Shown here: piece after piece, positions 1-64,000 of the stretch | Numbering within the stretch: position 1 is the stretch's first letter | Layout: every line of letters begins with the position of its first letter | Position numbers and translations under genes: made by a program | Notes under the pieces: model-generated | Told to the model about the DNA's origin: nothing | Database searches by the model: none | The model's input: only the letters and a program-made list of their open reading frames with translations | Assembly: GCA_017416505.1 (NCBI GenBank) | Contig: JAFQCI010000025.1 | Coordinates: 1 to 64,000, forward strand | Source of the DNA: Lachnospiraceae bacterium | Lineage (GTDB): Bacteria > Bacillota_A > Clostridia > Lachnospirales > Lachnospiraceae | Length of the DNA: 64,000 nucleotides | Direction: 5' to 3'

Positions 1-59
1 TGATGCGCAAAAAAGATGATGTAAATTTATTCGACAGCGTGTCCAAGATATTTGGATAA
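1..59 (+). CDS. C-terminal tail of an upstream gene (partial)
   Basis: An open frame enters from the left edge (codons in phase with base 3) and ends at TAA 57-59, reading ...MRKKDDVNLFDSVSKIFG. A terminator-like hairpin starts three bases after the stop, as expected at the end of a real gene. Too little is present to name it. The visible ATG at 3 may be internal. Confidence 0.5.
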   Translation, partial: MRKKDDVNLFDSVSKIFG

Positions 60-61
60 AG

Positions 62-113
62 AAAACCGATGGCTTACACTTGATTACTTCAAGTTTATAC
101 CATCGGTTTGTTT
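62..113 (+). terminator. Rho-independent terminator
   Basis: AAACCGATGG (63-72) pairs perfectly with CCATCGGTTT (100-109), with an inner ACTTGA/TCAAGT stem (78-83/89-94), followed by a short T-rich tail. It closes the gene that enters from the left. Confidence 0.75.
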
Positions 114-126
114 AATGCAAGTTAGG

Positions 127-168
127 GTCTGTACAGTAACTGTTTACGAGGCACGAGTGAACAGTAAC
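127..168 (+). repeat. MITE-like palindromic repeat, copy 1
   Basis: Bases 136-168 form an imperfect 33-nt palindrome. Read on the minus strand it matches the copy at 6112-6144 at 31 of 33 positions. The adjoining 14 bases (127-140, containing CTGTACAG) match the right end of the composite element (6241-6254), so this copy looks like a shortened or rearranged version of the composite. No convincing target duplication is visible. Confidence 0.7.
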
Positions 169-234
169 AAAATTGATGGTGGTAACTTTTTCGAATTTAT
201 GGTAAAATTGTAGAAAAATCTAGTGAGGTGGAAC

Positions 235-978
235 ATGAAGATATTACAAGCGATAAATCTTACAAAATGTTATGATAAAGTGCCGGTAGTGAATCAGGTT
301 TCCTTCGAAATAGAAGAGGGAGAAATTTACGGGTTCGTTGGGAAAAATGGTGCGGGAAAAAGTACGGTAATCCGCATGATTTTTAATCTGATTCGAAATT
401 ATGATGGAAAAATCATATTGTTCGAGAATGAAGAGAAAGATTCCATAAAACAAATAGGTGGCTTTGTAGAGTATCCTTCCATCTATCCCACTATGACTGC
501 TATGGAAAATCTTATGGTTCAGGCGAAACTAAACCATGTGGAGGACATAGAGAGTTTAAAACAGATTTTAGAAGAAGTTGGATTAAAAAATGATAAAAAG
601 AAGGTAAAATTCTACTCCTTGGGAATGAAGCAAAGACTGGCTATTGGAATTGCATTGGTGGGAAATCCAAAATTTTTGGTACTGGATGAGCCTATGAATG
701 GTCTAGACCCTGTGGGTATCAGGGAAATCAGAGAACTTTTGCTTCGTTTAAATAAAAAGCATGGTATGACGATTTTTATTTCCAGTCATATGCTGACGGA
801 ATTATCCAAAATTGCAACCAAGTACGGCTTTATGAAAGAAGGAAGGTTAATTGAAGAAATCTCAGCAGATGATTTAGAGGAAAAGCTACTGAAATTAAAA
901 GAAAAAGGCGTAACCGGAGATTTGCTGGAGGAATATTTTATTATGGTAATGGGGGAAGAACATGAAAGAATTGATTAA
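235..978 (+). CDS. ABC transporter ATP-binding protein
   Basis: 247-aa ABC ATPase that would energise export through the membrane protein encoded next. Walker A GKNGAGKST is at residues 36-44, the signature SLGMKQR near 128-134, Walker B FLVLDEP near 147-153 and a switch histidine in ISSHM. The signature is SLGMKQR rather than LSGGQ, typical of BcrA-type ATPases of peptide-antibiotic resistance or ABC-2 exporters. I start at ATG 235 because GAGGTGG lies five bases upstream; a GTG at 223 would overlap that site. The 3' end overlaps the permease start by 17 bases, so the two are co-translated. The substrate cannot be told from sequence. Confidence 0.9.
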   Translation: MKILQAINLTKCYDKVPVVNQVSFEIEEGEIYGFVGKNGAGKSTVIRMIFNLIRNYDGKIILFENEEKDSIKQIGGFVEYPSIYPTMTAMENLMVQAKLNHVEDIESLKQILEEVGLKNDKKKVKFYSLGMKQRLAIGIALVGNPKFLVLDEPMNGLDPVGIREIRELLLRLNKKHGMTIFISSHMLTELSKIATKYGFMKEGRLIEEISADDLEEKLLKLKEKGVTGDLLEEYFIMVMGEEHERID

Positions 979-1789
979 GATGGATTTTTACCGTTTGAAA
1001 AAATCTAAGACCCTTAGAGTTTGCATAGGCGCCATGATGATTGGTTTTATTGGGATTACTTTGTTATTTAAGGTATTTCTTTCCATCTTGGATTTAGAAA
1101 AGCTGGAGGCTGCCGGAGGCGATGAAACCGAACTGGAAGCATTACAGCTTATGGATGCCTATAATTTTACCTTGATTGGTTTGTCCTTTGCACAGATTTT
1201 AGGAATTGTAATTTGTGTTTTTGTTGCGATTTATGTTGCAGGTGAATTTCAGCAAAGAACAGTGAATCTGGCGGTGTTAAAGGGATATAAGAGAGAACAT
1301 ATCTATCTTTCGAAACTTTTCAATGCCATGTTTGGAACCGCAGTAATATACATAGCTTCTTTTCTTTCTGTTTTTGGTGCTGCAGGTGTCTGTTTTGGTT
1401 TTGAATTTGAGATAGAGGGTTCTTTGCTTCGCTTCTTTTTGGTTATTTTAATGGATTTGCTTTTATACGTTGCTTTGGCAGCCTTCTTTGTTATGATTTC
1501 TTTTTTTACCTGTCACGAAGGAGCTGCCATGACCATTGGAACTGTACTTTTAATCTTACTGACAACGGGATTTTCTGTGATTGATTCTTCTTTTAATGGA
1601 ACTTCCGGAGTTTCATTTGACAAAGAAGTACGGAGTGGAAAATACTGGATTGCTACAGTCATTGAAGATTTTTCTTATCTGGAAATTAAAAATGAGGAAA
1701 TTACTTTTGCTTTAGTACTGGTTGTTGTCTATTTGATTCTTACCAGTGTTCTTGGAATATTGCGGTTTAGAAAGAAAGATTTAAAGTAA
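962..1789 (+). CDS. ABC-2 type transporter permease
   Basis: 275-aa membrane protein with about six hydrophobic segments. The first follows a basic N-terminus (MKELIKMDFYRLKKSKTLRV) and the last ends just before a basic tail (RFRKKDLK). Between segments one and two is an acidic stretch rich in E and L. This is the layout of ABC-2/BcrB-like permeases that pair with the ATPase encoded immediately upstream. The start ATG 962 lies inside the ATPase gene with GGGGGAAG just before it. Probable role is export of a peptide, lipid or antibiotic. Similarity to a specific exporter is not obvious by eye. Confidence 0.85.
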   Translation: MKELIKMDFYRLKKSKTLRVCIGAMMIGFIGITLLFKVFLSILDLEKLEAAGGDETELEALQLMDAYNFTLIGLSFAQILGIVICVFVAIYVAGEFQQRTVNLAVLKGYKREHIYLSKLFNAMFGTAVIYIASFLSVFGAAGVCFGFEFEIEGSLLRFFLVILMDLLLYVALAAFFVMISFFTCHEGAAMTIGTVLLILLTTGFSVIDSSFNGTSGVSFDKEVRSGKYWIATVIEDFSYLEIKNEEITFALVLVVVYLILTSVLGILRFRKKDLK

Positions 1790-1848
1790 GAAGACAGGGA
1801 AATTTTATAAAAAGTATTTTTTTCTTGTAAGTTATGACGTATAAACTA

Positions 1849-1877
1849 TTGAAATTCGTTTGATTTTAAGGTATGAT
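1849..1877 (+). promoter_or_regulatory. Sigma-A type promoter
   Basis: TTGAAA (1849-1854) and TATGAT (1872-1877) are separated by exactly 17 bases, 36 bases before the ATG at 1913. This gives the 1913 gene its own promoter, separate from the ABC pair. Confidence 0.75.
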
Positions 1878-1912
1878 GAAGGCATATTTGATGATTTAGG
1901 GAGGAAAAAAGT

Positions 1913-2554
1913 ATGAGTAACGGAAATGAATTTTATGATTTATCAGATTCACCAATTGTAATTAATAACACAAATGTTAAGAAACCAAAAAAGAGTGGCG
2001 GTGTAAATGTTAATTTTAAAGGTTTCTTTAAGATAATTTTTATTGTTGCAATTATTGCAGTGGTGTATCATTTTGGTAAGAAGTGGATTGATGACTATAA
2101 AAGACCAGAAATTGAAATTGAGAAAACTTATTTAAAATCTAATGAGTTGTTGGAACAAACTTTTGATACTGAATTTATTGAAAACAGTGCCATGATGGAT
2201 GAATTTTTTATGAATGGTATTGGCTATCGAGTATACGGAACAAAGAATGTTTTTGTTCTGAATACCCCGGCTCAGGAACGTTTTGGTGTTTTAGTTACCG
2301 GAGATGATAAAAAGAATTTATTATTTGGAGTAGCCATTGGCGACCCACTTTCAGAAATAGAGATTGACTTTACTTTTGATACAGATGCTTCTATTGATTA
2401 TGAATTAGGCGGAGGCAGATCAGCCAGACTTTATGAAAGTATTGATGGAAAACAATGTGTGATTATTGTCAGTGATGATAAGTCAGGAAACATTACTTCC
2501 ATGATTTATATTAATAACTATGTATCATATAAGGCCATTACAACATTGAAGTAA
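1913..2554 (+). CDS. Single-pass membrane protein of unknown function
   Basis: 213 aa. A polar, Asn/Lys-rich N-terminus of about 38 residues precedes one strong hydrophobic helix (FKIIFIVAIIAVVYHFG, about 40-56) and a basic stop-transfer (KKW). The remaining ~150 residues are probably extracytoplasmic and beta-rich, with a recognisable glycine patch (ELGGGRSARLYE). No known family motif was recognised. GGGAGGAAAAAAG precedes ATG 1913, an own promoter lies upstream and a terminator downstream, so it is a single-gene unit. Confidence 0.8.
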   Translation: MSNGNEFYDLSDSPIVINNTNVKKPKKSGGVNVNFKGFFKIIFIVAIIAVVYHFGKKWIDDYKRPEIEIEKTYLKSNELLEQTFDTEFIENSAMMDEFFMNGIGYRVYGTKNVFVLNTPAQERFGVLVTGDDKKNLLFGVAIGDPLSEIEIDFTFDTDASIDYELGGGRSARLYESIDGKQCVIIVSDDKSGNITSMIYINNYVSYKAITTLK

Positions 2555-2635
2555 GAAGAAATAATCATTCATAAACATGGCTTTATAGCAGGATAGTGAA
2601 TCTATCGTTTTACAAGATGGAAAATAAAACTCTGG

Positions 2636-2660
2636 AAAATCAGCTATTAAGCTGATTTTT
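2636..2660 (+). terminator. Rho-independent terminator
   Basis: AAAATCAGCT (2636-2645) pairs perfectly with AGCTGATTTT (2650-2659) around a four-base loop and runs into a T-tract. It separates the 1913 gene from gatCAB. Confidence 0.85.
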
Positions 2661-2688
2661 CATTTCAAAAATAAAGAAGAAAGGAAGG

Positions 2689-2722
2689 GCATACGAAATT
2701 TAAAGTAAGATAAAACGTATGC
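2689..2722 (+). promoter_or_regulatory. Hairpin between the Shine-Dalgarno sequence and gatC
   Basis: GCATACG (2689-2695) is followed 20 bases later by its exact complement CGTATGC (2716-2722). The purine-rich AAGGAAGGG (2681-2689) abuts the left arm, and the candidate starts GTG 2723 and ATG 2735 lie just after the right arm. If the hairpin forms, it loops out the spacer and brings the ribosome binding site close to the start. Functional meaning is inferred. Confidence 0.4.
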
Positions 2723-2734
2723 GTGGTTTTAAGA

Positions 2735-3028
2735 ATGGCAAATGTGATTTCAGATGATACCATTGAATATGTAGGTATTTTAGCAAAGCTTGAATTAAAT
2801 CAGGAAGAAAAAGAACAGGCAAAAAAAGACATGGAAAGTATGCTGGATTATATTGATAAATTAAATGAATTGGATACAGAAGATGTAGTTCCTATGAGTC
2901 ATACTTTTTCTGTTCATAATGTATTCCGTGAAGATGTTGTTACGAATGGGGATGACAGAGAAAATATGTTATTCAATGCCCCAGAACAAAAAGATGGTGC
3001 TTATCAGGTGCCAAAGACAGTAGAATAG
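2735..3028 (+). CDS. gatC: Asp-tRNA(Asn)/Glu-tRNA(Gln) amidotransferase subunit C
   Basis: About 97 aa, the usual GatC length. It has the family opening ([17 protein letters not shown]), the central [19 protein letters not shown] helix-turn and the C-terminal R-DVV...APE...YQVPK motif. GatC clamps GatA and GatB together in the transamidosome that converts misacylated Glu-tRNA(Gln) or Asp-tRNA(Asn) to the amide form. The ATG at 2735 fits family starts. An in-frame GTG at 2723 is possible, because neither has a good ribosome binding site at normal distance (see the hairpin at 2689-2722). First gene of gatC-gatA-gatB. Confidence 0.93.
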
Positions 3029-3039
3029 AGGTGAAAAGA

Positions 3040-4512
3040 GTGGAAATTACCAGTTTAACAGCCGTAGAGCTTGGAAAAAAAATTAAAGCAAAAGAAGTAT
3101 CTGTGTTAGAAGCAGTAGAAGCAGTGTTAGCACAGATTGAAAAATTAGATGGAAATTTAAATTGTTATGTTACATTAGATAAAGAAGGCGCAAGAAAAAG
3201 AGCCTTAGAAGTTCAAAAGCAAATCGATGCAGGAGAACTTACGGGACCTTTAGCCGGTGTACCGGTTGCTATTAAAGATAATATGTGTACGAAGGGGATG
3301 CTTACTACCTGTAGTTCAAAGATATTAAGTAACTTTAACCCTACCTATACAGCCGAAGCGGTAAAGAATTTGGAAGATGCCGGGGCAGTCATTATAGGAA
3401 AAACCAACATGGATGAATTTGCCATGGGAAGTACTACAGAAACTTCTTATTATGGCATTACGAAAAATCCATGGAATGAAAATCATGTACCAGGTGGTTC
3501 TTCCGGTGGTTCTGCGGCAGCCGTTGCAGCAGAAGAATGTTTTTATGCTTTAGGTTCTGATACCGGTGGTTCTATCAGACAACCGGCTTCTTTTTGCGGC
3601 GTAACAGGAATTAAGCCTACTTACGGAACCGTATCCCGATATGGTTTGATTGCCTATGGTTCTTCTTTAGACCAGATTGGACCTTTAGCGAAGGACGTTA
3701 CAGACTGTGCTACTGTTTTAGAGATTATTTCTAGTCATGATAAGAAAGATTCTACTTCTGTAGAATTAAAAGAAAAGGACTTTACTTCCGCTTTGGTGGA
3801 TGATGTAAAGGGAATGAAAATCGGAATTCCAAGAGATTATTTTGGTGACGGTTTGGACAAGGAAGTAAAGGAAGCTGTATTAAATGCCGCAAAGGTATTA
3901 GAGGAAAAAGGTGCCATCGTAGAAGAGTTTGATTTGAATTTAGTAGAATATGCGATTCCTGCTTATTATGTTATTGCGGCAGCAGAGGCAAGTTCTAATT
4001 TGGAACGATTTGATGGTGTAAAATACGGATACCGTACCAAGGATTTCGATGGTCTTCACAGTATGTATAAAAAGACTCGTTCTGAAGGATTTGGTTCAGA
4101 AGTAAAACGTAGAATTATGTTAGGTTCTTTCGTATTAAGTTCTGGATATTATGACGCATATTATGTAAAGGCTTTAAAAGTAAAGGCATTGATTAAGCAG
4201 GCTTTTGATAAAGCATTTGAAAAATACGATGTTATTCTAGGACCAACAGCACCTACCACTGCTTTGGAAGTAGGAAAGAGTTTAAGTGACCCAATTAAAA
4301 TGTATTTAGGAGATATTTATACGGTTTCTGTAAACCTTGCAGGACTTCCAGGAATCAGTCTTCCATGTGGAAAAGATTCTAAGGGGCTTCCAATCGGTTT
4401 GCAGTTAATTGGTAATGCTTTTGAAGAAAAGAAGATTATAAGAACTGCATATGCTTTTGAACAGACAAGAGCATATGAAAGACCAGAAATGGTAAAAGGA
4501 GGGGAAAAATAA
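3040..4512 (+). CDS. gatA: Asp-tRNA(Asn)/Glu-tRNA(Gln) amidotransferase subunit A
   Basis: Amidase-signature enzyme that hydrolyses glutamine and feeds ammonia to GatB. With the GTG start at 3040 the catalytic Lys-cisSer-Ser triad falls at K79 (PVAIKDN), S154 (GGSSGGS) and S178 (DTGGSIR), the numbering used for characterised GatA proteins. GAGGTG at 3028-3033 is well placed for this start; an in-frame GTG at 3031 would overlap that site. About 490 aa, full length. The stop overlaps the gatB start by one base (TAATG), indicating translational coupling. Confidence 0.96.
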   Translation: MEITSLTAVELGKKIKAKEVSVLEAVEAVLAQIEKLDGNLNCYVTLDKEGARKRALEVQKQIDAGELTGPLAGVPVAIKDNMCTKGMLTTCSSKILSNFNPTYTAEAVKNLEDAGAVIIGKTNMDEFAMGSTTETSYYGITKNPWNENHVPGGSSGGSAAAVAAEECFYALGSDTGGSIRQPASFCGVTGIKPTYGTVSRYGLIAYGSSLDQIGPLAKDVTDCATVLEIISSHDKKDSTSVELKEKDFTSALVDDVKGMKIGIPRDYFGDGLDKEVKEAVLNAAKVLEEKGAIVEEFDLNLVEYAIPAYYVIAAAEASSNLERFDGVKYGYRTKDFDGLHSMYKKTRSEGFGSEVKRRIMLGSFVLSSGYYDAYYVKALKVKALIKQAFDKAFEKYDVILGPTAPTTALEVGKSLSDPIKMYLGDIYTVSVNLAGLPGISLPCGKDSKGLPIGLQLIGNAFEEKKIIRTAYAFEQTRAYERPEMVKGGEK

Positions 4513-5942
4513 TGAGCAAAGCGTATGAAACAGTGATTGGTTTGGAAGTTCATGTGGAACTTTCTACCAAAACTAAGATTTTTTGCGGATGTAGTACCGA
4601 ATTTGGCGGTGCACCTAATACTCATACCTGCCCTGTATGTTCCGGAATGCCAGGCTCCCTTCCTGTTTTAAATAAAGCAGTGGTGGAAAAAGCTATCGCA
4701 GTAGGTCTTGCTACCAACTGCTCTATTACGAGAAATTGTAAGTTTGACCGTAAGAATTATTTTTATCCGGATAATCCACAGAACTACCAAATTTCCCAGT
4801 TGTATTATCCGATTTGCAGGGATGGAAAAATTGAAATTAATGTAGATGGTGAGAAAAAGTTTATTCGAATCCATGAAATTCATATGGAAGAAGATGCAGG
4901 AAAACTGGTTCATGATTCCTGGGATGATTCTACCTTGGTTGACTTTAACCGTTCCGGTGTGCCATTGATTGAAATTGTATCAGAACCGGATATGCGTTCT
5001 GCAGAGGAAGTTATTGCTTATCTTGAAAAGTTAAGAATGATAATTCAGTATTTAGGTGCTTCTGACTGTAAGTTAAATGAAGGTTCCATGAGAGCGGATG
5101 TAAATTTATCGGTACGGGAAGTTGGTGCAAAAGAATTTGGTACCAGAACAGAAACCAAGAACTTGAATTCTTTTAAGGCAATTGCCAGAGCTATTGAAGC
5201 AGAAAGGGAAAGACAAATTGACCTGTTAGAAGAAGGAAAACAGGTTATTCAGGAAACCAGAAGATGGGATGATAATAAAGAATGTTCTTATGCAATGCGT
5301 TCGAAGGAAGATGCTCAGGATTATCGTTATTTCCCAGATCCAGATTTGGTACCAATTATCATCAGTGAAGAATGGCTGGAAGAAGTAAAAAGCAGACAGC
5401 CGGAATTAAGAGATGAGAAAAAAGAAAGATACCAAAAGGAATTTGATATACCGGAATACGATATTGATATTATTACTTCTTCTAAGCGAATGGCAGATTT
5501 GTTTGAAGAAACCATAAAGTTAGGAGCCGCTCCAAAGAAGGTATCCAACTGGTTAATGGTAGAAACCATGCGTTTATTAAAAGAAAACGAGATGGAAGTA
5601 GAAGACATTAAGTTTGGTGCTGATAACCTTGCGAAATTAATTGCATTAACAGAAAGCAAGGCAATTAATAGTACAGTGGCGAAAGAAGTTTTTGAAAAGG
5701 TATTTTATGAAAACATTGATCCAGAAAAATACGTGGAAGAACATGGATTAAAGACAGTGAATGATGAAGGTGCCTTAAGAAAAGTCATTGAAGATGTGGT
5801 TGCTAATAATCCACAGTCAGTAGAAGATTACCGTAGTGGTAAGGAAAAAGCCATTGGATTTTTAGTAGGACAAACCATGAAAGCAATGAAGGGAAAAGCA
5901 GACCCTTCTATGATTAATCAGATTTTAAAAGAAATTTTATAA
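4512..5942 (+). CDS. gatB: Asp-tRNA(Asn)/Glu-tRNA(Gln) amidotransferase subunit B
   Basis: 476 aa, normal for GatB. The N-terminal kinase-like cradle starts with YETVIGLEVHVEL and carries the zinc-type cysteines (CGC...CPVC near residues 25-42), the NYFYPDNPQNYQISQ motif and HMEEDAGKL. The C-terminal helical and YqeY-like tail ends FLVGQTMKAMKGKADP, which recognises the tRNA elbow. It activates the misacylated tRNA with ATP and accepts ammonia from GatA. Last gene of the operon, followed by a long terminator. Confidence 0.96.
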   Translation: MSKAYETVIGLEVHVELSTKTKIFCGCSTEFGGAPNTHTCPVCSGMPGSLPVLNKAVVEKAIAVGLATNCSITRNCKFDRKNYFYPDNPQNYQISQLYYPICRDGKIEINVDGEKKFIRIHEIHMEEDAGKLVHDSWDDSTLVDFNRSGVPLIEIVSEPDMRSAEEVIAYLEKLRMIIQYLGASDCKLNEGSMRADVNLSVREVGAKEFGTRTETKNLNSFKAIARAIEAERERQIDLLEEGKQVIQETRRWDDNKECSYAMRSKEDAQDYRYFPDPDLVPIIISEEWLEEVKSRQPELRDEKKERYQKEFDIPEYDIDIITSSKRMADLFEETIKLGAAPKKVSNWLMVETMRLLKENEMEVEDIKFGADNLAKLIALTESKAINSTVAKEVFEKVFYENIDPEKYVEEHGLKTVNDEGALRKVIEDVVANNPQSVEDYRSGKEKAIGFLVGQTMKAMKGKADPSMINQILKEIL

Positions 5943-6008
5943 TAAGCGGCATTTATCTGCTTAAGCGGTGATTTATCAGGTATGTTGTGAATTATTCGTA
6001 AAAGAAGA

Positions 6009-6087
6009 AAAGAACTGTTCGATAAAATGAATTTAAAATAGAAATGTTGTTTTCAGTATTCATTTTATGGGATACAGTTCTTTTTTT
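6009..6087 (+). terminator. Rho-independent terminator after gatB
   Basis: Two coaxial stems: AGAACTGT pairs with ACAGTTCT outside, and ATAAAATGAAT with ATTCATTTTAT inside, followed by seven T. It ends the gatCAB transcript. Confidence 0.8.
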
Positions 6088-6102
6088 ATGGGAAAATAAA
6101 AG

Positions 6103-6262
6103 CAGTTAGACGTTACTGTTCACTCTTGCCTCGTAAACAGTAACAATTCGCAGGCTCATTTAGAGTTTTGCTTCGCAAAAGGAGCCTGCGAACTCCTGAA
6201 TCATGTTCTTACGCACCAAAACAGCAAGTGTTTTGGTGCTGTCTGTACAGTAACAGTTAGAC
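6103..6262 (+). repeat. MITE-like composite element, copy 2, with 9-nt flanking direct repeat
   Basis: CAGTTAGAC occurs at 6103-6111 and again at 6254-6262. The 142 bases between start GTTACTGTTCAC and end CTGTACAGTAA, so the ends are partly inverted repeats. Inside are three hairpins: 6112-6144 (family palindrome), 6147-6192 (11-bp perfect stem TTCGCAGGCTC with a nested TTTTG/CAAAA stem) and 6213-6239 (perfect 11-bp stem GCACCAAAACA). There is no coding capacity. The layout is that of a non-autonomous insertion with a 9-bp target duplication. The rest of the 5943-6343 gap shows no gene. Confidence 0.75.
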
Positions 6263-6343
6263 ATACTTTTTTCACAAATTTTACAAAAAGGATACACATT
6301 CATTTTTTATGATGGTAGCATAAGGATGAAAGGAGGAAAAATT

Positions 6344-7057
6344 ATGTCAGAGAATTTTCAACGAGTAGAAAAAAAATATCTGATGTCCAGAGAAACTTAT
6401 CGTGATTTTTTGAAAGAAACAGAAAAATATATTCAATTGGATGAATTTGGTTTACACACTATTTGCAATATATATTTTGATACAGACCATTATGATTTGA
6501 TTCGTAATTCTATTGAAAAGCCGGTTTATAAAGAGAAACTGCGTCTTAGAAGTTATGGAATTCCGGGAGAAAATGATAAGGTGTATCTGGAACTTAAAAA
6601 AAAGTGGAAGGGAATTGTATATAAACGAAGAATTTCACTCACACTAAAAGAAGCAGAAGATTATTTGGAACGAGGAGTAATACCAGCTCATAAAGACCAG
6701 ATTTTTAATGAGATAGATTATTTTGTTCATTTTTACCATCCAGAGCCAAAACTTTATCTGGCATATGACCGGAGAGCCTATTATGGATTAGAAGACCATA
6801 ATCTTCGAATTACTTTTGATGAAAACATCAGAAGCAGAGAAGAAGATTTGGAATTAGAGGATGGAGATTACGGGGAAAAATTACTAGAGGAAGATATGAT
6901 ATTAATGGAACTGAAAGTTCCTGGGGCAGTACCAATCTGGCTGTCAGAAATTATGTCCAGACTTCAAATTTACCCAACGTCCTTTTCGAAATATGGAAAT
7001 ATATATAAAAAGAAAATTGCTCTAGGAGGAAATGAAAGATGTTCACAAGTATCTTAA
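6344..7057 (+). CDS. Polyphosphate polymerase (VTC) domain protein
   Basis: 237-aa soluble protein of the VTC/triphosphate-tunnel fold. Typical tunnel motifs follow in order: RVEKKYLM (about 6-13), IYFDT, KEKLRLRSYG, YLELKKKW and YKRR, ITFDENIR, MELKV, and the C-terminal SFSKYG. In yeast Vtc4 this fold makes polyphosphate from ATP; in clostridia such genes usually sit with DUF4956 and CotH/DUF4353 genes, as here, and their substrate is not settled. I start at ATG 6344 behind AGGAGG (6331-6336). The 3' end overlaps the next gene by 19 bases. Confidence 0.88.
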   Translation: MSENFQRVEKKYLMSRETYRDFLKETEKYIQLDEFGLHTICNIYFDTDHYDLIRNSIEKPVYKEKLRLRSYGIPGENDKVYLELKKKWKGIVYKRRISLTLKEAEDYLERGVIPAHKDQIFNEIDYFVHFYHPEPKLYLAYDRRAYYGLEDHNLRITFDENIRSREEDLELEDGDYGEKLLEEDMILMELKVPGAVPIWLSEIMSRLQIYPTSFSKYGNIYKKKIALGGNERCSQVS

Positions 7058-7713
7058 CAGATGGAAGTACTACATTTAATATATTACAGGTGATTGGATG
7101 CACTATGGTATCTATTTTACTAGGACTGATAGTAGCCTGTGTATATATGTATAAATCTTCTTATACTAAAAATTTTGTCATTACTTTGGTTTTACTGCCT
7201 GCATTGGTACAGATAGTCATTATGCTTGTTAATGGAAATTTAGGAACCAGTGTTGCGGTATTAGGTGCCTTTAGCTTGGTGCGTTTCCGTTCCATTCCTG
7301 GTAGTTCGAAAGAAATTTCCAGTATTTTCTTTACAATGGCCATAGGATTGGCAACCGGTATGGGGTATATTACATATGCAGTAATATTTACTGCTATGAT
7401 TAGTATTATTTTGTTAATTTTAAATGGTACTAAATTTGGCGAGAAGAAGGAAAAATGTCATCAGCTTAAAATTACGATTCCGGATAATCTGGATTACACC
7501 GAAATTTTCGATGATGTATTTAAAGAATATACTTTAAGCCGTCAGCTTGTAAGAGTAAAAACAACCAATTTAGGAAGTATGTTTGAATTAACTTATGATA
7601 TTATATTAAAAGAAGAAGAAAAACAGAAAAAAATGATAGACTCCATTCGTTGCAGAAATGGAAATTTAACGGTTATTTGTGCAAGACCGCAGGCAGGAAT
7701 GGAAGAATTGTAA
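7039..7713 (+). CDS. DUF4956 family membrane protein
   Basis: 224 aa. Three hydrophobic segments occupy roughly residues 11-34, 44-82 and 95-130, with the family-characteristic GAFSLVRFRSIPGSSKEISSIF between the second and third. A ~95-residue cytoplasmic domain with mixed alpha/beta character (KITIPDNLDYTEIFDDVF...) follows. ATG 7039 lies inside the VTC gene with TAGGAGG upstream. DUF4956 proteins regularly accompany VTC-domain proteins, so it is probably the membrane partner or anchor of the polymerase-like enzyme. Molecular function unknown. Confidence 0.85.
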   Translation: MFTSILTDGSTTFNILQVIGCTMVSILLGLIVACVYMYKSSYTKNFVITLVLLPALVQIVIMLVNGNLGTSVAVLGAFSLVRFRSIPGSSKEISSIFFTMAIGLATGMGYITYAVIFTAMISIILLILNGTKFGEKKEKCHQLKITIPDNLDYTEIFDDVFKEYTLSRQLVRVKTTNLGSMFELTYDIILKEEEKQKKMIDSIRCRNGNLTVICARPQAGMEEL

Positions 7714-7732
7714 ACGGAGGCTTGGCGAAACT

Positions 7733-9313
7733 ATGTTAAAGATAAGAAAGTTTGTAATACTTACAACCATGGCGGCCGCTTTGTTTGGACTGACCGCGTG
7801 TTCTACAAAAGGTAACCAAAGCAGTAGCGGAACCCAGAATATAACAAAAGCAGGAACCTATGAATTTACCGGTGATATCGATGGAAGTATTGTGGTTGAT
7901 GCCGGGAAAGAGGATGAAGTTACACTGGTCTTGAATGGTGTAAATCTAACATCGGATGGGAACGATGCTGCCATAAAAATTTTGAAGGCGAAGAAGGTTA
8001 CGATTACCTTAGAAGATGGATCACAAAACACCATTGAGGATTCGGCAAAACGTAACACCAGTCAAACTTCCGACAGTGAAAATAGTGAAACGGATTTTGA
8101 TGCTGCCATTTATAGCAAAACAGATTTATATTTAAATGGAACTGGTGAATTAGTAGTTACAGGTAATTATGGGGATGGCATTGCCGGGAAAGATAGTGTG
8201 TATATAGAGGAAGGAACCTATAAGATTCAGGCTGCAAAGCATGGTATTATGGGAAAAGACTATTTGGAAATACAGGGAGGAAATTTTGAAATCAATTGCG
8301 AGCAGGATTCCTTCCATAGCAATGGGGATTTTGTAATTCAAAAGGGAAGTTTTTTGGTTGATTGTGGGGATGATGCTTTTCATGCAGAAACAGCATTAAA
8401 GATTGAGGATGGTACCATTGACATTACTGCCTGTAATGAAGGTCTGGAAGGAGAGACTGTGACAATTACTGGAGGAGAAATAAGCATTGTTTCTTCTGAT
8501 GACGGTATCAATGCAGCTTCTTCCGAAGAAACTACGAATGCAGGAAATCAAAGGGAAAATCCTTTTGAGGCAAATGGTAATAATGCAATCCAAATTGATG
8601 GTGGAAATATTTATATTAATGCTGGGGGAGATGGAATAGACTCCAACGGTAATGTTGTAGTAACAGGTGGAACTATTAAAATCGATGGCTCTGAAAATGG
8701 AGGAAATGGAGCCTTGGATTATGGCGGAATCTTTGAGGTTTCCGGAGGAAGTGTCATTGCAGTAGGGGCTTCTGGTATGGCTCTTGGAATATCGGATACT
8801 TCTTCTGTATATGGAATTATGATGACCTGTGATACGCAGATTTCGGCGAATACTCCTATCATCTTAGAAGATGAACAGGGAGAAGTGCTTCAGTATACTC
8901 CGGCGAAAAAGTATAATAGTGTAGTCATTGCAGATGCTGGATTAGAACAAGGAAAAAGTTATACGTTAAAAATCGGAGATAATATTTCTGTTACCTTTAC
9001 CATTAGTAATACAATGACTTATTTGAATCAGAATGGAGTTACAGAAGGTCAGAATGGTATGAATGGAGAATGGGGAAAAGGAGGAAAAAGAGATGACTTC
9101 GATAAAACCCAGATACCGGGCAATATGACCCAGGAAGAATTACCAGAAGATATGGTAATTCCAGAAGGAATGGAGATGCCAGAGGGTATGGTAAAGCCGG
9201 ATGGAACGCAAAAACCTGAGAACATGGAGTTACCACAAGGAATGGAGATGCCGGAAGGTACTAATAAACAAGGGAATACGCAGCAATCGGAAAGTACACA
9301 GGAAAATCCGTAG
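7733..9313 (+). CDS. Cell-surface lipoprotein with carbohydrate-binding beta-helix (DUF4353/Cthe_2159 type)
   Basis: 526 aa. The N-terminal signal ends in a lipobox (FGLTACS, Cys near residue 22), so it is exported and lipid-anchored. Residues about 35-430 are built of repeated DGIDS/GGTI-type beta-rungs (GDGIAGKD, SFHSNGDF, DAFHAETA, DGINAASS, DGIDSNGN), the parallel beta-helix of the Cthe_2159 family, which binds acidic or cellulosic polysaccharide. The last ~75 residues are low complexity with a PEGM/PENM hexapeptide-like repeat, likely a wall-spanning tail. ATG 7733 is chosen for the signal peptide; CGGAGG lies 12 bases before. Third gene of the VTC cluster. Confidence 0.85.
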   Translation: MLKIRKFVILTTMAAALFGLTACSTKGNQSSSGTQNITKAGTYEFTGDIDGSIVVDAGKEDEVTLVLNGVNLTSDGNDAAIKILKAKKVTITLEDGSQNTIEDSAKRNTSQTSDSENSETDFDAAIYSKTDLYLNGTGELVVTGNYGDGIAGKDSVYIEEGTYKIQAAKHGIMGKDYLEIQGGNFEINCEQDSFHSNGDFVIQKGSFLVDCGDDAFHAETALKIEDGTIDITACNEGLEGETVTITGGEISIVSSDDGINAASSEETTNAGNQRENPFEANGNNAIQIDGGNIYINAGGDGIDSNGNVVVTGGTIKIDGSENGGNGALDYGGIFEVSGGSVIAVGASGMALGISDTSSVYGIMMTCDTQISANTPIILEDEQGEVLQYTPAKKYNSVVIADAGLEQGKSYTLKIGDNISVTFTISNTMTYLNQNGVTEGQNGMNGEWGKGGKRDDFDKTQIPGNMTQEELPEDMVIPEGMEMPEGMVKPDGTQKPENMELPQGMEMPEGTNKQGNTQQSESTQENP

Positions 9314-9374
9314 TCCTTTTATTGCATGATTTTAAGTTTTTATTATCTTTGGAATTTTTAAATGGATATGAAAT

Positions 9375-9424
9375 AGAGAATCTTTTCAAAATGCAAAAAG
9401 CAGTTTTGTAGGATTCTCTTTTTA
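9375..9424 (+). terminator. Rho-independent terminator
   Basis: AGAGAATC (9375-9382) pairs with GATTCTCT (9412-9419) around an inner CAAAA/GTTTTG stem and is followed by a T-tract. It ends the VTC-DUF4956-lipoprotein operon. Confidence 0.8.
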
Positions 9425-9436
9425 CTTGTGACATTG

Positions 9437-9491
9437 CAGGAATAATTTACTGTACACTCGTACCTTGTGAACAGTAACAGGAATAATTTAC
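9437..9491 (+). repeat. MITE-like palindromic repeat, copy 3, with 14-nt flanking direct repeat
   Basis: The palindrome at 9446-9478 matches the family consensus (ACTGTACACTCG ... GTGAACAGTAAC). The 14-mer CAGGAATAATTTAC is present exactly at 9437-9450 and 9478-9491, overlapping the element ends, as expected from target duplication on insertion. With the boundary rule of copy 2 the duplication is nine bases (CAGGAATAA). Confidence 0.75.
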
Positions 9492-9516
9492 ATTCATATA
9501 TTTCGTGAAAAACTAT

Positions 9517-9546
9517 TTTACAACATACGTTGAAGTATGGTATGAT
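9517..9546 (+). promoter_or_regulatory. Promoter of the Hsp70 operon, with a possible operator
   Basis: TTTACA (9517-9522) and TATGAT (9541-9546) are 18 bases apart, 54 bases before the Hsp70 start. The spacer holds an inverted repeat CATAC-6-GTATG (9524-9539) that a repressor could occupy. No CIRCE heat-shock operator is seen. Confidence 0.6.
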
Positions 9547-9600
9547 ATATAGTATTGGAAAAAGTGAAAGAAAATATGGGGAAAGAAAGGTATAAGTAAA

Positions 9601-11295
9601 ATGATAGTAGGAATTGATTTAGGAACGACAAACAGTTTAGTTGCTTATTATACCGAAGAAGGACCAAAGATTATTCCGAATCGATTGGGAGAGCATCTTA
9701 CACCTTCTGTTATTAGTATAGATGAAGAGGACAGGCTATATATTGGAAAAACTGCAAAGGAAAGAATGTTATTATATCCTGATACCGCTGCCAGTGTATT
9801 TAAGAGGGACATGGGTAGTGATAAGGAATTCAAATTAGGAAATAAGACATTTAAGGCAGAAGAATTGTCTTCTTTTGTACTTCGTTCATTAAAAGAAGAT
9901 GCAGAGGAGTTTTTGGGAGAAGAAGTCACAGAGGCAGTTATCAGTGTACCGGCATATTTTAATGATGAAAGAAGAAAAGCAACAAAAAGAGCGGGTGAAT
10001 TGGCAGGTTTAAAGGTAGAACGAATTATTAGTGAGCCAACAGCTGCGGCTATTGCCTATGGGCTTTATCAGAGCAAAGAAAATGCGAAGTTTCTTGTGTT
10101 TGACTTAGGCGGCGGTACTTTCGATGTTTCTATTTTGGAATTGTTTGAAAATATTTTAGAAGTTCATGCAGTTGCGGGAGATAACTTCTTAGGTGGAGAA
10201 GACTTTACAGAGGTTATTGTTGATTTATTTTTCAATGAATTTAAGGAATTATCCAGAGAAACTCTTTCACAAAAAGAGTTAAAGCATATTAATAAGCAGG
10301 CTGAAAAGTGTAAATTTGGATTTGAAGACAGCAGAGTTTCGAAGATGAATTGTGTGATTCAGGATAAAAATTATGACTTTGAATTGTCTATTGATGCTTA
10401 TGAAAAGGCTTGTGAAGAACTGTTTGACCGTATGAAAGAACCGGTTAAGAAAAGTTTATCCGATGCTGGAGTAAAATTATCGGATATTGATAAAGTAGTT
10501 TTAGTTGGTGGTGCTACGAAATTAACTTTAGTGCGTAAATTTGTCAGCAGATTATTCCGTACCATGCCTGACTTAAATATTAATCCGGATGAGGCGGTAG
10601 CATTAGGTGCAGCCATTCAGGGTGCCATGAAGGAAAGAAAGGATTCCATTAGAGAAGTAATTCTTACGGATGTATGTCCTTTTACCTTAGGAACAGAAGT
10701 GGTAGTTCAAAATGATGCAGACCGTTACGAAGATGGACATTTTTGCCCGATTATCGAAAGAAATACGATTATACCTGCAAGTAGAACAGAGCGGGTATAT
10801 ACGGCACATGATTACCAGCCAAAGATTAGGGTAAAGGTATTACAGGGTGAAAGCCGTTATGCGAAAAATAACTTATTCTTGGGAGAATTAAATATTGATG
10901 TTCCAAAGAAAAAGGCAGGGGAGGTAGCCATTGATATTACCTATACTTATGACATTAATTCTTTATTAGAAGTAGAAGTAAAGGTAGTTGGAACAGATAC
11001 TAAGATTACGCAGATAATTAAGAATCAATATACAAAAATGACAGAGGATGAAATTAAGAAGCGTTTCGAGGAACTTTCTTATTTGAAGATTCATCCAAGG
11101 GAACAGGAAGAAAATAAATTATTACTGCTTCGTGGAGAACGTTTGTATGAAGAGAATTTAGGTGAAGAAAGAAAGATTATTGAACACCATATTATGAAAT
11201 TTGAATCTGTACTAGATACTCATGACCAGAAGAGAATTAATAAGCAAAGGGATGAATTTAAAGAATTTTTGGATAGCTACGAAGATTTTAATTAA
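9601..11295 (+). CDS. Hsp70 family chaperone, HscC-like
   Basis: 564 aa, shorter than DnaK (~610) and close to E. coli HscC. All ATPase motifs are intact: GIDLGTTNS (residues 4-12), SVPAYFNDERRKATKRAG, EPTAAAIAYG, FDLGGGTFDVS and VLVGGATKLTLVRKF. The substrate-binding beta domain is present; the helical lid is short and lacks the DnaK-type acidic EEVD-like tail. No dnaJ or grpE gene is nearby, and the true dnaK locus is presumably elsewhere. It has its own promoter. A terminator lies between it and the next gene, but only 26 bases then remain before that start codon, so the downstream genes are probably reached by read-through. Confidence 0.9.
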   Translation: MIVGIDLGTTNSLVAYYTEEGPKIIPNRLGEHLTPSVISIDEEDRLYIGKTAKERMLLYPDTAASVFKRDMGSDKEFKLGNKTFKAEELSSFVLRSLKEDAEEFLGEEVTEAVISVPAYFNDERRKATKRAGELAGLKVERIISEPTAAAIAYGLYQSKENAKFLVFDLGGGTFDVSILELFENILEVHAVAGDNFLGGEDFTEVIVDLFFNEFKELSRETLSQKELKHINKQAEKCKFGFEDSRVSKMNCVIQDKNYDFELSIDAYEKACEELFDRMKEPVKKSLSDAGVKLSDIDKVVLVGGATKLTLVRKFVSRLFRTMPDLNINPDEAVALGAAIQGAMKERKDSIREVILTDVCPFTLGTEVVVQNDADRYEDGHFCPIIERNTIIPASRTERVYTAHDYQPKIRVKVLQGESRYAKNNLFLGELNIDVPKKKAGEVAIDITYTYDINSLLEVEVKVVGTDTKITQIIKNQYTKMTEDEIKKRFEELSYLKIHPREQEENKLLLLRGERLYEENLGEERKIIEHHIMKFESVLDTHDQKRINKQRDEFKEFLDSYEDFN

Positions 11296-11302
11296 AAATA
11301 GA

Positions 11303-11344
11303 CCAGACAGAAGGAAAATATGTTTTCGCTGTCTGGCTTTTTTT
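11303..11344 (+). terminator. Terminator or attenuator after the Hsp70 gene
   Basis: CCAGACAG (11303-11310) pairs with CTGTCTGG (11329-11336), followed by a run of seven T. Because the next gene starts 27 bases later without a recognisable promoter, it may act as a partial terminator setting the ratio of chaperone to downstream proteins. Confidence 0.8.
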
Positions 11345-11370
11345 GAAAAAGAGAAAGGTGGATAATATAA

Positions 11371-13242
11371 ATGAAATCTAATATATCATATGAAGCAATC
11401 ACTTGGTATATAACTTTAGGAACGGGGATATTGTTCTTTTTAGCCGGAATTATATATCTTCTTTTGCAAAAAAGATTAAAAGAACACCATTTTATTAAGG
11501 CGGCCTGTTTGGAATTTATGGCAGAATGGATATTGATTTTACCGAATCAGTTATTTAATGAAATTCTCTATACCAATGATGCACTTTATATAGCGGAAAG
11601 TATTTGTACATCGTTTGTCAAAACCTTTAATATGTATTTGGGTGGTGGATATGAGAGATATACTTATACGGATAATCAGGTGTTTACAAGTGTATATTCC
11701 ATAGTGAGCATACTTGTATATATGGCTTTATTTGTATTTGTAACCGGCTTTTTGGTAACTTTCATGGATGGATTTGCACAACAGTTTGCAATGAAAAAAA
11801 GAGCCACCAGAAAGCAGTATATTTTTGCTGAATGTAATGAAAAAGCATTATCCATTGCCAAGAGTATTCCGAAAACGGGAAAGAAAAGCATTATTTTTGT
11901 GTATGAAGGGAAGCTGGACGAACCGGTGAAGGAAAAGATTCAGGAAATGGACGGATGCTATGTTGCTCTTTCTCTTACCCAGGTGGTAAAAAAGTTAAAC
12001 CGCAAGGCAAAAGAAATGGAATTGTTTTTGTTTGGCGAAAATGAAAAGGATAATATTCTTCGTTTAGGTGAAATAAGCAATGAAGGTTTATTGCAAAGTG
12101 GATGTAAAAAGAAAATCTATGTAGAGATACAGGATACGCCATGGAGTCTGTATGATGATTTCGTAGAAAAACTTAAAAATGGAGAACAGGAACAGACGGT
12201 AGTAAATTATATCAGAATAGAAGAAAATTATGTGTACAATCATCTTTTAAGCTGTTCTATTTTTGAAAAAGCCGTTGAAAATCCGGCAGAAAAGTGTAAA
12301 GATATCAATGTTTTGTTGATTGGTATGAACACAAGAAATTTTGAATTCTTGAAGGCTGTTTTACATCTGGGTCAGATGCCGGGGTATCATTTGAATATTA
12401 TGGTGCTGGATACAGGTGCAAATAGGGAACTGCTTTGGAAGAAAATGCCGGAAGTAAAGGATAGTTGTAAGGTTGTTGGAGATGCATGGTATTCTATCAT
12501 ATACAAAGAAAATGTATCATTGGATACTTGTGCATTAGAAACGATTGTAAAAGAAGAATTTATAGATTTTAGCTGGGCATATGTGGGGATGGAGGATGAG
12601 CTGAAGAGTATCGGTATTGCCATGAGACTGAACGGAGTTAAGTACAGAGCAGGACAAAAAAATGGATATATCATTCAGGTAAATGTTGAGAAAAAGGAAT
12701 TTTTGGATAATTATAATTCTGCTATGATGAAAAATATTGTACCAAGTGGAATGTTTTCTGAGATATATCACTATGATTTTGTTACCATGTCTGCCATCGA
12801 AAAGTGTTCCGCTGCAATTCATGAGGTTCGTAATCAAGAAAGAAAAAAAAATGATCCAAATTCGAATATTAAGAGCTGGGTAGCATATTGTAACAATGAA
12901 TACAACAGACATTCTGTTTATGCAAGGACACTTGCGTTAAAGTACAAAGTGGATTTGATTGAACAGAATTATGACTCGGATTATAGTCTGGTAAGCAAAG
13001 ACAGAACCTGGAAAATATATGAACATATGCGGTGGAATATGTATACACGAACCATGGGATATCAAGTGGCATCTAAGGAGATGATGGATGCTCTTGGTAA
13101 ATTGGACAGGGACGCTAGAAGCATTGCTATGATACATAAGGATTTGATTTTGTTTGAGGAACTTTCTAAAGAAGAACAGGATAAGGACGGCATTGTGCTG
13201 ACACCTGAGATTGTAGCAGAATTAAAGAAGTTGGGAAGATAA
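11371..13242 (+). CDS. Membrane protein with two Rossmann-like (TrkA-N-like) domains and a C-terminal RyR-like domain
   Basis: 623 aa. Hydrophobic helices lie at about 10-32 and 108-132, with a possible third near 50-62. A Rossmann-like unit follows at about 148-280 (KQYIFAECNEKALSIAKSIP...SIIFVYEG) and a second at about 311-430 (INVLLIGMNTRNFEFLKAV...NIMVLDTGA), resembling the TrkA-N/RCK layout. Residues about 546-606 (IYEHMRWNMYTRTMGY ... MIHKDLILFEEL ... EEQDKD) match the pattern of bacterial RyR domains (EH-RW-----GW ... HP-LVP-EEL ... EKD). RyR domains are known from nucleotide-sensing conflict systems, often with TIR effectors, and a TIR gene follows ten bases later. The glycine motifs are degenerate. 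Family assignment is by motif reading only. Confidence 0.65.
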   Translation: MKSNISYEAITWYITLGTGILFFLAGIIYLLLQKRLKEHHFIKAACLEFMAEWILILPNQLFNEILYTNDALYIAESICTSFVKTFNMYLGGGYERYTYTDNQVFTSVYSIVSILVYMALFVFVTGFLVTFMDGFAQQFAMKKRATRKQYIFAECNEKALSIAKSIPKTGKKSIIFVYEGKLDEPVKEKIQEMDGCYVALSLTQVVKKLNRKAKEMELFLFGENEKDNILRLGEISNEGLLQSGCKKKIYVEIQDTPWSLYDDFVEKLKNGEQEQTVVNYIRIEENYVYNHLLSCSIFEKAVENPAEKCKDINVLLIGMNTRNFEFLKAVLHLGQMPGYHLNIMVLDTGANRELLWKKMPEVKDSCKVVGDAWYSIIYKENVSLDTCALETIVKEEFIDFSWAYVGMEDELKSIGIAMRLNGVKYRAGQKNGYIIQVNVEKKEFLDNYNSAMMKNIVPSGMFSEIYHYDFVTMSAIEKCSAAIHEVRNQERKKNDPNSNIKSWVAYCNNEYNRHSVYARTLALKYKVDLIEQNYDSDYSLVSKDRTWKIYEHMRWNMYTRTMGYQVASKEMMDALGKLDRDARSIAMIHKDLILFEELSKEEQDKDGIVLTPEIVAELKKLGR

Positions 13243-13252
13243 GGAGAAGAAA

Positions 13253-15523
13253 ATGAATTATGATAATTTTGAAATAATGAATCATCCCATGAAACAAAAC
13301 GGAATGCAGATTAGAAATACAGAGCGGGTATATATGTGTGGACACTTGGGTGAGAAAAAAGCAATGGAGGACATAGGAACGATCATCCAGGATATGTATG
13401 TTGCAGATATATGGATTTCAAAAGGAGGGGAGGAATCCTTTGATGAGGAAGAATTAGAGGTTATTCTAAAAGAGATGAATTTAATCGTTGTTTTAATCAG
13501 CAATGTTTTTCTGAGTGAAAATTGTGCTGTAGGCAGTCGTGTACTAACTGCTGCTAAAAATATAGGGATACCTATCCTTCCAATCAAGATGGAGGAGGGA
13601 ATTGGAAGGAATTTTACAGAAATTTATGGCTCTTTGCATATGATAAATTATTGTAGTCAGAACTTCTATAACGAATTAAAAACGCATATCGAAAATTATA
13701 TTGATTTATACTATCCTGTGGGTAATACAGATGTTTCTAAAGAGAATCTGTTCCGGTTTAAGATATTTATATCCTACCGGAAAAAAGATTTATTATATCT
13801 AAAAAAAATATTGAATGTGATACGGCAATGGGATGAGCATATTGATACATCAGTTTGGTATGACGAAGCGTTGATTCCTGGTGAAAATTATAATGAACAG
13901 ATAAAAAAGCAGTTGCAGGAGGCTGATTTGGTTCTTCTTATTGTCACTCCTAACCTTTTAGAAGTGGGGAATTATGTAATGCAACACGAGTACCCTGATG
14001 CGGTGGGGTATGGGAAAAAAATTATTCCAGTGGTAATGAAAGAGACAGATAATATGGAGTTATCTCGGTATTATCCACAGATTTCAGATTTTATTTCTGG
14101 TGAAAATACAACTTTTTTGCGAGAGAGGATATATGAAATTCGAAAAAATTACGTGGAAGAGAGTGGAGAACTGTCAGCAAATACTTTATATAACCTTACA
14201 CTTAGTTATGCTTCCGGGCTTAAAACTGTGAGAGATAAAAATATGGCAGAAAAGTGCCAGCAGATGGCAGCTGAAAGAGGTAATTTATGGGCGAGAGCCA
14301 GACTTGGGAGAATCATGTGTGAGCGTGGTCAGATGAAGGAAGCACTTTGGTGGATGGAACAGGCTTTTGACGGTCTTTACATGATGGTTATGAAAGGTGA
14401 TACGGATGAAAAAATGGTGTTTTCTATCCAGTCGACTTTGGGTAAACTTTTTCACGAAATGTTTCCTGTATATATGAGAAATAGTCAGTATAATGAAGCA
14501 ATGGATTTTATTGTTAAAGTGTGGAAAATGCTTGATTATACAAGAGAATACGGTATGGTTGGTTCGACAGAATTGAACTACCATGTATTGATGCTATCTA
14601 TGGGCATGGTTTATTTTCATGTGGGAAACCTTGAAAAAGCGGATGATTTGTTAGCTCAGGCAGAGAAAGGTCTGAATGGTTGGAAAGATGCTGTACCGAG
14701 TGCATCCGCACATGCAAGATTGGTTGATTTGTATACATACCGGGGAAGAATTCTTCTGTTTATGATTCGTTATGGATATGTACATGCGGTGAATGTATTG
14801 GAAGAAGCGAGAAGGTATTTGGAAATCGCCATGGAAGAGATGATTTTGATGTCTGAAGTTTTGATGACAGATTCTCAAATGGAGCCGATGGTTCAAATTT
14901 TAGAAGCATATCATAAGTTGAGTAGTTATTATGCGTATTTTTGTCCGAATTTTGGTGGGTTGGATGTGATATTACAAAAAGAGACTGAGTTTATCAATTA
15001 TTTCTCACTTCATGCTGAGGCGGAAGCGATATTTTTACAGCACAATGATTTTCCTATTGATTTGCAATTTGAAAATTTACAGCAAATGAAAGATAAACTT
15101 GATATTAATACGTTGTGGCATGAGATTTTTGTTTCGCAGGAAGAACTAAGGAATCTTTTCTCTTTTTCGGGTGGATTTATTCCTGAAGGGGAGTTTGGGG
15201 AAGTGGAAGAACAATCAGTAGCATCTGCGTATAAATGTCCTGTGTGTCAAAAGCGTATGTATAAGACGGTATTTCCGGAAGGAAAGGATCCTGTTCTTTA
15301 TTTAGGACTTGATAAAATGAAATCTTTTTCTCCTGCCAGGGTATTTATGTGTCCGTGTGGTCGGATTTATGCTACACGCAAAGGATGTAAGCTGGTGGAT
15401 GGACCAGTTCATAGTGCCACACTTGTTGGAGATAAAACCAATTCTATGGGAATAACTTTATTTAATATATGGTGGGAATACTTTAATTCTATAGGAAGTC
15501 TCACAGCACGTAGGCGTGAGTAA
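13253..15523 (+). CDS. Tandem TIR-domain protein with TPR/Sel1-like repeats and C-terminal zinc ribbon
   Basis: 756 aa. The first TIR-like unit is at about 24-150 (RVYMCGHLGEKK ... LIVVLISNVFLSENC ... IPILPIKME) and lacks the catalytic glutamate. The second, at about 168-290, is canonical (FKIFISYRKKD, WYDEALIPGENYNEQIKKQL, ADLVLLIVTPN, IIPVVMKE), with E246 at the NADase glutamate position. Residues about 310-600 are helical repeats of TPR/Sel1 type. A zinc ribbon follows: CPVC (662/665) and CPC (700/702). TIR domains either cleave NAD or scaffold signalling; here the repeats would sense or bind partners. Encoded ten bases after the RyR-type protein, so the two very likely work together. Confidence 0.8.
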   Translation: MNYDNFEIMNHPMKQNGMQIRNTERVYMCGHLGEKKAMEDIGTIIQDMYVADIWISKGGEESFDEEELEVILKEMNLIVVLISNVFLSENCAVGSRVLTAAKNIGIPILPIKMEEGIGRNFTEIYGSLHMINYCSQNFYNELKTHIENYIDLYYPVGNTDVSKENLFRFKIFISYRKKDLLYLKKILNVIRQWDEHIDTSVWYDEALIPGENYNEQIKKQLQEADLVLLIVTPNLLEVGNYVMQHEYPDAVGYGKKIIPVVMKETDNMELSRYYPQISDFISGENTTFLRERIYEIRKNYVEESGELSANTLYNLTLSYASGLKTVRDKNMAEKCQQMAAERGNLWARARLGRIMCERGQMKEALWWMEQAFDGLYMMVMKGDTDEKMVFSIQSTLGKLFHEMFPVYMRNSQYNEAMDFIVKVWKMLDYTREYGMVGSTELNYHVLMLSMGMVYFHVGNLEKADDLLAQAEKGLNGWKDAVPSASAHARLVDLYTYRGRILLFMIRYGYVHAVNVLEEARRYLEIAMEEMILMSEVLMTDSQMEPMVQILEAYHKLSSYYAYFCPNFGGLDVILQKETEFINYFSLHAEAEAIFLQHNDFPIDLQFENLQQMKDKLDINTLWHEIFVSQEELRNLFSFSGGFIPEGEFGEVEEQSVASAYKCPVCQKRMYKTVFPEGKDPVLYLGLDKMKSFSPARVFMCPCGRIYATRKGCKLVDGPVHSATLVGDKTNSMGITLFNIWWEYFNSIGSLTARRRE

Positions 15524-15620
15524 AGATAAAAGTGGTAAATCGGAGAGCATGATTTAACCGGAAAAAGATAATTATTCATAAATAAAATAAAGACTGGATA
15601 TACTAAATTTATAATAGCAA

Positions 15621-15676
15621 AAAATCTATTTCTTTCTCACTTCGTGTATGAAGCAGATATAAGAAATAGATTTTTT
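15621..15676. terminator. Bidirectional terminator between convergent genes
   Basis: AAAATCTATTTCTT (15621-15634) pairs with AAGAAATAGATTTT (15661-15674), with A-runs on one side and T-runs on the other, so it can end both the TIR operon and the minus-strand sseB-like transcript. The rest of 15524-15717 shows no gene. Confidence 0.8.
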
Positions 15677-15717
15677 ATTTTATAATGTAGCCTTGAATAA
15701 TTGAGGTTTAAAATATA

Positions 15718-16710
15718 TTATTCTTTGGAATCTCCCAGTTCCTTAAAGGCATCTACTGTCAATACCATATTTACGCCAAAAGGATTGATTACAAATCCAG
15801 CAATATTTTTAATGTCCATATTCTTTAATGTTTCATATGGATAAATTGCTGTAGTGTATTTGCCGATGTCCAAGGTACCTAAATTGTATTCATTAATATC
15901 TGTATACAATGGTATGTAATTTCCCATATCTTCCTGGGTTAATACCGGAAACTGTACATGGACTCCTTTTGGTAGGGTGGAACTGTCTTGTGACTGTTCT
16001 AATGCTTGCTTATCTACAATAACAGGAGTTAAGAATTTGGCAGTTTTAATAATTTGACATATCTTAGATTCTGTTACTTTAATAAAACGAGGGTCTACTT
16101 TTCTTTTCTGTGACTGAGCATATAATTGACAGTAATTTAATAAATAATACTGTAATTCAGGATTAATGACAGGAGCAATAGCGCCTTCTTTTGTAACCGG
16201 CTCAGGGTCAGGAATAAAGTCTGTCTTTTTAAATTGAATACTAATTTCTCCGTTATCAAGGATAATAAGAGAAACTCCAATACGATAAAGATTTGCACAA
16301 AACAGAACAAAATCCTCGGTATCCATAGCTTTTACAGTAAGAGAAATTCCTTCGTTTTCTTCCATATAGGTGACACAATTATTAGCAAAACCTTCCTCAG
16401 AGAAAATCCAGGCACCATACTGGCTTACAAATGGATGGTTGGTAGCTGTTGAATATACCGTATAAATGACATCGGTATTCTTCACAATAGAAACGATGTT
16501 TTTATAGAACATTTTCTCTCTGGCTTCAAAATAAGCATATTCTTTATCGGTTTCTTTGTGTTTTCCTTTGCAGTGAACTGTAGTAAAATGTGCGAATAAT
16601 AATTCCTGAATGTTGCATTTTGACAGTTCTTCCGGATTAATATCAAATACCATCTGGCTGATTTCTTTTCTTCGTTCTTCGGATAGTCTTCCTTTTTCGA
16701 TGTTTTCCAT
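15718..16710 (-). CDS. SseB-like domain protein
   Basis: 330 aa, soluble, no signal peptide. The C-terminal ~130 residues (AKFLTPVIVDK ... VQFPVLTQEDMGNYIPLYTDINEY ... YPYETLKNM ... GFVINPFGVNMVLT) fit the SseB N-terminal-domain family, which in enhanced-serine-sensitivity and T3SS-associated proteins forms an alpha/beta fold of unclear role. The N-terminal ~190 residues are not recognised. Encoded eight bases downstream of the PilZ gene on the same strand and likely co-transcribed. Function unknown. Confidence 0.75.
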   Translation of the reverse strand: MENIEKGRLSEERRKEISQMVFDINPEELSKCNIQELLFAHFTTVHCKGKHKETDKEYAYFEAREKMFYKNIVSIVKNTDVIYTVYSTATNHPFVSQYGAWIFSEEGFANNCVTYMEENEGISLTVKAMDTEDFVLFCANLYRIGVSLIILDNGEISIQFKKTDFIPDPEPVTKEGAIAPVINPELQYYLLNYCQLYAQSQKRKVDPRFIKVTESKICQIIKTAKFLTPVIVDKQALEQSQDSSTLPKGVHVQFPVLTQEDMGNYIPLYTDINEYNLGTLDIGKYTTAIYPYETLKNMDIKNIAGFVINPFGVNMVLTVDAFKELGDSKE

Positions 16711-16718
16711 AATAAAAA

Positions 16719-17081
16719 TTATACTCCTTCATTCTCGTCTAGTGATTCTTCATAGTTGTCCACTATTTCTTCTAAAATAAATGGAAGAGCAACAATTTCA
16801 CAACCGTAATGAGTACGACCGTCCTCTAAAAGCATACTGCGGATAATCTTAATTACGACTTTTATAACGTTGTCTTCACTTCCTAAATTCAATGTAGCAT
16901 TAAAATAATAACCTAAAGGTAAAGCGTCAGGACAAACAAAGCCGATTCCTGATTTAGACACATCGACAACTTCGATTTGTGAGCTGACCGGTTTATCCAA
17001 GTCTTTCTGATTATATAAGTGGGATACACTTAATTCAAGATGAATCGGTAAACGCCTAAATTTTCTTTTATCAATTCCCAT
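16719..17081 (-). CDS. PilZ domain protein (putative c-di-GMP receptor)
   Basis: 120 aa, a stand-alone PilZ domain. Both c-di-GMP signatures are present: the RKFRR (RxxxR) loop near residues 5-9 and DVSKSGIG (D-x-S-x-x-G) about 40 residues on. No other domain is attached, so it would act as an adaptor. ATG at 17081 is chosen because GGGAGG lies six bases upstream; a TTG at 17096 would begin inside that site. It leads a two-gene unit with the SseB-like protein and has a good promoter. Confidence 0.87.
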   Translation of the reverse strand: MGIDKRKFRRLPIHLELSVSHLYNQKDLDKPVSSQIEVVDVSKSGIGFVCPDALPLGYYFNATLNLGSEDNVIKVVIKIIRSMLLEDGRTHYGCEIVALPFILEEIVDNYEESLDENEGV

Positions 17082-17113
17082 AGTAGAACCTCCCAATAAA
17101 CTTTATCTATTGT

Positions 17114-17142
17114 ATTATAACTTATTTCATGTAAATGTGCAA
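17114..17142 (-). promoter_or_regulatory. Sigma-A type promoter for the pilZ-sseB pair
   Basis: On the minus strand TTGCAC (17142-17137) and TATAAT (17119-17114) are separated by 17 bases, about 33 bases before the ATG at 17081. Confidence 0.8.
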
Positions 17143-17222
17143 AGAAAAAATACAAAAAGAAGAAAGAAGTTAGGAATAAAGGAAGAAAAAATTAAAAAAA
17201 TAAAAAAAATATTAACTTGCTA

Positions 17223-17252
17223 TTGTGTAAATGCTATGTTAAGTGTTAGAAT
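17223..17252 (+). promoter_or_regulatory. Probable purC promoter
   Basis: TTGTGT (17223-17228) and TAGAAT (17247-17252) are 18 bases apart, leaving a ~100-base leader before purC. No purine riboswitch or terminator fold was recognised in the leader; a small GCGA-AG/CT-TCGC hairpin lies near 17261-17280. The remainder of 17097-17354 is A/T-rich and holds no supported gene. Confidence 0.4.
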
Positions 17253-17354
17253 AGATAATTGCGAGAGGTATGTCTTTCGCTATGCAGTTTTACATAAAGA
17301 AAATCTGAAGGGATGATTCACTTCGGTCTAATCTAAAAACAAGGAGAATGAAAA

Positions 17355-18062
17355 ATGGAAAAGAAGGAATTACTTTACGAAGGAAAGGCAAAGAAAGTTT
17401 TTACCACAAATCAAGAGGATGCATTGATTGTATCATACAAAGATGATGCTACAGCATTCAATGGAGAAAAGAAGGGAACAATTGTTGGTAAAGGTGTCGT
17501 GAATAATAGAATGACAAATCACATATTCCGAATTCTTGAAGAAAAAGGGATTCCAACACATTACATTGAAGAATTAAACGATAGAGAGACTGTTGTAAAG
17601 AAAGTAGAAATCGTACCTTTAGAAGTAATTGTCAGAAATGTGGCAGCAGGAAGTTTTTCAAAGAAATTAGGAATTGAAGAAGGTTTTGAATTAAAGGAAC
17701 CTACTTTGGAATTTAGTTATAAAAATGATGAACTTGGGGACCCAATGATTAACGATTATTATGCAGTTGCCATTGGAGCCGCTACCAGAGAAGAAATCAA
17801 CAAGATTACCGAATTGGTTTTCAAAATCAACAAAGAATTAGTAGAATTCTTTAAAGAACTTGGAATTCGTCTGATTGACTTTAAGGTTGAGTTTGGCCGT
17901 TATAAGGGAGAAATTATTTTAGCAGATGAAATTTCACCGGATACCTGCCGTTTCTGGGATTTAGAAACAAATGAAAAGTTAGATAAGGATAGATTCCGTA
18001 GAGATTTAGGAAATGTGGAAGAAGCTTATCAGGAAATCTTCAAGCGTTTAGGTTTATCATAG
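17355..18062 (+). CDS. purC: Phosphoribosylaminoimidazole-succinocarboxamide (SAICAR) synthase
   Basis: 235 aa, normal length. It joins CAIR and aspartate with ATP in purine synthesis. Family motifs are clear: [11 protein letters not shown] (residues 6-16), [56 protein letters not shown] and [18 protein letters not shown] precedes ATG 17355. First gene of a purC-purB-purA unit. Confidence 0.97.
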
Positions 18063-18136
18063 GGCAAAATACCTTTTGACCCCAACATCACAGAAATAGA
18101 ACTACATTTTATGGAAAAGTTACCAGGAGGAAAATA

Positions 18137-19585
18137 ATGAACGATAAATATCAAAGTCCATTATCAGAAAGATATGCCAGCAAGGAAATGCAATACATTT
18201 TTTCACCAGATATGAAGTTTAAGACCTGGAGAAAATTATGGATTGCCTTGGCAGAAGTAGAAGAAGAATTAGGTTTAAGTGAAGACGGAAAGCCTGTTAT
18301 CACGAAAGAGCAGATTGAAGAATTAAAGGCTCATGCTGATGAAATTAATTATGATGTTGCAAAAGAAAGAGAAAAACTGGTTCGCCATGATGTTATGTCC
18401 CATGTATATGCTTATGGTGAGCAGTGTCCAAATGCAAAGGGTATCATTCACTTAGGTGCTACCAGTTGTTATGTTGGAGATAACACAGATGTGATTATTA
18501 TGACAGAAGCATTAAAGCTTGTGCGTAAGAAATTAATAAATGTTATCAGTGAATTATCTAAATTTGCTATGCAATATAAAGATTTACCAACACTTGCTTT
18601 TACTCATTTCCAACCAGCACAGCCAACTACAGTTGGAAAAAGAGCCACTTTATGGTTGATGGAATTAAAGCTTGATTTAGATGATATCGAATATATGATT
18701 AGCCAGCAGAAATTGTTAGGTTCAAAAGGTACTACTGGTACACAGGCAAGTTTCCTTGAATTATTTAACGGCGACCATGAAACCATTCGTAAGATTGATG
18801 GCATGATTGCAAAGAAGATGGGATTTGAAGACTGTTATCCGGTATCCGGACAGACTTATTCCAGAAAAGTAGATGCCAGAGTATTGAACGTATTAAGCGG
18901 AATTGCTCAAAGTGCACATAAGTTTTCTAATGATATCCGTTTATTACAACACTTAAAAGAAATCGAAGAACCATTCGAAAAGAATCAAATCGGTTCTTCT
19001 GCTATGGCATATAAGAGAAATCCAATGAGAAGCGAAAGAATTGCATCATTGGCGAATTATGTAATGGTAGATGCTTTGAATCCTGCTATTACTGCAGCAA
19101 CTCAATGGTTCGAAAGAACATTGGATGATTCAGCTAATAAGAGAATTTCTGTTCCGGAAGCTTTCTTGGCAATCGATGGTATTTTAGATTTGTATTTGAA
19201 TGTAGTAGATGGATTGGTAGTTTATGATAAAGTAATTTATCAGCATTTCATGAAGGAAATTCCTTTTATGGCAACAGAAAATATTATGATGGATGCTGTA
19301 AAACGAGGAGGAAACAGACAGGAACTTCATGAATTAATCCGTACTCATTCTATGGCAGCAGCGGCAGTAGTAAAACAAGAAGGAAAAGAAAATGATTTGG
19401 TAGACCGTATTGCAAATGATAAGGCATTTGGAATGACAAAAGAACAAATCGAAGCAATTCTGGAACCAAAGAATTTTGTGGGTAGAGCCCCAGAACAGAC
19501 AGAAGAATTCATTCGTGAAGTCATTGACCCTATCTTAGAAGCAAACAAAGAACTTCTGGGAATGACAGCAGAAATTAATGTATAA
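18137..19585 (+). CDS. purB: Adenylosuccinate lyase
   Basis: 482 aa. It releases fumarate from SAICAR and from adenylosuccinate, so it acts directly after both PurC and PurA. Fumarase-superfamily signatures are present: HDVMSHVYAYG, HLGATSCYVGDNTD, LAFTHFQPAQPTTVGKR and the catalytic loop GSSAMAYKRNPMRSE near residue 285. AGGAGG lies just before ATG 18137. The 74-base gap after purC shows no terminator. Confidence 0.97.
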   Translation: MNDKYQSPLSERYASKEMQYIFSPDMKFKTWRKLWIALAEVEEELGLSEDGKPVITKEQIEELKAHADEINYDVAKEREKLVRHDVMSHVYAYGEQCPNAKGIIHLGATSCYVGDNTDVIIMTEALKLVRKKLINVISELSKFAMQYKDLPTLAFTHFQPAQPTTVGKRATLWLMELKLDLDDIEYMISQQKLLGSKGTTGTQASFLELFNGDHETIRKIDGMIAKKMGFEDCYPVSGQTYSRKVDARVLNVLSGIAQSAHKFSNDIRLLQHLKEIEEPFEKNQIGSSAMAYKRNPMRSERIASLANYVMVDALNPAITAATQWFERTLDDSANKRISVPEAFLAIDGILDLYLNVVDGLVVYDKVIYQHFMKEIPFMATENIMMDAVKRGGNRQELHELIRTHSMAAAAVVKQEGKENDLVDRIANDKAFGMTKEQIEAILEPKNFVGRAPEQTEEFIREVIDPILEANKELLGMTAEINV

Positions 19586-19609
19586 TATACAGAGTTTAGG
19601 AGGATAAGC

Positions 19610-20899
19610 ATGGTTAAAGCAGTTGTAGGAGCCAATTGGGGCGACGAAGGAAAAGGTAAAATCACAGATATGCTGGCGCAGGAAGCAGACATTATTGTGC
19701 GTTTCCAAGGTGGTGCAAATGCAGGACATACTATCGTGAACAGTTATGGTAAATTTGCACTTCATACTTTGCCATCTGGTGTGTTTTATGACCATACCAC
19801 CAGTATCATCGGAAATGGTGTTGCTTTAAATATTCCTGTATTGTTTAAAGAAGTAAGCGAAATTATCGAAAAGGGTGTTCCAATGCCAAAGATTTTAGTA
19901 TCTGACAGAGCACAGATGGTTATGCCTTACCACATTTTGTTCGATGCTTACGAAGAAGAACGTTTGGCAGGAAAGTCATTTGGTTCCACCAAATCAGGTA
20001 TTGCACCTTTTTATTCTGATAAATATGCAAAAATCGGTTTCCAGGTAAGTGAATTATACGATGAAGAAGCGTTAAAAGAAAAATTGGAAAGAGTGGTTGC
20101 ATCCAAAAATGTATTATTAGAGCACTTATATCATAAGCCATTGTTAGATGCAGAAGAATTATTCCAGACTTTAATGGAATACAGAACTATGGTAGACCCA
20201 TATGTTTGTGATGTATCTGTATTTTTGGACGAGGCAATCAAGGAAGGAAAGACTATTTTATTAGAAGGTCAGTTAGGTTCCTTAAAGGACCCAGACCATG
20301 GTATTTATCCAATGGTAACTTCCTCTTCTACTTTGGCAGCTTATGGTGCCATTGGAGCAGGTATTCCACCATATGAAATCAAAGAAATCATTACTGTATG
20401 TAAAGCATACTCCAGTGCAGTAGGTGCTGGTGCTTTTGTAAGCGAAATTTTTGGTGATGAAGCAGATGAGTTAAGAAGACGTGGTGGTGACGGTGGTGAA
20501 TATGGTGCTACTACAGGTCGTCCAAGACGTATGGGATGGTTTGATGTAGTTGCGTCTAAGTATGGATGTAGAATTCAGGGAACTACTGATGTTGCGTTTA
20601 CCGTGTTAGATGTACTTGGATATTTGGATGAAATTCCAGTATGCGTAGCTTATGATATCGATGGAGAAATTACAACAGATTTCCCTGTGACTCATAAATT
20701 AGAAAAAGCAAAACCAGTATTAGAAGTGTTACCGGGATGGAAGACTGATATTCGTGGTATTAAGAAATACGAAGATTTACCGGAAAATTGCCGTAAATAT
20801 ATTGAATTTGTAGAAGAAAAGATTGGCTTCCCAATCACTATGATTTCAAACGGTCCTAGCAGAGATGATATTATTTATCGTAAAAAGGTAAATAATTAA
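19610..20899 (+). CDS. purA: Adenylosuccinate synthetase
   Basis: 429 aa. GTP-dependent ligation of IMP and aspartate, the first step from IMP to AMP. The P-loop-like GANWGDEGKGK is at residues 7-17, NAGHT follows, then the IMP-binding region (LPSGVFYD, GATTGRPRRMGWFD) and C-terminal NGPSRDD. GGAGG precedes ATG 19610, 24 bases after purB. The IMP-to-AMP branch enzymes are thus encoded together. Confidence 0.97.
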   Translation: MVKAVVGANWGDEGKGKITDMLAQEADIIVRFQGGANAGHTIVNSYGKFALHTLPSGVFYDHTTSIIGNGVALNIPVLFKEVSEIIEKGVPMPKILVSDRAQMVMPYHILFDAYEEERLAGKSFGSTKSGIAPFYSDKYAKIGFQVSELYDEEALKEKLERVVASKNVLLEHLYHKPLLDAEELFQTLMEYRTMVDPYVCDVSVFLDEAIKEGKTILLEGQLGSLKDPDHGIYPMVTSSSTLAAYGAIGAGIPPYEIKEIITVCKAYSSAVGAGAFVSEIFGDEADELRRRGGDGGEYGATTGRPRRMGWFDVVASKYGCRIQGTTDVAFTVLDVLGYLDEIPVCVAYDIDGEITTDFPVTHKLEKAKPVLEVLPGWKTDIRGIKKYEDLPENCRKYIEFVEEKIGFPITMISNGPSRDDIIYRKKVNN

Positions 20900-20912
20900 T
20901 CTGCTCATATGC

Positions 20913-21014
20913 AAAGAGGGTATCTTAAGAGATTTTATTGTTACGTTCACAAAGTAGCCTGACACTTGCTGTCAGGCTGCGTAACAGTTTTACCCCTTAA
21001 GACAGCCTCTTTTT
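20913..21014 (+). terminator. Terminator after purA, with an element in its loop
   Basis: AAAGAGG and TATCTTAAG (20913-20929) pair with CTTAAGACA and CCTCTTT (20996-21012), followed by T residues. The loop is unusually long (about 66 bases) because it contains palindromic repeat copy 4. Confidence 0.75.
20940..20986 (+). repeat. MITE-like palindromic repeat, copy 4 (inside a terminator loop)
   Basis: GTTACG-TTCAC at the left is the family end GTTACTGTTCAC with a small deletion, and CGTAACAG is at the right. The interior is a different, strong stem: AGCCTGACA pairs with TGTCAGGCT. This copy shares ends with the family but has its own core. Confidence 0.55.
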
Positions 21015-21042
21015 AAACTTTTATGAAGGGTGAAGAAATGTT

Positions 21043-24000
21043 ATGAAAGGAAGAATTGAACAGCTTGCAAAAGGAGATTTTTTAGCCACAAAGCCTTTGG
21101 TGTCTTTTTCTGTAGATAGAATCGAAGCAAAGCTTGCAAAGGGTGATAAGTTAGAAGGTACTTTTGAAGTGACGAGTCTGAATTCAGAAGTGGTAAAGGG
21201 AAGAGTATTTTCCTCAGACTATTTTCTTGAATTATCACCGCATGAATTTATTGGTGGAAAGACTCAGATTTCATACAGTATTGATTCTAAAAATTATTCT
21301 GCCCAGGATGTGATTCAGGGAAAGATTTGTGTTACTACCAATGGTGGAGAATTTTTTATCCCTTTTTCTGTGGAAATATTAGGGAAAAAAGAACGTACCA
21401 GTGTGGGTGAAATCAACGATATTTTTCAATTTGCTTCTTTGGCACAGTCAGATTGGAAGCAGGCTCTTGAATTGTTTTATCAGGATAGTTTCGTTCACCT
21501 GTTTTTAAAAGATAAAAAAGAGTTAAAAAGAGCATACGAGCAGGTAATAAAAAGTTACCAGAAAGACCAGGCATTAGAGGAATTCTTAATTGCAGCCAAT
21601 AAAAAGAATCCGGTTTTATTATCTATCGATAAAAATGCTTTAAGGTACTCGGAAGATGAGAACATTACTTCCGGCTCCATTGAAGTAAGACAAAAGAACT
21701 GGGGGTATGTGAATGCCAGGGTTCGAAGTGATGTTCCTTTTCTTTCTGTGAATGAGTCGTATTTTGACTCTGTTGCTCTTCATGACAGAAAGTACCAGTT
21801 AAAATATTCTCTTCACCCGGAATATTTAAAAAATGGTACCAATTTCGGTCATATTTATATTGAAAATACGAATCAAAAGATAGAAATTCCTGTTATTTTT
21901 ACGAAGGCTGAGAAGACAGAAAATAAGCGTATCAATCATACCGTTAAGGAAAATTATGTAGCGTTATATCACTATTATTTTGACTTACGCATGGGTAAGA
22001 TTGAATTAAAGGAATACATAGAGAAAAGCAAAGCTTCTTTAGAAGTATTGATGAAGGAAGACAGAAATAATGGTCTGTTTAAATTGTTAAAAATTAATAT
22101 GGACATTCTGGCTCAGGATAAAATCCGGGTAGAAAATGAGTTAAAACGAATTCAAAAAGATGAATATAAAACTCTGGAAAACAATGAGCAAAGGGCATAT
22201 TTTGCATATTTAAAGGCATTATTTTACCGGGATAAGGATTCTATTAAGCAGGCAGTATCTTTGCTTCGCACCTATGATAAAGAGGAAAAGAATCCGATTT
22301 ATATCAGTCTGCTTTTGTTTTTGGATGAGGACTTACAGGAAGACGAGGTCAGAATGAAAGCATTATTACGGGCATATGAAAGAGGAATGAACAGTCCCTT
22401 TATTTTCTTTGAGGCCAGTGAGATATTAAAGAACAATCCTTCTATGTTGAATCAGTTGGATGATTTTTATCAAAATGTAGTGTTGTGGGATTTTAGAAAA
22501 GGGTATCTAAGTCCTTTGGTACTGGACCAGTTTATATTTCTGGCAAGCCGTGAGAAGGAATATAAAGAAAAGGTATTTCATATTTTATCCTTTGTTTATG
22601 AAACAGAAAAGAAGGAAGAGATTTTATTTGCCATCTGTTCTTTGTTGTTAAAAGGAAATAAAATCAAACATTGTTTCCATCCTTATTATCTGGAAGCAAT
22701 CAAAAAGAATATGAAGCTGGTAGGCTTAAAAGAAGCCTTTGTCCGTAGCATTGATTTTGAGGAATATGAGTTATTTCCTCCTGAAGTGCTTATGTACTAT
22801 GAAAGTATGGATGGACTAAATGAGTACGAAAAAGGATATCTGTATGCAGATTTTATTTTCTATCAGAAACAATATGGTTCCTATTATGATATCTTTGACA
22901 GTCAGATAGAAGAATTTATGATGCAGCAGATTCGAAAAGGTGCTATGAATGACCATTTGGCGGTATTGTATGCCAAGTATTTAAAGCCAAAACTGGTGAC
23001 AAACGAAGTAGCCAAAGAACTTGCAAATATTATTTTTAAACGAAAATTGATTTGCGAAAATGATTCCATTGTTGCGGTGGTGGTAAAACAGGATGAACTG
23101 AATTTTGAACAGAAGGTACCACTCATCCATCATGTGGCTTATGTGGATATTCTATCAGAACAGTCCGTGATATCCTTGGTAGACAAAGAGGGAAATTATC
23201 ATGTAAATTCTGTAGAATATAAATTAGAAAAACTAGTGGAAGAAAAAGCGTTTATTCAAAGGGCATATAAAAACAATCCATATGATTACCGAGTGCTTTT
23301 ATATTATGTGAAATTGCTACAGCAGTATCAAAAACAGGATATTCAAAGCGTCAATGCAGCCTGTGATTTGCTTACCATTGAAGAAATTACAGAACAGACC
23401 AAACAGGAAGTCCTTTGTACCATTCTTCATTATTATTATGAGAATTATAGTGGAGAAATTTTTGACGAATACTTAAAAAAAGTAGATTTAAGCTATTTAA
23501 ATGATGCTGCCAGACAAGAGATTATGAATTATTATTTTGTCAGAAATCTTTTCGATTTGGCGTATACTGCTGTGAAGGAATATGGATATGCTCAAATAGA
23601 TAAAAAGTCGCTGTTTAAGATGGCATCTTATTTGGTGCAGAATAACAAATATTCTGGGGAAGAATTATTAACTGCTATTTGTGCCAGATTGGCATGGAAG
23701 GGGAAATATGATAAGTATACCATAGCGTATCTTATGGAGTATTTCGGCGGTTCTACTAAGAGAATGATTCATTTATGGGAAATGGCATGCGAATTTTCCT
23801 TGAACACTAGAGAATTAGAGGAAAACATTATTGTGCAGATGTTGTTTTCCGGAGGTTATGGAAAGAAAAAATATGATGTATTTTTAGAATATCTGAACAA
23901 AAAGCCAAAACAGGCGGTAGTAAAAGCATTTTTACGAAATGAAGCCTATGAGTATTTTGTTAATCATATGATGGTGCCTCAGGCGTTATTTGAACTATTG

Positions 24001-24582
24001 CTAGATGCTATAAAACAGGAATTATTGCAGGATGAAATTACGAAAATTGCTGTGTTGCAGTATTATTCCGGAAAAGACGAAATGTTGGATAAGAAGGAAG
24101 AATTGATTCCTTTGTTGAATGATTTTATTAAACAGGATAAAATCATGCCATTCTTTAAAAATTATAAGAAGATTATGCGTTTGCCAAAGGATTTAGAAAT
24201 AAAAACGTATCTTTCTTATGAAACCATTCCTGGTACTGAGGTTTCTATTTACTATAATATGGGAAATGAAAAAGAAGAACAGTACTGTAAGGAAGTAATG
24301 GAAGAAATTTTCATCGGGCATTATCAGAAAGCATTTATCGTGTTCCAAAATGAAAAATTAATGTATTATATTACGGAAAAACATGACGGTATGGAAGAAA
24401 CTACTCAAAGTGATGGAGTATTATTGGATGCCTCCCTGGAAAATGAAGAAGAATCCAGATTTACTTCTTTAAATTTAATGATGGTAAGTAAGGAATTAAA
24501 AGACGAAAAAACCTTAGAAGAATTAATGCTTCAATATATGAAATTAAATCATATTTTAGACAGTAACTTAAAGATATTATAA
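21043..24582 (+). CDS. Large beta-sandwich plus helical-repeat protein (DUF5717-like)
   Basis: 1179 aa, no signal peptide and no membrane segment. Residues about 15-112 and about 195-290 read as two similar beta-sandwich domains (FSVDRIEAKLAKGDKLEG ... FIPFSVEILG, and LRYSEDENITSGSIEVRQ ... IEIPVIFTK). From ~310 on, the protein is helical with TPR-like repeats. The C-terminus is a beta/alpha segment (YETIPGTEVSIYYNMGNEKEEQY). I recall this arrangement as the DUF5717 family of Lachnospiraceae, always next to a DUF5716 protein; I cannot verify the numbers here. First of four tightly spaced genes. No own promoter was recognised after the purA terminator. Confidence 0.75.
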   Translation: MKGRIEQLAKGDFLATKPLVSFSVDRIEAKLAKGDKLEGTFEVTSLNSEVVKGRVFSSDYFLELSPHEFIGGKTQISYSIDSKNYSAQDVIQGKICVTTNGGEFFIPFSVEILGKKERTSVGEINDIFQFASLAQSDWKQALELFYQDSFVHLFLKDKKELKRAYEQVIKSYQKDQALEEFLIAANKKNPVLLSIDKNALRYSEDENITSGSIEVRQKNWGYVNARVRSDVPFLSVNESYFDSVALHDRKYQLKYSLHPEYLKNGTNFGHIYIENTNQKIEIPVIFTKAEKTENKRINHTVKENYVALYHYYFDLRMGKIELKEYIEKSKASLEVLMKEDRNNGLFKLLKINMDILAQDKIRVENELKRIQKDEYKTLENNEQRAYFAYLKALFYRDKDSIKQAVSLLRTYDKEEKNPIYISLLLFLDEDLQEDEVRMKALLRAYERGMNSPFIFFEASEILKNNPSMLNQLDDFYQNVVLWDFRKGYLSPLVLDQFIFLASREKEYKEKVFHILSFVYETEKKEEILFAICSLLLKGNKIKHCFHPYYLEAIKKNMKLVGLKEAFVRSIDFEEYELFPPEVLMYYESMDGLNEYEKGYLYADFIFYQKQYGSYYDIFDSQIEEFMMQQIRKGAMNDHLAVLYAKYLKPKLVTNEVAKELANIIFKRKLICENDSIVAVVVKQDELNFEQKVPLIHHVAYVDILSEQSVISLVDKEGNYHVNSVEYKLEKLVEEKAFIQRAYKNNPYDYRVLLYYVKLLQQYQKQDIQSVNAACDLLTIEEITEQTKQEVLCTILHYYYENYSGEIFDEYLKKVDLSYLNDAARQEIMNYYFVRNLFDLAYTAVKEYGYAQIDKKSLFKMASYLVQNNKYSGEELLTAICARLAWKGKYDKYTIAYLMEYFGGSTKRMIHLWEMACEFSLNTRELEENIIVQMLFSGGYGKKKYDVFLEYLNKKPKQAVVKAFLRNEAYEYFVNHMMVPQALFELLLDAIKQELLQDEITKIAVLQYYSGKDEMLDKKEELIPLLNDFIKQDKIMPFFKNYKKIMRLPKDLEIKTYLSYETIPGTEVSIYYNMGNEKEEQYCKEVMEEIFIGHYQKAFIVFQNEKLMYYITEKHDGMEETTQSDGVLLDASLENEEESRFTSLNLMMVSKELKDEKTLEELMLQYMKLNHILDSNLKIL

Positions 24583-24599
24583 GGAAAGGGGGAGATACA

Positions 24600-25835
24600 T
24601 TGAATCAAGGTATTTTAGGATTTGATATAGGTGAGCAATATTCTCAGGCTGCCCTTTTGCTTCGGGGAGAAAAAGAGCCCCTTTGTGTGAACTATAATGA
24701 AAAAGAAGATTCTTATCTGCTGCCGAATGTAGTATGTTATAAAGGACATAGATTATGGTACTCTTTGGAGGCAGAAGAGATTCTAAAAGCAGGAGATGGA
24801 GATAGAATTGATGATATTTTAGAGAATGTCCAGAATCATGAAAGCATTGTGATAGATGGGGCAAGCTATTTATATCAGGATATTTTTGTATCTTTGATTC
24901 TGGCGCATATCAATACGGTGCTTAAGTGCCTTGAATGTCCACCGGAAAAGATAGTTTTTACTCTATATGATATTACCCCGAATATGTTAGAAACCTTGGA
25001 AATTCTAAAAAAGGAAGAAGCTTTTTCGGGAATAGAAATCATATATACCGGGTATCAAAACAGCCTGCTTTCCTTTGTGTTAAATCAGGAAAACGAGTTA
25101 TGGAGCAGCAATGTAGGTTCCTTTTATTATGGGCCGGAAGGAATGCAGTATTTCCAAATTAATTTTACAAAAAGAAATGCTCCCTTACAGATTCAGATAA
25201 AGCATAAAAACTATGGAGAGGACTTAATTTACTCTGGGGATGAAAAGTTGGAGAAGGATGAAATCTTTAAAATGATTGCATCGGATGCCATTGGTAATTC
25301 CTGTCTGTCTTCTGTATTTTTATGCGGTTTGGGATTTGAAAAAGGATGGGCAAAAGAATCTTTAAAATTCCTATGTAATGGAAGAAGGGTGTTTTTAGGA
25401 CAAAATTTATTTGCCTTTGGAGCCTGTTATTATGGGCTGGAAGAGGAGGAAACTTTTTTAGTAGATTCCAGCGAAAGAATCCAATACGATATTGGAATTA
25501 TTGGATATGACGGAACAAAGGAGCAGATGGTTCTGATTGCCCAAGGAGGAAAAGAATGGTTTGATGTAAAAGGTGTCATCAGTGTATTTTTAAATGATAC
25601 CAAGAGGATTGAATTTATCTATATTAACCGTTTTACCAATGAAAGGATTGTAGAAACCGTTGAGGTAGGGGGACTTCCGAAAAGACCACCTCGTACTACA
25701 AAACTGGAATTGACTGTGGAGTTTTATGATAAAAATACAGGGGCTATTGTGATTCGGGATAAGGGATTCGGAAAACTGTTTCCCACCACCAATAAAATAT
25801 ATCGAAAAGAATTTACTGTGATAAAGGATGAGTAA
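24600..25835 (+). CDS. Degenerate Hsp70/actin-fold protein (DUF5716-like)
   Basis: 411 aa. The opening LGFDIGEQYSQAALLL (residues 5-20) is a phosphate-1 motif of the actin/Hsp70 ATPase fold, and VFLCGLGF (near 240) plus FAFGACYYGL (near 275) sit where the adenosine motif and the EAVA-GAA motif of Hsp70 lie. The phosphate-2 motif (DLGGGT in DnaK) is not conserved (NVGSFYYGPEG). The last ~130 residues look like a beta-sandwich where Hsp70 has its substrate domain. The start is TTG 24600 behind AAGGGGGAG. Likely binds nucleotide weakly or not at all and works with the large upstream protein. Function unknown. Confidence 0.7.
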   Translation: MNQGILGFDIGEQYSQAALLLRGEKEPLCVNYNEKEDSYLLPNVVCYKGHRLWYSLEAEEILKAGDGDRIDDILENVQNHESIVIDGASYLYQDIFVSLILAHINTVLKCLECPPEKIVFTLYDITPNMLETLEILKKEEAFSGIEIIYTGYQNSLLSFVLNQENELWSSNVGSFYYGPEGMQYFQINFTKRNAPLQIQIKHKNYGEDLIYSGDEKLEKDEIFKMIASDAIGNSCLSSVFLCGLGFEKGWAKESLKFLCNGRRVFLGQNLFAFGACYYGLEEEETFLVDSSERIQYDIGIIGYDGTKEQMVLIAQGGKEWFDVKGVISVFLNDTKRIEFIYINRFTNERIVETVEVGGLPKRPPRTTKLELTVEFYDKNTGAIVIRDKGFGKLFPTTNKIYRKEFTVIKDE

Positions 25836-25836
25836 T

Positions 25837-26682
25837 ATGGGAAATGTAATTATTTGTCAGACACAAGAGGGGAAACGGCCATATATTTTTGAAAATGCAA
25901 GGATTGAAGTGTATTCTTATGAAGAGCTTTGCTATTATATTTATTATAATATACCTATGCTGGATGAAAATACCATTACGGAAAAATTATTGCAGTGGAT
26001 ATCTGAAGAACTAAATCTTAGTGAACTGGCGGAAAAAATCAAAGATAAGATGGAAACTCAGAATGAGGTAGCATTATACCAAACTATTTTGGGCTACCGT
26101 TCCTATTTTACAAAACAGGAAATCGAAATTTTCTTGGTTTCTTTTGAAGAATATCAGTTATTAACACCTTTTGAAAAACAAAAGAAGAAAGCAGACAGTC
26201 TGTTGCTTTACAAACGGTATATGAAGGCATTCCATATTTATGAAACCATTGCAATGCAAATGGGTGAAAGAGAAGATATGGGAACAGAGGAAAAAATCTT
26301 TTTGGGTAATATTTATCATAATATGGCAGTCTGTCAGGGCAAAAACCTGGAATGGGAGCAGGCAAAGAAGAATTTTAGAAAAGCCTATGCCTTGAATAAA
26401 AATACAGAATCCTTAAAAGAATATTTCTTTTTGTTGAAACTAAGTGCCTCTGAGGAAGAAATGAAGGAAGAAGAAAAGAAATTTTGTCTGTCAGAAGAGT
26501 TTTTCCTTGACATTCAAGATGAAATTGAAGATTCCGAAAAGGAAATCAAAGGCATGGAAGTATATAAAAAATTCGAATATGCCATATATAATAAAGAACA
26601 TGGAAAATACTTTGATTATAGCCGAAGAATTGATGCCATGCTGGAACAGTGGAAAATGGAATTAAAGGAACAATGGATATAG
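25837..26682 (+). CDS. Helical TPR-like protein of unknown function
   Basis: About 281 aa, soluble. A short beta-rich N-terminus (GNVIICQTQEGKRPYIFENARIEVYS) precedes a helical body. Around residues 160-190 a TPR-like pair is visible (IFLGNIYHNMAVCQGKNLEWEQAKKNFRKAYAL, split here only by function: A and B helices). ATG 25837 is chosen because AGGATGAG lies six bases upstream; ATG 25828 overlaps the previous gene's stop and has no room for a binding site. Third gene of the operon. Confidence 0.7.
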   Translation: MGNVIICQTQEGKRPYIFENARIEVYSYEELCYYIYYNIPMLDENTITEKLLQWISEELNLSELAEKIKDKMETQNEVALYQTILGYRSYFTKQEIEIFLVSFEEYQLLTPFEKQKKKADSLLLYKRYMKAFHIYETIAMQMGEREDMGTEEKIFLGNIYHNMAVCQGKNLEWEQAKKNFRKAYALNKNTESLKEYFFLLKLSASEEEMKEEEKKFCLSEEFFLDIQDEIEDSEKEIKGMEVYKKFEYAIYNKEHGKYFDYSRRIDAMLEQWKMELKEQWI

Positions 26683-26691
26683 GAGATTGGG

Positions 26692-27864
26692 ATGGGAATT
26701 CAGGCGTTTTTTCAGAGAAAAAAGAAAAAGAATGAAAAAGAAGAAATAAAATCAGTCTCTTTGGAAAAGGATAAAGCGAAAGAGAGTGAAGTAACAGTAT
26801 CCATTTCTCCTTCCAATGAAGTGGATGACTTATGCGAACAGGTGATAGATGCCAGTTATCATGGGGAGGATTTGAAAAAAGAATATCAATTGGTAACGGA
26901 TTATCTTACCGATATACAAAAAATTGAAGAATATCTTTCTGTTTCCCCTAAGGAACTGGAAGAAGTAACCAGAAGATATTTAAGTCTTCAAAACATCCGT
27001 CAGGAGTTAAAGATAAACAGTGCTAAAATGCAGGATAAGGACATCCGTATGATGAAGCAGTATGAAAAAGAAATCGAAACTGTGTTAGATCATATGGTGG
27101 ATGCGGAAAAACAAAGCATTTTAGTAAAAAAAGATATGAAATATCTGGAAGGGGAAAAGGATGCTTTGGAGTTTCAGATGGAGCAGGAAACCATCTTTAT
27201 GGAACGAATGAAAAAATCGGGTTTTTACATCTGTATTGTAATGGTGCTTTTATTAGCCATAATAGGATGTCTGATGACATTTTATGAGCTGGATTTGGGA
27301 ATTTTGTTGATTTTAGTGGTTTTGGCTGGTGCAGGAGGCATTGTGTATACTTATCATAAGTTTTTACAATCCCGTACCCAGTATCACATTTTTATTAGTA
27401 AAATGAACAAAGCCATAGGATTGCTAAATAAGGTAAAAATCAAATGTGTAAATTGTACCAATACCCTGGATTATATGTATGCAAAATATCAGGTGAAGGA
27501 TGCAAAGGAACTGGATTTTATCATTCGCCAATATGACAGGATGAAAAAGGACGAACTTTCCTACCGGGTAAATACCAGTGATTTAAACCTTGCTGCGGAC
27601 GAACTGGAAGTATTGTTGAAAAAGATACATGTAAAGGACAGTAGTGTCTGGACGAAACAGGCAGAAGCGATTTTAAATCCGAAGGAAATGGTAGAGGTAA
27701 AGCACTCTTTAAATGTCCGCAGACAAAAACTACGGGACCAAATGGAGGCGAATGAGCAACTGATTCAGATTTCTAAAGAAAAATTAAGGAAAATAGTAAA
27801 AGAAACTCCTGCCTTGGAAGAGGAAATCAGGGAGCAGCTTTTTGCTTATCATTTGGAATATTAG
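26692..27864 (+). CDS. Coiled-coil protein with a two-helix membrane hairpin
   Basis: 390 aa. A very basic N-terminus (FFQRKKKKNEK) leads into ~120 residues of charged coiled coil. Two adjacent membrane helices follow (about 177-197 and 202-222, ending AGAGGIVYTY), then a second coiled-coil half to the C-terminus. Both ends should be cytoplasmic. The likely role is anchoring the operon's soluble partners to the membrane. GGAGATTGGG precedes ATG 26692. Last gene of the unit. No family recognised. Confidence 0.7.
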   Translation: MGIQAFFQRKKKKNEKEEIKSVSLEKDKAKESEVTVSISPSNEVDDLCEQVIDASYHGEDLKKEYQLVTDYLTDIQKIEEYLSVSPKELEEVTRRYLSLQNIRQELKINSAKMQDKDIRMMKQYEKEIETVLDHMVDAEKQSILVKKDMKYLEGEKDALEFQMEQETIFMERMKKSGFYICIVMVLLLAIIGCLMTFYELDLGILLILVVLAGAGGIVYTYHKFLQSRTQYHIFISKMNKAIGLLNKVKIKCVNCTNTLDYMYAKYQVKDAKELDFIIRQYDRMKKDELSYRVNTSDLNLAADELEVLLKKIHVKDSSVWTKQAEAILNPKEMVEVKHSLNVRRQKLRDQMEANEQLIQISKEKLRKIVKETPALEEEIREQLFAYHLEY

Positions 27865-27881
27865 GAAAAAAGATTTTAGTC

Positions 27882-27910
27882 TTGATTTTCCATGACTTAG
27901 GTACTATTAT
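27882..27910 (+). promoter_or_regulatory. valS promoter
   Basis: TTGATT (27882-27887) and TATTAT (27905-27910) are 17 bases apart. Transcription would begin about 25 bases before the ATG at 27941, leaving no room for a T-box leader. Confidence 0.75.
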
Positions 27911-27940
27911 GTTTTAAGAAGAAAAATACTGGAGGATACT

Positions 27941-30577
27941 ATGTCAAAAGAATTAGAGAAAAATTATAACCCTCAGGAAATCGAGGGAAGACTTTATGAA
28001 AAATGGTTAAATAAAAAATATTTTCACGCAGAAGTAGATAGAAGTAAGAAACCTTTTACCATTGTAATGCCACCACCAAATATTACCGGTCAGTTACACA
28101 TGGGACATGCTTTAGACAATACATTGCAGGATATTTTAATTCGTTTTAAAAGAATGCAGGGATATGAAACCTTATGGCTTCCAGGTACTGACCATGCCTC
28201 AATTGCAACAGAAGCAAAGATTGTAGAGGCTATGAGAAAAGAAGGTGTGACGAAGGAAGATTTAGGAAGAGAAAAATTCTTAGAACGTGCCTGGAAATGG
28301 AAAAAGCAATATGGCGGAAGAATTGTTTCACAGTTAAAGAAAATCGGTTCTTCCTGTGATTGGGACAGAGAACGTTTCACCATGGACGAAGGCTGTAATA
28401 AGGCAGTAAAAGAAGTATTCGTAAACCTTTACAATAAAAATCTTATTTATCGTGGAGAAAGAATCATTAACTGGTGTCCAAAATGTCTGACTTCTATTTC
28501 AGATGCAGAAGTTGAATTTGAAGAACAGGCAGGACATTTCTGGCATCTACGTTATCCATTAGCAGATGGAAGTGGCTATATTAATCTTGCTACTACAAGA
28601 CCGGAAACTTTGTTAGGTGATACTGCAGTAGCGGTAAATCCAAAGGATGAAAGATATAAGGATATGGTTGGTAAAACATTGATTTTACCTATCGTTCATA
28701 GAGAAATTCCAATCGTTGCAGATGATTATGTAGAAATGGATTTTGGTACCGGTGTAGTTAAGATTACTCCTGCCCATGACCCTAACGACTTTGAAGTTGG
28801 TTTACGTCATAACCTTCCTGTGATTAATGTCATGACAGAGGATGCAAAGATTACAGAAGATTATCCAAAATATGCCGGTATGGACCGTTATGAAGCAAGA
28901 AAAGCTATTGTGGCAGATTTGGAAGCAGAAGGTGCATTGGTTAAAATCGAAGATTATACCCATAATGTAGGAACCTGTTACCGTTGTAACACTACAGTAG
29001 AACCTAGAGTATCAAAACAATGGTTTGTAAAAATGAAACCTCTTGCAGGTCCTGCCATCGATGCAGTAAAGAAAGAGGAAACCAAGTTTGTACCTACTCA
29101 TTTTGAAAAGACTTATTTCCACTGGTTGGAAAACATTCGTGACTGGTGTATTTCCAGACAGTTATGGTGGGGACATCAGATTCCTGCATTCTATTGTGAT
29201 GATTGTAACGAGATGGTAGTTACAAAGGACGAGAGTGCAGTTTGTCCAAAATGTGGAAAGCCTATGCGACAAGACCCGGATACTCTTGATACCTGGTTTT
29301 CATCTGCTCTTTGGCCATTTTCAACTTTGGGCTGGCCGGATAAGACAGAGGAAATGGATTATTTCTATCCAACCAATGTATTGGTAACAGGATATGATAT
29401 TATTCCATTCTGGGTTATGCGTATGATGTTCTCCGGATTGGAACACACTAATAGAGTTCCATTTGATACAGTATTAATTCATGGTTTGGTTCGTGACTCC
29501 CAAGGTAGAAAGATGTCCAAATCCCTTGGAAACGGTATTGACCCATTGGAAGTTATCGATAAATATGGTGCAGATGCTTTAAGATTTACTTTAGTTACCG
29601 GAAATGCACCTGGAAATGATATGAGATTCTATTGGGAAAGAATTGAAGCCAACCGTAATTTCGCAAATAAGGTATGGAATGCTTCCAGATTTATGATGAT
29701 GAATTTCGAAAAGGCTGAGTTTGAAAATGTATCCTTAGAAGATTTAACTCAGGCAGATAAATGGATTTTATCAAAAGTAAATACCTTAGCAAAAGATGTT
29801 ACTGCTAATATGGAAAATTATGATTTAGGTGTTGCGGTTGCAAAATTATATGACTTTATCTGGGAAGAATTCTGCGACTGGTACATTGAAATGGTAAAAC
29901 CTAGATTGTATAACGATGAAGATACTACAAAGGCAGCAGCATTATGGACTTTAAGAACAGTATTAATCCAGTCCTTAAAATTATTACATCCATATATGCC
30001 ATTTATTACAGAAGAGATTTTCTGTAATTTACAGGATGCAGAAGAATCCATTATGGTTTCTAAATGGCCGGAATATAAGGAAGAATGGAATTTTGTAAAG
30101 GATGAAGCTGCAGTAGAGGCAATTAAGTCAGCAGTAAGAGAAATTCGTAATGTAAGAGCAGAATTAAATGTAGTTCCAAGTAAGAAGACAAAAGTTTTTG
30201 TTGTTTCTGAAAATGAGGAAGTCATTAAAATCTTTGAAGACGGAAAGGTATTCTTTAGTACTTTAGGTTCTGCAAGCGAAGTTTCGGTACAAAGAAATAA
30301 GGAAGGCATCGAAAAAGATGCAGTTTCTGCAGTAATTGAAAATGCAGTGATTTATATTCCATTTACGGAATTAGTAGATATTGAAAAAGAATTAGAACGT
30401 CTGAAAAAAGAAGAAACAAGATTACAAGGCGAAATCAAGAGAGCCCAGGGTATGTTAAGCAATGAAAAATTCGTTGCAAAGGCACCGGAAGCAAAGATTG
30501 AAGAAGAAAAAGCCAAGGTAGAAAAATATACAAAGATGCTGGAACAGGTAAAAGAAAGATTGAGCCAGTTACAATAA
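27941..30577 (+). CDS. valS: Valine-tRNA ligase
   Basis: 878 aa, normal ValRS length. Class I motifs are HMGH (residues 53-56, in [15 protein letters not shown]) and KMSKS near residue 525. The editing domain ([17 protein letters not shown]) and the zinc-type cysteines around FYCDDCNE...CPKCGKP are present. The C-terminal coiled coil (about 810-878) is the tRNA-binding arm that distinguishes ValRS from IleRS. It charges tRNA(Val) and edits threonine. GGAGG precedes ATG 27941. It has its own promoter just upstream. Confidence 0.97.
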
Positions 30578-30588
30578 GAAGTATGATA

Positions 30589-30656
30589 CCAGAAACAGGC
30601 AGGAGAAGTTTTTTGTTACTGTTCAAACAGTAAGCTTTTTTGCCTGTTTCTTCTGG
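30589..30656 (+). terminator. Terminator-like hairpin after valS, with an element in its loop
   Basis: GAAACAGGCA (30592-30601) pairs perfectly with TGCCTGTTTC (30641-30650), with CCA/TGG extending the base. The tail is only moderately T-rich. The loop holds palindromic repeat copy 5 between two T-runs. Confidence 0.6.
30606..30640 (+). repeat. MITE-like palindromic repeat, copy 5 (minimal)
   Basis: GTTACTGTTC-AAACAGTAA (30615-30633) is the two family ends joined with almost no core. The flanks AAGTTTTTT (30606-30614) and AAGCTTTTT (30632-30640) agree at eight of nine positions, consistent with an aged 9-base target duplication. It lies inside the loop of the valS hairpin. Confidence 0.55.
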
Positions 30657-30671
30657 AAAAGGAGGATTATC

Positions 30672-31529
30672 TTGAGTAAAATAGCAATTGTTACAGATAG
30701 TAATAGCGGAATTACCCAGGAACAAGGAAAACAACTGGGAATTAGTGTAATTCCTATGCCATTCGAAATAAATGGAAAACAATATTTTGAAGACATTAAT
30801 TTATCCCAGGAAGAGTTTTATGAGCTTTTAGAAGATGGAGCAGAAATATCCACTTCCCAGCCCTCGCCGGAAACGGTTCTTAACTTATGGGATAAGCTGT
30901 TAGAAGAATATGATGAAATTGTTCATATTCCTATGTCATCCGGATTAAGTGGCTCCTGTGGAACTGCCATGGGCCTTGCCTTGGATTATGATGGAAAAGT
31001 GCAGGTAGTAAACAATCAAAGAATCTCTGTTACTTTAAGACAATCTGTTTTGGATGCTATGGAACTGGCAAAACAGGGAAAGACAGCAGTCGAAATCAAA
31101 GAAATACTGGAACGGGAAAAATTCGAATCCAGTATTTATATTACTTTGGATACCCTAAAATATTTGAAAAAAGGTGGAAGAGTAACTCCAGCCGCTGCCG
31201 CTTTAGCGACATTATTAAAAATCAAACCGGTACTTCAAATTCAGGGAGAAAAATTAGATGCTTTTGCAAAGGCAAGAACTGTAAAGCAGGCAAAATCCAT
31301 TATGATGGAATCCATTAAAAAGGATATGGATGAGCGTTTTGGAGAAAAGGTGTATATCGAAATGGCATATACGAAGAATTTAGAAGCTGCTTTGGAATTT
31401 AAGAAAGAGGTGGAGGCATATTTTCCGAATTATGAGGTGTATATGGACCCTCTTTCCTTAAGCGTATCCTGTCATATCGGACCAGGAGCCTTAGCTGTGG
31501 CAGTTACAAAACAGATACCAGCAGAATAA
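30672..31529 (+). CDS. DegV family fatty-acid-binding protein
   Basis: 285 aa, full-length DegV. The N-terminal motif KIAIVTDSNSGIT, TSQPSP near residue 60, the ligand-binding HIPMSSGLSG, and the C-terminal IGPGALAVAV are all present. DegV/FakB proteins bind fatty acyl groups and, with a FakA kinase, feed exogenous fatty acids to phospholipid synthesis; no fakA is next to it here. The start is TTG 30672 with GGAGG at 30661-30665. It stands alone after valS. Confidence 0.93.
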   Translation: MSKIAIVTDSNSGITQEQGKQLGISVIPMPFEINGKQYFEDINLSQEEFYELLEDGAEISTSQPSPETVLNLWDKLLEEYDEIVHIPMSSGLSGSCGTAMGLALDYDGKVQVVNNQRISVTLRQSVLDAMELAKQGKTAVEIKEILEREKFESSIYITLDTLKYLKKGGRVTPAAAALATLLKIKPVLQIQGEKLDAFAKARTVKQAKSIMMESIKKDMDERFGEKVYIEMAYTKNLEAALEFKKEVEAYFPNYEVYMDPLSLSVSCHIGPGALAVAVTKQIPAE

Positions 31530-31595
31530 AAGGGATAGCCGCTGGAAAATGTAAAATGATAGCGAGATACCGTTTAAGTTGATGATGAAAAAGAA

Positions 31596-31742
31596 TTGCA
31601 AATCAAAGTGGGACAAGTTATGATAGGAATGTGTTTAAACGAGATGATGTCGTGGAGCATTGAGTATTATTACACTCCTGGGAATAAAAGCGGATTTGCA
31701 AAGGAAACAGGGGATATAGAAAAGGAGAAAAGCTATGCTTAA
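31596..31742 (+). pseudogene. Possible small ORF or remnant
   Basis: An open frame from about TTG 31596 (internal GTG 31608, ATG 31620) reads LQIKVGQVMIGMCLNEMMSW and onward to TAA 31740-31742. The composition (Trp, Tyr cluster, charged helix) looks coding, but no ribosome binding site is convincing. It overlaps the start of the 52-aa ORF by eight bases. It may be a truncated gene. The stretch 31530-31595 shows nothing else. Confidence 0.3.
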
Positions 31743-31893
31743 TTTTGAAGAAGAAATAAGAAAATTTAAGCCTGTCGCAGAATTGGAACAAGCAGAAGAT
31801 GCGATTTATAGTAACGATTTAAAAGATGTGACAGATATATTAGCTGAAATGATGAAGGAACTAAAGGAAAAACAAGGAAGTCAAAAGAAGTAA
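31735..31893 (+). CDS. Small acidic protein, 52 aa, unknown function
   Basis: The ATG at 31735 is preceded by AAAGGAGAAAAG at ideal spacing. The product begins MLNFEEEIRKFKPVAELEQ and is amphipathic and acidic in its first 45 residues, with a basic tail (KEKQGSQKK). Hydrophobic residues are spaced as in two helices (EEIRKFKPVAELEQAEDAIY and LKDVTDILAEMMKELK). No membrane segment. No family recognised, but the strong ribosome binding site and codon pattern make it likely real. Confidence 0.65.
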   Translation: MLNFEEEIRKFKPVAELEQAEDAIYSNDLKDVTDILAEMMKELKEKQGSQKK

Positions 31894-31894
31894 G

Positions 31895-31938
31895 GAGCCT
31901 ATCATTACTGTTCGCCTTCGAACAGTAACAGCCGATGG
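31895..31938 (+). repeat. MITE-like palindromic repeat, copy 6
   Basis: ATTACTGTTCG-CCTT-CGAACAGTAAC (31904-31929) is a short family member with a perfect inner stem (TTACTGTTCG/CGAACAGTAA). The flanks GAGCCTATC and CAGCCGATG agree at six of nine positions, a possible decayed target duplication. Confidence 0.6.
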
Positions 31939-31955
31939 TTCGAATGGAGGTACAA

Positions 31956-33371
31956 ATGAATTGCTTAAGATGTGGTGCTCCGTTACTGATAAATGAAACC
32001 TGTAGTGAGTGTGGGATTTCCGATGCTTTGATAAAAAAGGCGGCAAATACTTCAAATCATTACTATAACTGTGCGCTGGATAAGGCTTATATCAGAGATT
32101 TGTCGGGTGCGGTGCAAGATTTATTATATGCTTTAAAGTATAATAAAAAAAATATAGAAGCCAGGAATTTACTGGGTCTTATTTATTACGAAATGGGAGA
32201 TGTGGTAGAGGCATTAAGCCAGTGGGTCATTAGTGTAAATTATAAGGAGAAGGACAATATTGCTTCTGGATACATTAATGAGGTAAAGAATAACCCTACG
32301 AAGCTTGAAAATACTAATCAAACCATTAAAAAATATAACATTGCACTAAATTATGCTAAACAAGGAAATAACGATTTGGCATTGATTCAGATTAAGAAAG
32401 TATTAAGTATCTGTCCTAGTTTTGTGAAGGGATACCTGTTGCTTGCATTGTTATATATGGACATTGAACAAAATGATAAGGCGAAAAAGGCACTAAAACG
32501 TGTATTGCGGATAGACCATAACAATACCTTAGGGGTAAAGTATATGCAAATGCTTGGAGGCATGGGAAAGAACCCAAATGCTGCCAGGGATGATGAAACT
32601 GCAAGCGAGTTAAGCAGAGAGGCGATTCGAAGAGAGTCTTATCAACGGATAAAAAGTGAAGCAATGGACATGCCTTTAAGACCGGTAGGTAACTATAAAG
32701 AAAATACCAACACCAAAACAAACTTTATTTATCTTTTGATAGGATTAGGTTTGGCTATGGTAATTATGTGGGTATTAATCATTCCGAATCGTGTCAGTAA
32801 TCTGGATAACAAATATAAGAATCTGAAAGTCAAGTATGATGATGAAATTGCCAGAAAAAATGCTACCATTGAGAATCTGACTTTAGAAAATGCAACTTTA
32901 ACGGAGGAAATTTCCAATCTGGAAGGACAGGCAGAGGGAAAGGAAGAAAGTGATGCTAAAGTTGTGGTAAGTCAGGCATTGTTACAAGCCTCCTTGTATT
33001 ATCAACAGGGGAATAAGGTAGAAGCAGCCAAAGCATTGATTGGCATCAGTAGAGAAAGCATTACAGCAGAAATGGAACTGGCTTTTTTTGATACTGTACA
33101 GGCTGAGTGTAATTCTATTGCTGCAAATGAATGCTATAAGCTGGGACTTCAGGCTTTCGAAACCCAGAATTATGTAGAAACCATTACTCAGATATCTTAT
33201 GCAAGGGCTTTAGGACTGGTAAATGCAGATACTCTATATTATCTTGCCAGAGCCTACGACTTATCGAAAGATGTTCAAAAAGCAAAAGAAAGTTATGAGC
33301 AGTTTGTTTCAGAATTCCCGGAAGATGCAAGGGCAGAAGAAATAAACGGTTATTTATCTCAAAGTCAATGA
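31956..33371 (+). CDS. Zinc-ribbon, TPR and membrane-anchored protein
   Basis: About 471 aa. An N-terminal zinc ribbon (CLRCGAPLLINETCSECG, residues 3-20) is followed by cytoplasmic TPR repeats (about 35-215). One membrane helix lies near 257-277 (FIYLLIGLGLAMVIMWVLII), then a coiled coil (about 285-325), then extracytoplasmic TPR-like repeats to the C-terminus (TLYYLARAYDLSKDVQKAKE). Thus TPR scaffolds probably lie on both sides of the membrane. ATG 31956 is preceded by TGGAGG; upstream in-frame ATGs at 31935 and 31944 have no such site. Function unknown. Confidence 0.75.
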   Translation: MNCLRCGAPLLINETCSECGISDALIKKAANTSNHYYNCALDKAYIRDLSGAVQDLLYALKYNKKNIEARNLLGLIYYEMGDVVEALSQWVISVNYKEKDNIASGYINEVKNNPTKLENTNQTIKKYNIALNYAKQGNNDLALIQIKKVLSICPSFVKGYLLLALLYMDIEQNDKAKKALKRVLRIDHNNTLGVKYMQMLGGMGKNPNAARDDETASELSREAIRRESYQRIKSEAMDMPLRPVGNYKENTNTKTNFIYLLIGLGLAMVIMWVLIIPNRVSNLDNKYKNLKVKYDDEIARKNATIENLTLENATLTEEISNLEGQAEGKEESDAKVVVSQALLQASLYYQQGNKVEAAKALIGISRESITAEMELAFFDTVQAECNSIAANECYKLGLQAFETQNYVETITQISYARALGLVNADTLYYLARAYDLSKDVQKAKESYEQFVSEFPEDARAEEINGYLSQSQ

Positions 33372-33389
33372 TGGCTTTAGTACTACGAA

Positions 33390-33423
33390 AGAGAAATCAT
33401 GATATACATGGTTTCTCTTTTTT
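33390..33423 (+). terminator. Rho-independent terminator before the spoIIA operon
   Basis: AGAGAAATCATG pairs with CATGGTTTCTCT with one mismatch, followed by T residues. The sporulation operon therefore probably has its own promoter; a sigma-H sequence was not clearly recognised. Confidence 0.75.
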
Positions 33424-33442
33424 GTTTAGAAAGGAAAAAAAT

Positions 33443-33775
33443 ATGTATCAGCAAAATGGAAACATTTTAATTATTTATGTACCAAAGGAATTAGACCATC
33501 ACAAAGCAGAAGAAATGAAGAAAGAAACCTTACATATTTTCCAGAAAGCCACAATTCGATATGTGATTTTTGATTTTAAAGAAACAGAATTTATGGATTC
33601 TTCCGGTATTGGAATGTTAATGGGAAGATATCGTCAGGTAAATCTGACCGGGGGGAAGGTTTTTGTCACAGGTGTCCGGGAGGAAATCTCAAGAATATTA
33701 ATGCTTTCCGGCATATATCGTATTGTAAAACAGTATGAAACATTAGAAGAGGCACTGGAAGATTTAAGCAGATAG
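33443..33775 (+). CDS. spoIIAA: Anti-sigma F factor antagonist
   Basis: 110-aa STAS domain protein. The phosphorylatable serine motif FMDSSGIGMLMGRY is at residues about 50-63. Dephosphorylated SpoIIAA displaces SpoIIAB from sigma F in the forespore. The start is ATG 33443 behind AAAGGA, giving the usual short N-terminus. First gene of spoIIAA-spoIIAB-sigF. Confidence 0.93.
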   Translation: MYQQNGNILIIYVPKELDHHKAEEMKKETLHIFQKATIRYVIFDFKETEFMDSSGIGMLMGRYRQVNLTGGKVFVTGVREEISRILMLSGIYRIVKQYETLEEALEDLSR

Positions 33776-33789
33776 AAAGGGAAGAAGAA

Positions 33790-34233
33790 ATGGGAAGAGA
33801 ATATGACAATCACATGAAAATAACATTTGACAGTATTTCTGAGAATGAAAAGTTTGCAAGAATTGTAGTTGCAGCTTTTATTGCCAGATTGAATCCTACC
33901 ATGGAAGAAATGTCGGATATTAAAACAGCAGTTTCGGAAGCAGTAACAAATTGTATTATACATGGATACGAAAATGAAGTGAAACAGATTGAAATGGAGG
34001 GGAAAATAACAGGAAAAACTCTTTTTCTACGCATTACGGATTTTGGAAAAGGAATCCCGGATGTAGAGGAGGCAATGCAGCCTATGTTTACCACCGGATT
34101 AAAAGAAGAACGCTCCGGCATGGGATTTTCTTTTATGGAGGCATTTATGGACCGGTTAAACGTAGTTTCTGAGGTGGGAAAAGGTACCGTGGTTGAGATG
34201 GAAAAAGAAATAGGAAAGGAAAAAGAATTTTAA
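33790..34233 (+). CDS. spoIIAB: Anti-sigma F factor / serine kinase
   Basis: 147-aa GHKL-type kinase. The N box is EAVTNCIIHGYEN, the G1 box ITDFGKGIPD, and the G2-like box is KEERSGMGFSFM. It binds sigma F with ATP and phosphorylates SpoIIAA. Fifteen bases after spoIIAA and three before sigF, so the partner-switch module is intact. Confidence 0.95.
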   Translation: MGREYDNHMKITFDSISENEKFARIVVAAFIARLNPTMEEMSDIKTAVSEAVTNCIIHGYENEVKQIEMEGKITGKTLFLRITDFGKGIPDVEEAMQPMFTTGLKEERSGMGFSFMEAFMDRLNVVSEVGKGTVVEMEKEIGKEKEF

Positions 34234-34236
34234 GGG

Positions 34237-34956
34237 ATGGATTCAACTCTTTTGTTAATTCAACGAGTCAAAGGAGGAGACGAAGAAGCAAAAGCACAAT
34301 TAGTAAAAGAAAATGAGGGACTAGTCTGGAGCGTAGTAAAGCGTTTTTTTTCCAGGGGGCAAGACCCTGAGGATTTATTTCAAATAGGTTGCATCGGACT
34401 GTTAAAGAGCATTGATAAATTTGATTTTTCATATAATGTGAAATTTTCTACCTATGCAGTACCTATGATTATGGGAGAATTAAAGCGTTTTTTACGGGAC
34501 GATGGAATGATAAAGGTAAGTCGGACTTTAAAAGAAGCCAATTACAAGATTAAACAGGAAATTACGAAATTACAGAATGAATTAAACAGAGAGCCTACCT
34601 TGGAAGAAATTGCAAAAAGGATGGAAATGGAGCCGGAAGAAGTTGCCATGGCAATGGAGTCGGGAATGGAGTTAGAGTCTATTTATCAAACCATTTACCA
34701 GTCGGATGGCAGTGATGTTTATTTGATTGATAAGATAAAAAACGAAGAAGACGAAAGTGAAAAACTGATTGAAAAAGTTGCTTTAATGGAAAGTTTAAAT
34801 CATTTGGAAGAAAGGGAGCAGGAATTAATCCGTTTACGGTATTTTGAAGAAAAGACACAGGCACAAATTGCTAAAAAATTTGGAATTTCGCAGGTACAAG
34901 TAAGCAGATTAGAGAAGAAAATACTGGCTACCTTAAGAAACTATTGGACAAAATAA
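34237..34956 (+). CDS. sigF: RNA polymerase sigma-F factor
   Basis: 239 aa. Region 2 is present (LVWSVVKRFFSRGQDPEDLFQIGCIGLLKSIDKFDF, read as regions 2.1-2.2, then FSTYAVPMIMGELKRFLRD), as are region 3 (EPTLEEIAKRMEMEPEEV) and region 4 helix-turn-helix (QAQIAKKFGISQVQVSRLE after LRYFEEKT). Earliest forespore sigma factor. Position after spoIIAB separates it from sigma G. The spoVA or other target genes are not in the window. Confidence 0.95.
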   Translation: MDSTLLLIQRVKGGDEEAKAQLVKENEGLVWSVVKRFFSRGQDPEDLFQIGCIGLLKSIDKFDFSYNVKFSTYAVPMIMGELKRFLRDDGMIKVSRTLKEANYKIKQEITKLQNELNREPTLEEIAKRMEMEPEEVAMAMESGMELESIYQTIYQSDGSDVYLIDKIKNEEDESEKLIEKVALMESLNHLEEREQELIRLRYFEEKTQAQIAKKFGISQVQVSRLEKKILATLRNYWTK

Positions 34957-35027
34957 TCAAAAAAGAAAGATAATTTAAGAAAATAACGTAAAATATATAA
35001 AAAAAGATGGAAAAAAAGAAGATGATA

Positions 35028-35036
35028 TGTTATAAT
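35028..35036 (+). promoter_or_regulatory. Extended -10 promoter element
   Basis: TGTTATAAT is a perfect extended -10 box, 46 bases before the ATG at 35082. No good -35 hexamer is seen. Confidence 0.55.
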
Positions 35037-35081
35037 AGTCTAAATAAATGCTATGAAAAATACGTGCTAGGAGGACGAAGG

Positions 35082-35822
35082 ATGAATATAGAAGAATATG
35101 TAGATGTTAAGGTAATGCAGGACATTCAGGATGAATTTTCAGAAGCTACAGGGCTAGCAGCAGTTATGGTCGGAGAAGATGGAGAGTATATTACCGAACC
35201 AAGTAACTTTACAGAGTTTTATAACAAATATGCGAAGAATTTAGAAAATGACAAGGACGGAAATGGTGTTTACCGTGGACAGTCCGGTCTCATGGAATTT
35301 TCCGTTGAATTAAAGGTTGCCGGTAAGAAAATCGGTAAAATCATAGGTGGACAGGTTCTTACATCAGAACCGGATGAAGAGAAGTTCAGAGCCATGGCAA
35401 GAGAATTATCTGTGGATGAAGATTCTTATATTCAGGCATTAAGAAAGGTTCCGCTTCGTTCCGAGAAAGCAGTTACTTCTGCTGTGAAGATGTTAGAACA
35501 TATGGTAAAAACTATGATTACTAACAAGTATGTAAACGAAAAGGAATTATCTGCATTGAAAGCAGAAACAGTAGTTGCTGGAAAGTTAATTCAGGAAATT
35601 ACTAAGAAATCAGCAGAACTAAATAAGATTGAAGCAAAACAAAAGATGCTTGCATTAAATGCTTCTATCGAAGCTGCCAGAGCAGGTGAATTTGGTAAAG
35701 GATTTGCTGTTGTTGCCAGTGAAGTTGGTAAACTTGCTGTTTTATCAGGAGAAAATAATAAGTCCATTAAGAAGAGTCTTGATGAACTAACCGTTGTAAT
35801 TAATAAAATGTCAGCAGAATAA
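35082..35822 (+). CDS. PocR-type sensor fused to a short methyl-accepting signalling tip
   Basis: 246 aa, soluble. Residues about 8-150 ([24 protein letters not shown] ... [23 protein letters not shown] ... [10 protein letters not shown]) match the PocR ligand-binding domain. Residues about 175-246 contain the chemoreceptor hairpin tip ([20 protein letters not shown], then [11 protein letters not shown]) but very few flanking heptads. It is therefore a mini-receptor without membrane segments, HAMP or full coiled coil. ATG 35082 follows AGGAGG. No chemotaxis genes are nearby. It may signal to CheA-like arrays elsewhere or act differently. Confidence 0.82.
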
Positions 35823-35837
35823 AGAAATAAATGAAGG

Positions 35838-35860
35838 AGCCTGTTTCTACAGGCTTTTTC
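35838..35860 (+). terminator. Rho-independent terminator
   Basis: AGCCTGT (35838-35844), four-base loop, ACAGGCT (35849-35855), then T residues. Directly after the PocR-type receptor gene. Confidence 0.85.
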
Positions 35861-35950
35861 ATTTTGACGAAAAATACTTTTATTACAGCGGATAAAGGCA
35901 GCAGTGATGGTTTGCGAGTCTGTCTTAAGGATAGAAAGGAAAGAATAAAG

Positions 35951-36226
35951 GTGAATGTTAAAATAATTATTTTTTATCTTTTGGTTATAAATTTGATTTC
36001 ATTTCTGATGTATGGAATGGATAAGAAGAAGGCCAGAAAGAAAGAATACCGGATACCGGAAAAAACATTATTGCTGGTGGGTGCTATTGGGGGAAGTATT
36101 GGTGCTATGGCAGGAATGAAGGTATTCCATCATAAAACCAAACATAAAAAGTTTGTTCTTGGTATTCCTTTGATGTTCGTCTTCCAATGTTTCGTTCTAT
36201 GGTGGTTGTGGAAAAGTATGGCTTGA
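35951..36226 (+). CDS. DUF1294 family membrane protein
   Basis: 91 aa, small. The first helix (IIIFYLLVINLISFLMYG) is followed by the family signature DKKKARKKEYRIPEKTLL and GGSIGAMAGMKVFHHKTKHKKF, then a second helix (FVLGIPLMFVFQCFVLWWLW). Function of the family is unknown. GTG 35951 is preceded by a purine-rich AAAGG. The stop codon overlaps the -35 box of the yicC promoter. Confidence 0.87.
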   Translation: MNVKIIIFYLLVINLISFLMYGMDKKKARKKEYRIPEKTLLLVGAIGGSIGAMAGMKVFHHKTKHKKFVLGIPLMFVFQCFVLWWLWKSMA

Positions 36227-36252
36227 CGAGTATAGAGGAAAAGTATTATAAT
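36223..36252 (+). promoter_or_regulatory. Promoter of the yicC-gmk-priA run
   Basis: TTGACG (36223-36228) and TATAAT (36247-36252) are 18 bases apart. This is the only strong promoter seen before the long housekeeping run that starts at 36333. Confidence 0.78.
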
Positions 36253-36332
36253 AGAATGAATTGTGGGAATACAAAGTGCGGAGCAATTTGTAGGTATCAT
36301 GAAGTCAAAAATTTTGGATAGTAGGTGATAAA

Positions 36333-37211
36333 GTGATTCGAAGTATGACTGGATTTGGTCGAAGCGAAATCGCAACAGAACAAAGAAAAATTATTATCGA
36401 AATGAAGGCTGTGAATCACAGATATAGTGATATTAATATTAAAATGCCTAAGAAATTAAGTATTTTTGAAGCTCTAATGAGAAGTCAATTGAAGCAGCAG
36501 GTGCAAAGAGGTAAAATTGATATTTTTGTTACCTATGAGGATTACACAGAGCAGAATGTGACCTTGAAATACAATGAAGAACTGGCTGCAGAATATATGA
36601 AATATTTAAAACAGATGGGAGATACCTTCCAACTGGATAAAGATGTTAAGATATCTTCTCTGGCTAAGATGCCGGATGTCTTTACCTTAGAAGAAAGTAA
36701 TATTGATGAGGAAGAAATTCAAAAACAGTTAGAAGAAGCATTCGGACTTGCGATTAAGGATTTCATAATCACCAGGGAAAAAGAAGGAGAACATTTAAAG
36801 CAGGACCTTTTGAAGAAATTAGAAGGAATGCTGGAAAGTGTATGTTATATAGAAGAACGTTCGCCGGTATTGATTCAGAATTATAGAGAAAAATTAGAGG
36901 CGAAGGTAAAAGAACTGTTAGGAAATTCAAATTTTGATGAAGGCAGAATCATGACAGAAGTGGTACTGTATGCAGATAAAATTTGTGTGGATGAAGAGAT
37001 AGTAAGACTTAAGAGTCACATTACCAATATGATTCAGTTGTTAAACGAAGGTGGTTTTATCGGAAGAAAACTTGACTTTATCGCACAGGAAATGAACCGT
37101 GAGGCGAATACCATTTTATCTAAGATGAATGATATCAGTATCGTAAACAAAGCCATTGATTTAAAGACGGACATTGAAAAAGTAAGGGAACAGATTCAAA
37201 ACATTGAATAG
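36333..37211 (+). CDS. yicC: YicC family endoribonuclease
   Basis: 292 aa. N-terminal MIRSMTGFGRSE and KAVNHRYSDINIKMPK, and C-terminal GGFIGRKLDFIAQEMNREANTI, are YicC/YloC signatures. E. coli YicC cleaves RNA including the small RNA RyhB; Bacillus YloC is an endoribonuclease. Starts at GTG 36333. Head of the same gene order as Bacillus yloC-remA-gmk-rpoZ. Confidence 0.95.
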   Translation: MIRSMTGFGRSEIATEQRKIIIEMKAVNHRYSDINIKMPKKLSIFEALMRSQLKQQVQRGKIDIFVTYEDYTEQNVTLKYNEELAAEYMKYLKQMGDTFQLDKDVKISSLAKMPDVFTLEESNIDEEEIQKQLEEAFGLAIKDFIITREKEGEHLKQDLLKKLEGMLESVCYIEERSPVLIQNYREKLEAKVKELLGNSNFDEGRIMTEVVLYADKICVDEEIVRLKSHITNMIQLLNEGGFIGRKLDFIAQEMNREANTILSKMNDISIVNKAIDLKTDIEKVREQIQNIE

Positions 37212-37222
37212 GAGTGCATAAA

Positions 37223-37477
37223 GTGTCACAAATGATTAACATCGGTTATGGTAATTTTATGAATGCCGAAAAAGTAGTGGCTGTGGTGTCTAATGACGCG
37301 GCTCCGGTGAAACGCATGATTCAAATTGCGAAGGAGCAGGATAGAATTATTGATGCCACCCATGGAAAGAAGACAAAATCGGTTATTGTTACAGAGAGTC
37401 ATCATATTGTACTTTCTGCCCTATTACCAGAAACATTACAAAGTCGTTTTGAACATAATAAAAACGGATTACAGTGA
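37223..37477 (+). CDS. remA: RemA-like DNA-binding regulator (DUF370)
   Basis: 84 aa. MINIGYGNFMNAEKVVAVVS, APVKRMI, DATHGKKTKSVIVT and HHIVLSALLPET match RemA, which assembles rings on DNA and activates matrix and osmoprotection genes in Bacillus. GTG 37223 is eight bases after AGGAG; another GTG at 37214 overlaps that site. ATG 37232 is also possible. Confidence 0.88.
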   Translation: MSQMINIGYGNFMNAEKVVAVVSNDAAPVKRMIQIAKEQDRIIDATHGKKTKSVIVTESHHIVLSALLPETLQSRFEHNKNGLQ

Positions 37478-37557
37478 TATTATGTTTATAATTTAAAACC
37501 GGCGTGAAGAACTTAAGAATGTTGAAATACGTTCTCGGAATGGAGGATTTATATAAT

Positions 37558-38184
37558 ATGGAAAAAGGATTGTTGGTTGTTATTTCCGGATTTTCCGGTT
37601 CAGGCAAGGGAACCATTGTAAAGCAATTAGTAGAAAAATATGGTTACAGCTTATCAATTTCTGCAACTACCAGAGCCCCAAGAGAAGGCGAGGTAGACGG
37701 AAGAGAATATTACTTTAAAACAGTAGATGAGTTTAGAAGTCTAATTGATTATAATGGATTTATTGAGTGGGCACAGTATGTAGACAATTATTACGGAACT
37801 CCAAGAAAATTCGTGGAAAAAGAAATGGAAGCAGGAAATGACGTAATTTTGGAAATTGAAGTGCAGGGTGCTTTGGCAGTAAAAGAGCAATATCCAAATG
37901 CGGTATTATTATTTATTGCACCTCCAAGTGCTGAGGAGTTAAAGAACCGTTTGGTAGGAAGAGGAACAGAAGATTTGAAAACGATTCAAAAAAGACTGAG
38001 TCGTGCAGTAGAAGAATCTGAAAGCATGGATAATTATGAGTATATTGTAATCAATGATGATTTAGAGCAGTGTGTGCAGGATGTACATTCTATTATCGTC
38101 GGAGAACACAGTAAAACAAATAATAAATTAGGATTTATGGAACAAATTAAAAAAGAATTGGTTTTATTTAAGAAAGGAGAATAA
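37558..38184 (+). CDS. gmk: Guanylate kinase
   Basis: 208 aa. P-loop SGFSGSGKGT (residues about 10-19), the GMP-binding TTRAPREGEVDGREYYF, and the lid region LLFIAPPSAEELKNRL are present. Phosphorylates GMP to GDP. ATG 37558 is behind GGAGG, and the longer frame upstream lacks a binding site and the family start. Confidence 0.96.
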   Translation: MEKGLLVVISGFSGSGKGTIVKQLVEKYGYSLSISATTRAPREGEVDGREYYFKTVDEFRSLIDYNGFIEWAQYVDNYYGTPRKFVEKEMEAGNDVILEIEVQGALAVKEQYPNAVLLFIAPPSAEELKNRLVGRGTEDLKTIQKRLSRAVEESESMDNYEYIVINDDLEQCVQDVHSIIVGEHSKTNNKLGFMEQIKKELVLFKKGE

Positions 38185-38187
38185 GAT

Positions 38188-38430
38188 ATGTTACACCCAT
38201 CTTATACAGATTTAATGGACGTAGTAAATAGTGAGGTTGAACCAGGAGAACAACCGGTGGTTCAAAGCCGTTATTCTATCGTAATTGCAACTTCAAAACG
38301 AGCAAGACAAATCATTGCTGGAGAAGAACCATTGGTAAGAGATAAAGGTCAAAAACCTCTTTCCATAGCAGTAGAGGAATTATACAAAGCAAAGGTTAAG
38401 ATTGTATCAGAAGAAGAACAGGATAAGTAA
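38188..38430 (+). CDS. rpoZ: RNA polymerase omega subunit
   Basis: 80 aa. LHPSYTDLMDVVNSEV, RYSIVIATSKRARQI, and KPLSIAVEELYKAKVKI are omega features; the protein helps fold and retain beta-prime. AGGAG precedes ATG 38188, three bases after gmk. Confidence 0.93.
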   Translation: MLHPSYTDLMDVVNSEVEPGEQPVVQSRYSIVIATSKRARQIIAGEEPLVRDKGQKPLSIAVEELYKAKVKIVSEEEQDK

Positions 38431-38448
38431 GAGAGCGAGTTTGATTAC

Positions 38449-40686
38449 ATGAAGCTATATGCCGACGTTATCATCGATATATCACATGAAGCAATAGACA
38501 GGGTATTTCAATATGAGGTACCCCTGTTTTTGTGTGATGAAATAAAAGTAGGAGTTCAGGTGTTGGTTCCCTTTGGTATAGGGAATCATCAAAGGAAAGG
38601 GTATGTCATTGAACTTAAAAGGACTCCGGATTATGACATTACGAAAATCAAATCTCTGACTGATATCGTGTCAAAAAGCGTGCCAATCGAAGGAAAAATG
38701 ATTCAGTTGGCAGACTTTTTGAAACGACAGTATGGTTCTACCATGATAAATGCTTTAAAAACGGTGGTTATGATTCCTGACAGGGTGATGGATAAAGAGC
38801 AAAAGTTCTATTCCCTTGCCATTACGAAAGAAGAGGCAGGTTTAAAAAAGGATGCTTATGATAAAACGGTAAAATTTAAAAACCGGGGAAAGGTTCTTGA
38901 ACTTTTGATGGAGCAGGAGTCTATAACCAGAGAAGATGCGAAAAAAGCAGGAATTTCAGATACGATTTTAAAGAATCTTGAAAAGGAAGGAATTCTAAAA
39001 ATCAGTAGCAAAAGGCAATACCGGAATCCTTTGATGTTAAAGAAGGAAGAAACTGAGGTAGTAAATTTAAATGAGGAACAACAGGCGGCTTTTGATGTGT
39101 TTTTTAAGGATTTCGAGAATCAAAGATATTTGACCTACCTTTTATATGGAATTACCGGAAGCGGAAAAACCCAGGTATATCTTGCTATGATTGAGGAAGT
39201 GGTAAAGAGGGGAAGACAGGCAATTTTACTGATTCCTGAAATTTCACTTACCTTCCAGAATATCAGCAGATTTCAAAAACGTTTTGGCGAGCGGGTTACG
39301 ATTATTCATTCGAAATTATCAAAGGGTGAAAAATATGACCAGTTCGAACGGGCGAAACGAGGCGAGGTAGATGTGGTAATCGGTCCAAGGTCGGCTTTAT
39401 TTGCGCCCTTTGAAAATCTTGGGCTTATCATTATAGATGAAGAACACGAAAACAGCTATAAAAGTGATAATCCGCCGAAATATCATGCAAGAGAGGTGGC
39501 AATCGAAAGGGCAAGAATATGCGGTGCCAGTGTGGTGTTAGGTTCAGCCACTCCCTCTATTGAAAGCTATACGAAAGCCAGATTAGGTAAGTATAAGCTT
39601 TTAACTTTAAAGAAAAGAGCCACCAAGGGACAGCTTGCAGAAGTTTCAGTGGTGGATTTAAGGGAAGAATTAAAAGAAGGGAATCGTTCCATTTTTAGCC
39701 GGGAATTAAAAGAACGGATGCAGGAATGTCTGGCAGCGAAAAAACAGATGATGTTGTTTTTAAACCGGAGAGGATATGCAGGCTTTGTTTCTTGTAGAAG
39801 CTGCGGGCAGGTTATAAAATGTCCCCACTGTGATATTTCTTTGACCTATCATAAAGATGGAAATTTACACTGCCATTATTGTGGCTTTTGGCAGCCTTAT
39901 CATAAAAAATGTTCCCAATGTGGTTCTGCTTATATTGGAACTTTCGGCATTGGAACACAAAAGGTAGAAGAGGCGATTTATCGGGAATTTCCAGGGGTAA
40001 GAGTACTTCGAATGGATTTTGATACAACCAAGGGGAAAAATTCCCACCAGGAAATTTTGCAGAAATTTTCTGAAGGTCAGGCGGATATATTATTAGGAAC
40101 CCAAATGATTGTAAAAGGGCATGATTTTCCTAATGTTACCTTGGTAGGCATTATCGCTGCAGACCTGACTTTGGCATTTCAGGATTACCGAAGCAATGAA
40201 GTGACTTTTTCCTTGCTGACCCAAGCGGCAGGAAGGGCAGGCAGAGGAGAAGAAAAAGGTCATGTTGTAATTCAGACTTATCAGCCGGAACATTACAGCA
40301 TCATGGCAGCAGCCAGACAAGATTATAACGGATTTTATGAATTAGAATATACTTATCGGCAGTTACTTAAATATCCACCAGTATATCAAATGTTGGTTAT
40401 TTTGATTACCGGAAAAGAGGAAAATGTTACTTATGACCTTGCAGGGGATTTAGTAAAGGATGTAAAAGGGGCATTTGGTAACATGAAAGAACTACAGATA
40501 TTAGGCCCTAATAAGGCTGGTGTTTCTAAGATTAATGATATTTACCGGTATGTCATATATTTAAAACATATGGATTATGATATTCTGGTTCAGATAAAAG
40601 ATGAGTTGGAACAAAAAATAAAGAACAAACAATTAAAGAAAGACATTTATGTTTCTTTTGATTTTAATCCAATGCACACATATTAG
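38449..40686 (+). CDS. priA: Primosomal protein N' (PriA helicase)
   Basis: 745 aa. N-terminal 3'-DNA-binding domain (YADVIIDISHEAIDRVFQY), Walker A GITGSGKT (about 232-239), DEEH box (about 330), and the zinc-binding cysteine clusters CRSCG/CPHC/CHYCG/CSQCG (about 449-490) between the helicase lobes. Motif VI-like TQAAGRAGR is present. Restarts replication at stalled forks. No truncation. Confidence 0.96.
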   Translation: MKLYADVIIDISHEAIDRVFQYEVPLFLCDEIKVGVQVLVPFGIGNHQRKGYVIELKRTPDYDITKIKSLTDIVSKSVPIEGKMIQLADFLKRQYGSTMINALKTVVMIPDRVMDKEQKFYSLAITKEEAGLKKDAYDKTVKFKNRGKVLELLMEQESITREDAKKAGISDTILKNLEKEGILKISSKRQYRNPLMLKKEETEVVNLNEEQQAAFDVFFKDFENQRYLTYLLYGITGSGKTQVYLAMIEEVVKRGRQAILLIPEISLTFQNISRFQKRFGERVTIIHSKLSKGEKYDQFERAKRGEVDVVIGPRSALFAPFENLGLIIIDEEHENSYKSDNPPKYHAREVAIERARICGASVVLGSATPSIESYTKARLGKYKLLTLKKRATKGQLAEVSVVDLREELKEGNRSIFSRELKERMQECLAAKKQMMLFLNRRGYAGFVSCRSCGQVIKCPHCDISLTYHKDGNLHCHYCGFWQPYHKKCSQCGSAYIGTFGIGTQKVEEAIYREFPGVRVLRMDFDTTKGKNSHQEILQKFSEGQADILLGTQMIVKGHDFPNVTLVGIIAADLTLAFQDYRSNEVTFSLLTQAAGRAGRGEEKGHVVIQTYQPEHYSIMAAARQDYNGFYELEYTYRQLLKYPPVYQMLVILITGKEENVTYDLAGDLVKDVKGAFGNMKELQILGPNKAGVSKINDIYRYVIYLKHMDYDILVQIKDELEQKIKNKQLKKDIYVSFDFNPMHTY

Positions 40687-40698
40687 GAGGAAAAAAAG

Positions 40699-41175
40699 AT
40701 GGCAATACGTAATATTAGAATCGATGGAGATGATATTTTAAGAAAGAAATGCAGACCAGTGGAAGCAATGACTCCAAAGATTCAGGAATTAATTGATGAT
40801 ATGTTAGAAACTATGTATGAAGCAGACGGAGTAGGTCTTGCAGCACCTCAGGTTGGAATTTTAAGAAGATTGGTAGTCATTGATGTGGGAGAAGGTCCAT
40901 TGGTATTAATCAATCCTGAAATCATAGAAAAGAGTGGAGAACAGACCGGAATGGAAGGCTGTTTGAGTTTGCCGGGAAAAGCTGGTGAAGTTACCAGACC
41001 AAATCATGTGGTTTGTAAAGCATTCAATGAGGATATGGAAGAAATTATAGTAGAAGGGGAAGAACTATTAGCTAGAGCCATTTGTCATGAATTAGATCAT
41101 TTGGATGGTATTTTATATAAAGATTTGGCGAAAAAGGGATTAGTGGATGTAGAAGCAGAGGATGAGGAAGAGTAG
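40699..41175 (+). CDS. def: Peptide deformylase
   Basis: 158 aa. The three metal-site motifs are [18 protein letters not shown] and HELDHLDG. Removes the formyl group from nascent proteins; it is followed by fmt, which adds the formyl group to Met-tRNA. AGGAGG precedes ATG 40699. The C-terminus is acidic (EAEDEEE). Confidence 0.97.
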
Positions 41176-41193
41176 AAAGGAATACGATATTTT

Positions 41194-42126
41194 ATGAAAA
41201 TTGTATTTATGGGAACACCGGATTTTGCGGTAGAAACATTAAATGAAATAGTAAATGCTGGACATGAAGTTGCTTTAGTAGTAACTCAGCCGGATAAACC
41301 AAAGGGAAGAGGAAATAAGATGCAGTTTCCTCCAGTAAAAGAACGGGCATTGGAATTAGGACTTTCAGTAGAACAGCCTGTAAAGGTAAAAGAAGAAAGT
41401 TTTATTCAAAAATTAGAAGAAATTGCTCCGGATATTATTGTGGTAGTAGCGTTTGGACAGCTATTAACAGAGCGTATTTTAAATCTTCCAAAGTATGGAT
41501 GTGTTAATGTTCATGCTTCTTTATTACCACGTTTAAGAGGGGCAGCGCCAATTCAGTGGTCGGTAATTGATGGCGATAAAGAAAGCGGCGTTACGATTCA
41601 GTTTATGGAAAAAGGATTGGATACCGGTGATGTAATTGCAAAGACGACACTTACCTTAGATGAAAAGGAAACTGGAGGAAGTCTTTATGATAAATTGATG
41701 TATGCCGGTGCAAAATTACTTGTAGAAACACTTCCGAGAATAGAACAAGGTGCTGTGGTAAGAGAAAAACAGGACGATTCGAAAAGTACCTATGCAAAAA
41801 GGCTGGATAAAAAGCTGGGAAAACTGGATTTTACAACTCAAACCGCCGAAGAAATGGAAAGACTTATTCGAGGACTAAATCCTTGGCCAAGTGCATATAT
41901 AAGTCTTGATGGAAAGACATTAAAAATCTGGTCAGCAGATGTAATAAAAGAAGAACTTCCGGGAGAAGTAGGAACTGTAGTAAAGGTAGAAAAGGATGGA
42001 TTTTATATTAAGACAAAAGAGGGCTGTCTTAATGTGAAAGAACTTCAGTTAGAAGGCAAAAAGAGAATGGATACAAAATCATTTTTACTTGGATATGAGA
42101 TAAAACCAGGTACTCCATTAGGATAG
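41194..42126 (+). CDS. fmt: Methionyl-tRNA formyltransferase
   Basis: 310 aa. MKIVFMGTPDFAVETL, the folate site HASLLPRLRGAAPIQWSVIDG, and the C-terminal OB-fold domain (LNPWPSAYI) are diagnostic. Formylates initiator Met-tRNA from 10-formyl-THF. Directly after def. Confidence 0.97.
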   Translation: MKIVFMGTPDFAVETLNEIVNAGHEVALVVTQPDKPKGRGNKMQFPPVKERALELGLSVEQPVKVKEESFIQKLEEIAPDIIVVVAFGQLLTERILNLPKYGCVNVHASLLPRLRGAAPIQWSVIDGDKESGVTIQFMEKGLDTGDVIAKTTLTLDEKETGGSLYDKLMYAGAKLLVETLPRIEQGAVVREKQDDSKSTYAKRLDKKLGKLDFTTQTAEEMERLIRGLNPWPSAYISLDGKTLKIWSADVIKEELPGEVGTVVKVEKDGFYIKTKEGCLNVKELQLEGKKRMDTKSFLLGYEIKPGTPLG

Positions 42127-42138
42127 AAAGGAACTGTC

Positions 42139-43488
42139 ATGACTCAGATAAATCCCAGAGAATTAGTGGTTGAAATTTTGCTGAAAATTGAAAAAGAGGA
42201 TATGTTCGCCAATGAAGTGATTGGGAATGTATTAAAAATGAATCAGTTTATTCCGAAGCAAACCAGAGCATTTATTAATAAAGTGGCAGAGGGTACCATT
42301 GAACATCAGATACAACTGGACTATATCATCAATCAGTTTTCAAAAACAAAGATAAATAAATGTAAACCTTTGATAAGGGTTCTTTTGAGAATGTCAGTAT
42401 ATCAGATGATGTTTTTAGACCGGGTTCCCCACAGTGCGATTTGTGATGAAGCGGTTAAAATTGCCAGAAAAAAGGGATTTCATAACCTGACTGGTTTTGT
42501 AAACGGGGTATTAAGAAATATATCCAGAAATAAGGATAAGATTTCTTATCCAAAGGAAGAGGATGGAAAGGTTTTGGCATGGTCGATTTGCTATTCTATG
42601 CCGGAATGGATTGTGGAGAAATTCATCACAGATTTTGGAGAGGAAAATGCGAAGAAAATCTTAGAGGCCTCCGTAAAAGAAAGAGATACCTGCATTCGGG
42701 TAAATACCAGCAAACTTTCAAAAGAAGAATGTATAAAAAAACTAGAAAAAGAAGAGGTTTTAGTGAAAACTGGTTTTTATGCAAAAGATGCTCTGCGAAT
42801 CGAAGAGTATGATTATTTATCCGGGCTTACTTCTTTTCAGGAAGGTGATTTTAATGTGCAGGATGAAAGTTCCCAGCTACTAGGGGAAATCGCAGACATA
42901 AAAAAAGACTTTTTGGTTATGGATGTTTGCAGTGCTCCAGGTGGAAAAACCTTACACGCTGCCAATGAACTAAAAGGAAGCGGACTGGTCATTGCAAGAG
43001 ATTTAACAGAAAAGAAAACAGAACTGATTCTTGAAAACGTAGAAAGAATGGGATACCAAAATGTAAAGGTAGAAGTATTTGATGCTTTGCATTTTGATGA
43101 AAGTATGAAAGAAAAAGCAGATTTGGTTATTGCAGATTTACCATGTTCCGGACTTGGCATTCTGGGGAGAAAAAAAGACATTAAATATAGTATTACCAAA
43201 GAACAGCTTTTGGAACTTGCAGATATGCAAAGAAGAATGTTAGAAGTCATCAGTGGATATGTGAAAAAAGGCGGTACTCTTATTTTTAGTACTTGTACCA
43301 TTAATCCAGATGAAAATATGGGGAATTATCGATATATATCAGAACATCTTTCTTTTAAAGCAGTGGATATTTCAGGACAGTTACCAGAGTCTTTAAAGTG
43401 TGAAACTGCCAAAGAAGGATACATTCAACTGTTACAAGGAATTCATCATTGTGACGGATTCTTTATTTCAAAGTTTCAGAAGATATAA
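42139..43488 (+). CDS. rsmB: 16S rRNA (cytosine-967-C5)-methyltransferase
   Basis: 449 aa. N-terminal NusB-like helical domain (residues about 1-135), then SAM methyltransferase with DVCSAPGGKTLHAA, catalytic cysteine in ADLPCSGLG, and a second conserved cysteine in FSTCTINPDEN. Twelve bases after fmt. Confidence 0.95.
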   Translation: MTQINPRELVVEILLKIEKEDMFANEVIGNVLKMNQFIPKQTRAFINKVAEGTIEHQIQLDYIINQFSKTKINKCKPLIRVLLRMSVYQMMFLDRVPHSAICDEAVKIARKKGFHNLTGFVNGVLRNISRNKDKISYPKEEDGKVLAWSICYSMPEWIVEKFITDFGEENAKKILEASVKERDTCIRVNTSKLSKEECIKKLEKEEVLVKTGFYAKDALRIEEYDYLSGLTSFQEGDFNVQDESSQLLGEIADIKKDFLVMDVCSAPGGKTLHAANELKGSGLVIARDLTEKKTELILENVERMGYQNVKVEVFDALHFDESMKEKADLVIADLPCSGLGILGRKKDIKYSITKEQLLELADMQRRMLEVISGYVKKGGTLIFSTCTINPDENMGNYRYISEHLSFKAVDISGQLPESLKCETAKEGYIQLLQGIHHCDGFFISKFQKI

Positions 43489-43499
43489 GGGGCGAAAAC

Positions 43500-44540
43500 G
43501 TGGATAAGATAGATATTAAATCAATGAATTTAGAAGAATTAGAAGAATTTTTAGTATCCATAGGAGAAAAGGCGTTTCGGGGAAAACAGATATTTCAATG
43601 GATACATCAAAAATATGTCCGTGGATTTGATGAAATGACGAATATTTCGAAAGATTTACGACAAAAGCTGGAAAGTGAAACCAGACTTTATGGTGTGAAA
43701 GAGGTTGAAAAATGGGTTTCTGCGATAGATGGAACCACAAAATACTTATTTGAACTGCAAGATGGACATATTATTGAAAGTGTATTAATGAAATATAAAC
43801 ATGGAAATTCTGTATGTATTTCTTCCCAGGTAGGGTGTAGAATGGGGTGTCGTTTCTGTGCTTCTACCTTAGATGGACTTACCAGAAATTTGATGCCATC
43901 AGAAATGTTAGACCAGATTTATGCCATTGAAAGAAGTACTGGGGAGCGGGTTTCAAATGTTGTGATTATGGGAACGGGAGAGCCGTTTGATAATTTTGAT
44001 AATGTAATGAAATTTATTGAATTAATGACTCATAAAGAAGGAAAAAATATAAGTCAAAGAGGTATTACAGTTTCTACCTGTGGATTGGTACCAAGAATCA
44101 AGGAGTTTGCGGAATTAGAAACAGCGGTGAATTTAGCAATTTCCTTACACGCTCCGAATGATGAAATGAGAAAAGAATTAATGCCAATTGCCAATCGTTA
44201 TTCTATAGCACAGATTATGGAAGCTTGTAAATTTTATATTAAGAAGACAAATCGGCGGGTTACGTTTGAATATAGTCTTGTAGCCAATGTAAATGATAAA
44301 AAAGAACATGCCCAGATGCTTTCAGAATTATTAAATGGGGTTTTGTGTCATGTTAATTTAATACCTGTGAATCCTATTGAAGAACGTGATTATCAGCAAT
44401 CTACGTTGAAATCAATACAAAATTTCAAAAATCTGCTTGAAAAAAATAGAATAAATGTTACTATAAGAAGGGAAATGGGCAGAGATATTCAGGCTGCCTG
44501 TGGACAGTTAAGGAAAAAATATAAAGCAAACCACAGTTAG
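43500..44540 (+). CDS. rlmN: 23S rRNA A2503 / tRNA A37 C2-methyltransferase (radical SAM)
   Basis: 346 aa. The radical-SAM cluster CRMGCRFC (about 113-120) and GEPFDNFDNV are present, and the family-specific catalytic cysteines lie in AACGQLRKK near the end and in STCGLVP. Starts at GTG 43500. Between rsmB and stp as in Bacillus. Confidence 0.96.
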   Translation: MDKIDIKSMNLEELEEFLVSIGEKAFRGKQIFQWIHQKYVRGFDEMTNISKDLRQKLESETRLYGVKEVEKWVSAIDGTTKYLFELQDGHIIESVLMKYKHGNSVCISSQVGCRMGCRFCASTLDGLTRNLMPSEMLDQIYAIERSTGERVSNVVIMGTGEPFDNFDNVMKFIELMTHKEGKNISQRGITVSTCGLVPRIKEFAELETAVNLAISLHAPNDEMRKELMPIANRYSIAQIMEACKFYIKKTNRRVTFEYSLVANVNDKKEHAQMLSELLNGVLCHVNLIPVNPIEERDYQQSTLKSIQNFKNLLEKNRINVTIRREMGRDIQAACGQLRKKYKANHS

Positions 44541-44550
44541 GAGGAAAGAT

Positions 44551-45279
44551 ATGAAGTCGTTTGGGAAGACAGACATTGGACGTAAGCGCAGTGTCAATCA
44601 AGATTATGTCTACTTTTCGGATACTCCAATAGGAAGACTTCCTAATTTATATGTAGTTGCAGATGGCATGGGCGGTCATAAGGCAGGCGATTACGCATCA
44701 CAGTTTGCTGTTTTAGGATTTCAGGAATATGTGAAGGCATTCAATAATTCAAATCCGATTACCTTAATCAGGGAAGCCATTCGTTTGGTGAATGAGGGTA
44801 TTATGGAGCAGGCGCAGGAAAAAGTGGAATTGCGTGGCATGGGTACTACCTTTGTATGTGCAGTTATTATGGATTCGACTATGTATGTAGCCAATATAGG
44901 AGATTCGAGGTTATATGTGTTACAAGAAGGGACAATGAAACAAATTACATTGGACCACTCTTTAGTAGAAGAGTTAATACGAACTGGAAAGTTAGAGAGA
45001 AATAAGGTTAGAAACCACCCAGAGAGAAATATTATTACCAAGGCATTAGGTGTGGAAGCTGAGGTGGAACCGGACTTTTTTGAGGTTAGTTTAGAGCCGG
45101 GGGCGAAAATTTTATTATGTTCGGACGGACTGACCAATATGGTGGAAAACGAAGAAATATATGAAATTATGCAGGAATATGAGAATGATATCGAAACAGC
45201 AGTAGATGTTTTGATTGAAAGGGCAAATTATTATGGCGGTACAGATAATATTGCTGCAGTAATCGTTGACTGTAGATAG
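44551..45279 (+). CDS. stp: Ser/Thr protein phosphatase, PP2C family
   Basis: 242 aa. Metal-binding motifs: KRSVNQDYV, VADGMGGHKAGDYAS, GMGTTFVCA, IGDSRLYV, LLCSDGLTNMV and GGTDNIAAVIV. Reverses phosphorylation by the PASTA kinase encoded next; they are regularly adjacent (prpC-prkC in Bacillus). No membrane segment. Confidence 0.95.
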   Translation: MKSFGKTDIGRKRSVNQDYVYFSDTPIGRLPNLYVVADGMGGHKAGDYASQFAVLGFQEYVKAFNNSNPITLIREAIRLVNEGIMEQAQEKVELRGMGTTFVCAVIMDSTMYVANIGDSRLYVLQEGTMKQITLDHSLVEELIRTGKLERNKVRNHPERNIITKALGVEAEVEPDFFEVSLEPGAKILLCSDGLTNMVENEEIYEIMQEYENDIETAVDVLIERANYYGGTDNIAAVIVDCR

Positions 45280-45313
45280 AATAATCCACAAAGGGATAGA
45301 TGGGAGCAATCAT

Positions 45314-47500
45314 ATGTTAAAACCAGGAATGATGATAGGTGACCGTTATGAGGTCATTGAGGTAGTAGGCGCCGGCGGTATGTCGGTAGTTTACAAGGCA
45401 AAATGTCATAAATTAAATCGTTATGTTGCGATAAAAGTGTTAAAACCGGAATTTGGAGATGATACGAACTTTATTTCTAAATTTAGAATTGAGGCACAGT
45501 CCGCAGCAGGTCTTTCTCATCCGAATATCGTAAATGTATATGATGTAGGGGAAGACGAAGGAATTTATTATATAGTAATGGAACTGGTAGAGGGCATTAC
45601 ATTAAAAGAGTACATCCAGGAAAAGGGAAGAATTGAATTAAATCAGGCAATCGACTTTTCTTTACAGATAGCCTCTGCCATTGACACCGCTCATGAAAGC
45701 CATATTGTTCATAGAGATATCAAACCTCAGAATATTATTGTATCCAAGAATGGAAATTTAAAGGTTACAGATTTTGGTATTGCTAAGGCAGCTACTTCTA
45801 ACACCATAGCATCTACTGCCATGGGAAGCGTACATTATATTTCACCGGAACAGGCGAGAGGTGGATATAGTGATGAAAAGAGTGATATTTATTCTTTAGG
45901 TATCACAATGTATGAAATGGTAACAGGAAGAGTTCCATTTGAAGGGGAAAATAATGTTACGGTAGCATTGATGCATATTCAAGGGGAAATGATTCCACCA
46001 AGAGCATATTATCCGGACGATATTTCAGCGGGATTTGAGAAAATTATCTTAAAAGCAACACAGAAAAAGCCGGAAAGAAGATATCTGACTGCAAAAGCCA
46101 TGATTGGGGATTTAAAGAAGATTCAGGTAGACCCTGCATATGAGAATGTTGGGAAATTAAACCAGGGTGCTGCAGCTTTGGACGGTTCTACGAAAATGAT
46201 GACTCAGGATGAAGTAGGAAAGATTAAGAGCCAAATTCAACGTACCGAACCACAACCAAGAGTTTCTGTATTCCCGATTGAAACAAAAGAAGAGAAAGTG
46301 GAAGCAGGAAGTCACACAGAAAAAATAAATGAGACCAGAGTTCAGCCTTCTGTAACCCAAAATCAGAAGGGTTATTCTTCCACTCCAAAGGAAATTGAGG
46401 AGGAAGAAGAGGATGAGGTAGACCCAAAACTAATGAAATTAACAGTAGTTTTTGGTGTTGTAGTAGGAGTTCTTGCCATTATCCTTGTAGTATTGCTAAT
46501 TGGAAGTAGTGGAATTTTTAGTGGAAAGAAGAAGACAACTGCCACTACCACAACGGAATCAACCAAGAAGGTTAGTGTGCCTAAATTTGAAGGTTTGACT
46601 GTGGAAGAAGCCCAGGATTTAGCAGAAGAAAAAGATATCAAGATTACCATTACCTATGTTGAGTCTGATACAGAAGAGGGAGATATTATCTTATCTCAAA
46701 GTGTAAAAATGGGAGAAGAAATTGATGCAGATGAGGAAGTGGAATTAACTGCAAGTGCCACTAAGAAATTAGTGAAAGTCAGCAGTGTGATTGGTTTAAC
46801 AGAATCTCAAGCGAAAGCAAAATTAGAGGATGAAGGTTTTGAAGTAAAACGTGAATACTTAAATGATGATGAAGCTGAGATTGATACCGTATTTAAACAG
46901 TCACCGGAAGAAGGAACAGAGGTTCAGGAAGGTGAGACCATAACCATTTATGTATGTATTGGAAAAGACATTGAAGAAGTGGAAGTAAAGAGTCTTAAAG
47001 GTATGACAGTTTCTGAGGCTACGGAAAAGTTAAAAGCAGATGGTTTGGAAATTGGTGAAATTACAGAAGAATTCAGTGATGTAGAAGCTGGAAAGATTAT
47101 TTCACAAAGCTATACCCAGGGACAAAAGGTTCCGGAAGGTACTAAGATTGATGTTTGTGTAAGTAAGGGACCAGAAGAAAAAATCATAACTTACAATGTA
47201 TCTTTCAGTGGAAATTTAAAACTGGTAGAAAGTGAATTAGCAGAAACCGTGACTGCGGTAAATGTAAATATTATTTATCGTCAAACCAGTGGGAATACGA
47301 CCGTAGACCATAAGATTTATTCTAAAACAAATGTTAGTGCACAAGGATTTTCTGTGGATATGTCAACCGTTGAAAGTCTGACAGGTTTGCAGGATGCTGG
47401 AGGAGAATTGATTATTATGATTACGGATGTAGATTCCGGTGATGCAGTTGCTTTCGATAAGAGTGGAATTGTAAAAAATACAGAAACGGTGCAACAATAA
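45314..47500 (+). CDS. prkC: PASTA-domain Ser/Thr kinase (PrkC type)
   Basis: About 728 aa. Cytoplasmic kinase domain (about 10-275) with GAGGMSVVYKA, catalytic Lys in YVAIKVLK, HRDIKPQN, DFGIAKA and the SPEQARGG activation region. Membrane helix near 375-397. Three PASTA repeats (about 420-625; VPKFEGLTVEEAQDLA, VSSVIGLTESQAKAKL, VKSLKGMTVSEATEKL) bind muropeptides outside. A further ~95-residue beta-rich end has no repeat. ATG 45314 is chosen behind GGGAG; the longer frame overlaps stp. Confidence 0.95.
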   Translation: MLKPGMMIGDRYEVIEVVGAGGMSVVYKAKCHKLNRYVAIKVLKPEFGDDTNFISKFRIEAQSAAGLSHPNIVNVYDVGEDEGIYYIVMELVEGITLKEYIQEKGRIELNQAIDFSLQIASAIDTAHESHIVHRDIKPQNIIVSKNGNLKVTDFGIAKAATSNTIASTAMGSVHYISPEQARGGYSDEKSDIYSLGITMYEMVTGRVPFEGENNVTVALMHIQGEMIPPRAYYPDDISAGFEKIILKATQKKPERRYLTAKAMIGDLKKIQVDPAYENVGKLNQGAAALDGSTKMMTQDEVGKIKSQIQRTEPQPRVSVFPIETKEEKVEAGSHTEKINETRVQPSVTQNQKGYSSTPKEIEEEEEDEVDPKLMKLTVVFGVVVGVLAIILVVLLIGSSGIFSGKKKTTATTTTESTKKVSVPKFEGLTVEEAQDLAEEKDIKITITYVESDTEEGDIILSQSVKMGEEIDADEEVELTASATKKLVKVSSVIGLTESQAKAKLEDEGFEVKREYLNDDEAEIDTVFKQSPEEGTEVQEGETITIYVCIGKDIEEVEVKSLKGMTVSEATEKLKADGLEIGEITEEFSDVEAGKIISQSYTQGQKVPEGTKIDVCVSKGPEEKIITYNVSFSGNLKLVESELAETVTAVNVNIIYRQTSGNTTVDHKIYSKTNVSAQGFSVDMSTVESLTGLQDAGGELIIMITDVDSGDAVAFDKSGIVKNTETVQQ

Positions 47501-48378
47501 TGACAGGAAAAATCATAAAAGGAATTGCAGGATTTTATTATGTTCATATTCCGGAACAGGGAATTTATGAATGTAAGGCGAAGGGCGTTTTTCGAAATAA
47601 AAAGATAAAGCCTTTGGTTGGAGATAATGTTGAAATCGAAGTATTAGATGAAGAAAAAAAGATTGGTAACATGATAGATATTAAAGAGAGGACGAACCAG
47701 TTGGTTCGTCCGGCAGTTGCCAATATTGACCAGGCATTGATTATATTTGCCACCTTACATCCCAATCCTAATTTTAATCTGTTGGATAGATTTTTATTGA
47801 TTATGTCGAAGCAACAGGTTAAAACTATGATATGCTTTAACAAGATGGACATGGTAGATGAAAAAGAGATTTGTGAATTAAAACAGCATTACGAAGCTTG
47901 TGACAATGAAGTGATTTTTACCAGTACTTATACCAAAGAGGGTATTGAAGTTTTAAAGGAAAAGTTAAAGGGAAAGACAACTGCTCTGGCAGGGCCTTCT
48001 GGTGTGGGAAAATCCTCTATATTAAATGCACTGGCTTCAGATATGGTGATGCAGACCGGTGAAATTAGCGAAAAAATCAAACGAGGAAAGCATACTACAA
48101 GACATTCGGAATTGATTCACATTGAAGGAAATACTTACATTATGGATACGCCGGGATTTAGTTCTTTATATATTGATGAATTTGAAAAAGATGAGTTAAA
48201 AGATTATTTTACGGAGTTTCTTGAGTATTCGAAGTACTGTAAGTTTTCGGGATGTGTTCATATCAGTGAGCCGGATTGTAAAGTAAAAGAGGCATTATCA
48301 GAGGGTAAAATTAGTATAATCCGTTATGATAATTATTTGGAAATGTATCAGGAATTAAAAGAAAAAAGGAGATGGTAG
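47500..48378 (+). CDS. rsgA: Ribosome small-subunit GTPase RsgA
   Basis: 292 aa, circularly permuted GTPase: G4 (CFNKMDMVD) comes before G1 (GPSGVGKSS) and G3 (DTPGF). The N-terminal OB fold and C-terminal zinc knuckle (CKFSGCVH...DC) are intact. Assists late 30S assembly. ATG overlaps the prkC stop by one base. Confidence 0.95.
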   Translation: MTGKIIKGIAGFYYVHIPEQGIYECKAKGVFRNKKIKPLVGDNVEIEVLDEEKKIGNMIDIKERTNQLVRPAVANIDQALIIFATLHPNPNFNLLDRFLLIMSKQQVKTMICFNKMDMVDEKEICELKQHYEACDNEVIFTSTYTKEGIEVLKEKLKGKTTALAGPSGVGKSSILNALASDMVMQTGEISEKIKRGKHTTRHSELIHIEGNTYIMDTPGFSSLYIDEFEKDELKDYFTEFLEYSKYCKFSGCVHISEPDCKVKEALSEGKISIIRYDNYLEMYQELKEKRRW

Positions 48379-48379
48379 C

Positions 48380-49066
48380 ATGAGCAGAGAATTGATTTTA
48401 TCACCGTCTATGTTGTCCGCAGATTTTGCATGTCTAGGACAAGAATTAGATAAGATTGTAAAAGGCGGGGCAAAGTATATTCATATCGATGTGATGGATG
48501 GAGCCTTTGTTCCTAACATTTCTTTTGGAATGCCGGTTATGAAGTCTTTAAAGAAATGGAAAGAATCAAATCAGGCAGATTTAATTTTTGATGTGCATCT
48601 TATGATAGAAGAACCTGCACGATTCTTAAATGATTTTAAGGAAGCAGGGGCAGATATTATTACAGTTCATGCTGAGAGTACCAAACATTTAAACCGAACC
48701 ATAGCAGCTATAAAAGAAGCAGGGATGAAAGCAGGAGTTGCCTTAAATCCGGCTACTCCTTTGTCTGTACTTGATTATGTTATGGATGACATTGATATGA
48801 TTTTGATTATGAGTGTAAATCCGGGTTTTGGAGGTCAGAGTTTTATCCCTCAAACCATGCAGAAGCTAAAAGATACCAAAGCCATGATTGGTGACAGGGA
48901 GATTGATATTCAGGTGGATGGTGGTGTAAACCTTAAAAATGCAAAGGATATCATTTTGGCAGGAGCCAATGTTTTAGTTGCAGGTTCTGCTGTTTTTGGA
49001 AAGAATACTTTGGAGCAATGCAAAGCATTTCAGGATTTATTTGAGGATGTAAAACAATGCATATAG
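48380..49066 (+). CDS. rpe: Ribulose-phosphate 3-epimerase
   Basis: 228 aa. LSPSMLSADFACLG, HIDVMDGAFVPNISFG, DVHLMIEEP, MSVNPGFGGQSFIP and QVDGGVNLKNA are the metal and phosphate sites of the TIM-barrel. Interconverts ribulose- and xylulose-5-phosphate. One base after rsgA. Confidence 0.96.
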   Translation: MSRELILSPSMLSADFACLGQELDKIVKGGAKYIHIDVMDGAFVPNISFGMPVMKSLKKWKESNQADLIFDVHLMIEEPARFLNDFKEAGADIITVHAESTKHLNRTIAAIKEAGMKAGVALNPATPLSVLDYVMDDIDMILIMSVNPGFGGQSFIPQTMQKLKDTKAMIGDREIDIQVDGGVNLKNAKDIILAGANVLVAGSAVFGKNTLEQCKAFQDLFEDVKQCI

Positions 49067-49728
49067 CACTGGTTTTAAATGGAACGATCGAGGAAGGCTT
49101 TCTGTTAGAATTTCAAGAACGAGAATCCGTCGATTACTGGATAGCAGTGGACGGAGGAATCAGATATTTTACTAAAAATCTTTCGCCGGATTTGTTTATG
49201 GGTGATATGGATTCTTGTGGTGTTATAAGAAAAGATATTTTGACAGGGCAGGAGGAAGTCTGGAAAGAAAGCTTCCACTTATCCGAAGATAAGATAATAA
49301 AATTTCCTTGTGAAAAGGACGAAACCGATTCGGAACTTGCTGTAAAGAAAGCTATCTCTTTAGGAGCGGATAAAATTACGATTCTAGGATGGAATGGCAG
49401 CAGGATGGACCATGTATATGGTAATATTACCTTGCTTTATTATGGATTGAAACATCAGATACCCATAGTGTTAGAAGATAAAAATAACCGAGTATTTATG
49501 GTGAAAGAAGAGGTTTTAATTTTTAAAGACAGATTCCCGTACCTTTCTTTGTTTTCCTGTAGCGAGGAAGTGAAAGGGTTAACATTAAGAGGAGTTAAGT
49601 ATGAAGTTACGAATTTTACTTTAAAAAAGGAAATGGTACGAGGTGTTAGTAATGAGATTACAGAAGAAAAGGCTTGTATTTCCTTTGAAAATGGACAACT
49701 GTTGGTGATACAAAGCAAAGAAGAATAG
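49057..49728 (+). CDS. thiN: Thiamine pyrophosphokinase
   Basis: 223 aa. WIAVDGGIRYF, FMGDMDSCG, KDETDSELAVKKAI and LGWNGSRMDHVYGNI match ThiN; the C-terminal beta domain is SFENGQLLVIQS. Makes thiamine diphosphate from thiamine. Overlaps rpe by ten bases, as in other Firmicutes. Confidence 0.93.
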   Translation: MHIALVLNGTIEEGFLLEFQERESVDYWIAVDGGIRYFTKNLSPDLFMGDMDSCGVIRKDILTGQEEVWKESFHLSEDKIIKFPCEKDETDSELAVKKAISLGADKITILGWNGSRMDHVYGNITLLYYGLKHQIPIVLEDKNNRVFMVKEEVLIFKDRFPYLSLFSCSEEVKGLTLRGVKYEVTNFTLKKEMVRGVSNEITEEKACISFENGQLLVIQSKEE

Positions 49729-49752
49729 AAAACAAAGGAGATGTAAAAGAAT

Positions 49753-50850
49753 ATGAAATTAGGAATTGTAGGATTACCAAATGTAGGAAAGAGTACGTTA
49801 TTTAATTCATTAACAAAGGCAGGAGCGGAGTCAGCTAATTATCCTTTCTGTACCATTGACCCTAATGTAGGTGTAGTTATGGTACCAGATGAAAGATTGA
49901 ATAAGTTGACAGAAATGTATCATTCTCAAAAGACAGTCCCTGCTGTTATTGAATTTGTGGATATTGCAGGTTTGGTAAAGGGAGCATCCAAAGGTGAAGG
50001 TCTTGGAAACCAGTTCCTTTCCAATATCAGAGAAGTAGATGCTATTGTACACGTGGTACGTTGTTTTGAAGATTCCAATATCATTCATGTAGATGGTAGT
50101 GTAAATCCATTAAGAGATATTGAAACTATTAACTTTGAATTGATTTTCTCTGATATCGAAGTGTTAGACCGTAGAATTGCCAAGGCAGTAAAGGGTGCTA
50201 AGAATGACAAGACTCTTGCAAAAGAAGTAGAATTATTAAATAAAATCAAAGCCCATTTGGAAAACGGAAAGTTAGCTAAAACTTTCACCACAGAGGATGA
50301 GGACGAATTAGAGTGGTTAAAATCCTATAATTTATTAACCTATAAGCCTGTTATTTTTGCTGCTAATGTAGTGGAAGATGATTTGGCAGATGACGGAAAG
50401 AGCAATGATTATGTAGAGCAGGTAAGAAATTACGCTAAGGAATTTGACTGTGAAGTATTTGTTGTCTGTGCCCAGATTGAACAAGAAATTTCTGAATTAG
50501 ATGAGGAAGAAAAGAAGATGTTTCTGGAAGAATTGGGACTTGCAGAATCTGGATTAGAAAAATTAATCAAGGCAAGTTATTCCCTGCTTGGTCTTATCAG
50601 TTATCTTACTGCTGGTGAAACAGAAACAAAAGCATGGACGATTACGAAAGGAACTAAGGCACCAGGAGCGGCAGGAAAGATTCACTCTGATTTTGAAAGA
50701 GGATTTATTCGTGCAGAAGTAGTAAGCTATGAACATTTGATTGAAAATGGAAGTATGGCGGCTGCAAAAGAAAAAGGTCTGGTTCGTTCTGAAGGAAAAG
50801 AATATGTGGTTCAGGACGGAGATGTTATCTTATTTAAGTTTAATGTATAA
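49753..50850 (+). CDS. ychF: Redox-regulated ATPase YchF (OLA1 family)
   Basis: 365 aa. P-loop [12 protein letters not shown] at residues 5-16, [20 protein letters not shown], the G4-like NVVED and C-terminal TGS/UBL domain ([18 protein letters not shown]). Obg-related but hydrolyses ATP. Own RBS GGAG before ATG 49753. A perfect hairpin follows the gene. Confidence 0.96.
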
Positions 50851-50856
50851 GGATTG

Positions 50857-50876
50857 AACGAAAACAACTTTTCGTT
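50857..50876 (+). other. Perfect 8-bp hairpin after ychF
   Basis: AACGAAAA (50857-50864) and TTTTCGTT (50869-50876) around CAAC. No long T-tract follows, so it is either a weak terminator or an mRNA 3'-end stabiliser between ychF and lgt. Confidence 0.5.
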
Positions 50877-50926
50877 TGATTTATGCAAGGCATTTGGCAT
50901 TGCATTGAGAAAGGATGTTAGTCATT

Positions 50927-51790
50927 ATGGATATTCGATTTCCAAATCTGGGGTGGATATTTGAGAATGTGCCAGATGGTTTTACTATCTTTGGAATTGA
51001 AATAAAGTTATACGGGCTTATTATTTCTCTTGGATTTTTATTAGGTTATCTTAGTGCACATTATGAAGCAAAAAGAACAAAGCAGGATACAGAGTTATAT
51101 TTAGATTATGTGACTTACATGGTAATACCTGCGATTATAGGTGCAAGATTATATTATGTGATTTTTGCCTTTGATAAATATAAGGATAATCTTTGGGAAA
51201 TCTTTAATATAAGAGGCGGCGGTCTTGCTATTTATGGTGGTATTATTGCCTGCGTCATTACATTAATTGTACTTGCAAAGAAAAGAAAGCAAAATATGTT
51301 TCTTATGTCAGATACCTGTGCCATGGGTTTGTTAATTGGACAAATTCTTGGAAGATGGGGGAATTTCTTTAACAGAGAAGCTTATGGCGGCTATACAGAT
51401 TCTTTATTTGCCATGGCAATTCCTGTTCAGGATGCCCAGGTAGTCAATGAAGAACTTTTATCCCATTTGGTATATTTTGATGGGATTCCGTATATTCAGG
51501 TACATCCTACTTTTTTATATGAAAGTTTGTGGAATCTGGGTTTACTGATTCTTATCTTCTTCTATCGAAAACATAAGAAATTTCATGGCGAAATTACAGC
51601 CATTTATTTTTTGGGATATGGTATCGGTAGATTCTGGATTGAAAGTTTAAGACAGGACCAGTTGATTTTAGCAACCATAAATGGAGTGGCAATTCCTGTT
51701 TCCCAGCTGCTTGCAGCAATTATGGTTGTAGTATCTGTTGTATTTATAATTTACGGAAGAAAAAAGAAAAGAATTCAGCCTTGTGCTTAA
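50927..51790 (+). CDS. lgt: Prolipoprotein diacylglyceryl transferase
   Basis: 287 aa, about seven membrane helices. Key motifs: YGLIISLGFLLGY, RGGGLAIYGGIIA, GRWGNFFNREAYGG (the Lgt signature), HPTFLYES and GRFWIESLRQDQL. Transfers diacylglycerol to lipobox cysteines, so it modifies the lipoproteins at 7733 and 53743. ATG 50927 gives a ten-base spacing from AAAGG; ATG 50915 lies directly on it. Confidence 0.93.
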   Translation: MDIRFPNLGWIFENVPDGFTIFGIEIKLYGLIISLGFLLGYLSAHYEAKRTKQDTELYLDYVTYMVIPAIIGARLYYVIFAFDKYKDNLWEIFNIRGGGLAIYGGIIACVITLIVLAKKRKQNMFLMSDTCAMGLLIGQILGRWGNFFNREAYGGYTDSLFAMAIPVQDAQVVNEELLSHLVYFDGIPYIQVHPTFLYESLWNLGLLILIFFYRKHKKFHGEITAIYFLGYGIGRFWIESLRQDQLILATINGVAIPVSQLLAAIMVVVSVVFIIYGRKKKRIQPCA

Positions 51791-51793
51791 ATT

Positions 51794-51827
51794 AAAGGGA
51801 GTGTCTGTTTTTTGGACATTCCCTTTT
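51794..51827 (+). terminator. Rho-independent terminator after lgt
   Basis: GGGAGTGTC (51797-51805) pairs with GACATTCCC (51815-51823), one G-T pair, flanked by AAA and TTTT. Confidence 0.85.
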
Positions 51828-51895
51828 GTAATATCTCTTGGAAAAAATACATATATTGTATGGATGTTTGTGTATTTTTATTTAACGGAGGAATT

Positions 51896-52789
51896 ATGCG
51901 TACTGACAATTATGTAGTAAAATCTTTGGAGCTGCATTTATTTTTTTGCCGTATTATGAAAGAACATTCTTTGTTTTTAGAAGCTGGTTTTACCCCTGCC
52001 AATGCTTCTTGTTCAAATCAGTCTGAGGTTTACAAAAATGAATTTGAAAAAGTGTTATCTTTGGTAGTATCTTTAAGCAATGGGCTGGTGAGCCAGTCTG
52101 TATTGGCTTCAGGGGAAGTAGTAACAGAATTTACGTCACTGGCTGAAAGGCAAACAGAGCATTTTACCGGAATTTCCATAAATAACGAAATTACTGCAAG
52201 GCAATTACGATTAAATCCTTGTTTTCGTCAATGCAGTTATACCAGGGAAACTTATCGGCAGGTACAACAGATAAATCAAAAGGTTTTAAAATTATTGGAT
52301 GGATTGATTGCATTCAAGGAAAGCATTTTAAAGAATGTTTTGTGTTGTGAAATGTTTACCATGAATTATCCTTTATTGATTGAGCATATTATTAGGGAAG
52401 CGAAATTGTATCGGGAATATGTCTGTTGCCTTGAAAAAGAAGGTACCTTAACCAATGAGTCCATGCGAGAAGTAGAATGTTTTTGGAATCAGATTATGAT
52501 GGAACACGCATTGTTTATTCGTGGACTTTTAGACCCTTCTGAAGTAGAACTATTTGAAGCAGCAGATGGATTTGCTAAGGAATATTCGGCATTATTGGAA
52601 CAGTGCCATTGTGCAAGAGAACAAATATTACCGAAGGATGCTCTGGAGGAAACTTTGAAATTCCGGGATTTTAAGGCGGCAGGAACACAAGGAATTGAGC
52701 AATGTAAAATTCGTTCGGTCATACTTCCATTGCTTGCAGACCATGTATTACGAGAAGCAAATCATCACATTCGTTTGTTGAAATCCTAA
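51896..52789 (+). CDS. DUF2935 family protein (helical metal-binding-like)
   Basis: 297 aa, helical. Two related halves each carry the pattern WN/FW--IM-EH-LF-R--LDP (here FFCRIMKEHSLFLEAGF at about 16-32 and ECFWNQIMMEHALFIRGLLD at about 197-216) and a later LI-H-IREA (LLIEHIIREAKLY, LLADHVLREANHH). The conserved Glu/His suggest a ferritin-like or hemerythrin-like metal site; the family function is unknown. ATG 51896 follows GGAGG. Confidence 0.85.
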   Translation: MRTDNYVVKSLELHLFFCRIMKEHSLFLEAGFTPANASCSNQSEVYKNEFEKVLSLVVSLSNGLVSQSVLASGEVVTEFTSLAERQTEHFTGISINNEITARQLRLNPCFRQCSYTRETYRQVQQINQKVLKLLDGLIAFKESILKNVLCCEMFTMNYPLLIEHIIREAKLYREYVCCLEKEGTLTNESMREVECFWNQIMMEHALFIRGLLDPSEVELFEAADGFAKEYSALLEQCHCAREQILPKDALEETLKFRDFKAAGTQGIEQCKIRSVILPLLADHVLREANHHIRLLKS

Positions 52790-52810
52790 CATAAATGCGA
52801 AGATTTTAGA

Positions 52811-52838
52811 TTGCAAGAGGAAGGGATTGTGATAAAAT
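52811..52838 (+). promoter_or_regulatory. Promoter of the XRE-cupin regulator
   Basis: TTGCAA (52811-52816) and TAAAAT (52833-52838), 16 bases apart, about 40 bases before the ATG. Confidence 0.6.
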
Positions 52839-52878
52839 AAAGAGGTACAAATGATAAAAATCTTTGGAGGGTGATAGA

Positions 52879-53430
52879 ATGGATTATTTAAATAATAATA
52901 TCTCATTGAATTTGAAAAAGATAAGATTAGGACGAGGTATGAGTCTGGACCAGGCAGCAGAACAGACAGGGGTCAGTAAAAGTATTCTAGGACAGATTGA
53001 GCGTGGAGAAGCGAACCCCACCATTGGTACGATTGGTAAAATTGTAAGTGGCTTAAGAGTAGAACTAAGTGATTTGGTAAAAAATCCGGGTGAAGAAATT
53101 TATCTGGTAAAGAAAGAAAATCTGGTCCCTACTAAGATAATGGATGGAAAATACAGGGTTTATACTTATTTTCCTTATGAGAAAAACCGGGATTTTGAAA
53201 TATATATAATTGAAGTAGAACCAGAGGCAGAGTATGTTAGTGGCTCTCATGGTGAAAAAACCAAAGAGTATGTGTTGGTAAATGAAGGAACTTTAATGCT
53301 AAAACGTGAAGAGGAATCTTGCATTGTAAATAAGGGGGATGCCATTCGTTTTGATTCTGATGAGGAACATAGGTACATAAATGCCGGAGATACACTGTTG
53401 CAGATGGTATGTGTATTTTCTTATGTATAG
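52879..53430 (+). CDS. XRE-family regulator with C-terminal cupin
   Basis: 183 aa. Helix-turn-helix at about 9-64 (MSLDQAAEQTGVSKSILGQI, ERGEANPTIGTIGKI), then a cupin barrel (about 105-183) with GSHGEKTKEYVLVNEG and DAIRFDSDEEHRYINAGD. This class (PuuR/SutR-like) senses small ligands and usually controls neighbouring amino-acid or polyamine genes; here an amino-acid ABC transporter and an aminotransferase follow. GGAGG precedes ATG 52879. Confidence 0.92.
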   Translation: MDYLNNNISLNLKKIRLGRGMSLDQAAEQTGVSKSILGQIERGEANPTIGTIGKIVSGLRVELSDLVKNPGEEIYLVKKENLVPTKIMDGKYRVYTYFPYEKNRDFEIYIIEVEPEAEYVSGSHGEKTKEYVLVNEGTLMLKREEESCIVNKGDAIRFDSDEEHRYINAGDTLLQMVCVFSYV

Positions 53431-53472
53431 TTATGCCGGTGAGTCAGATTTGGAACATAATTTTAAACTTGT

Positions 53473-53561
53473 ACAATATAATGCACAAAAATCAAAGAAT
53501 AAACTACAAAAATGGTTAGAACACGAAAAAAGTGAAAAAGATATTGACAATATAATGCACA
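53473..53561 (+). repeat. Pair of 15-nt direct repeats, candidate operators
   Basis: ACAATATAATGCACA occurs exactly at 53473-53487 and 53547-53561. The second copy covers the end of the -35 box and the spacer of the promoter at 53544-53572. It is a plausible binding site for the regulator encoded just upstream. Confidence 0.55.
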
Positions 53562-53572
53562 TCGGTTATACT
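53544..53572 (+). promoter_or_regulatory. Strong sigma-A promoter for the amino-acid ABC operon
   Basis: Consensus TTGACA (53544-53549), 17-base spacer, TATACT (53567-53572). A perfect palindrome CTGTTGCAACAG (53583-53594) lies near the expected start of transcription. The 312-base gap 53431-53742 otherwise holds only the direct repeats, a short frame (53608-53634) and a terminator. Confidence 0.85.
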
Positions 53573-53636
53573 CTATTCATACCTGTTGCAACAGAGTAAA
53601 ATAGAATATGAATATGAATATGAGTACAAGGTAAAC

Positions 53637-53670
53637 AAAGGCGTTTTCTTAAAAAAGAAGCGCCTTTTTT
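53637..53670 (+). terminator. Leader terminator (attenuator) before the ABC operon
   Basis: AAAGGCG-TTTTCTT pairs with AAGAA-CGCCTTT around AAAA and ends in six T, between the promoter and the first gene. Transcription must read through it, so it probably regulates the operon. Confidence 0.75.
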
Positions 53671-53742
53671 CTTTTGGAAAAAAGGAACTTTAAAAGAAAG
53701 ATGTCGTAAGAAAGTGGTACTTGTATAAGGAGGATGATTTTT

Positions 53743-54606
53743 ATGTTAAAGAAAAGATTATTAGGATTGGTTATGACAGGAGTTTTGGTATTAGGAACGC
53801 TTACGGGATGTGGGAAGTCTGAAAGCAAGAAGGATGATAATGTATTAAGAGTAGGAATGGAATGTGCCTATGCACCATTTAACTGGACCCAGGAAACAGA
53901 AGAAGTTGCCAATGGTGATACGGCAGTAAAGATATACGGAAGTGATTATTATGCTTATGGTTACGATGTTATGATGGCGAAGAAACTGGCAGATGAAATG
54001 GGCATGGAACTGGAGATACATAAGGTAGAATGGGATTCCATCGGTATGGCAATGGATGCAGGGGAATATGACTGTATTATCGCCGGAATGGGAAAAACGG
54101 CACAAAGAGAGCAGTCTTATGCCTTTACAGAACCATATTATTATAGAGATAACTGTATTGTAGTTAAGAAGGGCAGTGAACTTGAAAATGTTACCGGTTT
54201 ATCTCAGTTGGCAGGAAAAAATGTAGTAACTACCACACAGCTTAGTACCGGTTGGGTAAACATTTTAGACCAGATTCCGGATGCTGAGTTTGGTTCCAAT
54301 TATGCAACTACAGCAGAATGTTTTATGGCAGTAAGCAATGGTGTAGCAAATGTTGCCGTTATCGATGTGCCTACAGCAGAATCTGCAGCGATGACCAATG
54401 ATGATTTAGTAGTTATTATATTAGATGAAGAGGATGGCTTCGTTGGTGATGAAGAAATGACCAATGTATGTATCGCAACTAGAAAAGATGATACAGAATT
54501 AAGAGATAAAATTCAGGAAGCTATGGATAATTTAGGCTGGAATGACAAGGCAGAAATGGATGAAATGATGGAAGAAGCAATGAAACTTCAACCAGCAGCA
54601 AATTAG
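53743..54606 (+). CDS. Amino-acid ABC transporter substrate-binding lipoprotein
   Basis: 287 aa. Signal peptide with lipobox LTGC (Cys near 24). SBP family 3 features: LRVGMECAYAPFNW, YGYDVMMAKKLADEMG, EYDCIIAGMGKTAQREQSYAFTEPYY split over lobe one, and VVTTTQLSTGW plus NGVANVAVIDVPTA in lobe two. Polar amino acid ligand; which one is not decidable. ATG 53743 follows AAGGAGG. First gene of the transporter. Confidence 0.93.
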   Translation: MLKKRLLGLVMTGVLVLGTLTGCGKSESKKDDNVLRVGMECAYAPFNWTQETEEVANGDTAVKIYGSDYYAYGYDVMMAKKLADEMGMELEIHKVEWDSIGMAMDAGEYDCIIAGMGKTAQREQSYAFTEPYYYRDNCIVVKKGSELENVTGLSQLAGKNVVTTTQLSTGWVNILDQIPDAEFGSNYATTAECFMAVSNGVANVAVIDVPTAESAAMTNDDLVVIILDEEDGFVGDEEMTNVCIATRKDDTELRDKIQEAMDNLGWNDKAEMDEMMEEAMKLQPAAN

Positions 54607-54626
54607 ATGAAAAAGTAAGGTTTGTG

Positions 54627-54696
54627 TTGAGAACGTCGCAAAGATACCTTTACTGTACATATAATTTTGGTACATTCTAAAATGAAACGTTCTCAG
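54627..54696 (+). promoter_or_regulatory. Long intergenic hairpin between binding protein and permease
   Basis: TGAGAACGT (54628-54636) pairs perfectly with ACGTTCTCA (54687-54695). A smaller TGTACA/GGTACA arrangement is in the loop. There is no T-tract, and the permease RBS follows at once. This is the usual place for an mRNA stabiliser that lets the binding protein be made in excess. Confidence 0.55.
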
Positions 54697-54709
54697 AATG
54701 GAGGATAAT

Positions 54710-55483
54710 ATGTTAGCGAATATTGTTTTAGATGCTACTCCGACCAATACCTTTGAATGGATGGCGTTTTTGGCGGATAAATATTCTAATCTGTTCATAG
54801 AGGGAACGAAACTTACACTTTATGTAGCGGTAATAGGAACGATTATAGGTTTTATTTTAGGATATGTTTTAGGAATTATCGAAGATATTAAGATTCAAAA
54901 AGGTGACAATATTGTAAAAGTAATCTTAGTAAAGGTATTAAAGTGTCTGGCTAAGATTTATGTGGAAATTTTTAGGGATACTCCAATGATTGTGCAGGCC
55001 ATGGTAGTCTTTTATGGACTTAGGCAGGCGGGTTCCCAGATTGAACCTATGGCAGCAGGTATTTTAGTTACCGTATTAAATACCGGTGCTTATATGTCAG
55101 AAACCGTAAGAGCCGGTATTAATTCCATTGACCCGGGACAAAAGGAAGGTGCATTGGCATTAGGAATGTCTCCAATGTCAGCTATGTTTCATATTATTTT
55201 GCCACAGGCAATTAAAAATATCATTCCGGAAATGTCCAATTTGTTCCTTACGAATTTAAAAATGACTTCGGTTCTTAATGTAATCGGAGTACATGAGTTA
55301 TTTATGATGGCTAAGACAGCAGGTGGAACTTATTATAAATACTATGAATCCTATTTGGTAATTGCGATTATTTATTTTGTAATGTGTTATGTGTTTAACC
55401 GTATTTTCCTTTTCATCGAAAAGAAGGCGAATGGAAAGAAAGATTACGCATTGGCAGTTGAGTATATGGAAGATGCACAGTAA
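54710..55483 (+). CDS. Amino-acid ABC transporter permease
   Basis: 257 aa, HisM/GlnP type. About five helices; the first follows YSNLFIEGTKLTLYVAVIGT. The coupling loop GALALGMSPMSAMFHIILPQ (EAA motif) lies near residue 145-165. ATG 54710 follows GGAGG; the ATG at 54698 overlaps that site. Confidence 0.93.
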   Translation: MLANIVLDATPTNTFEWMAFLADKYSNLFIEGTKLTLYVAVIGTIIGFILGYVLGIIEDIKIQKGDNIVKVILVKVLKCLAKIYVEIFRDTPMIVQAMVVFYGLRQAGSQIEPMAAGILVTVLNTGAYMSETVRAGINSIDPGQKEGALALGMSPMSAMFHIILPQAIKNIIPEMSNLFLTNLKMTSVLNVIGVHELFMMAKTAGGTYYKYYESYLVIAIIYFVMCYVFNRIFLFIEKKANGKKDYALAVEYMEDAQ

Positions 55484-55497
55484 GGAGGGAAGATTAG

Positions 55498-56238
55498 ATG
55501 GAAGAGAATGTAATTGAAATCAAAGATTTAAGTAAAACCTTCGGAGAACATCAGGTTTTAAGAAAGATTGATTTTTCTGTAAAAAAGGGAGAGGTAATCT
55601 GTATTTTAGGTTCTTCCGGTTCCGGAAAATCTACACTTCTTCGCTGTGTGAATAAATTGGAGAAACAGACCACAGGTAAGGTTTTGTTTCATGGAAAAGA
55701 AGTAAGGGATGTACAAAGGGAAGTAAATGAATATCGTTCTAAAGTAGGTATGGTATTTCAATCCTTTAATTTATTTAATAATATGACAGTGCTGAAGAAT
55801 TGTATGGAAGGAACCAGAAAGGTGCTGCATATTTCGAAGGCAGAAGCCTTTGACAGAGCCATCACGAATCTGAAGTCCGTAGGAATGGCACAATATATCA
55901 ATGCCTATCCTTCCCAGCTTTCCGGTGGTCAAAAACAAAGGGTAGCAATAGCAAGGGGTCTTTGCATGAATCCGGAGGTTATTTTATTTGATGAGCCTAC
56001 CAGTGCCCTTGACCCGGAAATGGTAGGAGAAGTTTTAAATGTAATGAAAAAACTTGCACAAACCGGACTTACCATGTTAATTGTAACCCATGAAATGGAT
56101 TTTGCCAGAGATGTATCAAGCAGAATATTGTTTATGGATAAGGGATATGTGATTGAGGACCTTCCACCGGAACAATTCTTTACTAATCCTACAAATGCAA
56201 GAACAAAAGAATTTTTAAGCCGTTTCATGGAAAGATAG
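55498..56238 (+). CDS. Amino-acid ABC transporter ATP-binding protein
   Basis: 246 aa. Walker [11 protein letters not shown]-loop [13 protein letters not shown], signature LSGGQKQR, Walker [13 protein letters not shown] and H-loop THEM, all intact. GlnQ/HisP type, completing the importer with the two genes upstream. GGAGGG precedes ATG 55498. Confidence 0.95.
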
Positions 56239-56250
56239 AGGAGGGATAAA

Positions 56251-56892
56251 ATGGGTAATTATGTAGTAACATTTGCGAGAGGTTTTGGTTCGGGAGGTAA
56301 GGAAATTGCATCAAAACTTGCAAAAGAACTGGGAATACATTGTTATGAAAACAGAATTCTTACACTTGCATCCCAATTAAGTGGTCTGGATGAAAACTTA
56401 TTTAATGAGGTAAACGAAAAAATTCGTTCCACTGCGGGATTTTCCAGTTTTTTAAAGGGACTTCCACGTTCCAGACAGTACATATCAAGAAATGAAAAAT
56501 TTGTTTCGGATGACACTTTGTTTGAATACCAAAGGCAGATTATTGAAAATTTGGCAGATACGGAATCCTGCGTGATTGTAGGTAAATGTGCAGACTATAT
56601 TTTACGGGGCAGGGAAAATGTCATTAGTGTATATGTGGAGGCACCGAGGGATTTTTGTTTAAAGAGAACCATGGAACATATGCACGTGAGTAAGGAGGTA
56701 GCAGAGGCTACCATTAAGCAGACCGACCAGTATCGGGCAGATTATTACAAATATTATACTCATGGAAACTATTGGACCAATCCGGTAAACTATGACCTTA
56801 CTTTAAACAGCGAAAAAGTCGGAATTGAGAATTGCGTTAAGTTGTTAAAAGAATATCTGAAAATTAGAAATTTGATTGATACGGAGGAATAA
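56251..56892 (+). CDS. Cytidylate-kinase-like family protein
   Basis: 213 aa. N-terminal phosphate-loop variant ARGFGSGGKEIASKLAKELG (residues 9-28), IVGKCADYIL near the middle, and a C-terminal YYKYYTHGNYWTNPVNYDLTLNS typical of the Cytidylate_kin_2 family. Substrate unknown; the family is unlike true Cmk. Twelve bases after the ABC ATPase and four before the aminotransferase, so it belongs to the same transcript. Confidence 0.87.
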   Translation: MGNYVVTFARGFGSGGKEIASKLAKELGIHCYENRILTLASQLSGLDENLFNEVNEKIRSTAGFSSFLKGLPRSRQYISRNEKFVSDDTLFEYQRQIIENLADTESCVIVGKCADYILRGRENVISVYVEAPRDFCLKRTMEHMHVSKEVAEATIKQTDQYRADYYKYYTHGNYWTNPVNYDLTLNSEKVGIENCVKLLKEYLKIRNLIDTEE

Positions 56893-56896
56893 AACT

Positions 56897-58114
56897 ATGA
56901 AATTAAAGGATACAGGACTTACAGAACAGGAAATAAAAGATTTAGCGAAAAAATATATGATTGAAACCTATGAGAGATATGATTTTGTAGCAGAAACAGC
57001 CAAAGACCAATATATTTATGGGGCAGACGGAACAGCTTATCTTGATTTTTATGCCGGAATTGCGGTAAACAATGCAGGTAACTGTAATGAAAAGATTGTT
57101 GCAGCAGTAAAAGAGCAATGCGAAGAACTGATGCAGACCTTTAATTATCCATATACGATTCCACAGGCATTGCTTGCAGAAAAAGTTTGTACCACTATTG
57201 GAATGGATAAGATTTTTTATCAGAATTCCGGTGCAGAGGCAAATGAGGCAATGATAAAGATGGCAAGAAAATATGGGGTAGAAAAATATGGACCTCATAA
57301 ATATAATATTGTAACTGCAAAAATGTCCTTCCATGGAAGAACCTTCGGTGCCATGAGTGCTACAGGTCAGCCACATAATTCCTGTCAGATTGGATTTGGT
57401 GATATGACTCCGGGATTTACCTATGCAGATTATAATGACTTGGAATCTTTTAAAGCAGCAGTAAATGAAAATACCATTGCCATTATGGTAGAACCGGTAC
57501 AAGGAGAAGGTGGTGTAAATCCTGCTACCAAAGAATTTTTAGTAGGTCTTAGAGAACTTTGTGATGAAAAAGGACTTTTATTACTTTTGGATGAGGTGCA
57601 GACAGGATGGTGCAGAACCGGTGCGGTAATGAGTTATATGAATTATGGCATTAAGCCGGACATTGTATCTATGGCTAAGGCACTTGGTGGAGGTATGCCA
57701 ATCGGTGCAATTTGTGCCACAGAGGAAGTGGCAAAGGCATTTACTCCAGGTTCTCATGGTACTACCTTCGGTGGACATCCGGTTTGTTGTGCGGCAGCTC
57801 TTGCTGAAGTGAAGGAACTTTTGGATAGAAATTGCGCAAAGAATGCGAAGGAAATGGGAGATTATTTCTGTGAAAAATTAAAGACTTTACCACATGTAAA
57901 GGATGTGCGTCATCAGGGTCTTTTAGTAGGTGTAGAATTTGATGAAACCATAAACAGTGTTGATGTAAAGCACGAATGTTTACATAGAAAACTTCTTTTA
58001 ACGGCAATTGGACAGAGTGTAATCCGTATGGTTCCACCACTGATTATTACAAAAGAAGATTGTGACAAGGCATTTGAAATTATCAAAGAATCAGTAGTGG
58101 CATTAGCAAAGTAA
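56897..58114 (+). CDS. Class III aminotransferase, acetylornithine aminotransferase type
   Basis: 405 aa. PLP-dependent fold I enzyme: NSGAEANEAMIKMARKY, SFHGRTFGAMSATG, LLLDEVQTGWCRTG, and Schiff-base lysine K261 in SMAKALGGGMP; GTTFGGHPVCCAAALA closes the site. Closest by eye to ArgD and other omega-aminotransferases (ornithine, GABA, putrescine). No other arginine genes are near, while an amino-acid importer precedes it, so catabolic use of an imported omega-amino acid is equally possible. ATG 56897 is behind GGAGG. Confidence 0.85.
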   Translation: MKLKDTGLTEQEIKDLAKKYMIETYERYDFVAETAKDQYIYGADGTAYLDFYAGIAVNNAGNCNEKIVAAVKEQCEELMQTFNYPYTIPQALLAEKVCTTIGMDKIFYQNSGAEANEAMIKMARKYGVEKYGPHKYNIVTAKMSFHGRTFGAMSATGQPHNSCQIGFGDMTPGFTYADYNDLESFKAAVNENTIAIMVEPVQGEGGVNPATKEFLVGLRELCDEKGLLLLLDEVQTGWCRTGAVMSYMNYGIKPDIVSMAKALGGGMPIGAICATEEVAKAFTPGSHGTTFGGHPVCCAAALAEVKELLDRNCAKNAKEMGDYFCEKLKTLPHVKDVRHQGLLVGVEFDETINSVDVKHECLHRKLLLTAIGQSVIRMVPPLIITKEDCDKAFEIIKESVVALAK

Positions 58115-58156
58115 GGGAAAAAAGTAACTGTTCATGAGTGACAGTTACGACAAAAG
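58115..58156 (+). repeat. MITE-like palindromic repeat, copy 7
   Basis: GTAACTGTTCA-TGAG-TGACAGTTAC (58124-58148) is a short family member read in either direction. It lies between the aminotransferase stop and a terminator-like hairpin. No clear target duplication. Confidence 0.5.
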
Positions 58157-58186
58157 GCACGATGGAATATTTCTATCGTGCTGTTT
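58156..58186 (+). terminator. Terminator-like hairpin
   Basis: GCACGAT (58157-58163) pairs with ATCGTGC (58175-58181), with an inner GAA/TTC, followed by TGTTT. Ends or attenuates the transporter-aminotransferase transcript before the dehydrogenase gene. Confidence 0.5.
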
Positions 58187-58219
58187 GGATATCAGATAAA
58201 AACGATATGGAGGTGCAAA

Positions 58220-59350
58220 ATGAAATTTAATTATCATCTTCCTGTTAATCTTATTTTTGGCAGGGGAAGAATCGCAGAAGTTGGAACCATAGCATCTGGC
58301 TATGGAAAGAAAGCATTGATTGTAACCGGTAAGAACAGTACTAAAAAAACAGGATTACTGGATAAAGTAATCTTTTATCTGAAAGAAGCCGGTATGGAGA
58401 GTGCTGTTTTTGATAAAGTGAGCCAGAATCCCTTGACAACTACGGCAATGGAAGGGGTAGAAGTTGCTAAAAACAAGGGATGTGACGTAATCATTGGACT
58501 TGGTGGAGGCAGCATTATGGATTGTGCCAAAGCCATAGCGTTTATGTGTAGTAATACAGGGGATTTAAATGATTATATTTTTAATAAGATTGTGGGGACC
58601 AATTCTCTTCCTTTGGTGCTGATTCCTACTACTTGTGGAACGGGAAGTGAAGGAAATGGTTTTGCAGTTTTAACGAATCCGGAAAATGGAGATAAAAAAT
58701 CATTACGAAGCAATGCGATTATCGCCAAAGCATCCATTATCGATTCTGAATTAATGCAGACCATGCCGAAGGGAATATTGGCTTCTGTAGGTTTTGATGC
58801 ACTTTGTCATTCTATGGAGGCATATGTATCAAAGATTTCACAACCACTTTCGGATAATATGTGTGTGGAGGCAATTCGCCTGATTGGAGAAAATCTGATA
58901 GAAGTATACGAAGGGTCAGAAGATGAGAAGGCATGGGATGCGGTAACATGGGCAAGTACCATAGGGGGAATGGTAATTCATACTGCCGGAGTCGCCCTGC
59001 CACATGGTATGGAGCATCCGGCAAGCGGGCTTAAGGATATTGTTCATGGAAGAGGTTTGGCAGCACTGACCCCTGTTATTACGGATGTCAGTTGTATGGG
59101 AAATAAAGAGAAATATTCCAGAATATCTAGGTTATTAGGGGGTGCTTCAGTAGTGGATTGTGGAGATTCTATCAGAAGACTTCTTGAAAAATTAAATCTT
59201 CTTACGAATTTGTCTTCTCAGGGAATTTCTGCGGAGGACATTCCTTGGATGACAGAAAATTGTTTTAAAGTGTCAGCGGCAAGCATTGCTAATCATCCTG
59301 TTACTTTTGGATATGAAGAAATTAGTAAATTGTATGAAAAAGCAATTTAG
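58220..59350 (+). CDS. Iron-containing alcohol dehydrogenase
   Basis: 376 aa. NAD-binding GLGGGSIMDCAKAIAF (about 95-110), TTCGTGSEGNGFAVL, and the metal ligands in GFDALCHSMEAY, GVALPHGMEHP and VHGRGLAAL (Asp, His, His, His). Similar in kind to butanol or 1,3-propanediol dehydrogenases. ATG 58220 follows GGAGG; an upstream in-frame ATG lacks a site. A single gene ending in a terminator. Confidence 0.9.
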   Translation: MKFNYHLPVNLIFGRGRIAEVGTIASGYGKKALIVTGKNSTKKTGLLDKVIFYLKEAGMESAVFDKVSQNPLTTTAMEGVEVAKNKGCDVIIGLGGGSIMDCAKAIAFMCSNTGDLNDYIFNKIVGTNSLPLVLIPTTCGTGSEGNGFAVLTNPENGDKKSLRSNAIIAKASIIDSELMQTMPKGILASVGFDALCHSMEAYVSKISQPLSDNMCVEAIRLIGENLIEVYEGSEDEKAWDAVTWASTIGGMVIHTAGVALPHGMEHPASGLKDIVHGRGLAALTPVITDVSCMGNKEKYSRISRLLGGASVVDCGDSIRRLLEKLNLLTNLSSQGISAEDIPWMTENCFKVSAASIANHPVTFGYEEISKLYEKAI

Positions 59351-59445
59351 AAAACAATGTTGTATGGTGAAAATGCACAATACAAGATATAGATGAGAAA
59401 TATAAAAAACGAACTGCATATTGTTGTATATTCAAAAAATAAGAA

Positions 59446-59474
59446 AAAGAACCATAAAATATGGTTCTTTTTTT
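59446..59474 (+). terminator. Rho-independent terminator
   Basis: AAAGAACCAT (59446-59455) pairs perfectly with ATGGTTCTTT (59461-59470), with further T. It isolates the mraZ cluster from the dehydrogenase. Confidence 0.87.
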
Positions 59475-59562
59475 CGTTTTATGGGGAAAAAGGGAACAAA
59501 ATTTTTGTTAAAAAATTCTTTTCATTATTCAAAAAATGGCTAATTAAGGTAACTATTTTGGG

Positions 59563-59591
59563 TTGCAAAAATGAACGTTTTAGTATAAAAT
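59563..59591 (+). promoter_or_regulatory. Promoter of the mraZ (division/cell-wall) cluster
   Basis: TTGCAA (59563-59568) and TAAAAT (59586-59591) with a 17-base spacer. The -10 touches the first MraZ-type box. Confidence 0.7.
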
Positions 59592-59640
59592 GGGTAGTAA
59601 ATGGAGCAAAGTGGAGTAAAGTGGAGTGAAGTGGTGCACT
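59591..59640 (+). promoter_or_regulatory. MraZ operator repeats
   Basis: TGG-starting boxes recur at 59591 (TGGGT), 59602 (TGGAG), 59612 (TGGAG), 59622 (TGGAG) and 59632 (TGGTG), a 10-11-bp period directly after the -10 box. In characterised systems MraZ represses its own operon by binding TGGGN repeats at this spacing. The rest of 59475-59562 is A/T-rich with no gene. Confidence 0.75.
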
Positions 59641-59688
59641 TGAAAGCATTTTGTGGGGACTTATTTGCTAGAGAGGAAGGTGAGCAGT

Positions 59689-60120
59689 TTGTTTACAGGT
59701 GAATATAATCATACCATAGACACAAAAGGCAGACTGATTGTACCTTCTAAGCTAAGAGAAGAATTAGGAGATAAGTTCATCATTACTAAAGGTTTGGATG
59801 ACTGTTTGTTTGTATATCCCAAAGAAGAGTGGGACAAGTTTGAAGAAAAACTACAACAATTGTCATTAGCAAATAAAAATGCCAGAAAGTTTGTCCGTTT
59901 TTTCTCAAGTGGAGCTTGTGAATGTGAGTTGGACAAGCAAGGAAGAATCTTAATTACTCCGGTTCATAGAGAATTCGCAGGTTTGGAGAAGGATGTAGTA
60001 ACCATCGGAGCTTCGAACCGAGTGGAAATCTGGAGTAAAGAAAGATGGGATGCATATAATAATGATGAATCTTTTGATATGGATGAGATTGCAGAACAGA
60101 TGCAGGATTTAGGAATTTAG
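59689..60120 (+). CDS. mraZ: Transcriptional regulator MraZ
   Basis: 143 aa, the usual length, if started at TTG 59689 ([20 protein letters not shown]). AAGGTGAG lies four bases before this codon; GTG 59680 and GTG 59653 fit less well. Two SpoVT/AbrB-type halves (DTKGRLIVP and [10 protein letters not shown]) form the DNA-binding ring. Likely represses its own cluster through the repeats upstream. Confidence 0.93.
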
Positions 60121-60131
60121 GAGGCGATGAA

Positions 60132-61073
60132 GTGGATTTTTCACATAAATCAGTGTTGTTAAATGAGGTAATTGAAAATTTAATGATTCAGCCGGATGGC
60201 ATTTATGTGGATGGAACACTTGGAGGAGCAGGTCATTCATATGAAATTGCGAAAAGATTAAGTGACAAAGGTCGGTTAATTGGAATAGACCAGGATGCAG
60301 ATGCCATTAAAGCGGCTACGAAACGGCTGGAACCGGTAAAAGATAAAGTTACCATTGTCAGAAGTAACTATAAAGACATGAAACAGGTATTAAAAGACCT
60401 TGGAATTACGAAAGTAAATGGAATTTTACTAGATTTGGGGGTTTCTTCTTATCAGTTGGATGAAGCAGAAAGAGGCTTTACATACAGAGAAGATGCACCA
60501 CTGGATATGAGAATGGACCAAAGACAAACTTTAACTGCGAAGGATATTGTAAATCAGTATTCGGAACAGGAATTGTTTCACATTATAAGAGATTATGGTG
60601 AGGATGGTTTTGCAAAAAACATTGCAAAGCATATTGTCTTAGCAAGACAGAAGCAGGAAATTGAAACTACATTTCAGTTAAATGAAATTATAAAAGCTGC
60701 TATTCCAATGAAGGTGAGGGCGACAGGTGGACATCCTTCCAAAAGAACTTTCCAGGCGATTCGTATTGAATGTAATAAAGAATTGGAAGTTTTAAAAGAT
60801 ACGTTAAACGAAATGATTGATTTACTGGACGATAAGGGAAGAATCGCAGTGATTACCTTCCACTCGTTGGAAGATAGAATTGTAAAGAATATCTTTAAAG
60901 ATGCAAAAGAGCCTTGTAAATGTCCAAAAACCTTTCCGGTATGTATGTGTGGACAAGTTTCCAAGGGTGAAATCATTACCAGAAAGCCAATACTTCCTAG
61001 TGAGGAAGAATTAGAAGAGAATAAAAGGTCGAAGAGTTCGAAACTTCGGGTATTTGAGAGAAGAATAAAGTAA
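60132..61073 (+). CDS. rsmH: 16S rRNA (cytosine-1402-N4)-methyltransferase
   Basis: 313 aa. [60 protein letters not shown] and [11 protein letters not shown] are RsmH/MraW hallmarks. Starts at GTG 60132 after GGAGG. Standard second gene of the cluster. Confidence 0.97.
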
Positions 61074-61095
61074 TAGCAGGAGGTTGGAAAAAGAA

Positions 61096-61563
61096 ATGCA
61101 AAGAAAGTATCAACAAAGCTATGTGGTTGGAAATGCTGCTAGAAAGTTAGAAGTTGTAGCACCTCAGTTACCACAGGAGAGAAAAGAACAGAAAGAACAG
61201 CAAAGAGAACAGCAGAGGATAAAGGCAAATGCCCAAAAAGCGAAAGAATTTAATATGCAATATGTGCTAGTATTGAGTGCAGCACTTGTGTTAGTGGTAT
61301 CAGCCTGCATCAATTATCTTAAAGTGCAATCTCAGATTGTGACTCAAAAGAAGGAAATTGCACTTCTTCAGGCAGATTTGACTGATATGAAGGAAGATAA
61401 TAGAATCAATTATGAAAGGGTTATGGGTTCTGTCAGCTTATCAGAAATCTTTCGAATTGCGACAGAAGAGTTAGGAATGGTATATTCTACAAATGACCAG
61501 ATAATTTATTATGACAGCGTAAATCCGGATTATGTAAAACAATATGAAGACATTCCGGAATAG
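61096..61563 (+). CDS. ftsL: FtsL-like septum protein
   Basis: About 155 aa. A polar, Gln/Lys-rich cytoplasmic segment (~55 residues), one membrane helix (MQYVLVLSAALVLVVSACIN), then a short extracellular coiled coil (IVTQKKEIALLQADLTDMKE) and ATEELGMVYS, the LG-M--P-like end of FtsL/FtsB proteins. Sequence is weakly conserved; position between rsmH and the PBP gene supports the call. ATG 61096 chosen; the TTG at 61084 touches the AGGAGG. Confidence 0.8.
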   Translation: MQRKYQQSYVVGNAARKLEVVAPQLPQERKEQKEQQREQQRIKANAQKAKEFNMQYVLVLSAALVLVVSACINYLKVQSQIVTQKKEIALLQADLTDMKEDNRINYERVMGSVSLSEIFRIATEELGMVYSTNDQIIYYDSVNPDYVKQYEDIPE

Positions 61564-61588
61564 AACAGAAAATAAGGGATGAGTTAAA

Positions 61589-63619
61589 GTGAAGAAAAAA
61601 GTCCGAAAAATAACGAAATTCATGAATCGAATGAGGGACAAGCTGGTCATTGTATTAGGGGTATTTATGTTATGCTTTATCGTTGTTATCATAAATATGA
61701 CCAGATATAGTGTGGGCAAAGGGAAGCAGTATGAGAAACAGGTTTTAAGTCAGCAAAAGTATGATAGCGTTACACTGCCGTATCAAAGGGGGGATATTGT
61801 AGATTGTAAATATACCGTACTGGCGACTTCTACTAAAATCTATAATTTGATTTTAGAACCAAAAAATATTATTGCAGATGAAGAGGAAAAAGAGGCAACT
61901 ATTAATGCCTTAATGACTTATTTTTCTTTTGATAGAGAAACTATAGAAAAGTACCTGTCAGATGAAAAATCATTATATAAAGTAGCAAAAAAAGGCTTGA
62001 CCTACGAAGAAATAGAACCATTTAATGAATTCTTAACAACAAAAGAGGGAGCAGATGTTGTGGGAATCTGGTTCGAGGAAGAATATGAAAGATATTACCC
62101 GTATGATTCTCTTGCTTGCCATGTACTTGGATTTACTACCAGAGGTAATGTAGGAATCGGTGGGGTGGAACAGTATTATAACAGTGAATTAAACGGAATT
62201 AATGGACGAGCTTATGGTTATCTTACTTCGGATTTGACTTTGGAAAGAACGGTAATTGAGCCAACCAATGGAAATACAGCAGTATTAACCATAGATGCGA
62301 ATTTACAAAGCATTGTAGAGGAAAAAATAGCGGAATTTCAATATGAAGTGGGAGGAAAACATACCTCTGTACTGATTATGGACCCAAATACCGGAGAAAT
62401 TCTGGTTATGGCGAATTCTAATACATACAACTTGAATGAGCCGTATTCCAACGAGGCGATTTATCCATATCTGGACACTATGGTTCCTGGCGAAGTCAAT
62501 GAGGTAACAGAAGAAGAAAAAGCGATTTTTGATGCTCAGATTGAGGCAATGACCCAGGAAGAGAAAATTGAAATCTTAAATTCTGAGATATGGAGAAATT
62601 TTGCTGTCAGTGATACCTATGAACCAGGTTCTACTTTTAAGGCAGTGACCATTGCTTCTGCGGTTGAAGAAGGAGTCCTTACCGGTACGGAAACCTATTA
62701 TTGTGATGGTGTAGAGGTAATTGCCGGAAGACACATACGATGTGTAAAACGTGAAGGACATGGAGAATTAACCGTAGGACAAGGAATTGCATTATCCTGT
62801 AATGATGTGTTGATGCAGGTAGCCAGTCAAATGGGAAGAGAACTTTTTGCAAAGTACCAGACTGTGTTTGGTTTTGGACAAAAAACCAACATTGATTTAC
62901 CAGGTGAGGCAGTAACAGCAGGTTTGGTATATACTGCAGATACTTTAAATGAAGTAGAACTTGCAACTTCATCCTTCGGACAGAGTTTAAACTGTTCCAT
63001 GATACAGATGGCTTGTGCATATTCTTCCGTTATTAATGGTGGAAACTATTATGAGCCTCATATTGTAAAACAGATTTTAGATTCCAATGGAAAAGTGGTA
63101 AAAGATATTTCACCAGTTTTGGTAAAGAAGACCATTTCTGAAAGTACTTCTGAAATCATGAGGACTTATTTAGAGATGACTGTTACCAGTGGTACTGCGA
63201 AAAAACTTCAAACCGAAGGTTATGAAATCGGTGGTAAAACAGGAACAGCCCAGAAAGTACCATATGAAGAAAGAAAATATCTGGTTTCTTTCATCGGATT
63301 TGCACCAGTAGACAATCCACAATTTTTAATTTACGTTGTGGTAGATGAACCAAATGTAGCAGATCAGGGACGTTCTTCCGATGCGAAGAATTTGACAAAA
63401 AGCATTTTAGACGAAATTCTTCCATATATGAATGTATACCAGACTCAGGATGAAAGTGAGGAAATTTCCACTGAAATAGATGAAACCATAATTGAAGAGG
63501 GCGTAGGAGAAGAAGGATTTTTTGATACGGATATTTCAACTTCCGGTACTTCTGATACCAGCACTCAGGAACAGGATACTTCTGCAAGTTCGGAAGATAA
63601 TTCGACATCAAACCAGTAA
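61589..63619 (+). CDS. Class B penicillin-binding protein (FtsI/SpoVD family)
   Basis: 676 aa. Short cytoplasmic basic N-terminus, membrane helix (about 17-37), PBP dimerisation domain starting YQRGDIVDCKYTVLATS, and transpeptidase with S348 (GSTFK), S403 (SCN) and K550 (GGKTGTAQK). The ~60-residue tail is acidic and Ser/Thr-rich; no PASTA repeat. Crosslinks septal or spore peptidoglycan. Starts at GTG 61589. A second PBP gene follows, so which is ftsI and which spoVD is not certain. Confidence 0.92.
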   Translation: MKKKVRKITKFMNRMRDKLVIVLGVFMLCFIVVIINMTRYSVGKGKQYEKQVLSQQKYDSVTLPYQRGDIVDCKYTVLATSTKIYNLILEPKNIIADEEEKEATINALMTYFSFDRETIEKYLSDEKSLYKVAKKGLTYEEIEPFNEFLTTKEGADVVGIWFEEEYERYYPYDSLACHVLGFTTRGNVGIGGVEQYYNSELNGINGRAYGYLTSDLTLERTVIEPTNGNTAVLTIDANLQSIVEEKIAEFQYEVGGKHTSVLIMDPNTGEILVMANSNTYNLNEPYSNEAIYPYLDTMVPGEVNEVTEEEKAIFDAQIEAMTQEEKIEILNSEIWRNFAVSDTYEPGSTFKAVTIASAVEEGVLTGTETYYCDGVEVIAGRHIRCVKREGHGELTVGQGIALSCNDVLMQVASQMGRELFAKYQTVFGFGQKTNIDLPGEAVTAGLVYTADTLNEVELATSSFGQSLNCSMIQMACAYSSVINGGNYYEPHIVKQILDSNGKVVKDISPVLVKKTISESTSEIMRTYLEMTVTSGTAKKLQTEGYEIGGKTGTAQKVPYEERKYLVSFIGFAPVDNPQFLIYVVVDEPNVADQGRSSDAKNLTKSILDEILPYMNVYQTQDESEEISTEIDETIIEEGVGEEGFFDTDISTSGTSDTSTQEQDTSASSEDNSTSNQ

Positions 63620-63680
63620 AATCGAAATAAGTTTTATTTGAATCAAATTTACAGGGTTTGAAACAGAAACAAAAATCATA

Positions 63681-63726
63681 ACCTCATAACAACCAAAATA
63701 GTATATAGTAATGGTTGTTATGAGGT
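63681..63726 (+). promoter_or_regulatory. Perfect 15-bp hairpin covering the next RBS
   Basis: ACCTCATAACAACCA (63681-63695) is exactly complementary to TGGTTGTTATGAGGT (63712-63726) around a 16-base loop. The right arm ends in GAGGT, four bases before ATG 63731, so folding would hide the ribosome binding site. No T-tract follows. Confidence 0.75.
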
Positions 63727-63730
63727 AGTT

Positions 63731-64000
63731 ATGTTTAAGAGCAAAACATTTATGAAACGTAAACTGATGCTGGTTTTTATGGTATTTTTTCTCTTTTTGG
63801 TTTTTTTGATAGGAAGACTGGTATATCTAACCATTATCCAATCGGATTTTTATCAGAATGAAGCCTTGGAACTTCATCAAAGAGAAAGAAGCATTAAGGC
63901 ACCAAGAGGAATAATCTATGACCGGAATGGAATCGTTATTGCATCCAACAAACCGGTTTGTACGATTTCTGTTATCTATTCCCAGATGACGGATAAAGAA
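63731..64000 (+). CDS. Second class B penicillin-binding protein (partial, runs off the window)
   Basis: The first 90 codons are present. A basic N-terminus (MFKSKTFMKRK), a membrane helix (LMLVFMVFFLFLVFLIGRLV), then the PBP dimerisation opening RERSIKAPRGIIYDRNGIVIAS, as in SpoVD and FtsI. No stop before 64000. GAGGT at 63722-63726 is the RBS, inside the hairpin. Neighbouring tandem PBP genes are normal in clostridial dcw clusters. Confidence 0.88.
   Translation, partial: MFKSKTFMKRKLMLVFMVFFLFLVFLIGRLVYLTIIQSDFYQNEALELHQRERSIKAPRGIIYDRNGIVIASNKPVCTISVIYSQMTDKE

What the first reader, a model, noticed from the sequence alone, without database searches (positions are those of the whole stretch)
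9601..15523. Hsp70 / membrane RyR-Rossmann / double-TIR operon as a candidate defence or stress-signalling system
Seen: an HscC-like Hsp70, a membrane protein with two Rossmann-like units and a C-terminal RyR-like domain, and a tandem-TIR/TPR/zinc-ribbon protein lie in one direction. The last two are ten bases apart. Known: TIR domains act as NADases or signalling scaffolds in bacterial immunity, and RyR and TrkA-N domains occur in nucleotide-sensing conflict systems. Inference: the membrane protein senses a nucleotide or ion change and the TIR protein is effector or transducer, with the chaperone gating assembly.
Basis: partly seen in the sequence, partly recalled or inferred. Interest (0 to 1): 0.78.

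Follow-up and report, generated by a model that had tools for sequence, protein, structure and literature searches.

The report
Bacterial TIR enzyme with ryanodine-type channel
A gut-type bacterium carries a two-gene unit, absent from a sister species, that pairs an immune-type TIR enzyme with a predicted ion channel ending in a ryanodine-receptor domain, a kind of domain shown in phages to bind TIR-made signals, which suggests a bacterial signal-gated channel used in defence.

Summary
The three genes are as described, but the unit is two genes, not three. A sister genome, colinear with the window here, lacks the membrane gene and the TIR gene as a block (window 11298-15717) and keeps Hsp70. 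No Hsp70 lies beside the membrane gene in 33 relatives. The membrane protein is a predicted ion channel: pore-like module, two RCK (TrkA/Slo/CASTOR-type) domains, C-terminal RyR domain (pLDDT 88). The RyR call holds by profile-profile comparison (96%; controls 0.1%). The four residues matching the cyclic ADP-ribose site of the phage RyR enzyme RyDEP are invariant (H552, W555, H589, D606). TIR genes lie within 250 bp of relatives in 10 of 33 loci, against 0.16 expected. Of two relatives with a true K+ filter and a RyR match, one is 7 bp from a TIR gene, the other 2.9 kb. No function was tested; one 2025 preprint that I could not read may already cover such systems.

The parts
11371..13242 (+). 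Predicted RCK-gated ion channel with C-terminal RyR domain (623 aa)
   Evidence: ORF; model pLDDT 88.1, pTM 0.78; Foldseek/VIA matches to Slo2.2, CASTOR/DMI1, GsuK, MthK, TrkA
11482..11799 (+). Pore-like module, residues 38-143 (helices 38-64, 70-89, 103-143; GGGYER at residue 91); a further hydrophobic helix at residues 7-32
   Evidence: DSSP of the model; Slo1 alignment starts at model residue 36; hydropathy; not a K+ filter signature
11812..12855 (+). Tandem RCK (Rossmann-like) domains, about residues 148-495
12877..13239 (+). RyR domain, about residues 503-623
   Evidence: hhalign 96.2% probability to a bacterial RyR set, P 2.6e-9; A1 profile hits ryanodine receptors in PDB
13024..13188 (+). 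Residues H552, W555, H589, D606, by motif and spacing the counterparts of RyDEP H75, W78, H100, D117
   Evidence: H and W in 27 of 27 ungapped rows, H and D in 28 of 28; codons; RyDEP residues from PMC13232231 section 4
13253..15523 (+). Tandem-TIR / TPR / zinc-ribbon protein (756 aa)
13298..13705 (+). First TIR (residues 16-151), Val in place of the catalytic Glu
   Evidence: (iterated profile, so its E-value is inflated)
13736..14152 (+). Second TIR (residues 162-300), catalytic Glu E246 at 13988
   Evidence: TIR_2 E 2e-11; E246 invariant in 24 rows; codon
14177..15040 (+). TPR-like helical repeats, residues 309-596
   Evidence: model secondary structure; Foldseek matches include many TPR and Sel1 proteins
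11303..11343 (+). Intrinsic terminator after Hsp70 (8-bp stem, 7 T), before the pair
   Evidence: sequence; fold -16 kcal/mol, z -3.2; positions. It lies inside the stretch not shared with the sister genome
11298..15717 (+). Whole stretch absent from the sister genome
   Evidence: blastn of the window against L091: matches end at 11297 and resume at 15718
9601..11295 (+). Hsp70 gene: a flanking gene, not part of the unit
   Evidence: 98.6% identical protein at the empty site in L091; 20 orthologue regions without channel, TIR or RyR found

Best explanation
A two-gene signalling unit of the Thoeris kind with an ion-channel output. Shown by sequence: the pair, its presence or absence as a block, the RyR and TIR domains, their intact ligand-type and catalytic residues, and repeated RyR-TIR linkage. 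Inferred: the TPR part of the TIR protein detects a cue, probably phage infection; the second TIR (E246) converts NAD+ into an ADP-ribose-type signal such as 2'- or 3'-cyclic ADP-ribose; the RyR domain of the membrane protein binds the signal; the RCK ring opens the pore, and ion flux stops growth or kills the infected cell. The RyR site also keeps both residues of the RyDEP catalytic dyad (H75/D117), so it may slowly cleave the signal and reset the switch.
For: RyR domain confirmed with the four RyDEP site residues invariant; phage RyR domains bind or cleave 2'/3'cADPR (PMC13232231). TIR with invariant Glu. TIR within 250 bp in 10 of 33 loci, within 5 kb in 17 of 33, expected 0.16 for 250 bp; by position all ten of the near cases are Pfam TIR_2 matches. 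Other RyR genes: 9 of 14 regions have a TIR and 2 more a DUF4062 gene within about 5 kb, all 11 confirmed by Pfam. K+ channel-RyR relatives with a TVGYGD filter, one 7 bp and one 2.9 kb from a TIR gene. Channel-like model. Pair absent as a block in a sister genome, with positive controls for that search.
Against: No biochemistry or phage test. The window protein scores no Pfam RyR hit by itself. It lacks the K+ filter and only two helices are strongly hydrophobic, so conduction is unproven; Foldseek TM-scores are low (0.23-0.36 by query for the channel rows). 16 of 33 loci have no TIR found within 5 kb, although several are cut short by contig ends and one (L018) has a DUF4062 gene beside it. 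Neighbourhoods, read by eye, look like housekeeping regions rather than defence islands, and cassette GC equals the window's. Not found in viral contigs. The enrichment count is not corrected for shared ancestry. Six of the twelve genomes behind the 14 other RyR regions were chosen because they hold a channel relative.
Confidence: 0.6

Rival explanations
1. The channel is the sensor and the TIR the executioner: the RCK/RyR part detects an ion, ADP-ribose or NAD+ change and switches on the TIR, which depletes NAD+.
For: RCK proteins matched here were solved with ATP, ADP or NAD (TrkA, GsuK; titles); many bacterial TIRs are NAD+-depleting effectors (recalled).
Against: TIR partners of RyR genes vary and several carry sensor-type repeats while RyR is constant; phage RyR domains bind TIR products.
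Confidence: 0.17
2. The RyR domain is mainly an enzyme that removes the TIR signal (a built-in off switch), and the membrane part only anchors it.
For: Both residues of the RyDEP glycosidase dyad are invariant (H552, D606); RyDEP cleaves the signal.
Against: In the same paper eight phage homologues were tested: six bound the signals and none besides RyDEP cleaved them. The pore-plus-RCK architecture and K+ channel relatives would be unexplained.
Confidence: 0.13
3. An ion-homeostasis or stress-signalling unit with no role against phages; TIR is a scaffold.
For: Housekeeping-type neighbourhood read by eye; RCK proteins usually serve K+ homeostasis (recalled).
Against: Sparse distribution (33 loci from one genome for each of 84,980 species, a lower bound because the scan needs exact peptide patterns), absence in a sister species, a different TIR partner in the closest relative, invariant catalytic Glu.
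Confidence: 0.1

Closest known systems
Thoeris (types I/II: ThsB TIR with SIR2-SLOG or Macro-TM ThsA; types recalled)
   Same: Two genes; TIR with catalytic Glu beside a protein with a domain of a kind that binds ADP-ribose-type molecules; membrane effectors exist in type II (recalled)
   Different: The partner is an RCK channel with a RyR domain; no match to a named Thoeris effector model. The TIR protein matches ThsB (PADLOC, E 1.6e-6) and ThcB4 (NCBIfam, E 0.009, far below cut-off) only weakly
Phage RyDEP and sponge-type phage RyR proteins (PMC13232231)
   Same: RyR domain with H-x-x-W, H and D; spacing H to H 25 and H to D 17 in RyDEP and in the canonical bacterial reference, 37 and 17 in the window
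   Different: Here the domain is host-encoded, fused to a membrane RCK protein and linked to a TIR gene, so probably a receptor rather than a counter-defence protein
RCK-gated channels (Slo, MthK, GsuK, CASTOR/DMI1) and TrkA
   Same: Pore-like module followed by tandem RCK domains in the model
   Different: Sequence identity 6-13% in the rows shown; no K+ filter motif in the window protein; RyR domain added
Animal ryanodine receptors
   Same: RyR (Repeat12) domain on an ion channel; cADPR has been implicated in their control (stated in PMC13232231)
   Different: Otherwise unrelated channel; no evidence of Ca2+ conduction
DUF4062 TIR-like NADase systems ('Swarozyc', PMC13174449; search listing and passages seen)
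   Same: DUF4062 genes also lie beside RyR genes (L018, L063, L071)
   Different: The window pair has true TIR domains

Membership tests
RyR domain family (PF02026) | Profile match | tested here: met
   hhalign 96.2% against bacterial RyR set, controls 0.1%. By Pfam's own cut-off not met for this family: 7 of 28 members hit at E<=1, best 0.0026; window member none
RyR domain family (PF02026) | Site residues H75/W78/H100/D117 of RyDEP | tested here: met
   Invariant in 27-28 rows of A1. Placed by motif, spacing and the RyR profile alignment; the RyDEP sequence itself was not aligned
TIR NADase | TIR domain with catalytic Glu | tested here: met
   TIR_2 E 2e-11; E246 in 24 rows
TIR NADase | NAD+ cleavage or cyclisation | not testable with these tools
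   needs enzyme assay
Thoeris | TIR gene linked to a gene for a nucleotide-responsive effector | tested here: inconclusive
   linkage to a RyR gene is met; that the partner responds to a nucleotide is inferred
Thoeris | Effector of a named, modelled Thoeris type | tested here: not met
   no PADLOC match for the membrane protein and only one chance-level NCBIfam row (ilvA, E 0.047), and none as Thoeris for its K+ channel relatives
Thoeris | Anti-phage activity through a TIR-made signal | not testable with these tools
   needs phage challenge
RCK-gated ion channel | Pore module plus RCK gating domains | tested here: met
RCK-gated ion channel | K+ selectivity filter TxGYG | tested here: not met
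   GGGYER in the window; relatives L060 and L062 do have TVGYGD
Hsp70-containing operon | Hsp70 gene conserved beside the pair | tested here: not met
   0 of 33 relatives adjacent; empty site keeps Hsp70

The most novel reading that the evidence does not exclude
RyR domains are general bacterial receptors for TIR-made ADP-ribose signals, as CARF is for cyclic oligoadenylates, and are fused to many outputs: ion channel (window; L060, L062), protein kinase (L013), RelA/SpoT (L065), AAA ATPase (L066). In this window the output is a cADPR-gated ion channel, a bacterial counterpart of the animal cADPR-ryanodine receptor axis.
Probability: 0.42. Interest if true: 0.95.

Novelty: new variant of a known kind. 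Interest (0 to 1): 0.82.

Why it matters
Whether cyclic ADP-ribose acts directly on ryanodine receptors has long been disputed (recalled). A bacterial unit in which a TIR enzyme sits beside a channel with an intact RyR site would make that question testable in a simple system. It could also explain why many phages carry RyR proteins (220 phage records matched one small bacterial RyR protein at E<=1e-3), and it would add ion channels to the outputs of TIR immunity.

Tried and rejected
Hsp70 as gatekeeper: rejected. Phage or plasmid origin: A1 finds no relative in viral contigs, the three-gene stretch nothing in plasmids by megablast. One unannotated 22-kb record labelled Bacteriophage sp. holds a distant relative (22% identity); no TIR was found in the 13 kb of it that I read. 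TIR relatives in viral contigs: two loci, L076 and L077, not examined further. Foldseek and VIA rows shown for the channel model were filled by RCK and other Rossmann proteins and held no RyR structure; one domain can fill such a list, so this is no evidence against RyR. Foldseek on the TIR model gave mainly repeat proteins, many of them TPR or Sel1. The promoter scan found no more sites than shuffles (25 against 27.5) and its terminator scan missed the Hsp70 terminator, whose loop is longer than it allows. Exact repeats between the cassette ends: one of 9 bases. Insertion and loss cannot be told apart. The TIR profile was iterated on its own hits, so I repeated the tandem-TIR test without circularity. 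The first search of G460 lacked a positive control, so I repeated it with three genomes known to match; they did and G460 did not.

What is in print: searches for Thoeris with ryanodine, with ion channel, with potassium channel, and for TIR with RyR and cyclic ADP-ribose showed, on RyR domains and TIR signals, only the phage RyR preprint in the rows listed. Yirmiya et al. 2025 (10.64898/2025.12.03.692087) is not held and could already describe RyR effectors. Burroughs et al. 2015 (topic recalled) is not held under the DOI I recalled. PMC13232231: abstract, part 1 of 6 of the text, sections 4 and 5, first part of the references and passages seen. PMC13174449: search listing and passages seen.
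Full report
What is there. Pfam finds Hsp70 in the first and TIR_2 in the third. The middle protein has no Pfam hit by itself, but belongs to a family: 30 database proteins at E<=0.001, 28 rows (the window and 27 of these) aligned as A1.

The unit is two genes. A search with the Hsp70 protein in 299 genomes of one family found strong matches (E<=1e-150) in 50; the best, G460, is 99% identical. I took the surroundings of Hsp70 from G460 (locus L091). It aligns with window 169-5946, 6257-11297 and 15718-23878 at 85-88% nucleotide identity in the same order. One break (window 5947-6256) is a short intergenic stretch; the other runs from just after Hsp70 to the start of the next gene and holds the membrane gene and the TIR gene. 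In L091 the two sides are 104 bases apart, with no similarity to the window's intergenic sequence beyond 8 bases. A search of G460 with the membrane protein found nothing, while the same search found it in three of three control genomes (first tried). In regions around 20 of the 50 Hsp70 orthologues (L091-L109 and L082, the last only 3 kb) no channel, TIR or RyR gene was found. One genome, G020, has both an Hsp70 orthologue and a channel relative, on different contigs. Between Hsp70 and the membrane gene the window has a terminator with an 8-bp perfect stem and seven T; it lies in the unshared stretch. The membrane and TIR genes are 10 bases apart, with AAGGAG in the gap region. In the closest relative of the membrane gene among the 33 loci (L001, 86% identical), the best Hsp70 match is 41% and on another contig, and the only match to the window's TIR protein is a different tandem-TIR gene, 27% identical over residues 24-370, that sits 18 bp downstream of the channel gene. 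There the channel gene is kept and the TIR partner differs.

The RyR domain. PF02026 is the family that recurs in A1 (7 of 28, best E 0.0026; the next family is in 2). In 33 genomes that hold a relative, 13 have a PF02026 match at E<=0.01, 7 above the cut-off; by position and frame length, some of the weak ones fall inside the membrane gene. hhalign of residues 495-623 against RyR domains from other genomes gives 96.2% and P 2.6e-9, while residues 145-300 and 300-495 of the same protein give 0.1%. A profile of A1 against PDB sequences gives six hits at E<=1, five of them ryanodine receptors (best E 3e-4). In RyDEP, H75 and D117 form the catalytic dyad, W78 braces the adenine and H100 holds the phosphates. 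In A1 the same pattern is H552, W555 (27 of 27 rows with a residue), H589 and D606 (28 of 28); the distance from the third to the fourth is 17 in both. In 15 canonical bacterial RyR domains the first position is H in 15, the second W in 13, the third H in 6 and the fourth D in 11, so the window's family is the more complete at this site.

The TIR protein. The second TIR has the catalytic Glu. Among nine tandem-TIR proteins (the window's and eight from seven loci) the second TIR has Glu in 9 of 9 and the first lacks it in 8 of 9 (L030 keeps one); L029, whose two TIRs are far apart and both have Glu, and the broken L023 gene were left out of this count. That the first is a TIR rests on hhalign (98.4%, controls 0.2-0.3%). 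The rest is TPR-like, with a C-terminal zinc-ribbon stretch of low model confidence.

Linkage. Of 33 loci, 10 have a TIR gene within 250 bp (9 on the same strand) and 17 within 5 kb; from 169 TIR_2 matches in 88.8 Mb the number expected within 250 bp is 0.16. By position all ten near cases are also Pfam TIR_2 matches. The count is not corrected for ancestry, and several loci are cut by contig ends. One more (L018) has a DUF4062 gene tail to tail. Outside this family, 14 regions around other RyR genes (matches that do not lie at the 33 channel loci; read) show a TIR within about 5 kb in 9 (L037, L060, L062, L064, L065, L066, L068, L069, L070), a DUF4062 gene in 2 (L063, L071), and neither in 3 (L059, L061, L067); all eleven partners pass Pfam. 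L064 and L065 come from one genome, and six of the twelve genomes were reached because they hold a channel relative. RyR is rare: 6 of 299 genomes of the phylum sample have it at E<=1e-4. TIR partners of channel-family genes carry TPR (window), Sel1 (L033) or, 4.4 kb away, WD40 (L013); those of other RyR genes carry Sel1 (L060), WD40 (L069), LRR (L068) or NACHT-TPR (L065). RyR is also fused to a kinase (L013), to RelA/SpoT with a weak SLOG match (L065) and to AAA (L066).

Reading. A constant RyR part with exchangeable TIR inputs, several bearing sensor-type repeats, fits a Thoeris-like order: TIR makes a signal, RyR receives it. The chemistry of RyR with 2'/3'cADPR is shown for phage proteins, not for this one. 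Which signal, which ion, and whether phages trigger it are inference. The opposite order and a signal-removing role remain possible.

Status. No named Thoeris effector model matches the membrane protein or its K+ channel relatives. The library holds no paper with both Thoeris and potassium channel (0) and, with Thoeris and ryanodine, two: the phage preprint and an axon-degeneration review. One relevant preprint could not be read. I therefore call it a new variant of a known kind.

Noticed in passing
L065:7814-10408: RelA/SpoT synthetase domain, weak SLOG (LSDAT) match and RyR domain in one 864-aa protein, 1.6 kb from a TIR-NACHT-TPR gene: a possible alarmone output for the same signal.
   Followed up: partly
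L013:2464-11956: TIR-WD40 gene, an unknown gene, a protein kinase with a C-terminal RyR domain, and the channel-RyR gene, each overlapping the next by a few bases.
   Followed up: partly
L066:7812-13066: AAA-RyR, TIR and membrane-RyR genes contiguous on one strand.
   Followed up: partly
L063, L071, L018: DUF4062 genes (TIR-like NADases in a 2026 preprint) beside RyR genes.
   Followed up: partly
L092-L109: The Hsp70 orthologues have a 986-1192 aa ORF directly beside them in 17 of the 20 regions, not so in the window; identity of that ORF not tested.
   Followed up: no
L028:11821-12117, L029:10496-10783: A separate 95-98 aa RyR gene follows the channel gene; the L028 protein matches animal ryanodine receptor repeats strongly. 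It could be a built-in sponge.
   Followed up: partly
21043-27864: DUF5717 protein followed by a 411-aa protein that by eye looks actin/Hsp70-like, a 284-aa protein and a 390-aa protein with a hydrophobic stretch; function unknown.
   Followed up: no
6326-9313: VTC-domain, DUF4956 and Cthe_2159-type proteins in a row, upstream of Hsp70.
   Followed up: no
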